Shown piece by piece: positions 1 to 33,621 of a DNA stretch of 33,621 bases. Position numbers and translations under genes: made by a program. Under the pieces are notes generated by a model. The model was not told the origin of the DNA. It did no database searches and saw only the letters and a list, made by a program, of their open reading frames with translations. Location: contig JANYKD010000480.1 of NCBI GenBank assembly GCA_025361735.1, positions 1 through 33,621 of the forward strand, read 5' to 3'. The DNA comes from Phycisphaerales bacterium (lineage in GTDB: Bacteria > Planctomycetota > Phycisphaerae > Tepidisphaerales > Tepidisphaeraceae). Position 1 is the first letter of the stretch. Every line of letters begins with the position of its first letter.

Positions 1-332
1 AGCACGACCGGCGGATTGGCGATCCCCTCGGACTTCGACCACGGTCGCCACAGGGCCAAGCTGACAATCACGATCGCAGCCGCCGCGGCCCACCATCGTG
101 TTGAACGCAAAATGCTCAACCCAAAGTGCCGCGACGGCACGATTGCCAAACTCGCCAAGCCGGACCCCGCTACGCCGCCGAGTGCGGCATCGATGTTCAT
201 ATACCGGATGAACGCCTGCCGGAATGCCGGATCCGTACGCAGCGCCATTTCGAGTGCCTGCACCTCCTCCACCGTCGCGATGCCGTCGGCGTAGTGCCCA
301 GCCAGTTCCAGGAATTGAGGGTCGCTTGTCAT
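1..332 (-). CDS. FecR-type anti-sigma factor (partial, runs off window edge)
   Basis: Read on the minus strand from ATG at 332-330, this frame stays open to the window edge, giving about 110 residues. It begins MTSDPQFLELAGHYADG and has an acidic N-terminal helical segment with 'ADGIATVEEVQALEMALRTD', the pattern of cytoplasmic anti-sigma segments in planctomycetes. A hydrophobic stretch around residues 80-96 (WWAAAAAIVIVSLALW) is a single membrane span. The periplasmic part is outside the window. Its ATG overlaps the TGA of the sigma factor gene (ATGA), so translation is probably coupled. The role is inferred: a membrane protein that holds the upstream ECF sigma factor until a signal arrives. 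FecR or LamG/FecR architecture is likely but the C-terminal domain cannot be seen. Confidence 0.75.
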   Translation of the reverse strand, partial: MTSDPQFLELAGHYADGIATVEEVQALEMALRTDPAFRQAFIRYMNIDAALGGVAGSGLASLAIVPSRHFGLSILRSTRWWAAAAAIVIVSLALWRPWSKSEGIANPPVV

Positions 333-862
333 GCCAACTCCTCTCGCTGCATCGCCCGCTCCACGCAGGCGGCCAGCGTCATCCGAATGCGATGCAGTGC
401 TTTGTAAAGCGACATGGATGTGCGGCCCATCTTCTCGGCCGCTTCGTCGATGCGAACATCGCGTGCATAGGCCGCATCGACCAGTGCCCGCTGTCGCTCC
501 GGCAGTTTGCGGAGGCAGTCATCCAGTGCCTCGCGACGCGAATCCAGGGCATCCGTCGCCGCTTCGGCTTCGTCTGCAAGCAGAGCGAGTACGTCTTCAC
601 TGAACACATGCCGGTCCCGTGCCCGATCGCGGCGAAACGCCAAAGCCTCGAACCTGGCGACACCGAAAGCCCAGCGGCGGAAGTCCTCATCCGTCGCTAG
701 TTCGTCGAACTTTCGCCAAAGCACGGCCGCCACCTCCTGCATTACCTCCCGCGCATCCTCGCGGGTCGGCACCAGCGAGCGCGCAAACCCGCGTAACGCT
801 TCTTCATGATCCATGAACAGGCTCAGAAACCGATCGTGCCGCTGTTGTTCCGACGGTGTCAT
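329..862 (-). CDS. ECF RNA polymerase sigma factor
   Basis: A 177-residue sigma-70-family factor of the small ECF type. Region 2 spans about residues 10-80 (RFLSLFMDHEEALRGF, then 'FRRWAFGVARFEALAFRRDR', the core-binding and -10 recognition helices). Region 4 spans about 110-165 ('LPERQRALVDAAYARD' then the helix-turn-helix 'IDEAAEKMGRTSMSLYKAL'). The start at 862 is chosen because it has GGAGAG eight bases upstream and begins exactly at the family's usual N-terminus; a longer frame to 985 adds sequence with no sigma character. It overlaps the anti-sigma gene by the ATGA motif and is divergent from the GH59-like gene, with 121 bases between starts. It most resembles the Rhodopirellula/Verrucomicrobium-type ECF group; target genes are not evident. 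Confidence 0.9.
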   Translation of the reverse strand: MTPSEQQRHDRFLSLFMDHEEALRGFARSLVPTREDAREVMQEVAAVLWRKFDELATDEDFRRWAFGVARFEALAFRRDRARDRHVFSEDVLALLADEAEAATDALDSRREALDDCLRKLPERQRALVDAAYARDVRIDEAAEKMGRTSMSLYKALHRIRMTLAACVERAMQREELA

Positions 863-983
863 CTCATTAACTCTCCGCGCCGAAGACGGATTTGCCGGGA
901 AAACAATCCCGCCTGCGGCCTCGCCGCTGGCCCGTTCGGCAAAACAGTGCCCGTCGCGGAGAGTATATCTGAAGGACGGTGCC

Positions 984-3005
984 ATGATTGACTTGACGCG
1001 TCGGCAGTTGGGTTCGTTTCTCGTTTCGCTGTGCCTCTTGTTTCTGACCGTCAGCGGCCCGGCCTGGGGCGATCAGAACATCTCCATCGACGGCAAGCGC
1101 GAAGGGCGACGGTTCGATGGGATCGGCGCCGTCAGTGGCGGCGGTGCAACCTCCCGGCTGCTGATCGAATATCCCGAGCCCCAGCGCAGCCAGATCCTGG
1201 ATTATCTCTTCAAGCCGAACTTCGGGGCCTCCCTGCAGGTGCTGTATGTCGAGATCGGCAGCGAGTTGAACGGCACCCAGGGCTCCGAACCCAGTCACGC
1301 CCGCAGCCGCGAAGAGATGGACCATCCCAAGCCCGAGTATTTCGAGCGGGGCTATGAATGGTGGATCATGAAGGAAGCCAGGAAGCGGAATCCGGAGATC
1401 CGTTTCGACGCCACCGCCTGGAATGCGCCCCCGTGGGTTGGCGCGGGCAGCGGCGGCTTCTGGTCGCAGGACATGTGCGACTACTATGTGTCGTGGATCA
1501 AGGGCGCCAAGACCTATTCCGGCCTGGACGTGATCTACACTGGCTGCCGCAACGAAAGCGGCGTGAACATCCCCTGGGTGAAGATGTATCGCAAGACGTT
1601 GGACAACGCCGGGCTGAAGCACGTCGTCATCCATGCGTTCGACAACTGGAGACCCGAAACGAAATGGACGTTCGCCAAGGAGTTCGCCGCGGACGCGGAA
1701 CTCAAGAATGCCGTGGGCATCATTGGCAACCATGTGACCTGGAAGGGAGCGCCCGAAGGCGTTTCGCCCTCGCCGGATTATGTCCTGAACAGCGACAAGC
1801 TCATCTGGGACACCGAAGAGCACGTCTATCAGGAAGGGTTCCCCTCGGCCATCAACAAGGTCAGGGCCTGCAACGAGAACTACATCGACAACAAAGTCAC
1901 CAGCACCGTCTTCTGGCACCTGATCTCTTCCTTCTACGGCATTGAAGGCTGGTACGGCAAACATGCGATGGCGATCGCCTCATCGCCCTGGAGCGGCAAC
2001 TACGCGATGCTGCCGGAATTGTGGGGCCATGCCCACACCTGCCAGTTCACCAGGATCGGCTGGAAGTACCTGGAAGGCGAGGGGTGCGGCTACTTCAAGA
2101 GCGGCGGCAGTTACGTCACCTACAAGGCCGCCAATGGCCCGGACTACACCATCGTCATCGAAACCAAGAACGCGAAAGCCGACCAGTCCATCGCGTTCAA
2201 TCTCACCGGCGGCCTGTCCACGGGAAAGGTGTCCGTCTGGAAGAGCGACGCGGCCACGATGTTCCAGAAGCAGGACGACATCGCGCCGCAGAATGAGGCC
2301 GTCGTCCTCACGCTCAAGCCCAGTTCCATCTACACGATCACCACCACGAGCGGGCAGCAGAAGGGCGCCTATCCCGCGCCGCCGGCCGAGAAGCCCTTTC
2401 CCTTCCCGTATCACGAGAACTACGACCACTACAAAAAGACGGGCGTTCTGCCCTATTACCACTCCGACATCCACGGCGTGTTCGAGGTCGTCAACCGCCC
2501 GGACGGCAAGGGCAAGTGTGCCCAGGCCACCGTCAAATTCGCCAGAACCAAGACGCCGCTGGACGGCTTTACGGTTCTGGGCGATGCAGGCTGGAAGGAC
2601 TACCAGGTCAGTGTTGACGTGTCTTCCAGCGACGGCGGCTCGGCCGCCCTTCTGGGACGTGTCTCCGGAACCCGGGGAAAGTCACCCAAAGGATACACCC
2701 TGAAACTCGCCACTGACGGTGCCTGGACGCTCCTGGCCGCCGCCGACACGATTGCTTCCGGGCAGGAGAAGCTTGTGGACCAACCGTGGCACAACCTGAA
2801 GCTCGTATTCGAAGGCGTCACCATCAAAGCGTGCCTCGATGGCAAGCAGGTGGCCTCTGTCAGCAACAGCACCTTCACCGCCGGCATGGTGGGACTGGGT
2901 ACGCTCACCGGCGCTCCCTGTTTTGATAACCTGATCATCAACGAGGTGAACGGGGCTGTGCCCCCGCCGACGGCGTTCTTTCAGGACGATATGACGAAGG
3001 AGTAG
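984..3005 (+). CDS. GH59 galactosylceramidase-like glycoside hydrolase, secreted
   Basis: The 673-residue product resembles animal galactocerebrosidase (GALC) along most of its length: 'RRFDGIGAVSGGGATSRLL' near residue 42, then 'LDYLFKPNFGASLQ', 'RGYEWWIMKEARKRNP' and 'WSGNYAMLPELWGHAHTCQFT'. GH59 enzymes are retaining beta-galactosidases. The acid/base is expected at E191 (in CRNESG) and the nucleophile at E278 (in IWDTEEH), both aligning with the GALC catalytic sites. Residues 1-29 form a signal peptide with a twin-arginine start (TRRQLGSFL), so Tat export is possible. Residues about 490-673 look like a lectin/LamG beta-sandwich. The start at 984 is the one that places the signal peptide at the N-terminus. 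The natural substrate is unknown; a beta-galactoside glycolipid or polysaccharide is an inference. Confidence 0.88.
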   Translation: MIDLTRRQLGSFLVSLCLLFLTVSGPAWGDQNISIDGKREGRRFDGIGAVSGGGATSRLLIEYPEPQRSQILDYLFKPNFGASLQVLYVEIGSELNGTQGSEPSHARSREEMDHPKPEYFERGYEWWIMKEARKRNPEIRFDATAWNAPPWVGAGSGGFWSQDMCDYYVSWIKGAKTYSGLDVIYTGCRNESGVNIPWVKMYRKTLDNAGLKHVVIHAFDNWRPETKWTFAKEFAADAELKNAVGIIGNHVTWKGAPEGVSPSPDYVLNSDKLIWDTEEHVYQEGFPSAINKVRACNENYIDNKVTSTVFWHLISSFYGIEGWYGKHAMAIASSPWSGNYAMLPELWGHAHTCQFTRIGWKYLEGEGCGYFKSGGSYVTYKAANGPDYTIVIETKNAKADQSIAFNLTGGLSTGKVSVWKSDAATMFQKQDDIAPQNEAVVLTLKPSSIYTITTTSGQQKGAYPAPPAEKPFPFPYHENYDHYKKTGVLPYYHSDIHGVFEVVNRPDGKGKCAQATVKFARTKTPLDGFTVLGDAGWKDYQVSVDVSSSDGGSAALLGRVSGTRGKSPKGYTLKLATDGAWTLLAAADTIASGQEKLVDQPWHNLKLVFEGVTIKACLDGKQVASVSNSTFTAGMVGLGTLTGAPCFDNLIINEVNGAVPPPTAFFQDDMTKE

Positions 3006-3029
3006 ACCAAGGTACCCGTCACTTGGTCT
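3004..3029. terminator. Hairpin between convergent genes
   Basis: AGACCAAG (3004-3011) and CTTGGTCT (3022-3029) form a perfect 8-bp stem around a 10-base loop. It lies across the stop codons of the two convergent glycosidase genes. There is no long T-run, so a bidirectional terminator is an inference from position. Confidence 0.5.
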
Positions 3030-4092
3030 CCAGCGGAATATGCACATTAAACGAATGTGCCCGGGTTGTCGGCTTATTTACGTCCACTGCGCCGAAGAGC
3101 ACCTTCGGGATCCCGTTCTTGATGAGCAGGGCCGGACGTTCCAACTTCGTGCCGCTGAGCGTGCCATCGGCCCACGCGAACTGGCTACCCAGCACCTTGG
3201 GATTGGCCGCTGGTTTCCAGTTCAACCCGTCCTCAGATTGGAACAGGGCGATGCCGCCGGCCGCGCCGGTGAACTTGCCGACCACATCGCGGGCGATGGC
3301 GTAGTACTGGTTGCCGTAGCGCGTGCTGTACCAGACGAACGGATCCTCGGCCAGCATCCACACCTTGCCATTGTCGCCTTCGGCCTCAAATATCCGGCCG
3401 GGCGTCTTCACGTACGGACCTTCGGGCTTGTCGGCCAGGGCCGCCCCATAGCGAACTTTGCCGCCCATCACTTTGCCCTCAACAATCTCGACGGCTTTGT
3501 AGATCAGGAGAATGCCGCCGTCCGGCCGAACTGCGGCAGCGGGATTGGTGACACAGAGCGAATCGAACGCGGTCTTTTCAGGGCTGATGTCGACGATGGG
3601 CTTGTCGAATCGTCTCCACGGGCCTTCCGGCTTGTCGGCAATGGCGAGACCAACACGCTGGTTGTTGCGGTTGACCGCATAGGTGCCGTCGCCGCGGTTG
3701 CCCATGTAGTACAGTAGAAACCTGCCACCAGCCTGGACGACATTCGGGTTGTGCGTGCAGTCGCCATCCCAGAACTCCTTGCCGCGTGCCGGAAGGGCGA
3801 CGTTGACGAAGCGGTACGGACCCAGTGGACCATCGGCGACGGCGTAGGCGATCTCCGAGTGCGTCACCCAGGTGTTATGCCCGCCTCTACGCGGCCAGCG
3901 GGAGAAATACAGATGGTAGTTCCCATCGGCTGTCCGCATCGGCGCCCCGCACCAGATGTACCAGTCCGAGTCCACGAGCCTGGCGCCGACCGGCACCGGC
4001 TGCACCATCTTGCCGATATCCAAGTCGTCGGCTCTCACGACGGTGGCCCAGAGCAGGACGAGAACGATTTGCAGCAAGCAACGCAATGACAT
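3019..4092 (-). CDS. GH43-like (GH-F clan type) five-bladed beta-propeller protein, secreted
   Basis: A 357-residue protein with a hydrophobic signal peptide (residues 1-21, LLQIVLVLLWATVVRA). The mature part repeats propeller strands of the form 'GNYHLYFSRWP', 'GRFLLYYMGNRGDG', 'GILLIYKAVE' and 'NQYYAIARDV', as in GH43/GH117-like glycosidases. Acidic positions likely to be in the active site are D43 in 'DSDWYIWCGAP', D111 near 'CTHNPNV', and the E/D pair in 'WMLAEDPFVWY'; the assignment is tentative. The start at 4092 has a strong AAGGAGAG site five bases upstream. It converges on the GH59-like gene with a shared hairpin between them, so the pair may act on the same glycan. Family membership is fairly safe; substrate is not. 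Confidence 0.75.
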   Translation of the reverse strand: MSLRCLLQIVLVLLWATVVRADDLDIGKMVQPVPVGARLVDSDWYIWCGAPMRTADGNYHLYFSRWPRRGGHNTWVTHSEIAYAVADGPLGPYRFVNVALPARGKEFWDGDCTHNPNVVQAGGRFLLYYMGNRGDGTYAVNRNNQRVGLAIADKPEGPWRRFDKPIVDISPEKTAFDSLCVTNPAAAVRPDGGILLIYKAVEIVEGKVMGGKVRYGAALADKPEGPYVKTPGRIFEAEGDNGKVWMLAEDPFVWYSTRYGNQYYAIARDVVGKFTGAAGGIALFQSEDGLNWKPAANPKVLGSQFAWADGTLSGTKLERPALLIKNGIPKVLFGAVDVNKPTTRAHSFNVHIPLETK

Positions 4093-4315
4093 GCCATCTC
4101 TCCTTCGCGCCCTATTGCACCGCTTCGCATTGAGACTGGCAACAACCGACCGCGGACAAAACCGCTTAATTGGCGTAACGGGCGAATTGACTCGCGACAA
4201 CTTCTGGTGGCAGTACAGGCGAAACCGTCCCGCACTGAACTGGCGTTGCGTCCAGGTTCGAAGCTGCGTGCGTGTTAACACATCTGAAGATTTTCAGATT
4301 CTCGAAATTATTTCC

Positions 4316-4345
4316 TTGCATTCTCGTTAGAGAGTGAGGTATATT
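4316..4345 (+). promoter_or_regulatory. Candidate sigma-70 promoter of the tRNA/Ro island
   Basis: TTGCAT (4316-4321) and TATATT (4340-4345) are separated by 18 bases and lie in the only AT-rich stretch upstream of the array. The start site would be near 4352, about 275 bases before the first tRNA. All genes from 4626 to 11626 lie on this strand with only short gaps, so this is the most economical promoter, though internal promoters cannot be excluded. Confidence 0.5.
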
Positions 4346-4442
4346 AACGAATCGGCCACTGTGTGCCGATAAAGGACAGCAGATGCAGCTTCGATGGTAT
4401 CATAATCCGCTATCAAGCCCAGTGACGATTAAGAACGTCGCT

Positions 4443-4619
4443 GGCGCATTTGATATGCGCCTGCACTGTTAGCTCCCTGCCTCACTTGGCCGGGAGTTCT
4501 TCCCGGCGAAATGGAATCCATTTTTCAACTCCCGGGAAATAAGTAGACCAGTATGTCGTGGTCTATTTGTCGCAGTGCCTGCGCCGATCATACTTGATCG
4601 CAACTGCCTTATTTGGCAG
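4443..4619 (+). ncRNA. Structured leader: five consecutive small hairpins
   Basis: Five perfect inverted repeats follow one another: GGCGCAT/ATGCGCC (4443-4461), GCCGGGA/TCCCGGC (4489-4507), TAGACCA/TGGTCTA (4544-4565), CGATCA/TGATCG (4585-4600) and CTGCC/GGCAG (4604-4619). The last ends six bases before the first tRNA. None has a terminating T-run. They could be processing signals, an antitermination leader or a separate small RNA; the sequence does not decide. Confidence 0.4.
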
Positions 4620-4625
4620 AGAGTT

Positions 4626-4699
4626 ACGCCCGTAGCTCAGTTGGCAGCAGCGCCGCGCTTACATCGCGGAGGTCGCCGGTTCGATCCCGGCAGGGCGTA
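4626..4699 (+). tRNA. tRNA-Val(TAC)
   Basis: Full cloverleaf: acceptor ACGCCCG/AGGGCGT (one G-A mismatch at 7:66), anticodon stem CCGCG/CGCGG with loop CTTACAT, T-arm GCCGG-TTCGATC-CCGGC, discriminator A. CCA is not encoded. First gene of the array. Confidence 0.93.
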
Positions 4700-4738
4700 C
4701 TGAAAGAGCTCCAGAATCGAGCCCCGCGGAGATCGTGC

Positions 4739-4810
4739 GCGCTGGTAGCTCAGAGGTAGAGCAGTCGCTCGATAAGCGACAGGTCGCAAGCTCGAAACTT
4801 GCCCGGCGCA
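4739..4810 (+). tRNA. tRNA-Ile(GAT), with C33 and C54
   Basis: Acceptor GCGCTGG/CCGGCGC, D-stem GCTC/GAGC, anticodon stem GTCGC/GCGAC with loop TCGATAA (C at 33), T-loop CTCGAAA (C at 54 in place of T). The stems are intact, so it looks maintained, but the nearly universal U33 and T54 are both replaced. Confidence 0.85.
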
Positions 4811-4813
4811 TAC

Positions 4814-4886
4814 GCACTGGTAGCTCAATCGGATGAGTCCCGGTCTACGAAGCCGGAGGATGAAGGTTCGATCCCTTCCCAGTGCA
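4814..4886 (+). tRNA. tRNA-Arg(ACG)
   Basis: Acceptor GCACTGG/CCAGTGC, anticodon stem CCGGT/GCCGG with loop CTACGAA, T-arm GAAGG-TTCGATC-CCTTC, discriminator A. Only three bases separate it from the preceding tRNA. Confidence 0.92.
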
Positions 4887-4919
4887 TTAGTATATGTGAT
4901 AGTTGTATTTACGACATTT

Positions 4920-4991
4920 GCACTCGTAGCTCAACGGCAGAGTCTCCGGCTCTTAACCGGGTGGTTGCGGGTTCGAATCCTGCCGGGTGCA
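4920..4991 (+). tRNA. tRNA-Lys(CTT)
   Basis: Acceptor GCACTCG/CGGGTGC (with one G-T pair), anticodon loop CTCTTAA on stem TCCGG/CCGGG, variable loop TGGTT, T-arm GCGGG-TTCGAAT-CCTGC, discriminator A. Confidence 0.92.
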
Positions 4992-5013
4992 TTGAGGTGA
5001 TGTGTGGATAAAC

Positions 5014-5086
5014 GGTCCAGTAGCCCAACGGCAGAGGCACCTGGCTCAGAACCAGGCAAGTGCAGGTTCGAATCCTGCTTGGACCA
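5014..5086 (+). tRNA. tRNA with Leu anticodon CAG on a short-variable-loop body
   Basis: Acceptor GGTCCAG/TTGGACC, anticodon stem CCTGG/CCAGG with loop CTCAGAA, variable region only CAAGT, T-arm GCAGG-TTCGAAT-CCTGC, discriminator A. Normal bacterial tRNA-Leu has a long variable arm; this one does not, and its D-arm (TAGCCCAACGGCAGAGGC) is closer to Gln-type tRNAs. Amino-acid identity is therefore uncertain. Confidence 0.88.
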
Positions 5087-5096
5087 CTGACAACGC

Positions 5097-5171
5097 GTTG
5101 CGGTAGCTCAACCGGACCAGAGCGCGGCTCTCCGAAGGCCGAGGTTGAAGGTTCGATCCCTTCCCGCGACA
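5097..5171 (+). tRNA. tRNA-Arg(CCG)
   Basis: Acceptor GTTGCGG/CCGCGAC, D-stem GCTC/GAGC, anticodon stem CGGCT/GGCCG with loop CTCCGAA, T-arm GAAGG-TTCGATC-CCTTC, discriminator A. Confidence 0.92.
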
Positions 5172-5180
5172 TGACAGCAC

Positions 5181-5254
5181 GGGCCCGTCGTCCAACTCGG
5201 GAGGACCCCTGGCTTGCACCCAGGTGATGAGGGTTCAAATCCCTTCGGCGTCCA
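5181..5254 (+). tRNA. tRNA-Ala(TGC), imperfect acceptor stem
   Basis: D-stem GTCC/GGAC, anticodon stem CCTGG/CCAGG with loop CTTGCAC, T-loop TTCAAAT. The acceptor GGGCCCG pairs with the 3' strand only if one C (5249) is bulged. The anticodon and arms are otherwise normal. Functionality is less certain than for its neighbours. Confidence 0.8.
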
Positions 5255-5257
5255 TTG

Positions 5258-5331
5258 GCTCTGATAGCCCAATTGGCAGAGGCGCGTGATCGAGAATCAC
5301 GTTGATGCAGGTTCGAATCCTGCTCAGAGCA
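5258..5331 (+). tRNA. tRNA with Leu anticodon GAG, short variable loop and C33
   Basis: Acceptor GCTCTGA/TCAGAGC perfect, anticodon stem CGTGA/TCACG with loop TCGAGAA (C33), variable region TTGAT (five bases), T-arm GCAGG-TTCGAAT-CCTGC, discriminator A. It combines two oddities: a class I body for a leucine anticodon and loss of U33. Confidence 0.87.
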
Positions 5332-5342
5332 TGAACGGCAGG

Positions 5343-5415
5343 GCCGCAGTAGCCCAACGGCAAAGGCGGCGGTCTCAAGAACCGTGGAGTGCGGGTTCGA
5401 ATCCCGCCTGCGGCA
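5343..5415 (+). tRNA. tRNA with Leu anticodon CAA on a short-variable-loop body
   Basis: Acceptor GCCGCAG/CTGCGGC perfect, anticodon stem GCGGT/ACCGT with loop CTCAAGA, variable region GGAGT, T-arm GCGGG-TTCGAAT-CCCGC, discriminator A. Third Leu-anticodon tRNA in this array without a long variable arm. Confidence 0.88.
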
Positions 5416-5517
5416 ATGGAAGTAATGTGGAATTCAGAATGTGGAATGTGGCCAGAAAGGAAGTCACCAATGAGTAGTACCCCTGATTCAAGTTCATCCG
5501 GCTCCGGCTCAAAACCC

Positions 5518-5603
5518 GGAGGGTTAGCCTAATTGGCAAGGCATCCGCCTCGAAAGCGGACACGGCTCACAAGGCCCTGGGGGTTCGAGTCCCTCACCCT
5601 CCG
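5518..5603 (+). tRNA. tRNA-Ser(CGA)
   Basis: Class II tRNA with a long variable arm. Acceptor GGAGGGT/ACCCTCC perfect, anticodon stem TCCGC/GCGGA with loop CTCGAAA, T-loop TTCGAGT, discriminator G as expected for serine. Confidence 0.93.
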
Positions 5604-5629
5604 CTGCGTTTGGCGTATGACGCCGACAC

Positions 5630-5716
5630 GGAGGGTTGGCAGAGCGGTTTATCGCGCCGCGGTGCTAACGCGGATCCCTGGCAACGGGGACAGAGGTTCG
5701 AATCCTCTACCCTCCG
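5630..5716 (+). tRNA. tRNA-Ser(GCT)
   Basis: Class II tRNA. Same acceptor sequence as the neighbouring Ser gene (GGAGGGT/ACCCTCC), anticodon stem CCGCG/CGCGG with loop GTGCTAA, long variable arm, T-arm AGAGG-TTCGAAT-CCTCT, discriminator G. Confidence 0.93.
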
Positions 5717-5756
5717 CTGATGAAAAGGATGGCAGACGCGAGTGTCTGCCCAACTG

Positions 5757-5830
5757 GGTTCGTTAGCTCAGAAGAGAAGAGCGCCAGCTTGTCACGCTGG
5801 AGGCCATGGGTTCAAGTCCCATACGAACCG
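5757..5830 (+). tRNA. tRNA-Asp(GTC)
   Basis: Acceptor GGTTCGT/ACGAACC perfect, anticodon stem CCAGC/GCTGG with loop TTGTCAC, T-arm ATGGG-TTCAAGT-CCCAT, discriminator G as expected for aspartate. Confidence 0.94.
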
Positions 5831-5841
5831 CTGGAATGTTT

Positions 5842-5913
5842 GGGTCGGTAGCTCAATCGGTAGAGCGGCGGTTTGAAGCACCGCGGACGCAGGTTCAACT
5901 CCTGCCTGGCCCA
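5842..5913 (+). tRNA. tRNA-Phe(GAA)
   Basis: Acceptor GGGTCGG/CTGGCCC (two wobbles), anticodon stem GCGGT/ACCGC with loop TTGAAGC, T-arm GCAGG-TTCAACT-CCTGC, discriminator A. Confidence 0.93.
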
Positions 5914-5966
5914 CTGAGAGGAATGAGGAAGGATGAATGCGGAATGCGGAATGAGCAAAAGAGAAT

Positions 5967-6041
5967 GCGCCGGTAGTTCAGTGGCACGAGAACGCCGCCT
6001 CGCCACGGCGGAGGTCGCGGGTTCAAATCCCGCTCGGCGCT
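5967..6041 (+). tRNA. tRNA-Gly(GCC) with C33
   Basis: Acceptor GCGCCGG/TCGGCGC, D-stem GTTC/GAAC, anticodon stem CCGCC/GGCGG with loop TCGCCAC (C33), T-arm GCGGG-TTCAAAT-CCCGC, discriminator T as expected for glycine. Confidence 0.9.
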
Positions 6042-6067
6042 TTGAGGCAGTGATGGATCTTGAGAAT

Positions 6068-6139
6068 ACCTTTGTAGCGTAATGGTATCGCGCCCGGCTG
6101 TTAACCGGAAGATTGCAGGTTCGAATCCTGCCGAAGGTG
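6068..6139 (+). tRNA. tRNA-Asn(GTT)
   Basis: Acceptor ACCTTTG/CGAAGGT (one wobble), anticodon loop CTGTTAA on a CCGG/CCGG stem, T-arm GCAGG-TTCGAAT-CCTGC, discriminator G. Confidence 0.92.
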
Positions 6140-6144
6140 CTGAT

Positions 6145-6217
6145 ACGCCGGAAGCTCCAACGGTGGAGCGCCCGCCTCCAAAGCGGGAAGCGACAGGTTC
6201 GATCCCTGTGCGGCGTG
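6145..6217 (+). tRNA. tRNA-Trp(CCA)
   Basis: Anticodon stem CCCGC/GCGGG with loop CTCCAAA, D-stem GCTCC/GGAGC, T-arm ACAGG-TTCGATC-CCTGT, discriminator G. The acceptor ACGCCGG/GCGGCGT has a G-G mismatch at 7:66, and positions 8-9 read AA, so the usual U8 is missing. Confidence 0.88.
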
Positions 6218-6270
6218 CTTGACGAGGCGTAACGGTGGCGGTGTGGAACCCCATCGCGTGCGCCAGCGCC

Positions 6271-6295
6271 AGGCGGAGAGACAACAACTCCGCCT
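6271..6295 (+). other. Spacer hairpin between tRNA-Trp and tRNA-Cys
   Basis: AGGCGGAG (6271-6278) and CTCCGCCT (6288-6295) form a perfect 8-bp stem with a 9-base loop in the 85-base spacer. No T-run follows, so it is more likely a processing or pausing element than a terminator. Confidence 0.4.
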
Positions 6296-6302
6296 CGCTT
6301 CT

Positions 6303-6374
6303 GACGACGTGGCCGAGTGGTGAGGCGCGAGACTGCAATTCTCGCTGACGCTGGTTCGACTCCAGCCGTCGTCT
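6303..6374 (+). tRNA. tRNA-Cys(GCA)
   Basis: Acceptor GACGACG/CGTCGTC perfect, anticodon stem CGAGA/TCTCG with loop CTGCAAT, T-arm GCTGG-TTCGACT-CCAGC, discriminator T as expected for cysteine. Confidence 0.94.
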
Positions 6375-6376
6375 TT

Positions 6377-6450
6377 GTGGCCGTAGCTCAACTGGACAGA
6401 GCGCCGGGTTGTGACCCCGGTTGTTGTGAGTTCAAGTCTCACCGGTCACC
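6377..6450 (+). tRNA. tRNA-His(GTG), no encoded G-1
   Basis: Acceptor GTGGCCG/CGGTCAC, D-stem GCTC/GAGC, anticodon stem CCGGG/CCCGG with loop TTGTGAC, T-arm GTGAG-TTCAAGT-CTCAC, residue 73 is C. The base before position 1 is T, so the extra G-1 that most bacteria encode for HisRS recognition is absent. Only two bases separate it from tRNA-Cys, and the next start codon is 21 bases downstream. Confidence 0.92.
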
Positions 6451-6471
6451 CTTTTGAAGAAGGAGTTGGAT

Positions 6472-6705
6472 ATGAAAAGCCCGACGATCAACACGTACCC
6501 GGCCGTGCTGCATGTGCGGTTTGGCGGGAAGAGCTTCGACGTGCCGCTCGCGTGCCTGGATGTAAACCCGGCCACCGACGACCGGCTCATCAAGCGCACC
6601 CTGGCCGCGCACCTGGAAATCCCGGAATCACAACTCCGTGAATATGTGCTTGACCGGCATCCCAATGGCAACCTGACGCTCCGGCCGATGGCGGTCTTTG
6701 GCTGA
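6472..6705 (+). CDS. Ubiquitin-like beta-grasp small protein (77 aa)
   Basis: The product is 77 residues, ubiquitin-sized, and its predicted order is a beta hairpin ('AVLHVRFGGKSFDVPLA', about 11-27), a helix ('TDDRLIKRTLAAHLEI', about 35-50), then further strands ('EYVLDRH', 'NLTLRPMAVFG'). It ends in a C-terminal glycine (AVFG). The start at 6472 has AAGAAGGAG about eight bases upstream, directly after the 3' end of tRNA-His, so tRNA processing would leave a short leader. A ThiF/E1-like gene is encoded later in the same unit (10985), the usual partner for activating such a C-terminal Gly. The ubiquitin-like fold is inferred from size, pattern and context. It has one terminal Gly, not the Gly-Gly of ubiquitin or ThiS. 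It could alternatively be an RNA-binding small domain. Confidence 0.7.
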   Translation: MKSPTINTYPAVLHVRFGGKSFDVPLACLDVNPATDDRLIKRTLAAHLEIPESQLREYVLDRHPNGNLTLRPMAVFG

Positions 6706-6720
6706 CGATGACAAACGGCA

Positions 6721-6898
6721 CGCTCGCGAGCGGCTTGCTCGGTCCGTACCCAACGACAAGAGCATACAAACTGGTACGCCGCGGTTTCATACGCCGCGGC
6801 TGAGGTTCGAATCCTTACACCCCCTTTCCGACTTAGATTGGGGGGTGGTTAGAAACTGCTCCTGCAACTCGTACGGATCGGCCAGCCGCCCGCGAGCG
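6721..6898 (+). ncRNA. Y-RNA-like RNA 1 with permuted tRNA domain (anticodon loop CAT)
   Basis: Outer stem: CGCTCGCG (6721-6728) with CGCGAGCG (6891-6898), GCGGCT (6730-6735) with AGCCGC (6884-6889), and GGTCCGTAC (6741-6749) with GTACGGATC (6871-6879). A conserved internal loop (CCAACGACAA opposite CTGCAACTC) leads to an inner stem GAGCA/TGCTC (6760-6764, 6857-6861). Inside is a tRNA in permuted order: an anticodon-like arm with loop TTCATAC (anticodon CAT), T-arm TGAGG-TTCGAAT-CCTTA, 3' acceptor CACCCCC, a 15-base loop, then 5' acceptor GGGGGTG. No proper D-arm follows. It lies just downstream of the ubiquitin-like gene. Bacterial Y RNAs bind Ro proteins through such a stem and carry a tRNA-like module; a Ro-like gene lies 1.5 kb downstream. 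Confidence 0.8.
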
Positions 6899-6933
6899 GA
6901 CCACAACGCGAAAGAAAAGGATGAATGTGATCT

Positions 6934-7113
6934 GAGCGAATCGAACGCGCCGTTCCGTACCCAACGGCATGAGCCTACAAACACCAGAAGCGGTGGTTGC
7001 GGGTTCGAGTCCCGCCGTGGGCTTTTCTACCGATCGCCCACGTAGCTCAATTGGACAGAGCACCGAAAAGTTTGCTCTTGTGACTTGTACGGAATGGCGC
7101 GTTCGGTTCCCTC
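6934..7113 (+). ncRNA. Y-RNA-like RNA 2 with permuted tRNA domain (opened at the anticodon arm)
   Basis: Bases 6938-6960 pair with 7087-7109 in a nearly continuous 23-bp stem with only G-T wobbles as imperfections, and GAG/CTC extends it. The internal loop (CCAACGGCAT opposite TTGTGACTT) and inner stem GAGC/GCTC (6971-6974, 7074-7077) match the other copies. The tRNA domain reads T-arm GCGGG-TTCGAGT-CCCGC (6999-7015), 3' acceptor CGTGGGC (7016-7022), a 13-base loop, 5' acceptor GCCCACG (7036-7042, perfect complement) and D-arm GCTC-AATTGGACA-GAGC (7045-7061). The variable loop TGGTT equals that of the array's tRNA-Lys. The break in the tRNA lies in the anticodon arm, where only CCG (7063-7065) can pair with CGG (6991-6993). 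Confidence 0.85.
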
Positions 7114-7120
7114 GGCTCTA

Positions 7121-7282
7121 GCGGTGATACAGCCTGCGCCCAACGGCAGAAGCATACATACATATGCAGGTTCGAATCCTGCCATTTCCCCCATCGGGGA
7201 ATGTAGCCAAATGGATAGGCACCTGATTGAGATTCAGGCGTGACAACGCAGGCTTGTGCGACTTGCGTGGGCTGTTCACCGC
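7121..7282 (+). ncRNA. Y-RNA-like RNA 3 with permuted tRNA domain (anticodon loop GAG)
   Basis: Outer stem GCGGTGA (7121-7127) with TCACCGC (7276-7282) and CAGCCTGCGC (7130-7139) with GCGTGGGCTG (7265-7274). Internal loop CCAACGGCAG opposite GTGCGACTT; inner stem AAGC/GCTT (7150-7153, 7252-7255). The permuted tRNA has T-arm GCAGG-TTCGAAT-CCTGC (7166-7182), 3' acceptor CATTTCC, a short loop, 5' acceptor GGGAATG (7197-7203), D-arm GCC-GGC (7206-7220) and then a full anticodon arm CCTGA-TTGAGAT-TCAGG (7222-7238, anticodon GAG with U33). Here the break is in the variable region, unlike copies 1, 4 and 5. The bases after the 3' acceptor read CCCA, which could be a discriminator plus CCA, possibly by chance. 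Confidence 0.85.
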
Positions 7283-7307
7283 ATTTGTTGTGAATTCGGA
7301 AAGACGA

Positions 7308-7466
7308 AGATCCCGCTCGTACCCAATGGCACGAGCATACAAACATCCGCTTCTAACGGAGAGGTTACAGGTTCGAGTCCTGTCGCGCCCATTGATGTCG
7401 ATACGGGCGCGTAGCTCAATTGGCAGAGCACTTGATTGGCTTATGCGACTTGTATGAGCGGGATCT
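7308..7466 (+). ncRNA. Y-RNA-like RNA 4 with permuted tRNA-Arg(TCT) domain
   Basis: Outer stem of 15 bp (7308-7322 with 7452-7466, one wobble). Internal loop CCAATGGCAC opposite ATGCGACTT; inner stem GAGC/GCTT (7333-7336, 7439-7442). The permuted tRNA is complete: anticodon stem TCCG/CGGA with loop CTTCTAA (7350-7356, anticodon TCT), variable AGGTT, T-arm ACAGG-TTCGAGT-CCTGT (7367-7383), acceptor CGCGCCC plus A73 (7384-7391), a 13-base linker, acceptor GGGCGCG (7405-7411, perfect), TA, D-arm GCTC-AATTGGCA-GAGC and A26 (7430). Joining 7430 to 7345 would give a normal tRNA-Arg. Its 3' end lies 36 bases before the vWA start codon. Confidence 0.87.
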
Positions 7467-7501
7467 CCATTTATGAGAGCGATCAACGAAAGGTCGGCGA
7501 C

Positions 7502-8350
7502 ATGTGGAACATCAGAAATCTATTTCGTAAAGAGAACACACCGATCAAAGAGAACGCACAGACCCTGGGCAACCTGAACAGCCTGGACCTCGTCTTCGTG
7601 GTTGACACCACGGGCAGCATGAAACCGTTTCTCGACGCCGCCCGCCGACAGATGCTGGAAATGATCCGCTCGGCCGTGGCGGCGGCTGACGTGCAGTTGC
7701 GGCTGGGCCTGGTGGAATACCGCGACCATCCGCCGCAGGACAAGCTCATCTATCGCGTCCATGCCTTGGACACGGTGGATGCGCTGCGCCGGGTCATCAA
7801 CGGGCTGACCGCCGAGGGCGGTGGCGATGAACCCGAGGCCGTGCTGGATGGCATGCTGGCCGCCTGCCGCGAGATGGCGTGGGCACCGCATGCCCGCCGC
7901 CTGGCGGTGCTTGTTGGCGATGCGCCGCCGCACGGCGTTGGTGCCCGCGGCGATCAGTTTCGCCAGGGCTGCCCTTGTGGCCAGACGATTGAAAGTGTCA
8001 CCGCCGCCGCCGAGGAAGCTCGTGTGACGCTGTATTCCCTGGGTCTGACGCCCGCCGTCGCGGATTCATTCAAACGCCTCGCGCACTACACGGGCGGCGA
8101 GTTCTTCCCGGCCGGTCATGGTGACGCGGCCGTCGAGAAGCTCAGGGAAATCATCGTGGCCGAGTTCGGCAACCTCCAACTGGATGGCCAGGTGCTCGGC
8201 GAATGGAAGTCTGATGGCGAAGACTTTGCGATCGACGCGACAGCTCAGAAACTGGCGATCGCGCCCGGTGCGGTCTCAGCCTCCCTCGTGCGTCTCGGTG
8301 CCCGGCGATTGCTGAGTCAGCCGCAGGGCGAACTCGTAGGAGTTACGTGA
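7502..8350 (+). CDS. von Willebrand factor A domain protein
   Basis: A 282-residue cytoplasmic protein made almost entirely of one vWA domain (about residues 28-215). The metal-ion site D35-T-T-G-S39 is intact ('VVDTTGSM'), followed by 'LRLGLVEYRDHPPQD', 'GGGDEPEAVLDGM' and 'LAVLVGDAPPHG', the form seen in vWA domains of alpha-kinase-type (VwkA-like) proteins. 'FRQGCPCGQT' near 165 is a conserved Cys pair. The start at 7502 has AAAGG nine bases upstream and lies just after Y-RNA-like gene 4. The Ro-like gene follows 42 bases downstream, and that protein has its own vWA domain. A partner or assembly factor for the Ro particle is inferred from this context. No enzymatic motif is visible. Confidence 0.88.
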   Translation: MWNIRNLFRKENTPIKENAQTLGNLNSLDLVFVVDTTGSMKPFLDAARRQMLEMIRSAVAAADVQLRLGLVEYRDHPPQDKLIYRVHALDTVDALRRVINGLTAEGGGDEPEAVLDGMLAACREMAWAPHARRLAVLVGDAPPHGVGARGDQFRQGCPCGQTIESVTAAAEEARVTLYSLGLTPAVADSFKRLAHYTGGEFFPAGHGDAAVEKLREIIVAEFGNLQLDGQVLGEWKSDGEDFAIDATAQKLAIAPGAVSASLVRLGARRLLSQPQGELVGVT

Positions 8351-9895
<1,545 letters not shown>

Positions 9896-9900
9896 TAACC

Positions 9901-9932
9901 GGCGTGGCACGATCGAAAGGTCGTGCCACGCC
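9901..9932 (+). terminator. Strong hairpin after the Ro-like gene
   Basis: GGCGTGGCACGA (9901-9912) and TCGTGCCACGCC (9921-9932) form a perfect 12-bp stem with an 8-base loop, six bases after the stop codon. No T-run follows, so it may protect the 3' end of the mRNA or attenuate rather than fully terminate, separating the Ro message from Y-RNA-like gene 5. Confidence 0.55.
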
Positions 9933-9964
9933 TTGAACCGAATGGTCCGATGAACTTCAAGACT

Positions 9965-10097
9965 AAACCGGGCGCTGCGCCCAACCGCAGAAGCTTACAA
10001 ACTCACAGGCTGTGAACCTGTACCATGTTCGCAACGGTTGGCGAAAGCCACCGATTCACTTGCTTCTGGAACTCGCGTAGCGCCCGGTTTGCCTTTT
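9965..10097 (+). ncRNA. Y-RNA-like RNA 5, reduced tRNA domain (anticodon loop GTG), ends in T-run
   Basis: A 16-bp outer stem (9965-9980 with 10075-10090, one wobble) is followed by TTTTT at 10093-10097, which looks like an intrinsic end. The internal loop (CCAACCGCA opposite TGGAACTC) and inner stem GAAGC/GCTTC (9990-9994, 10062-10066) match the other copies, as does TTACAAAC after it. Inside is a hairpin ACAGG-CTGTGAA-CCTGT, a canonical anticodon loop for GTG, then a minimal T-arm-like stretch (TTCGCAA). Next comes an acceptor-like helix CGGT(T)GGC/GCCACCG capped by a GAAA tetraloop. The D-arm is not recognisable. It sits between the Ro-like gene and the next gene, the classical Y RNA position. 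Confidence 0.82.
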
Positions 10098-10112
10098 TCC
10101 GTGGGACGAAAC

Positions 10113-10982
10113 ATGGCTCGTAACCGGAACGTCAACCAGGCTCTCGATCATCTGGCGGCTGTGGAACATCAATTCCTCGCCAGCCGGTTTCTCGCGCCGG
10201 TGATTCGCGGCCGGAAGGTGCAGGTCCGCATCGCCGGCATCCGCTGTCAGCTTCGGGTTGCGCCGGAGGACTTCCAAGGCTGGGGCCTGTTCCGTCCGCG
10301 GTCGTACTCGGCTGCGGTGCTGGACCGTCCGGCACAACTGGCCGAGCGCCGCCGCTATCTCGATCTGTTTCCGGCCCTATCCGCAGTGCTCTGCTGTCAG
10401 GATGGGACCGACTGGCTGGCGCTCCCTGCCCAGTCCGACAACCGCTTCCAGATCCACGGGATGGTCTGCGTGCATCTGGCCGACGAGGTCGATCGGTTCG
10501 ACACCGTTCGCATTCGTTTCGATGGATCGAGCTTCTGGTTCGATCAGCCCGACCCTCGGGCCGATCCGGGAACCGGCTTGTACCTGCGGCAGAATCTCTC
10601 GCGACTGGTCGATCCCCAGCATTTGAGTCGACCCGGCCTGACAGCGCCGCAGGTCGCCGCTTATGCGATCACGTACGCTGAGCGAATCCGCCAGACGATC
10701 GCCAACCAGCACCAACAGGCCGAGTATCGGCTGGCGGGCGCGCTGCGTCATGCCGGCGCCCGACTGAGCGACTTCGTCGAGCGCGGCGACGTCTATCGCG
10801 TCAGTTACGACGTCGACGGCAGTCGCCACACCAGCGTCGTGCGGAAGGACGATCTGACCATCCAGAGCGCCGGCATCTGCCTGTCGGGCGAGGACGAGAA
10901 CTTCGACCTGCACAGCCTCATCGGCGTTCTGCGCGAAGGTCGGCAGGGAGGATTGCTTCTCCGAATGAACCCCGAGGATTGA
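10113..10982 (+). CDS. Conserved-looking protein of unknown family in the Ro/Y RNA unit
   Basis: A 289-residue soluble protein; I do not recognise the family. The N-terminal part (MARNRNVNQALDHLAAVEHQF) is helical. The middle (about 60-190) is rich in beta strands and aromatic residues ('FDTVRIRFDGSSFWFDQP', a Cys-Cys pair in 'SAVLCCQDGTDWLAL'). Residues about 200-240 are a long helix with Gln/Arg repeats, and the C-terminus ('GDVYRVSYDVDGSRHTSVVRKDDL', then 'DENFDLHSLIGVLREG') looks like a small beta-barrel plus helix. No E2 active-site pattern is clear. It starts 15 bases after the T-run of Y-RNA-like gene 5 and is followed two bases later by the E1-like gene, so it is probably co-translated with it. 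It could be an E2-like or adaptor protein for the ubiquitin-like pair, or an RNA-binding component. Confidence 0.75.
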   Translation: MARNRNVNQALDHLAAVEHQFLASRFLAPVIRGRKVQVRIAGIRCQLRVAPEDFQGWGLFRPRSYSAAVLDRPAQLAERRRYLDLFPALSAVLCCQDGTDWLALPAQSDNRFQIHGMVCVHLADEVDRFDTVRIRFDGSSFWFDQPDPRADPGTGLYLRQNLSRLVDPQHLSRPGLTAPQVAAYAITYAERIRQTIANQHQQAEYRLAGALRHAGARLSDFVERGDVYRVSYDVDGSRHTSVVRKDDLTIQSAGICLSGEDENFDLHSLIGVLREGRQGGLLLRMNPED

Positions 10983-10984
10983 CC

Positions 10985-11626
10985 ATGGCCGGCAAACTGC
11001 ATCATGAAGAGATCTATCGCGGCCGGGAGCAACTCGCCCGACTCAGCACACTCCGCGTCGCCCTCTGCGGCGCTGGCGCTCTCGGCTCGAACCTGGCCGA
11101 CAATCTCACGCGACAGGGGTTTTCCCGGCTGCGCGTCATCGACCACGACCGCGTCGAGGATCACAACGTCAGCACCCAGCTGTACGGCGAATCCGAGGTC
11201 GGCCTCTGGAAAGTCGAAGCCCTGCGCAACCGCATCTTCCGCAGCGTCGGCATCGAGATCGAACCCGTCCGCAAACAGTTGACGGCCGACAACGCCCGCA
11301 TCCTGCTGAAAGATGTGGACCTCGTCATCGACACCTTCGACAACTCCGCCTCGCGATGTCTCGTACAGGAGCAATGCCGCAGACAGGCCACGCCCTGTCT
11401 GCACGTCGGCCTGGCCGCCGACTACTGCGAGATCATCTGGGACGAGCGTTACCGCGTTCCTGCCGACACCGCGGCCGACATCTGCGACTACCCCCTGGCC
11501 CGAAATCTTGTGCTGCTCGCCACGGCGATCACTTCGGAAACCGTCATGGAATTCGCACTGAGCGGCATCCGCAAGGACTGGTCAGCCACATTGCGCGATC
11601 TGGCCCTCCGCTCCATGGACGTGTAG
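10985..11626 (+). CDS. ThiF/MoeB/E1-like adenylating enzyme
   Basis: A 213-residue E1-type enzyme that would adenylate the C-terminal Gly of a ubiquitin-like protein. The nucleotide-binding loop is G29-A-G31-A-L-G34 after strand 'LRVALCGA'. 'VIDHDRVEDHNVSTQLYG' (51-68), K76 in 'GLWKVEAL', and 'VIDTFDNSASR' (D117/D119/N120) match the ThiF/E1 core. C167 in 'DICDYPLA' is a candidate thioester cysteine. It lacks the CxxC zinc pairs and rhodanese domain of MoeB. It begins two bases after the upstream gene and ends the unit. The 77-residue ubiquitin-like protein earlier in the unit is the obvious candidate partner. Whether the product is conjugation, thiocarboxylate (sulfur transfer) or something else is open. 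Confidence 0.85.
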   Translation: MAGKLHHEEIYRGREQLARLSTLRVALCGAGALGSNLADNLTRQGFSRLRVIDHDRVEDHNVSTQLYGESEVGLWKVEALRNRIFRSVGIEIEPVRKQLTADNARILLKDVDLVIDTFDNSASRCLVQEQCRRQATPCLHVGLAADYCEIIWDERYRVPADTAADICDYPLARNLVLLATAITSETVMEFALSGIRKDWSATLRDLALRSMDV

Positions 11627-12036
11627 ACGCGAGCGCATATGCGTTTGCCTGCTTCGCTCCGGCGCGGCAACTTTTTCGGGAGAACACCAAGGCCGCCAAA
11701 CGTAGCACAGCCGTCTCGGTTGTGTCCGAGCACTTTGCCACAGGCGAGACGCTGTGCTACCAACTCTGCTCCCGAAAAGACTGCCGCGCCGCTTCGTTCC
11801 ACAAAATCGTGAATTGAACGATTTTACCTGATACTGCGATCGCACCGCGCATATAATCCCAACTGAGAGTCCGATTGAACATTGGCTGTCGAAGCCAGCA
11901 ACCTCTCAAACCCGCCGGTTCATGAGCGGCTGTTGCTTGCTCAACTCCCCTCTCAAGACGACTGCACACTGGGCTTTCCTGCCCCTGCCTCAGGTCGCAT
12001 CGGCATCAAGCGAGCCAACGCGCGACCGGAGGTATT
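11627..12036. other. Gene-free interval after the island
   Basis: No supported coding frame. It holds a long nested hairpin (11661-11790) and then the leader of the radical SAM gene, whose GGAGG lies just before 12037. Nothing else was recognised at 11800-12020. Confidence 0.55.
11661..11790. repeat. 130-base nested inverted repeat / possible structured RNA
   Basis: GGCGCGGCA and CTTTTTCGGGAG on the left (11661-11682) pair with CTCCCGAAAAG and TGCCGCGCC on the right (11769-11790). Inside, GTAGCACAG (11702-11710) pairs with CTGTGCTAC (11752-11760) and CGTCTCG (11712-11718) with CGAGACG (11745-11751); TGTG/CACA closes the tip. It lies 35 bases after the E1-like gene and could terminate the island in both directions, or be a small mobile inverted-repeat element. 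It lacks the Y-RNA internal-loop motif. Confidence 0.55.
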
Positions 12037-13815
12037 ATGCAACTGGCCTTTTGCGAACCCATCACCATTCCCCGAGCGCCCGTCCACCCGCTGGGCACGC
12101 GGGCCAACATCCTGTTGACCAGTGTCTTTGGCCCCTACGCCCAGGACGATGAGTACGGCAGCCGCACCATCAACCCCATGGAACTGCACCACAACCAGGT
12201 GACCCGCGTGCAAGGGCCATTCTCCTTGCGCATGTTCCATCGCTCCTGGGGACTGCTGTTCATCCAGGCCAACATCGCCGCGCCCTGCACATGCCTGGAC
12301 TTCCCGACCCTGGATCGATTCATTGAGGAAATCCGCACGCAGAACTACGACGTGGTGGGCATCAGCGCCATCGTGCCGAACATCGGCAAGGTTCGCAAGA
12401 TGTGTGAATTGATCCGCCAATTCCTTCCGCGGGCGACGATTGTGATTGGCGGCCACATCGCCAGCCTGCCGGACCTGTCGGAGCAAGTCGACGCGGATCA
12501 CATTGTGCGTGCCGAGGGTGTCAGTTGGTTCCGCCAGTTCCTGGGCGAAGACGAGGATCAGCCCATCCGGCATCCCTTGCTGTGGAGCGGCTCGCACCGC
12601 CGGGCGATGGGCGTGTCCCTGCCGTCCGGCGCCGATAACATCGCGGCCACGCTCGTCCCCTCGGTTGGGTGCCCCGTCGGGTGCAACTTCTGCGCCACCT
12701 CGCACATGTTCGGCGGGAAGGGCCAGTTCGTGAACTTCTACAAAACCGGCGACGAGCTCTTTCGGATCATGTGCCAGTTGGAAACGCTCATGAAGGTAAA
12801 GTCCTTCTTCATCATGGATGAAAACTTCCTGCTGCAGCGGCCCCGCGCCCTGCGCTTGCTGGACCTCATGGTGGAGCACAACAAATCCTGGGAGTTGTAC
12901 GTCTTCAGCTCGGCAAACGCGCTGCGCACGTATTCGATGGAACAGTTGGTGCGCCTGGGCGTTTCCTGGGTGTGGATCGGCCTGGAAGGCGAGGCGAGCC
13001 AGTACGCGAAACTGCGCCACGCCGACACGCACCAACTGGTCCGCGAGTTGCACTCGCATGGCATCCATCTCCTGGGTTCGACGATCATCGGCCTGGAGAC
13101 CCATACCCCGGAAAATGTCGACGCCGCCATCGACTACGCGGTCAGCCACGAGACGGAGTTCCACCAGTTCATGCTCTACACTCCGACACATGGCACCCCA
13201 TTGCACGCCGAGATGTCCAGGCAGGGCGTGCTGTTGGACACGGAGGAGTTTTCCCATGCCGACACCCACGGGCAACTCCGCTTCAACTATCGCCACCCGC
13301 ATATCCCGCCGGGTGCGGAAACGGCCATCCTGCTCCGCGCCTTCACCAGGGACTACGAAACCAACGGGCCGAGTATTCTGCGGATCGTGCATACGACCCT
13401 GCAGGGCTGGCGGCGCTACAAGGACCATCCCAGCCCGCGGATCCGGGACCGATACCGCGCCCATCTGCACGGCTACTCGACCTTCGTGGCCGGAGCGATC
13501 TGGGCGGCGCGTCGCTGGTTCCGTAACAATGTGGTGGTCGCCGCAAAGATGGACGCGCTGCTGCAAGAGGTTTACAGTGTGTGCGGCCTGGTGGCACGGA
13601 TCGCAGCACCGGTGCTGGGCCGGGTCTTGCTGGTGACGTTGCATCGCGAGGATAAGCGGCTGCGCCGTGGCTGGACCCTGGAGCCGCCCACGTATTATGA
13701 TCAGAACGATCAGGCACAGGCACAGGGCCACGCCGGCGGCAGGAAAGCAACCCTGCTGCGATCGGTCAGCGCCGACGTTTCGGATCGCGTACGGCAGGCA
13801 ACGAGCGTTACGTAA
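12037..13815 (+). CDS. B12-binding-domain radical SAM protein
   Basis: A 592-residue protein. Residues about 70-170 form a cobalamin-binding-like Rossmann fold ('YDVVGISAIVPNIGKVRKMCELIRQ', 'IVIGGHIAS') without the DxHxxG histidine. The radical SAM domain follows, with C212-x3-C216-x2-C219 in 'VGCPVGCNFC', then 'FFIMDENFLL' and 'WVWIGLEGE', strands of the SAM barrel. The C-terminal ~150 residues are helical. GGAGG precedes the start. It is followed 46 bases later by the giant activase-type gene, and the two probably form an operon. The family contains many methyltransferases and lipid-modifying enzymes; the substrate cannot be read from sequence. Confidence 0.88.
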   Translation: MQLAFCEPITIPRAPVHPLGTRANILLTSVFGPYAQDDEYGSRTINPMELHHNQVTRVQGPFSLRMFHRSWGLLFIQANIAAPCTCLDFPTLDRFIEEIRTQNYDVVGISAIVPNIGKVRKMCELIRQFLPRATIVIGGHIASLPDLSEQVDADHIVRAEGVSWFRQFLGEDEDQPIRHPLLWSGSHRRAMGVSLPSGADNIAATLVPSVGCPVGCNFCATSHMFGGKGQFVNFYKTGDELFRIMCQLETLMKVKSFFIMDENFLLQRPRALRLLDLMVEHNKSWELYVFSSANALRTYSMEQLVRLGVSWVWIGLEGEASQYAKLRHADTHQLVRELHSHGIHLLGSTIIGLETHTPENVDAAIDYAVSHETEFHQFMLYTPTHGTPLHAEMSRQGVLLDTEEFSHADTHGQLRFNYRHPHIPPGAETAILLRAFTRDYETNGPSILRIVHTTLQGWRRYKDHPSPRIRDRYRAHLHGYSTFVAGAIWAARRWFRNNVVVAAKMDALLQEVYSVCGLVARIAAPVLGRVLLVTLHREDKRLRRGWTLEPPTYYDQNDQAQAQGHAGGRKATLLRSVSADVSDRVRQATSVT

Positions 13816-13861
13816 GTGGACAATCAGGTCGGGCTAAGCCAGCATGGCGGAGGGTGGCCCA

Positions 13862-16800
13862 ATGTCCTATGTCGGCATCAACATCGGCGCCCTGACGATC
13901 AAGATCGTCAGCCTCGACGGGGACCGACTTACCTCACAGGTGGTCAACCACCAGGGCCAGGCGCTGCAGGTTCTGCAGCGAATACTCAAGGAGTCTCCCC
14001 CCGGCAAATCGTTCTACGGCATCTGCGGCCACCTCGGCCACATCTCCGAGGCCGCGGCCACCGACGCCGCGCTCGAATACGTCCACGGCGATTTCGACGC
14101 CATCGCGTCCCTGGGCGCTGAGACCTTCGCCGTGTACCTGCTCAAGGGACGCAAGATTCTCACCGCCCTCTCCCACAACCAGTGCGCTGCGGGCAGCGGC
14201 GAGTTCTTCATCCAGCAGATCGGCCGACTTGGCTTGAGTCTCGATGAAGCGATCAACCGCTCTTTCAATGGCCATGTCGTGCCCCTCGCGTCGCGCTGCA
14301 GCGTCCACTGCAAATCCGACATCACCCACAAGCTCAACCGCAAGGAAGCGAGCGTCGAGGACATTCTCTGCACGTTGCACGACAGCATGGCCGACAAGGT
14401 GGTATCGCTTCTGGAACGCTCGCCGAACCCCGTGCGCAGGCTCCTTCTCATCGGCGGCCTGGCCCAGAACCGCGCCCTCGTCGCGGCACTCCAGGGCGAG
14501 CTTCCGCAAGTGACGATCGTGGTGCTTCCGGAAAGCCCGTACTTCGAGGCGCTCGGCGCTGCGGTACTGACGCGCGACCAGCCCATTCATGATCACCCCT
14601 GCCTCACGGTCAAACCGACGCTGGGTGTCATGGCGCCACTGGCGCCATCCCTCGAGCAGGTGATCGTCATGTCCGCGCCGCCGCCGGATCGTTCCGCCAC
14701 CGGGCCGTTCGTGCTGGGTGTGGATGCGGGTTCCACGACCACCAAGGCGGTGCTGCTCGATCCCGCCACGCGCGGGCTCGTCGCCTCGCATTATCTGCGC
14801 ACCAGCGGCGACCCGATCCAGGCCACGCGCCAATGTGTGCGAGCACTCGTGGATCAACTCGACGGCGCGAGCATCGGCCTGATCGCGACCACCGGCTCGG
14901 CCAGAGAACTGATCGCCGCCTACCTCGGCACAGCGCACGTCTACAACGAGATATCGGCCCATGCGGCCGCCGCCATCCAGTGCGATCCGGAAGTCGACAC
15001 CATCTTCGAGATCGGCGGCCAGGACTCCAAGTACATTCTCCTCCGCAACCGCGTGCCGATCGACTACACCATGAATGCCTCCTGCTCGGCCGGGACAGGT
15101 TCCTTCCTGGAAGAGTGCGCCCAAAGCGACCTGGGCCTGGCGCTGAACGAGATCACCGACGCCGCCCTGCGGGCCCCATCTCCGGTCCAGTTCAAGGCGA
15201 CGTGCGCGGCCTTCATCAACTCGGACATCCGCACGGCATTGCAGGAGGGCTACTCGCGCGAGGATGTCGCGGCCGGGCTTGTCTATGCCGTCGTCAACAA
15301 CTACCTCTCCAAGGTCAAGGGTCCGCGCGCTGTCGGCCGCCGGGTCTTCTTCCAGGGAGGCGTGGCTCTCAACCGCGCCGTCGCTTGTGCCTTTGCACAG
15401 TGCCTTGGAAAACAGGTGACCGTTCCGCCGCATCCCGAGTTGCTGGGCGCCATCGGCGTGGCGTTGCTCGCCATCGAAAGAGCCGGCGCATTCGCCGGCG
15501 ACGGCCGGGACCTGGCCAGCCTGGCCGAGCCGTCCATGCAGCAGTTGGGCCACTTTGCCTGCGGTGCCTGCGGCAACCACTGCACGATCGATCGCTTCGA
15601 AGTGGCCGGACGGCGCTTTCCTTTCGGCGGCAAATGCAGCCGGTTCGACACGCTCTGGAAACAGACCGACAAAGTCGCGGAAATGGCCGATCTCGTCGAG
15701 GCCAGGAACCGCATCGTTTTCAACTCGCCCGCGTCGCGCCCGCTCGGAGCACGCCGCATCGGCATTCCCCGGGCTCTGACCACTCATTCGCTCTATCCGC
15801 TCTATTGCACGTTCTTCGAGCGACTGGGGATGGACGTGGTTCTCTCCGGGATCAACTCGGCCGGCGCCTTGAAGGCCAATTCCGGGTTCTGTTTCCCCGT
15901 GCAGATCGCCCACGGCGCGGTCCTGGACCTGATCCACGGCGGAACCGACCTGATCTTCCTGCCCCAGGTGAGTCGAATGCCCAACCCGCAGGCAGGCAGA
16001 AACTCGTATCTCTGCCCGGTCGCCCAGGCCAGTCCCTATGTCATCGCCAAGGCTTTCCCGAGCGCCACCATCCTGTCGCCGGTTCTGGACTTCACCAATG
16101 GCTACGCCGCGTCACAGGAGCTTGTGACCCTTGCCGAGTCGCAACTGGGCTGCTCCCACGACTCTGCCCGGCAGGCGTACGAGCAGGCTGTCGCTGCCCA
16201 ACTCCAGGCCGAGCAATCCATGCGCGATCTGGGCTCGCAGGCCCTAAAGGACGCGCTGGCTGACGGCGCGCCAACCATTCTCATCGTCGGCCGCAGCTAC
16301 AACGCCTTTCCGGCGGAAGCTTCCCAATCGATCGCCAGAAAGCTGGCGAGCATGGGCATGCGCGTGATTCCCGGCGACTGTCTTCCACAGGAGCGCGCCG
16401 GCCCGACGGCGTGGCACTATCCCAACCTCACCATGAATGCGGTCACGCTCGCCAGGCGCCACGCGAATCTGTTCCTGTTGTACGTTAGTAACTTCAGTTG
16501 CACGATCGACGCATTCACCCACTCTTTCTTCTCGTCCGAGATGGGCGACAAGCCCTATCTCATGCTCGAGATCGACGCCCACACGGCCGACGCGGGCATC
16601 CAAACCCGCCTCGAGGCCTTTCGCGACATTGTCGCCAACTACCATTCGCGCACGATTCCCGGTTCGCCGTTCAAGCCCGCCGACATCGATCGCGATGCCG
16701 TGGTTACCACCTCCGCCGGCCAGCGCCTCGCCCTCCGCGATCCCCGGGTCCACATCTGCTTCCCGACGTTCTCTTACTACCATTCCCAGGCCATGGCCCT

Positions 16801-17980
16801 GGCGGCGAAATGGGTGGGCCTGAACGTCGGACCTCCGTGCGACCTCAACCGGCAACAGTTGGAGCGGGGATTGCGTTTCACCTCCGGGCGGGAGTGCCTG
16901 CCGCTGCCCATCTGCATCGGGCAGATGCTCGAGGCCCACGAGCGGCGACAGCCCGGCGAAGTCGTGGGGTTCTACATGGCGCCGGGCGGCGCGCCTTGTG
17001 TAATGGACTGCTACATGGACTACTTCCGGCGGTTCATCCGCGAGAACCAGTTGCAGGATCTGTTCATCTTCGCTCCCGAGGAAAGCAACGGGCACTACGG
17101 CCTGAGTGTCCGCGAAATGTCGCAATCGTTGGCGCCGGTCCTCACCCTGGCCGACCTCTTCGTCGAGATGGAACACACGCTGCGCGTCGTCGGCGAAGGC
17201 GACGCCACCGAGCGCCTGCGAACCTGCTGGACCCAGTGCGTCGCCACCCAGCCCTCCGTGAAAGCCCTGAAATCGGCCCTGCCGGCGCTGGTTGCGCAAG
17301 TCGCGAAGATTCCCCACGCCGACCCGGCCCAGCGGCCCAGGGTCGTCGTGACCGGAGATTTCTTTCTCCGCTTCAGCCCCGCGTTCATGGACGGTGTCCA
17401 CGAGCGCTATGCCCGGCAGGGGATCATCCTGGTCCCCGTCGGTCTCAATGAACTGCTGCTCTACGCCGCCTACGCCGGCATGAACACCGTCGCCCGCGAC
17501 TGGCATGTGCGGCCGGATTCCGGGGTGGCCGTCGCCCGCGCCTGCCTGCGCGTCTTCCAGGCCGACGGCCGGGACTACCTCGCCGCCTGGGCCGAGTACC
17601 GGCATCTCAAGTACTACGACGATCGCTACCGGCAGCTCTTCCTGAAGACCGGCCTGATCGTGGGCGGCATCCATGACATCGCCCGGCTGTTCGAACATGC
17701 CTCGCACCACCTCTCGCCGACCGTCGGCGGCGAGGCCGTCTCGACCGTGGGCAAGGGCGTAGCGGCCGGGGATGACGGCTTCGCGGGAATCATCGCCATC
17801 GGGCCGTTCAACTGCCTCCCCTTCCGCGTTTCCGAGTCCATTCTCAAACCCTACAGTTGGAAGACCGGCATGCCCATCCTCACCTATGAAAGCGATGGGT
17901 TCTCCGTGCATCCGGCCGTTCTGCGGCAGGTTGACGTACACATTCAGCAGGTCCTCGATCACAGTCAGCCTGTGCGTTGA
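13862..17980 (+). CDS. Giant acyl-CoA dehydratase activase-type protein (tandem BcrA/BadF-type ATPases plus DUF2229/HgdB-like regions)
   Basis: A 1372-residue protein. Two ASKHA ATPase domains of the 2-hydroxyglutaryl-CoA dehydratase activator type are in tandem. The first starts 'YVGINIGALTIKIVSLDG' (C108, C146/C150); the second is 'VLGVDAGSTTTKAVLLD' at about 284. The second carries the [4Fe-4S]-ligand cysteines C408 in 'NASCSAGTGSFLEE' and C448 in 'FKATCAAFINSD'. A small Cys cluster (C567-x2-C570-x3-C574) follows, then a DUF2229-type region (from 'RRIGIPRALTTHSLYPLYCTF') and HgdB-like segments ('GRECLPLPICIGQML', 'VVVTGDFFLRFSPAFM'). The start at 13862 is preferred because GGAGGG lies eight bases upstream. 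Such proteins energise an electron by ATP hydrolysis for difficult reductions; the actual substrate here is unknown. Confidence 0.88.
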   Translation: MSYVGINIGALTIKIVSLDGDRLTSQVVNHQGQALQVLQRILKESPPGKSFYGICGHLGHISEAAATDAALEYVHGDFDAIASLGAETFAVYLLKGRKILTALSHNQCAAGSGEFFIQQIGRLGLSLDEAINRSFNGHVVPLASRCSVHCKSDITHKLNRKEASVEDILCTLHDSMADKVVSLLERSPNPVRRLLLIGGLAQNRALVAALQGELPQVTIVVLPESPYFEALGAAVLTRDQPIHDHPCLTVKPTLGVMAPLAPSLEQVIVMSAPPPDRSATGPFVLGVDAGSTTTKAVLLDPATRGLVASHYLRTSGDPIQATRQCVRALVDQLDGASIGLIATTGSARELIAAYLGTAHVYNEISAHAAAAIQCDPEVDTIFEIGGQDSKYILLRNRVPIDYTMNASCSAGTGSFLEECAQSDLGLALNEITDAALRAPSPVQFKATCAAFINSDIRTALQEGYSREDVAAGLVYAVVNNYLSKVKGPRAVGRRVFFQGGVALNRAVACAFAQCLGKQVTVPPHPELLGAIGVALLAIERAGAFAGDGRDLASLAEPSMQQLGHFACGACGNHCTIDRFEVAGRRFPFGGKCSRFDTLWKQTDKVAEMADLVEARNRIVFNSPASRPLGARRIGIPRALTTHSLYPLYCTFFERLGMDVVLSGINSAGALKANSGFCFPVQIAHGAVLDLIHGGTDLIFLPQVSRMPNPQAGRNSYLCPVAQASPYVIAKAFPSATILSPVLDFTNGYAASQELVTLAESQLGCSHDSARQAYEQAVAAQLQAEQSMRDLGSQALKDALADGAPTILIVGRSYNAFPAEASQSIARKLASMGMRVIPGDCLPQERAGPTAWHYPNLTMNAVTLARRHANLFLLYVSNFSCTIDAFTHSFFSSEMGDKPYLMLEIDAHTADAGIQTRLEAFRDIVANYHSRTIPGSPFKPADIDRDAVVTTSAGQRLALRDPRVHICFPTFSYYHSQAMALAAKWVGLNVGPPCDLNRQQLERGLRFTSGRECLPLPICIGQMLEAHERRQPGEVVGFYMAPGGAPCVMDCYMDYFRRFIRENQLQDLFIFAPEESNGHYGLSVREMSQSLAPVLTLADLFVEMEHTLRVVGEGDATERLRTCWTQCVATQPSVKALKSALPALVAQVAKIPHADPAQRPRVVVTGDFFLRFSPAFMDGVHERYARQGIILVPVGLNELLLYAAYAGMNTVARDWHVRPDSGVAVARACLRVFQADGRDYLAAWAEYRHLKYYDDRYRQLFLKTGLIVGGIHDIARLFEHASHHLSPTVGGEAVSTVGKGVAAGDDGFAGIIAIGPFNCLPFRVSESILKPYSWKTGMPILTYESDGFSVHPAVLRQVDVHIQQVLDHSQPVR

Positions 17981-17999
17981 GCTGCCAACGCGCCACCCA

Positions 18000-18518
18000 T
18001 CACGCAGCGCTCACGATCGCCCGCCAGGCGCGGACTTTTTCGGCCAGAAGCATGGCGGCGTTGGCCGGGCTTGTCGATGGGAGGCGGACATGAGATATCT
18101 CCGCACCGGCGGCGAGATGCGGCCGGACGCGGCGCAGATAGAGCGCCTCGGCGCGGGCGCCATTAAAGCAAATCTTCTGAATGTGCGGGTGCGACGCCAG
18201 GAAGGCGGGCAGATCGTTGGGGACGATCGTGTCCAGATCGATGTCGGAGTCGAGGCTGCCTTCGCGGGCGCAGCACTTGAGGACATCCCACAGGGCGATG
18301 CCCGCGGCGGAGAGGGCGGCGGTGCGAACCTCGTAGGCGCTGGCGGGATCGCAGCCGAGAATCTCGCCGATGATCTTCCAGAACGCGTTCTGCGGATGGG
18401 CGTAGTATTGCTGCTGCTGCAGGGAAACGATGCCGGGCATGGTGCCGAGGATCAGGACCCGCGCGCCGGGGGTCTCGATGGGTGGAAAGCTCCGAACGAT
18501 GCAGTCTGCCTTTTGCAT
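18000..18518 (-). CDS. DNA-deoxyinosine (hypoxanthine) glycosylase, UDG superfamily
   Basis: A 172-residue protein with the motifs of family 6 uracil-DNA-glycosylase-like enzymes: 'VLILGTMPGIVSLQQQQYYAHPQNAFW' around residues 21-47, and 'ICFNGARAEALYLRR' and 'HVRLPSTSPANAA' near the C-terminus. These enzymes remove hypoxanthine from deaminated adenine sites and start base excision repair. The start at 18518 is chosen for the family-like length; a longer frame adds a low-complexity basic stretch from a polypurine tract. It ends 19 bases from the convergent activase gene and is divergent from the aminotransferase gene. Confidence 0.85.
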   Translation of the reverse strand: MQKADCIVRSFPPIETPGARVLILGTMPGIVSLQQQQYYAHPQNAFWKIIGEILGCDPASAYEVRTAALSAAGIALWDVLKCCAREGSLDSDIDLDTIVPNDLPAFLASHPHIQKICFNGARAEALYLRRVRPHLAAGAEISHVRLPSTSPANAAMLLAEKVRAWRAIVSAA

Positions 18519-18579
18519 TCGCTTTTTCCTTCTTCCTTTTTCCTTTTGCCTTTCATACCGGCTGCTACAATCCGCGTCC
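18519..18579. promoter_or_regulatory. Divergent intergenic region with polypyrimidine tract
   Basis: 61 bases separate the divergent glycosylase and aminotransferase genes. Bases 18521-18553 are almost all C and T on the plus strand, a composition unlike the flanking genes. It must contain or overlap both promoters, but no clear -35/-10 pair was found. Confidence 0.4.
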
Positions 18580-19725
18580 ATGGCTCAGCAGATTCCCCTA
18601 TCGTCGCCCGACATTACCCAGGCGGAAATCGACGCCGTCGTGGATGTGCTGCATACGCCGACGCTTTCCATCGGCCCGCGGATCGAATCGTTCGAGGAGC
18701 AGTTCACCAAACTGACCGGGCGGCGGCACGCGGTGGGCGTGTCGTCCGGAACGGCCGGGCTGCACTGCGCCATGGTCGCGGCCGGCGTCGGGCCGGGAGA
18801 CGAAGTGCTGACGACGCCGTTCTCGTTTGTCGCTTCGACCAACTGCATCCTCTATACCGGGGCGCGGCCGGTGTTTGTGGATATCGACCCCAAGACGCTG
18901 AACATCGACATGACCAAGCTGGCGGCCGCGGTCACGCCCAAGACCAAGGCGATCGTGGGGGTCGAGGCGTTCGGCCATCCGGGCGGCATGCCCGAGCTGG
19001 AACAGTTCGCCCAGAAACATGAGCTGCTGCTGATCGAGGACTCCTGCGAAGGCCTGGGCGGCATCGTCGGCAAGCGGCAGATCGGATCGTTCGGACGGGC
19101 GAGCGTCTTTGGGTTTTATCCGAACAAGCAGATCACCACGGGCGAAGGGGGCATGATCCTGACCGACGACGACAAGTTCGCGGCCGCCTGCCGGGCACTC
19201 CGCAACCAGGGCCGCGAGGGAATGTCCTGGCTGGCGCATCAGCGGCTGGGATACAACTACCGCCTGTCGGAGATCAACGCGGCCATCGGCATCGTGCAGA
19301 TGCGGCGGTTGCCGGAGTTGCTGGAGGCCCGCCGCCGGGTGGCCGGTGACTACATCACCCGGCTGATGACCAGCCGGTACGTGATCGTGCCGACGATCAC
19401 CGAGGACATCTCGATGAGCTGGTTCGTGTTTGTGGTGCGGCTGACGGACCTGTTCGAGCCGGAAGATCGCGACAGCATCATCATGCAGATGCGGGCCGAG
19501 GGGATCGGTTGCTCGAACTACTTCCCGCCGATTCATCTGCAGCCCTACGTGGCCAGGCAGTTCGGCCACAAACCGGGCGACTTCCCGGTGTGCGAATACG
19601 TGGCCGCCCGGACGATCGCCCTGCCGTTCTTCAACCAACTGCAGCCGCGGCAGGTGCAGATCGTCTGCGAGACGCTGGACAAGGTGTGCGAGACGACGCT
19701 CATGAAGCATGGCAAGCGGATGTGA
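18580..19725 (+). CDS. DegT/DnrJ/EryC1/StrS family PLP-dependent sugar aminotransferase
   Basis: A 381-residue aminotransferase that would transfer an amino group to a nucleotide-linked keto-sugar. Signature elements are 'GVSSGTAGLHCAMVAAGV' (about 53-70), the 'IEDSCEGLGG' motif with D154 contacting the PLP ring nitrogen, and 'GFYPNKQITTGEGG' with K183 as the PLP-binding lysine. The C-terminal 'QLQPRQVQIVCETL' is also typical. The start at 18580 gives the usual N-terminus (MAQQIPLSSPDI); upstream in-frame sequence is the polypyrimidine tract. No sugar-pathway genes are adjacent, so the substrate (surface polysaccharide or glycolipid sugar) is open. Confidence 0.92.
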   Translation: MAQQIPLSSPDITQAEIDAVVDVLHTPTLSIGPRIESFEEQFTKLTGRRHAVGVSSGTAGLHCAMVAAGVGPGDEVLTTPFSFVASTNCILYTGARPVFVDIDPKTLNIDMTKLAAAVTPKTKAIVGVEAFGHPGGMPELEQFAQKHELLLIEDSCEGLGGIVGKRQIGSFGRASVFGFYPNKQITTGEGGMILTDDDKFAAACRALRNQGREGMSWLAHQRLGYNYRLSEINAAIGIVQMRRLPELLEARRRVAGDYITRLMTSRYVIVPTITEDISMSWFVFVVRLTDLFEPEDRDSIIMQMRAEGIGCSNYFPPIHLQPYVARQFGHKPGDFPVCEYVAARTIALPFFNQLQPRQVQIVCETLDKVCETTLMKHGKRM

Positions 19726-19754
19726 TCCGGCCGGTTGATTGGTGGCTTGGGATT

Positions 19755-19776
19755 CCGCCGGTGAGGACACCGGCGG
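19755..19776. terminator. GC-rich hairpin between convergent genes
   Basis: CCGCCGGTG (19755-19763) and CACCGGCGG (19768-19776) form a perfect 9-bp stem with an AGGA loop. It lies between the convergent aminotransferase and surface-protein genes. No T-run on either side. Confidence 0.5.
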
Positions 19777-19822
19777 CACTTCATGCGATTGCCTTGAGGC
19801 TGAATGGGACGGGCGTTTGCTG

Positions 19823-21670
19823 TTACGCTGGCTGGTCGGCGACGACGGGATCGGTGGCCGGCGCCTCGGTCACAATCGGATCGACGGCCGTTTTGTCGGC
19901 GACGACCAGGTCGATGGTGCGAGCGGCGCCGTTGAGGGCGAGCGTGTAGGTGTATTGTGCAGGCAGCGTGTCTGACTTGAACTGCATGCCGCTGATGTCG
20001 CCGGGCATGAAGGCGCCGTCGGCGAAGTGGACGAGAGGATACGTGCCCGGGGCGATGCTAGCCGAGGGAGCGAGTGTGATCGTGAAGCCGAGCGGGTGAT
20101 CGACGTAGACAGTTTCGCCGCCGTTGAGCGTGAGCAGCGGAACCTGGCCGGGCGTCGGCAGGGTCGCGAACTCGACGGTCATCGTCGGCTTGAGATACAG
20201 CGCCGTCAGCGATGCCGCGGACGGGAGCCCGAACGTGGGGACGCCGCCGATGCGGATGGTGAGCGGCGTATCGGGCATCGACTGGGAATTGATGTTGAGA
20301 TTCGTCCCCAGCGGCGCGAGCGTGGCCACGGTGGTGCCATTGTTGATCAGCAGCGTGCCGGAGCCCGCAGTCAAGACCAGCGCGGCATCGCGCGGGTCCA
20401 CCACGCCATCGAGGTTCAAGTTGCCGGACTGAGTCGTTCCGACAAACAGGGAGCTGCCACCTGCGACAAGAATTCCACCGGTAGCATTGCCCGGCGCGCC
20501 ATCAATAACGAGTTGGCCGGTTCCCGGGTCCGCCGGGGTATTGAGAATCGGACTGCCGTTGAAGATGATTTGGCTACTGGCTCCAGCGTCCAGCGGCTTG
20601 TCGGCAATGACCAGATCGAGCGTGCGGTTGGCGGCGTTGAGGACGAGATTATACGTGTACTGGGGGAGCCAGATGTCGGGGCTGAAGCTTGCGTGGCCGA
20701 TGTTGGCCGGGAGATACGCGGCGTCCGCAAAGCTGATGAGCGAGTGGGTGCCCGGCGAAATAGCGGCCGAGTTCGAGAGGGCAATGTTGATGAAGCTTTG
20801 ATTCCAGGCCGTCTCGTCACCCGAGAAGACTATTCGCGGAGTCGGTCCGACGGGAAGCGTCTGGTAAAACAAACGCACATTGCCGCAGGCCCGGTCTATT
20901 GTCAACGTTCCGTTGTCGATAGTGCCGTAATCTAGTGAAAATGGACTGGCACGAACGACACCGAACAGCGAGTTCACATTGTATTGGGTGACAGGAGTGA
21001 GGCGTAAAGAGGTGTTTGTGCCGCCGTTGATCGCAACCGGGCCAGCGATCAGGATCGCGCCATTGGTCGTGTTTGCGAAGGTGGTATTGGTGGCATTGAT
21101 CGTCAGGGTGCCCGTGCCACTGTCGATTACTGCGCCACCGAAGGAGTTGAGGCACGTGGTGCCTCCGGTCAGGATGGTGACGCTCGAAGTGGAATTCGCC
21201 CCGGAAAGTTTTAGAGTTCCCCCACTAAGTGTCACTGTCGACGAGCTCGTTGCTGTCGCGCCGCCCGCCGGTTGCGTGAGACACAGTGTGCTGGATGACG
21301 GTTGCGTGAGACGTAGCGTGCTGGATGACGCCTGAAATGTGTTCGTGGTGGGAATGGTCTGAACGGGGCTGAGGCCGGTGACGACGGGAGTCGTGGTCTT
21401 GCCGCCATTGAGTTTGTAGGCGATGGGGGCGGTGACCTGGAGTTTGTCGTTGCCGCCGCCGCCGCGGAGGTCGATGAGCTTGACGCCCTTGGCGGGGAAG
21501 GTGCGGGCGATCTTATTGGCCTTGACGGTCAGGGTCTGGCCCTTGAGGGAAACGACGATGCTGTCGTTGCGGGGCGTGCCGGTGACCTTCAGCGTCGAGC
21601 CGACAACATGAGCGGCCACGGCCGAGAGCATGCGGCGGGATTCGAGCGATTCAATGGTGTTGAAACCCAT
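19823..21670 (-). CDS. Planctomycete LESRRMLSA-type secreted/surface beta-rich protein
   Basis: A 615-residue protein starting MGFNTIESLESRRMLSA, the N-terminal motif seen on many extracellular planctomycete proteins. A short segment 'GGGGNDKLQV' near residue 75 resembles an RTX-type calcium-binding turn. The middle is rich in Ser, Thr, Gly and Asn and looks like a beta-helix. Two related ~85-residue segments, each with 'SPGTHSLISFADAAYLP' or 'APGTYPLVHFADGAFMP' and then 'LPQYTYNLVLN' or 'LPAQYTYTLALN', show an internal duplication. GGAGAGGAGATC precedes the start at 21670. The function is probably structural or adhesive; no enzymatic motif is visible. Confidence 0.8.
   Translation of the reverse strand: MGFNTIESLESRRMLSAVAAHVVGSTLKVTGTPRNDSIVVSLKGQTLTVKANKIARTFPAKGVKLIDLRGGGGNDKLQVTAPIAYKLNGGKTTTPVVTGLSPVQTIPTTNTFQASSSTLRLTQPSSSTLCLTQPAGGATATSSSTVTLSGGTLKLSGANSTSSVTILTGGTTCLNSFGGAVIDSGTGTLTINATNTTFANTTNGAILIAGPVAINGGTNTSLRLTPVTQYNVNSLFGVVRASPFSLDYGTIDNGTLTIDRACGNVRLFYQTLPVGPTPRIVFSGDETAWNQSFINIALSNSAAISPGTHSLISFADAAYLPANIGHASFSPDIWLPQYTYNLVLNAANRTLDLVIADKPLDAGASSQIIFNGSPILNTPADPGTGQLVIDGAPGNATGGILVAGGSSLFVGTTQSGNLNLDGVVDPRDAALVLTAGSGTLLINNGTTVATLAPLGTNLNINSQSMPDTPLTIRIGGVPTFGLPSAASLTALYLKPTMTVEFATLPTPGQVPLLTLNGGETVYVDHPLGFTITLAPSASIAPGTYPLVHFADGAFMPGDISGMQFKSDTLPAQYTYTLALNGAARTIDLVVADKTAVDPIVTEAPATDPVVADQPA
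21271..21330. repeat. Two 30-bp tandem repeats inside the surface-protein gene
   Basis: Units 21271-21300 and 21301-21330 differ at only a few positions (GTTGCGTGAG...CTGGATGACG). On the minus strand they encode the repeated decapeptide SSTLRLTQPS / SSTLCLTQPA. In-frame repeat gain or loss would change the protein's length. Confidence 0.85.
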
Positions 21671-22005
21671 GACTGATCTCCTCTCCAACACACTGCGGAT
21701 AGACTACTCCGGTTCCGGTGGCGGGGTAAGGGATTTGCCCCGGAATTGTAATGGATTGGTCGCCGCCGTGTTACACATATAGCACCAAATGGCTGCTGAT
21801 ATCCGGGCGGAGCTGGTGCGAGGGATGAAAAGGTGCTTTTTCGAGAGGTTGGCGTTGGCTGAGTACCTTGTAAGAGTCTTTAATATAATTAGTTATGATT
21901 CAGATAGGGATCCTGGATAACCAAAATCGAGTCCTGTTTGGGTCCAAAGGAGGTCCCGTCGGTCCCCGACAACCTCCATCGTGGGACAATCCATCCTTCT
22001 GGCCC
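21671..22005. other. Gene-free interval
   Basis: It lies between the start of the surface-protein gene and the stop of lpdA, both on the minus strand. It must carry the surface-gene promoter; an AT-rich stretch around 21880-21900 is the only candidate, and no convincing -35 was found. No coding frame or RNA gene was recognised. Confidence 0.5.
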
Positions 22006-23400
<1,395 letters not shown>

Positions 23401-23597
23401 AGTCAGGAAGTTTAGCCCGGATCGGTGCGAATTTCGATTTTCCGACTTCCGATTTGCCATATGTGGCCGAACGTGTTATTCTTGGCACTGTCGTTTGCCG
23501 GAGTCTCCCTATGTTTGCGCGACCATCCCATCTTTAGTCTGGCGTACCGCCTTCGCGGCGGGCCGTCTTCCGTTTCCTGAGAAACATTGAGTATTCG

Positions 23598-23619
23598 CGC
23601 GCCTGTCGAAACAGGCGCG
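23598..23619 (+). promoter_or_regulatory. Leader hairpin upstream of rbfA-rtcB
   Basis: CGCGCCTGT (23598-23606) and ACAGGCGCG (23611-23619) form a perfect 9-bp stem closed by a CGAA tetraloop, ending 13 bases before the rbfA start codon. GGAG of the ribosome site follows directly, so the hairpin may limit or shape initiation. Confidence 0.5.
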
Positions 23620-23632
23620 ACATGGAGATTTC

Positions 23633-24025
23633 ATGGGCAAGCACCAATCTCATTTTGGTGATCGTTCTGAGTTTGATCGTTTTGAAAGTGACTTCCGAAA
23701 TTCCCGGACCAAGCGTCAGGATCACAAGACCCAGCAACTGTGCCGACAGGCGTTCCGCGTCCTGACCGGCGCGTTGATGGACCTGGCACACGACCCCGTC
23801 CTCGCTGACCTGGTTGTGGACGGCGTCGATCCCGCGCCAAACGCCTCGCGGCTGCTGGTGCGCGTGTACACAACCGCGCCGGACGTTCCGGCGGCCGATA
23901 TCTACTGCCACCTTGCCGAGGTGACGCACCGGCTGCGCGCCGAACTGGCCAGCGCCATCACCCGCAAACGTGCCCCGGAACTGGCCTTTCTCGTGGTGCC
24001 GATGCAGTCAGGAGGTGATTTATGA
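23633..24025 (+). CDS. rbfA: Ribosome-binding factor A
   Basis: A 130-residue KH-like protein. 'QDHKTQQLCRQAFRVLTGALMDLAHDPVLADLVVDGVDPAPNASRLLVRVYTT' (split over residues 29-80) and the ending 'LRAELASAITRKRAPELAFLVVP' match RbfA, which binds 16S precursor helices during cold-sensitive maturation of the small subunit. The N-terminal 28 residues are Ser/Asp/Arg-rich and extra to the core. GGAG precedes the start. Its stop overlaps the rtcB start (ATGA), and the rtcB ribosome site AGGAGGTGA lies inside this gene, so the pair is translationally coupled. Confidence 0.85.
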   Translation: MGKHQSHFGDRSEFDRFESDFRNSRTKRQDHKTQQLCRQAFRVLTGALMDLAHDPVLADLVVDGVDPAPNASRLLVRVYTTAPDVPAADIYCHLAEVTHRLRAELASAITRKRAPELAFLVVPMQSGGDL

Positions 24026-25143
24026 CCGAGCCTGTTGTGCGACAGTGGATTTGTGGCCGGATTCCCAGTGACGCCGGCGAGGCGATCCAGCGCATCGTTC
24101 ATGCGGATGATGTTCGCCACGTCGCCATCATGCCGGATGTCCACCCGGCCGGGCTGCTCTGCAATGGCCTGGCCGTCGGTACCAGCCGGCTCGTCTATCC
24201 CGAAGCCGTCGGCGGCGACATCGGTTGCGGCTATGCTGCCGTGAAACTCGATGCGGCCGCCGAGATGCTCAACGCGAAAGCGGCCGCCCAGCTGCTCATA
24301 CGCTTGCGACGGATCTGTCCGTGGAACCGGCTTCCGAGCGCGGGCTCCTGGCCGCAGGAACTGGATATTGCCTCGCTCTCGCATGCGTCCCTGCAGAGCA
24401 TTGCCCGGCGTGACGGCGCCGTGCAACTCGGCACGCTTGGCCGGGGCAACCATTTCCTGGAGTTGCAGGCTGAAGACGATGGCTCGCTCTGGCTGATGGT
24501 CCACTCCGGCTCGCGAGCCATCGGGCCGGCCGTCAGGGACCATCATCTTGTGCAGACAACGCGCGGCGCCGGCGGCCTCAAGTGGCTCGACAGCGACTCC
24601 GATGCCGGCCGGGCATATCTGCACGATATGCAGTGGGCCCGCCGGTTCGCGGCCGCCAGCCGCAGAGCAATGATCGACAGCGCCGCGAAGCTCGTTGAAG
24701 AACTTCTCGGCTGCCCGGCCGCTTGGGATACATACGTGGACGTCGACCACAACAGTGTGCAGTTGGAGCGCCACGCCGCCGGGGAACTGTGGGTCCATCG
24801 CAAAGGCGCCTCGCCGGCACATGCCGGGCAGCGCCTCCTCATTCCCGGCTCGATGGGGACGACCACCTTTCGCGCCGACGGGCAGGGCAACGCCGATTCG
24901 CTCTGTTCGTCATCCCATGGCGCCGGCCGAATCATGTCTCGCCACGAAGCCCGGCGGCGTATCGGTGAGCGCGATGTCCGCCGGCAGCTCGATGGAGTCT
25001 ATTTCGATCCCACGCTCGTCGATGCCCTGCGCGAAGAAGCGCCGGCGACATACAAGGATGTCCACAAGGTGATGGACGCCCAGAGCGATCTGGTTCGCAT
25101 TGTGCGGCGAATGCGGACGCTGGTGAGCTACAAGGGCCGGTAG
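24022..25143 (+). CDS. rtcB: RtcB-type RNA 3'-phosphate ligase
   Basis: A 373-residue RtcB. It joins RNA ends bearing 2',3'-cyclic phosphate or 3'-phosphate to 5'-OH using GTP and Mn2+, as in tRNA repair. Metal and GTP ligands are present: 'GGDIGCG' (D66, C69), 'LGRGNHFLE' (N143, H144), 'HSGSR' (H161), 'VDHNSVQLE' (H243, N244), 'GSMGTT' (276-281), and the guanylated histidine in 'SSSHGAGRIMSR' (H299). It is shorter than E. coli RtcB (408), typical of the compact clade. A consensus AGGAGGTGA site and the ATGA overlap link it to rbfA. Ro proteins and Y RNAs are associated with RtcB systems in other bacteria; here the Ro unit is 12-13 kb upstream, so a functional link is an inference. Confidence 0.95.
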   Translation: MTEPVVRQWICGRIPSDAGEAIQRIVHADDVRHVAIMPDVHPAGLLCNGLAVGTSRLVYPEAVGGDIGCGYAAVKLDAAAEMLNAKAAAQLLIRLRRICPWNRLPSAGSWPQELDIASLSHASLQSIARRDGAVQLGTLGRGNHFLELQAEDDGSLWLMVHSGSRAIGPAVRDHHLVQTTRGAGGLKWLDSDSDAGRAYLHDMQWARRFAAASRRAMIDSAAKLVEELLGCPAAWDTYVDVDHNSVQLERHAAGELWVHRKGASPAHAGQRLLIPGSMGTTTFRADGQGNADSLCSSSHGAGRIMSRHEARRRIGERDVRRQLDGVYFDPTLVDALREEAPATYKDVHKVMDAQSDLVRIVRRMRTLVSYKGR

Positions 25144-25148
25144 CGACT

Positions 25149-25214
25149 GTTCGGAGTCCCACCTTGAGGCGGTCTCGTGTGTAACCCGGACCGCCTGAAG
25201 GCGGGACTCCGAAC
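25149..25214. repeat. Long palindrome after rtcB (terminator or dispersed repeat)
   Basis: A 26-base arm (25149-25174, beginning GTTCGGAGTCCC) pairs with 25189-25214 (ending GGGACTCCGAAC) with two mismatches, around a 14-base loop. TTT follows. It begins six bases after the rtcB stop, so it would end that operon. Its length and near-perfect symmetry also suit a dispersed palindromic element. Confidence 0.65.
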
Positions 25215-25258
25215 TTTCCCATTCACCTCGCATCCCCAACGCGGTACATAAGGAAGCC

Positions 25259-28200
25259 ATGGCCAGATACCTCCACCAAATCCTCTCGGTTGTTGGCTTG
25301 CTGATTCTGACAGCCACCGCATACGCGGGCCAGCCGTGGACCGACGGCGTCATCGACGACTGGTTCCGAGCGGCCGCGCCCGGGGTGACGCTCTCAAAGG
25401 ATTTCACAGCGGCCGGTGGACAGTGGGAATTGCGCGATGGCGAATTGCGGATCGCCCGGACCGCAGGCGGGCCGAAGGCGATGTACAACGCCGCGCTGCC
25501 CGATGAGATGGAAGTCAGCGTCGAGGTTCTCCTTCCCGGCGGCGGCGAAGGCAACGCGGGATTGATTGTGCGGGTCGCCGACGCGGCCGAGGGCGCGGAC
25601 AATTTCACGGGGTATGAAGTCGCCATCCAGGCCGACGGGACGCTCGTGCTGGGGCGGCATCGGCATAACTTCGAGGCGATTCTTCAGAAACGAGACGCCT
25701 GGCGCGGCGGGGGCGATCGTTGGGTGGCGCTGGTTGTGCGCACAAAGGGCAAGACGCTTGATATCTCAGTCGATGGCAAGCCGGCCGCCAGCTTTGAGGA
25801 CAAAGAGCATCCGCTCGCGCCGGGCCGAGTCGGGTTTCGTGCCTGGGAGCGGGCCGCCCGGTTCCGAAATTTCCGTGTCAGTAGCGGCGGCCGCCCGGCG
25901 GAGGCTGTGGCGTTTGCTGGCGGGGAATCGAGTATCGACTCCACTCGTTCCGGCGTCTGCGGGAACTGGACCGGGTTTCGGCGCGGCGATTCGTCCGCGA
26001 GTTTCACCCTCGACAGCGAAGCGCTATTCCACGAAGGCCGGCGGCAGCGGATCATGTTTGAGAAGGGCTCAGGCGAAGCCGGAATCCTGACGCCGGCCAC
26101 GAATGTGCCGGGATTTCCTGTGGCCTCGGGCAGAGTCTATCACGGCGCGCTGTGGGCCCGCTCGCAGAGCAATGTCCAACTTCACGCCGCGCTCGAGGCG
26201 AACGACGGGGCCGTGCTCGCCGATGCCGCCGTCACCGTCGAATCGGGCCAGTGGCGAACGATCCGCTTCGATCTCACGCCGTCGCGCGATGGCGATTCGG
26301 CACGCCTGGCGATCAAGCTGACTGCGCCGAGCAGCGTTGATGTCGCCCGCGTGTCGCTCGAGCCCGGCGAATGGGCCTGGCCGGCATCACTGTCGCTCAA
26401 GGATCTTCCGCCGATTCTGTTCGCCGCACACCATCCGCTCTCCCCCGGGCCGGCCGTGGGCACCAACATCTGGGCCGCCCGCCCGGCGCATCCCGGATGC
26501 GGCATTCACATATGGGACCCCGCTCACCCCGACGCTGCGCCGCGCACGATCTTCAGCGATCCGCAGGGCTGCATCTACGACCTCAATCTCTCCTACGACG
26601 CCCGCACCGTCCTCTTCACCTACCAGCGCAAGGATGAGACGCACTGGCACATCTGGCGGACTGGCGTCGATGGCACCGGGCTCAAGCAACTGACCGACGG
26701 CGCGTTTCACGACATCAACCCGTGCGAGCTTCCCGATGGCAGCATCGTGTTTGTCTCCACGCGTCGCTTCGGCCACACCGTCTGCCAGCCCGGGCCGGCG
26801 TCGAATCTGCATCGCATGTCGGCCGATGGCAGCGACATCCGTTGTGTGAGCATGAACACGCTGTCCGACCTCACGCCGCAGGTATTGCCCAGTGGCCGGG
26901 TGCTGTTCACACGCTGGGAGTACATCGACCGCGATCTCACCTATCGCCAGAGCTTGTGGACGCAAAACCCCTACGGCACGGCCTATCAGCTCTACTTCGG
27001 CAACACCATCCGCGACCCCGGCACATTCTGGCAGGCCCGGCCCATCCCGGGCCAGAGCCACCGCGTACTGGCGACGTTCGGCCCGCATCACGGCTGCATC
27101 CAGGGCGCCATCGGCTGGATCGACACCACTTTCGGCCCGGAAGAACCGCGCGGCGTCGGGTTTGATTGGATCACGAAAGAGTTCCCCAGAATCGGCGACC
27201 ACGCATTCCCCTGGTCGTACTGCGACCCGTTTCCGCTCGATGAGCAGAGTTTCCTCTGCTCCTACGGCGGCGGCGGACTTCAGCGATACCGACTCTATCT
27301 GCACGACATGCAGGACCGCAAACGCCTGCTCTACGAAGACCCGGCCATGGGCTGCTACAACCCCATCCCCATCCGACCGACGCCGCGCCCGCCGGCCATG
27401 CCGTCGCGGATCGCCTCGGAGAAACCCGCGGCACCCGCGGAGTCGCCCACCGGCACGATGTTGCTCGTCGATGTGTACCAAGGGCTTGAGCCCATCATTC
27501 ATCGCGGCCAGGTGAAATCGATCCGCATCATGGAGCAGGTCCGCAAGACGGAGGACCTGGTTTCGCGGGCATTCGATCAGTCGCCGGTGATGGGTTACGG
27601 CACTTATTACGCCAAGCGATCCTGGGGCACGGTTCCGGTGGAGGAGGATGGCTCAGCGCATTTCGTGGCCCCGGCCATGCGCGAGATCTACTTTCAGGCG
27701 CTCGATGCGGATGGCCGGGAATTACAGCGGATGACCTCGGCCGCCCAATTGATGCCCGGCGAACAGGTCAGTTGCGTCGGCTGCCACGAGAGCCGCGTTT
27801 CCGCCCCGCCGCCGGCCGCGAAAGTACCGCTGGCGGCCCGTCGCCCGGCCAGCGTGCCCGTCAAACCCGAGTGGGCGCCCGACGGCATCATCGACTTCGT
27901 CACCACCGTGCAACCTGTGCTCGACAAGTATTGCGTGAGTTGCCACGAGGGCGGAAATCCGGCCGGCGGCTACGATTTCTCCGGCGACAAGACGCGCTTC
28001 TTCAACGCCGCCTACGACAACCTGCTGGGCCGGTCCAAATCCTATCGCCAGCACAACATGGACACCGGCGAGATGCTGCCGGCGGAAGCGGCCAAGGGCA
28101 AACCGCTGGTGCATTTCTACTGGCTGCTGTGGACGCCGACGACCGTGAATCAGCCGCTCTGGGCCGGCTCGCACGCCAGCCGGTTGACCGGGCTCATTGA

Positions 28201-28690
28201 ACGGCCCGAGCGCAAGATGACCCCGGCCGACCGCCAGCGAATCTACACATGGATGGACGCCGACGTGCCGTACTATGGCACGTACGCCCACGCCCGCCCC
28301 AAGTCCGCCGGCCGGCGCGATCTGTTCGCGCATCCCACCGAAGCCCGCATGGCCGACTGGTTCGCCAAAGACTTGATGCCGATTTTCCAGCGTCGCTGCG
28401 CCTCGTGCCATGCCGGTTTCCCCGGCACCGGCGATTTCGGCGGCATGGGCGCCTGGGTGAACTTCACGCGTCCGCAGTTCAGCCCGTTGCTGACGGCCCA
28501 TCTCCCCAGGAGCGCCGGCGGCCGCGGCATCGAGAAGACCATGGACGGCAAACCGATTCCCCTGTTCGCCGACACGAGTGACCCGGACTATCGCACGATG
28601 CTGAAGGCGATCGAGGAAGGCAAGCGGGCCGCGTTTGCACTGCCTGAGCCGGATATGCCGGGATATACCGGCCGGCGGAAGGAACCGTGA
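25259..28690 (+). CDS. Secreted HzsA-like multidomain cytochrome c protein
   Basis: A 1143-residue protein with a signal peptide (1-23, ending AYA). A LamG/DUF1080-like beta-sandwich spans about 40-225 and a further beta domain about 240-375. A TolB-like propeller region ('LPPILFAAHHPLSPGP', 'SYDARTVLFTYQRKDE', 'LPDGSIVFVSTRR') then resembles the N-terminal half of hydrazine synthase alpha-like proteins common in planctomycetes. Three haem c motifs follow: CVGCH (839-843), CVSCH (892-896) and CASCH (1047-1051), with planctomycete-type cytochrome context ('PVLDKYCVSCHEGGNPAGGYDFS'). It is probably a periplasmic oxidoreductase or carbohydrate-linked electron-transfer protein. Hydrazine synthesis should not be assumed, since most HzsA-like proteins are in non-anammox species. 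An MFS gene starts 52 bases downstream. Confidence 0.8.
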   Translation: MARYLHQILSVVGLLILTATAYAGQPWTDGVIDDWFRAAAPGVTLSKDFTAAGGQWELRDGELRIARTAGGPKAMYNAALPDEMEVSVEVLLPGGGEGNAGLIVRVADAAEGADNFTGYEVAIQADGTLVLGRHRHNFEAILQKRDAWRGGGDRWVALVVRTKGKTLDISVDGKPAASFEDKEHPLAPGRVGFRAWERAARFRNFRVSSGGRPAEAVAFAGGESSIDSTRSGVCGNWTGFRRGDSSASFTLDSEALFHEGRRQRIMFEKGSGEAGILTPATNVPGFPVASGRVYHGALWARSQSNVQLHAALEANDGAVLADAAVTVESGQWRTIRFDLTPSRDGDSARLAIKLTAPSSVDVARVSLEPGEWAWPASLSLKDLPPILFAAHHPLSPGPAVGTNIWAARPAHPGCGIHIWDPAHPDAAPRTIFSDPQGCIYDLNLSYDARTVLFTYQRKDETHWHIWRTGVDGTGLKQLTDGAFHDINPCELPDGSIVFVSTRRFGHTVCQPGPASNLHRMSADGSDIRCVSMNTLSDLTPQVLPSGRVLFTRWEYIDRDLTYRQSLWTQNPYGTAYQLYFGNTIRDPGTFWQARPIPGQSHRVLATFGPHHGCIQGAIGWIDTTFGPEEPRGVGFDWITKEFPRIGDHAFPWSYCDPFPLDEQSFLCSYGGGGLQRYRLYLHDMQDRKRLLYEDPAMGCYNPIPIRPTPRPPAMPSRIASEKPAAPAESPTGTMLLVDVYQGLEPIIHRGQVKSIRIMEQVRKTEDLVSRAFDQSPVMGYGTYYAKRSWGTVPVEEDGSAHFVAPAMREIYFQALDADGRELQRMTSAAQLMPGEQVSCVGCHESRVSAPPPAAKVPLAARRPASVPVKPEWAPDGIIDFVTTVQPVLDKYCVSCHEGGNPAGGYDFSGDKTRFFNAAYDNLLGRSKSYRQHNMDTGEMLPAEAAKGKPLVHFYWLLWTPTTVNQPLWAGSHASRLTGLIERPERKMTPADRQRIYTWMDADVPYYGTYAHARPKSAGRRDLFAHPTEARMADWFAKDLMPIFQRRCASCHAGFPGTGDFGGMGAWVNFTRPQFSPLLTAHLPRSAGGRGIEKTMDGKPIPLFADTSDPDYRTMLKAIEEGKRAAFALPEPDMPGYTGRRKEP

Positions 28691-28742
28691 GCTCGCGAGA
28701 TTCTCTTTCAAGTCCGCGTAATCCCGGTTAACGTACCGCCCC

Positions 28743-30071
28743 ATGCAATCACCACGCGCCGACGTTCCACTGGTTGCCCAGCTCGATCCAACCCAACAGC
28801 GCATCACCCATTTCCGTTGGGTGATTCTCGCACTGGTCTTCTTCGGAACAACAATCAACTACGTCGACCGACTGGTGATGGGAATCCTCGCCACGCCGCT
28901 GCAGGCGCAATATCACATCAGTGATGTTCAGTACGGCTATATACAGTCGGCGTTCGCACTCTCTTACGCGGCCGGACAACTTATTTCCGGGGGCGTGCTC
29001 GACAAAATCGGCACGCGCATCGGCTATGCGATTGCCCTGACGGCCTGGAGCATCTCTTCCATAGCCCACTGCCTGGCCCGGGGACCGTGGAGTTTCGGTT
29101 TCTGTCGCGCCGCCCTGGGTTTTTCCGAATCGCCGAATTTCCCGGCGGCCACCAAGACCCTGGCCGAGTGGTTCCCCAAGCGTGAGCGCGCCCTGGCCTT
29201 CGGATTCGTCAACGCCGGCACCAATATGGGCGCGATCATCGCCCCGGCCGTCGTGCCCGTGATCGCATCCAGATACGGCTGGCAGTGGGCCTTCGTCGGC
29301 ACCGGCGCCATGGGCTTCATCTGGCTCCTTTTCTGGCTTCCGCTCTATCGCCGCCCGGCCGAGCATCCCCGCGTCTCGCCGGGCGAACTGGCCATCATCA
29401 ACAGCGACCCGCCCGAGCCGACCGTCAATGTGCCCTGGATAACCCTTCTGGGCTACCGCCAGGCGTGGTCCTTCGCCATCGCCAAGTTCCTCACCGATTC
29501 CATGTGGTGGTTCTACATGACCTGGTTTCCCAAGTTCCTCAACAAGCAGCACAAGCTCGACCTGCTGAGCATCGGCCTGCCACTCATAATCATCTATCTG
29601 ATGTCTGATATTGGCAGCATCAGTGGCGGATGGCTTTCATCTTCGATGATCAAGCGAGGCTCCAGCATCAACCGCGCTCGCAAGACCGCGATCTTCATCT
29701 GTGCCCTTGGCGTCGTGCCCATTATGTTCGCCCAGCAGGTATCCGGTCTCTGGTCGGCCGTGCTCATAATGGGGCTGGCGACAGCCGCTCACCAGGGGTT
29801 CAGTTCCAACATCTACACAACCGTCAGCGACATGTTCCCAAAACGTGCGGTGGCGTCGGTGGCTGGGCTCGGAGGCACCTGCGGCTACATTGGCGCATCC
29901 CTGTTCCAGTGGCTGGTGGGATACTCCGTCGAAAAACGCCAGAGCTACCTCGTGCCCTTCATCTGCGCGGGTTCGGCCTACCTCGTGGCTTTCCTGGTAA
30001 TTCAATTTCTGGCGCCGCGGCTCGAGCCTGCAATCGTGGAGGAGAAGGGCTTCGACGTGATCGCTTCTTGA
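28743..30071 (+). CDS. MFS transporter, ACS/hexuronate type
   Basis: A 442-residue membrane protein with about 12 hydrophobic segments and the major-facilitator signatures 'YVDRLVMGILATPLQ' (TM1 end), 'GGVLDKIGTRIGY' (loop 2-3), 'FCRAALGFSESPNFPAATKTLAEWFPKRERA' in two parts, and 'NAGTNMGAIIAP'. These match the anion:cation symporter family (ExuT, sialate and glucarate transporters), which import organic anions with protons. It follows the HzsA-like gene by 52 bases on the same strand, so the pair may be co-transcribed; a sugar-acid substrate is inferred. Confidence 0.88.
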   Translation: MQSPRADVPLVAQLDPTQQRITHFRWVILALVFFGTTINYVDRLVMGILATPLQAQYHISDVQYGYIQSAFALSYAAGQLISGGVLDKIGTRIGYAIALTAWSISSIAHCLARGPWSFGFCRAALGFSESPNFPAATKTLAEWFPKRERALAFGFVNAGTNMGAIIAPAVVPVIASRYGWQWAFVGTGAMGFIWLLFWLPLYRRPAEHPRVSPGELAIINSDPPEPTVNVPWITLLGYRQAWSFAIAKFLTDSMWWFYMTWFPKFLNKQHKLDLLSIGLPLIIIYLMSDIGSISGGWLSSSMIKRGSSINRARKTAIFICALGVVPIMFAQQVSGLWSAVLIMGLATAAHQGFSSNIYTTVSDMFPKRAVASVAGLGGTCGYIGASLFQWLVGYSVEKRQSYLVPFICAGSAYLVAFLVIQFLAPRLEPAIVEEKGFDVIAS

Positions 30072-30184
30072 GCGGCCGGAGGACATGGCAGCGCCGGACC
30101 GGCATCGGTTCGCGGGACGCCCCAATACAATTCCGACGACGTTTTCTACTGGACGTCCCGCTTGGCCGTCCGACAATGCCGGCC

Positions 30185-30673
30185 ATGCGATACCTCATGA
30201 AACAGAATTTCTTCTGTCTTGGCGATGACTACGCGATCCAGGATGAAACCGGCCGGGACGCATTCCTGGTCGATGGCCGGGCCATCTCCTTCGGTGACAA
30301 GCTTTCCTTCCAGGACATCGAGGGCAACGAACTGGCGTTCATCTCGCAGAAGCTGCTTTCCTGGGGTCCGACATACCAGATCTGGCGCGGCGCCGAACTG
30401 GCGGCCGTGGTGAAGAAGGAACTGTTCACCTTCTTTCAATGCAGTTTCACTGTCGACGTGCCCGGCCCGGACGACATCGAGGCCCAGGGCGACTTCATGG
30501 ACCACGAGTACACGTTTGTCCGTCGCGGTCAGGTGATCGCGGCCGTTTCCAAGCAGTGGTTCACCTGGACCGACACCTATGGCGTTGACGTGGCCGATGG
30601 ACAGGACGATGTGCTTATGCTGGCATCGGCCGTGGTGATCGACTTGGTCTGCCACAACAACAAGAAGCACTGA
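30185..30673 (+). CDS. LURP-one-related (LOR/DUF567) family protein
   Basis: A 162-residue protein beginning MRYLMKQNFFCLGDDYAIQD, the usual N-terminus of bacterial LURP-one-like proteins. The body alternates short strands ('AFLVDGRAISFGDKLSF', 'ELAFISQKLLSWGPTYQI', 'VIAAVSKQWFTWTDTYGVDV') forming a tubby-like barrel, and a hydrophobic helix ('DVLMLASAVVIDLVC') runs through the C-terminus. These proteins resemble phospholipid-scramblase and tubby folds; the bacterial role is unknown. ATG at 30176 is also possible, but 30185 matches the family. Confidence 0.85.
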   Translation: MRYLMKQNFFCLGDDYAIQDETGRDAFLVDGRAISFGDKLSFQDIEGNELAFISQKLLSWGPTYQIWRGAELAAVVKKELFTFFQCSFTVDVPGPDDIEAQGDFMDHEYTFVRRGQVIAAVSKQWFTWTDTYGVDVADGQDDVLMLASAVVIDLVCHNNKKH

Positions 30674-30722
30674 ACGCTTCCCATTGCCTGTGGTAGGCGG
30701 CCGCAAAGTCCCGTCGCCGGGG

Positions 30723-31283
30723 CTACGGAGCTGGTTTGCCGCGCTCCAGGGTCGCAATCTCCTGAACCGACGGCGCTATCCCGGCTCCTGCCGCGACCGG
30801 CCGGACGTCGTTGATGATGCAGAACGCGGCCGCATCCAGTTCTCTCGCCTTGCGGAGCAGTTGCCGCGTCTGGCGGCGGGGCACTTCGATGTAGAGAATG
30901 GACAGCTCGCCATCCCGGCCATGGCCGCGAAGTTCGGTCAACCGGTATCCGGCTTCCCGCAGCGCCGTGGCGATGTTCGTTCCCGCGCGCGTGAACAATG
31001 ACACGAGTTGCGATCCGAAGGCCAGGCGCTGCTCGATGACGATCCCGAGATATGTTCCCGCGCCAAAGCCCAGGGCGTAGGCGATGACGTAGACGCGATG
31101 GTCGAGGTTCAACAGCACCTTGGCCACCGCGCAGATGTAGACCAGCGCCTCAAAGAATCCGAGGATCGCGGCGAAATAGCGCCGGCCCTGCATGATGGCG
31201 GCCGTGCGGATCGTGTCCAGCGTGATATCGGTGACGCGAGCCAGAAAAATCAGCACGCAGGTGAACAGGACGGTGATGGTCAT
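30723..31283 (-). CDS. DUF2179/UPF0316-type membrane protein
   Basis: A 186-residue protein with three hydrophobic segments in the first 75 residues ('ITVLFTCVLIFLARV', 'FAAILGFFEALVYICAVAKV', 'VIAYALGFGAGTYLGIVIEQ') and a C-terminal soluble domain ('ALREAGYRLTELRGHGRDG', 'LSILYIEVPRRQTRQLL', 'AFCIINDVRP'), the DUF2179 layout. 'DTIRTAAIMQGRR' after TM1 is a family motif. It starts 22 bases after sucB on the same strand and may be co-transcribed, though no strong ribosome site is visible. Function unknown. Confidence 0.85.
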   Translation of the reverse strand: MTITVLFTCVLIFLARVTDITLDTIRTAAIMQGRRYFAAILGFFEALVYICAVAKVLLNLDHRVYVIAYALGFGAGTYLGIVIEQRLAFGSQLVSLFTRAGTNIATALREAGYRLTELRGHGRDGELSILYIEVPRRQTRQLLRKARELDAAAFCIINDVRPVAAGAGIAPSVQEIATLERGKPAP

Positions 31284-31305
31284 GGCGTTTGCCAGTCTTC
31301 GAGCT

Positions 31306-32601
31306 TCAGATCTCCAGCAGGAGCCTCGCCGGGTCTTCAAGGAGTTGCTTGAGACGAACGAGGAAGGTGATGGCTTCCTTGCCGTCGACGATGCGGTGGT
31401 CATAGCTCAACGCCAGGTACATCATCGAGCGGATCTCGATCTTGTCGTTGACGACCATCGGCCGCTTCTGGATGGTGTGCATGCCGAGGATGCCCGACTG
31501 CGGCGGATTGAGGATGGGTGTACTCAGCAGCGAACCGAACACACCGCCGTTGGTGATGGAGAAGGTGCCGCCTGAGAGCTCCTCAAGCGCGAGCTTGCCG
31601 TCGCGCGTCGCCTGGGCGAGTCGCTTGATCTCCGATTCAATGCGGGCGAAAGACATATCCTGGACATTTCGTAGCACCGGCACGGCCAGCCCGCGTTCGG
31701 TGCTGACGGCGATGCCAAGGTTGATGGAGTCGTGGTAGACGAAGTCGTCGCCGTCGACGAACGCGTTGAGCTTGGGAACCTCCTTCAAACCCTGCACGAC
31801 GGCGCGGGCAAAGAAGCTCATGAACCCCAGGCCCACGCCGTGAACCTTCTCGAACTGTTCCTTCAGGCGGCCACGCAGGCCGATGACTTCGGTCAGGTCG
31901 ACCTCATTGAATGTCGTGAGAATCGCGGCCGTGTGCTGGGCCTGGACGAGCCGCTCGGCGATCTTCCTGCGGATCTTGGACATGGGCTCGCGCCGGCTGC
32001 CGTCGGAGCTCGCTGTCGCGGCCGATGCTGTCGACGGAGACGAAATGGCCGCCGGTGCCGGAGCAGAAGCGGACGGGACGACTGCGGGCGATGTCTTCGC
32101 CGCGGCCGCTTCAGCGTCTTCCTTGGTAATACGCCCGCCGGGCCCGGTAGGGGGGATGGCGGCCGGATCGAGTTTATTTTCCGCAACAACGCGGCGGACG
32201 GCGGGGCTCAGGTCGGAGAGATCGGCGGAGGGAGGTTTGGGATCGGAAGAGTCGGATTTCAAATTTGATATCTCAGATTTGGAATTTGAAATTTGAGGTT
32301 TCGATTTCGCGGCCGGCACCGTCGTAGCGGCGACAGTCTTTGCCGCCACCGCCGAGGCCGGCGCGCCGCCGGCTTCGATGACAGCCACGCTCTCGCCCAC
32401 GGCCACGGTGTCGCCTTCCTGCTTGAGCCGGCGCAGCGTGCCGGCCGCCTTGGCAGGGATGTCGACGTTCGCCTTGTCCGTTTCGAGTTCGCACACCGGC
32501 TCGTCGAGCGCGACATGATCGCCGTCGTTCTTGTGCCATTTCACGAGGATTGCCTGAGTAACCGATTCGCCGAGCGTCGGCACTTCAACCTGGGTAGCCA
32601 T
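31306..32601 (-). CDS. sucB: Dihydrolipoyllysine-residue succinyltransferase (E2 of 2-oxoglutarate dehydrogenase)
   Basis: A 431-residue E2 enzyme of the TCA cycle that transfers succinyl from lipoyl-lysine to CoA. The lipoyl domain (1-78) carries K43 in '[13 protein letters not shown]', the peripheral-subunit-binding domain is at about 127-162 ('[17 protein letters not shown]', 'GRITKEDAE'), and the catalytic domain is about 203-431 with H402 and D406 in '[12 protein letters not shown]'. '[17 protein letters not shown]' marks the start of the catalytic core. AAAGGA precedes the start. The linker between lipoyl and binding domains is encoded by an AT-rich spacer-like tract. The partner sucA is not in the window; lpdA at 22006 can supply E3. 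Confidence 0.95.
32256..32307. repeat. AT-rich 'aatttgaaattt' tract inside sucB
   Basis: About 50 bases made of repeated AAATTTGA/TCAGATTT-like units, very AT-rich against a GC-rich gene. They encode Ser/Asn/Lys-rich linker residues about 100-117 of SucB. Similar tracts occur between genes in this window (around 23425-23458). Confidence 0.7.
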
Positions 32602-32740
32602 GAAGTTGTCCTTTTCTGTCCGTGGCCAACATTCTAGTCACGCAGAGCGGTCTTGCCGAGTCCGATAACCGGGATATCCCTGGAGAACATTCAATTCGGC
32701 TGCGATTGGCCGATCTTTCGGATACACTCAGTGTGCGCCT
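32602..32740. promoter_or_regulatory. Divergent promoter region sucB / UbiA-family gene
   Basis: 139 bases separate the divergent starts and must contain both promoters. No convincing -35/-10 pair was identified on either strand. Confidence 0.35.
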
Positions 32741-33621
32741 ATGGCCGAGTCTGCACCGATTCCGAGCGCTGGACTGCCGCCCGTCATCCGGGCGCTGCGG
32801 CCGTACCAGTGGGCCAAGAACCTGTTGTTGTTCGTGCCGCTGGCGATGGCGCACGAGGTGCGAAACGGGCACAAGCTGGGCGCGGTGGGGCTGGGGTTTG
32901 TGGCGTTCTGCCTGGCCGCGTCGGCCGGGTACATCATCAACGACATCCGCGATATGGACCACGACCGCCAGCATCCGACCAAGCGCGGCCGGCCATTCGC
33001 CGCCGGGCAATTGTCGGTAACCACTGGGATGCTGATGGTGGTGTCGATGCTGGCCGGGGCGTTTGCGATGGGCTGGCTGGTTGTCGGCCGGCAGTTTTGT
33101 TACGCACTGGGCGCGTATTTGCTGATCACGCTGGCGTACTCGATGGATCTGAAGCGGCGGTTGTTGCTGGACGTGATCACGCTGGCCGGTTTGTACACAT
33201 TGCGCCTGATTGCCGGGGGCTTTGCGGCGACAGTGGAGGTCAGCCCGTGGCTGCTGGCGCTGTCGATGTTCCTGTTCCTGAGCCTGGCTTTTGCCAAGCG
33301 TTATTCGGAACTGCTCCGGCAGGATGATGACGGCGAGGCGCTCAAGGGCCGGGCGTACTATCCGTCGGACCTGGGAATCATCGAAAGCGTCGGCCCTGCC
33401 AGCGGCTACATGGCCGTGCTCGTGCTGACGCTGTACATCAACGGGGGCCTGCGGCACGATCTCTACCGGCATCCGCAGTTCCTCTGGATGATCTGCCCGG
33501 TGTTCCTCTACTGGATCACGCGCGTATGGTTTCTGGCGCGGCGTAAGGTGCTACTGGAGGATCCGCTGCTGTTCGCGCTACGCGATAGCCGGAGCTGGAT
33601 TGCCATGGGGATCACGCTGGT
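32741..33621 (+). CDS. UbiA-family prenyltransferase, decaprenyl-phosphate phosphoribosyltransferase type (partial)
   Basis: The frame from ATG at 32741 remains open to the window edge, giving 293 residues. It begins MAESAPIPSAG, then 'VIRALRPYQWAKNLLLFVPLAM' (about 15-36), the hallmark of this subfamily. The Mg-diphosphate site 'NDIRDMDHDRQHPTKRGRP' follows near residue 68, then several membrane helices and the second motif 'AYSMDLKRRLLLDV'. Members transfer a phosphoribosyl or polyprenyl group onto a polyprenyl phosphate at the membrane. No strong ribosome site precedes the ATG. The missing C-terminus prevents a length check. Confidence 0.87.
   Translation, partial: MAESAPIPSAGLPPVIRALRPYQWAKNLLLFVPLAMAHEVRNGHKLGAVGLGFVAFCLAASAGYIINDIRDMDHDRQHPTKRGRPFAAGQLSVTTGMLMVVSMLAGAFAMGWLVVGRQFCYALGAYLLITLAYSMDLKRRLLLDVITLAGLYTLRLIAGGFAATVEVSPWLLALSMFLFLSLAFAKRYSELLRQDDDGEALKGRAYYPSDLGIIESVGPASGYMAVLVLTLYINGGLRHDLYRHPQFLWMICPVFLYWITRVWFLARRKVLLEDPLLFALRDSRSWIAMGITL

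Follow-up and report, generated by a model that had tools for sequence, protein, structure and literature searches.

A bacterial locus linking a Ro-family protein and Y RNAs that resemble translation RNAs with a tRNA array and a putative ubiquitin-like pair

Why should a tRNA array, Y-RNA-like genes, a Ro-like protein and a putative ubiquitin-like/E1 pair lie together on one strand, and what might they do in common? The question is raised by a stretch of 33,621 nt (the window: assembly GCA_025361735.1, contig JANYKD010000480.1, positions 1-33,621) from the MAG of an uncultured Phycisphaerales bacterium. An earlier note placed these genes at 4316..11626, all on the plus strand, and read them as one unit for tRNA supply, surveillance and repair under control of a protein modifier.

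The locus and its proteins

The gene list of the earlier note was reproduced by ARAGORN, Rfam, and ORF and profile checks. The features are as follows; protein start codons were picked by eye.

4626..6451, plus strand: tRNA array, 18 genes (ARAGORN; Rfam RF00005)
6472..6705, plus strand: 77-aa small protein, putatively ubiquitin-like (Ubl), ATG at 6472 (alignment, stop-codon check)
6744..6876, plus strand: Y RNA 1 (repeat; fold z -3.1; circular-closure test Met(CAT))
6955..7092, plus strand: Y RNA 2 (Rfam YrlA 47.5 bits; acceptor pairs 7/7)
7130..7274, plus strand: Y RNA 3 (acceptor and closure tests; fold z -4.0)
7315..7459, plus strand: Y RNA 4 (Rfam YrlA 43.8 bits; acceptor and closure tests)
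7502..8350, plus strand: vWA protein, ORF 7436-8350, ATG at 7502 (Pfam VWA_4)
8393..9895, plus strand: Ro60/TROVE-fold protein, 500 aa, longest frame from 8354 (predicted fold)
9970..10085, plus strand: Y RNA 5, just upstream of U290 (repeat; fold z -4.9)
10113..10982, plus strand: U290, 289 aa, listed frame from 10038 (predicted fold; invariant Cys256)
10985..11626, plus strand: ThiF/E1-like adenylation enzyme (Pfam ThiF 106.9 bits; PDB matches)

The predicted structure of the 500-aa protein contains a helical-repeat domain and a vWA domain in the Ro60 arrangement, which supports its identity as Ro. TROVE similarity was also found in a profile search, in which two TROVE sequences from PDB matched at E 1.5e-4 and vWA_Ro60 was seen in 3 of 14; the Pfam TROVE model gave no match in the window's genome at E 0.1. 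This protein would presumably bind the stem common to the Y RNAs. The separate vWA protein is an optional partner, a relative of which also lies near Ro in L102, L118 and L121.

When the 77-aa protein is aligned with its relatives, 17 of the 18 sequences terminate precisely at the conserved Gly of RPxA[VI][YF]G. UFM1 likewise ends in a single Gly. The ThiF protein has an E1-type adenylation domain, as indicated by its Pfam score, by PDB matches to E1, ThiF and UBA5 and by an invariant GxGxxG-type loop. These two proteins are likely to form a ubiquitin-like tagging pair. Searches of Pfam, NCBIfam, PHROGs and PDB gave the 77-aa protein no ubiquitin-like match, and any partner for conjugation is putative, so that a controlling protein modifier was not borne out. 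The best NCBIfam matches of ThiF were ThiS/MoaD-type adenylyltransferases, all under the curated cut-offs. Assignment to the PRTRC system was rejected, since ThiF scored 41.3 bits against a cut-off of 144.75 and the 77-aa protein lacked an NCBIfam match. The ThiF adenylation domain is shared with the compact E1/Ubl systems (UBA5-UFM1, PRTRC and CBASS Cap2), whereas the scores here are below the PRTRC and 6A-MBL cut-offs and the pair is coupled to Ro and RNA genes. U290 is predicted to consist of an OB-fold-like domain and a C-terminal helix-4 strands-helix domain, with the invariant Cys256 in GICLSG; the fold search covered mainly residues 86-153. From the C-terminal topology alone, U290 is possibly E2-like.

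The rsr-yrl-rtcBA repair operon was considered as a description of the locus and rejected: the RtcB ligase gene (24022-25143) is outside the unit, 12 kb downstream, and tblastn with this RtcB found none in 79 fetched related loci. A sigma-70 and terminator scan of low power over 4200-12100 gave two promoter-like and seven terminator-like sites, no excess over shuffles (1.6 and 7.3); the plus strand from 4200 to 11626 was free of promoter-like sites.

Conservation of the module and its tRNA array

The module recurs in cyanobacteria and giant phages and is also found on plasmids. The search proposed in the earlier note, for a Ro gene that has a ThiF gene and ten or more tRNAs no further than 10 kb away, was passed by 14 of 64 Ro loci when tRNA-like Y RNAs were left uncounted: the window itself, two loci from cyanobacteria and 11 from viruses, of which two are duplicates. 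On the strand of Ro, Ubl is upstream in 37 of 44 Ro loci, and U290 and ThiF are present in 27 and 25 of 35, respectively, the distant phage Ro loci L123-L134 being left out of these counts. Duplicate loci are L083/L113, L044/L096, L126/L127 and L129/L130/L132. The view of the locus as one unit is thus upheld, and the neighbourhood, whose lack of conservation had been named as grounds against it, is conserved.

Among 292 cyanobacterial genomes, the Y motif was found in 18, Ro in 18 and both in 14 (P 3e-17), so that 4 of the 18 motif genomes are without Ro and four Ro genomes without the strict motif. The motif matched 55 times in these genomes, against 2 for the backward pattern. In 294 genomes of the window's phylum, a motif cluster occurred in the window's genome only; any match was found in 4 genomes, with 4 control matches.

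The 18 tRNA genes are co-directional within 1.83 kb, a density that qualifies them as a tRNA array, in the order Val, Ile, Arg, Lys, Leu, Arg, Ala, Leu, Leu, Ser, Ser, Asp, Phe, Gly, Asn, Trp, Cys and His. All 18 exceed the Rfam RF00005 gathering score and are also found by ARAGORN; 34 of the 52 tRNA matches in the MAG lie outside the array. Dense tRNA clusters are likewise present in the mycobacterial tRNA array units (PMC5966550, PMC12803027), for which passages of the latter paper propose an antidefence role, whereas the terms TROVE, Ro protein, Y RNA and RtcB are absent from the text of these papers.

Among the closest known systems are the Anabaena trn operon and TrcR regulon. According to passages of PMC10272220, this stress-induced operon is a long tRNA array with a TGTAGTAT operator after TTGACA; in the cyanobacterial loci the same arrangement precedes arrays and Ubl. 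The text of that paper contains none of the terms Ro60, Y RNA, TROVE and rsr. In 36 cyanobacterial loci, the box TGTAGTAT matched 115 times, against 13 for the reversed motif, which was used as the control because a set of 60 control motifs (mean 27.5) contained the motif itself (maximum 115). All 19 boxes preceded by TTGACA have a tRNA array (11) or Ubl (8) no more than 700 nt downstream, and the box also occurs near some of the SRL-GAC RNAs described below. The analogy with Anabaena supports a tRNA supply role for the array. In the same passages, a trcR mutant remained as resistant to kasugamycin and BMAA when trn was deleted (PMC10272220).

Inserts of the Y RNAs

Five 32-nt repeats (6740, 6951, 7130, 7313 and 9971) flag the Y-like genes of the window, and the five predicted RNAs fold better than dinucleotide shuffles (z -2.2 to -4.9; 0 to 5 of 200 shuffles equal). 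Y RNAs 2 and 4 matched the Rfam YrlA model (RF02553) along their own length (E 9e-9 and 1e-7, respectively), and a third gave a partial match of 20.5 bits. Membership in RF02553 was rejected, since the best score is below the gathering score of 69; for this reason the RNAs are named Y-RNA-like. They are Y RNAs in the wider sense: paired 5' and 3' ends close around a tRNA-like module, except in Y RNA 5, which retains an anticodon-like hairpin only.

In Y RNA 1, a Ro-type stem encloses three elements: a T arm, an acceptor-like hairpin and one further hairpin, the loop of which contains CAU. Y RNA 2 is a permuted tRNA, in the order T arm, 7-bp acceptor and D arm, with no constant anticodon. Y RNA 3 resembles a permuted tRNA-Leu(GAG) with its anticodon arm intact, and Y RNA 4 a permuted tRNA-Arg(TCT), the two ends of which are paired separately, not to each other, in the minimum-energy fold. 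Y RNA 5 has a Ro-type stem, a possible His(GTG) anticodon hairpin, the loop of which is paired otherwise in the minimum-energy fold, and a GAAA-capped stem. Y RNAs are already known to mimic tRNA. The Rsr-YrlA particle, including that of the rsr-yrlBA-rtcBA repair operon, has the same Ro fold, closing stem and T arm-acceptor-D arm order; the present loci differ in their many Y RNAs with varied inserts, tRNA array, Ubl, U290 and ThiF.

Across related loci, a common Ro-type closing stem carries differing inserts: permuted tRNAs, ordinary-order tRNAs, bare anticodon hairpins and, in cyanobacteria, parts of 23S rRNA. Class labels were assigned mechanically, after removal of two sequences longer than 300 nt and of 29 motif matches, some real, that were below the stem score or duplicates in another register. 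In the ordinary-order class, 29 of the 36 RNAs were recognised as tRNAs by ARAGORN, while 20 shuffled sets of all 92 RNAs yielded no call, two members (L013 13790 and L042 11882) having been placed there by a chance T-arm match; acceptor stems are weak, the label "normal?" denoting at most 5 of 7 acceptor pairs, and some inserts bear long insertions. A 7-bp acceptor was found in 15 of 20 permuted RNAs (0.11 expected) and an intact anticodon hairpin in just 5; three tRNAs with long variable arms (L015 9790, L019 8549 and L021 9727) are labelled permuted, or perhaps permuted, and are read by ARAGORN in ordinary order. Anticodon hairpins occur in 35 of 76 non-rRNA inserts (shuffle mean 1.1), a count that omits T-arm-like loops and lets the loop type TTCAAAA slip through, shuffles included. 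Many anticodons are represented, often several per locus.

The cyanobacterial 23S copies are of two kinds, the sarcin-ricin loop (SRL) fused to the GTPase-associated centre (GAC), and helices 69-71. The Rfam 23S model matched two Y RNAs outside rRNA operons, at 49.1 bits (in L015) and 55.1 bits, the latter above the gathering score of 50. In the alignment of 21 SRL-GAC RNAs, from which L106 was omitted for its long insert, 98.7% of cells are paired and 12 pairs have changes in both partners (0 of 500 shuffles); with the structure slid, pairing was 31-52%. SRL and GAC are about 1.5 kb apart in 23S rRNA, and their order is reversed in these RNAs. The H69-71 type comprises nine RNAs (L020, L023, L089, L091, L095, L097, L099, L100 and L102), after the chance row L014 was removed from the profile's rows and L102 added. 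With exact short SRL, GAC and H69 strings, no rRNA-type Y RNA was found in phage or non-cyanobacterial loci, where the copies seen are all of the tRNA type. The genome of the window likewise yielded neither kind of rRNA mimic; its MAG (84% complete) gave no second SRL 12-mer besides that of its own 23S. At the level of sequence, the linkage of the module and its mimicry of translation RNAs are well supported.

Possible purpose of the Y RNAs

The earlier note had missed that the Y RNAs are varied mimics of translation RNAs. This moves the likely purpose from surveillance and repair to decoy or bait; tRNA supply is the part of the former reading that stands. Anticodon loops and the sarcin-ricin loop are known toxin targets; the latter, the GTPase centre and H69 are places where elongation factors make contact. 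Among M. tuberculosis VapC toxins, 2 of the 13 studied by 2019 cut the sarcin-ricin loop, and VapC-mt11 requires an intact anticodon stem-loop (PMC6459853). Our preferred reading, with a probability of about 0.5, is that the Y RNAs carried by Ro may act as decoys that shield translation from RNA-cutting toxins. In cyanobacteria, translational stress would lift a TrcR-type repressor and so allow expression of the tRNA array, of Ubl and of some of the Y RNAs. Ro would grip the common stem and hold the varied inserts outward; anticodon nucleases and rRNA-attacking toxins would be spent on, or caught by, the RNA copies, and cleaved tRNAs would be replaced from the array. The 77-aa protein, ThiF and U290, with its RNA-binding-type fold and invariant Cys, might tag Ro or the caught enzyme. 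Phages with the module could use it against host toxins that halt translation.

A more specific form, which we regard as a tentative possibility, is a bait-and-tag immunity: Ro would display miniature copies of anticodon arms, of the GTPase-factor site of the ribosome and of helix 69 as baits, and a toxin docked on one of them would receive the modifier via ThiF and U290 and be removed, while the array restores tRNAs. It would serve bacteria against toxins, and giant phages against host suicide nucleases.

Rather doubtful is a tether or gate, in which Ro would be linked through its Y RNAs with a nuclease, PNPase or a different one, that degrades structured RNA, the tRNA-like part binding the nuclease and other inserts picking substrates. 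The permuted order and the Rfam YrlA matches agree with the YrlA layout and the Deinococcus tether to PNPase outlined in passages of PMC8394870 and PMC7790460; however, a single tether needs no bare anticodon hairpins, 23S copies or multiple anticodons in a locus.

A brake on translation, by titration of EF-Tu, EF-G, L11/L12 or other ribosome ligands under stress, seems unlikely. We know of no toxin cut sites in the GTPase centre or H69, and copies of these sites suit factor binding better than toxin cutting. The copies match exactly the three main rRNA contacts of eEF2, namely SRL, helix 43 of the GTPase centre and helix 69, as given in passages of PMC9830224. Bare anticodon hairpins and permuted tRNAs, however, are unlikely to hold elongation factors, and phages, which need translation, would have little use for such a brake.

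It is improbable that Ubl and ThiF form a sulfur carrier pair, as TtuB/TtuC or MoaD/MoeB, which thiolates the array tRNAs under control of the Y RNAs: the ThiS/MoaD-type matches of ThiF point in this direction, but fall below the cut-offs, and the carrier has one terminal Gly in place of GG. That the inserts are merely decayed tRNA and rRNA fragments collected beside a mobile tRNA array is hardly credible. The weak acceptor stems, the long insertions and the plasmid and phage locations would suit such relics, but the RNAs show covariation and share a uniform closing stem, they recur across phyla and in phages, and two 23S sites that lie far apart are fused in the opposite order.

In the present loci, one and the same Y RNA chassis accepts ribosome parts as well as bare anticodon loops, as inserts that can replace one another. 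Since the SRL-GAC RNA is conserved and structured, it is amenable at once to in vitro binding and cleavage tests, and such RNAs would provide natural minimal mimics of ribosome sites for biochemistry. The decoy reading gives Ro, Y RNAs and cryptic tRNA arrays a testable role, the protection of translation, and may connect them with phage counter-defence and with what is possibly a ubiquitin-like pathway of bacteria.

The island in the window and its neighbourhood elsewhere

The window is contig C270 of a draft genome (7.5 Mb, 84% complete). Its island is arranged as follows.

Features of the island
4626-6451, 18 tRNA genes
6472-6705, strand of the array, 77-aa protein, ubiquitin-like by inference (Ubl)
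6744-7459, strand of the array, four Y-RNA-like genes
7502-8350, strand of the array, vWA protein
8393-9895, strand of the array, large protein, predicted Ro60/TROVE fold (Ro)
9970-10085, strand of the array, fifth Y-like gene (Y RNA 5)
10113-10982, strand of the array, 289-aa protein (U290)
10985-11626, strand of the array, E1-like ThiF protein

The array is extra, because 34 further tRNA matches are present elsewhere in the genome. Planctomycete MAGs encode the closest named relatives of the large protein (67-70% identity). A GH59 galactocerebrosidase-like enzyme is encoded upstream of the array (813-3005); the region downstream (12037-17980) encodes a B12-binding radical SAM protein as well as a BadF/DUF2229 CoA-enzyme-activase-like protein. 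An RtcB RNA ligase is on the same strand 12 kb downstream of the island (24022-25143), preceded by an ORF (23633-24025) with a weak, below-cut-off match to RbfA; tblastn with this RtcB found none beside the module in 79 other fetched loci.

The neighbourhood of Ro is conserved. It was scored at 52 loci, counting partner genes on the strand of Ro only; the loci were drawn from those of one genome scan (21), viral loci, one 595-kb phage, one cyanobacterial plasmid, regions found independently via the RNA motif, and four further Ro regions. Of the 44 loci with at least 1.5 kb of sequence upstream of Ro, 37 have Ubl on that side; of the 35 with at least 7 kb downstream, 27 have U290 and 25 have ThiF there. 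The ThiF of locus L104 is the only relative seen on the strand opposite Ro, and partners are missing at some loci (e.g. L010, L012, L014, L027, and L029). The 22 viral loci include 19 with ThiF, 16 with U290, and 8 with Ubl. The earlier note had joined Ro, the tRNA array, and ThiF in one unit, and this combination recurs: Ro is within 10 kb of at least 10 tRNAs at 21 of 64 loci, 14 of them also with ThiF (tRNA-like Y RNAs excluded; L126/L127 and L130/L132 are duplicates).

It should be mentioned that L123-L134, on large viral contigs, encode distant Ro relatives (24-37% identity) with up to 46 adjoining tRNAs, and that nine of these 12 loci have ThiF. The 69-kb Dolichospermum plasmid pAfl69 (L044/L095-L096) carries the module, Ro spanning the start of the record.

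Closing stem and tRNA-like inserts

The 5' side of the closing stem, CCCAAY(N5)RAGCNTACA, is present in all five Y RNAs of the window, and the 3' side is partly complementary. The same stem occurs in cyanobacteria, Abditibacterium (L013), a deltaproteobacterium (L011), the 595-kb phage (L042), and IMG/VR contigs. The strict motif gave 55 hits in 18 of 292 cyanobacterial genomes versus 2 control hits; Ro is also in 18 of these genomes, 14 being shared (hypergeometric P 3e-17). Among 294 genomes of the window's phylum, it occurs once each in three other genomes versus 4 control hits.

Of 94 extracted RNAs, two longer than 300 nt were excluded. The remaining 92 were sorted mechanically: 36 have ordinary tRNA order, 24 are permuted or perhaps permuted (in the order T arm, acceptor, linker, acceptor, D arm), 16 lack a T arm, 11 are SRL-GAC, and 5 are H69-71 (both described below). 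ARAGORN called tRNAs in 34 of the 92, including 29 of the 36 in ordinary order (one called even as "Pyl"), and in 0 of 20 shuffled sets. A 7-bp acceptor is formed in 15 of 20 permuted-sorted RNAs versus 0.11 expected. Circular closure of four RNAs from the window yielded one main anticodon in three: Met(CAT), Leu(GAG), and Arg(TCT).

Anticodon hairpins were found in 35 of the 76 non-rRNA inserts (shuffle mean 1.1, maximum 4); their loops carry 17 different triplets. An anticodon-like hairpin is the sole insert in some RNAs of 77-79 nt (L088, L095, L043, L103, L106, and L107). Only that of L088 passed the strict test: the Asn(GTT)-like hairpins of L043, L103, L106, and L107 are one pair short, and L095 fails at the base after the anticodon.

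Other inserts were also observed. In that of L043 13801-13951, which gave no match to tRNA or rRNA, GGAGGGATA occurs twice in hairpin-like settings. A TTCGGAT-like or similar hairpin recurs in phage Y RNAs (L083 8894-8991, L116 9301-9369, L114 7737-7850 and 8012-8101), and L106 6160-6437 and L086 8637-8863 apparently contain long inserted repeats.

Copies of 23S rRNA sites

The 12-nt core of the sarcin-ricin loop (SRL), with the GTPase-associated centre (GAC) downstream, is present in 22 distinct RNAs from cyanobacterial loci. The exact GAC string is found in 18, and the GAC region aligned in 21 of 21 rows. In 23S rRNA the SRL is about 1.5 kb beyond the GAC, yet it comes first in the Y RNA. 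A profile of these RNAs matches 23S (E 1.3e-11); taken alone, the SRL gives a weak match (E 0.07), despite 12-13 identical nt. The Rfam bacterial 23S model matches two of them outside rRNA operons: one inside L015 (49.1 bits, E 3e-13) and one on a Kovacikia plasmid (L043 17206-17416; 55.1 bits). The latter exceeds the gathering score, so pipelines may annotate a partial 23S rRNA on this plasmid.

The consensus fold contains the GAC hairpins. In the alignment 98.7% of cells are paired, and 12 of 40 pairs changed on both sides. No shuffle did as well, and slid structures pair 31-52%; the result is favoured by deriving the structure mostly from the same alignment. A second class of nine RNAs copies helices 69-71 (H69-71; E 9.5e-7, with an imperfect profile), five of them with 81-92% identity to 23S across 25-31 nt.

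Ten SRL-GAC RNAs are in tRNA arrays. Of the ten loci with both an SRL-GAC RNA and U290, seven have such an RNA no more than 200 nt upstream of U290, the position of Y RNA 5 in the window. The 23S copies are known from cyanobacteria only. In the genome of the window, the SRL 12-mer matched the 23S gene alone and thus gave no RNA of the SRL-GAC type.

Possible role and regulation

The choice of copied sites is a clue to the mechanism. VapC toxins are described as cleaving anticodon loops, two of the 13 studied cutting the SRL (PMC6459853), and attack by anticodon cleavage has been termed widespread in anti-phage immunity (PMC7824862). The Y RNAs might act as decoys or bait for enzymes attacking the copied sites. 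We give this reading of the sequences about even odds (0.5); it agrees with the presence of bare anticodon hairpins, with the number of anticodons, with the occurrence in phages, and with the spare tRNAs. A rival reading, binding of translation factors by the Y RNAs, would account better than decoys for the GTPase centre and H69 copies: eEF2 is described as contacting rRNA mainly at three places, these two sites and the SRL (PMC9830224).

The 26-tRNA operon of Anabaena is reported to be repressed by TrcR, which acts on TGTAGTAT at the -10 box; some translation-blocking antibiotics are reported to relieve this repression (PMC10272220). In 36 cyanobacterial loci, this box occurs 115 times versus 13 for the reversed box. 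Nineteen copies sit behind TTGACA at roughly the spacing of a promoter, and all of them are followed within 700 nt by either a tRNA array (11) or Ubl (8). The box is also 19-27 nt upstream of six SRL-GAC RNAs. From these boxes, the module in cyanobacteria is predicted to belong to the translational-stress response.
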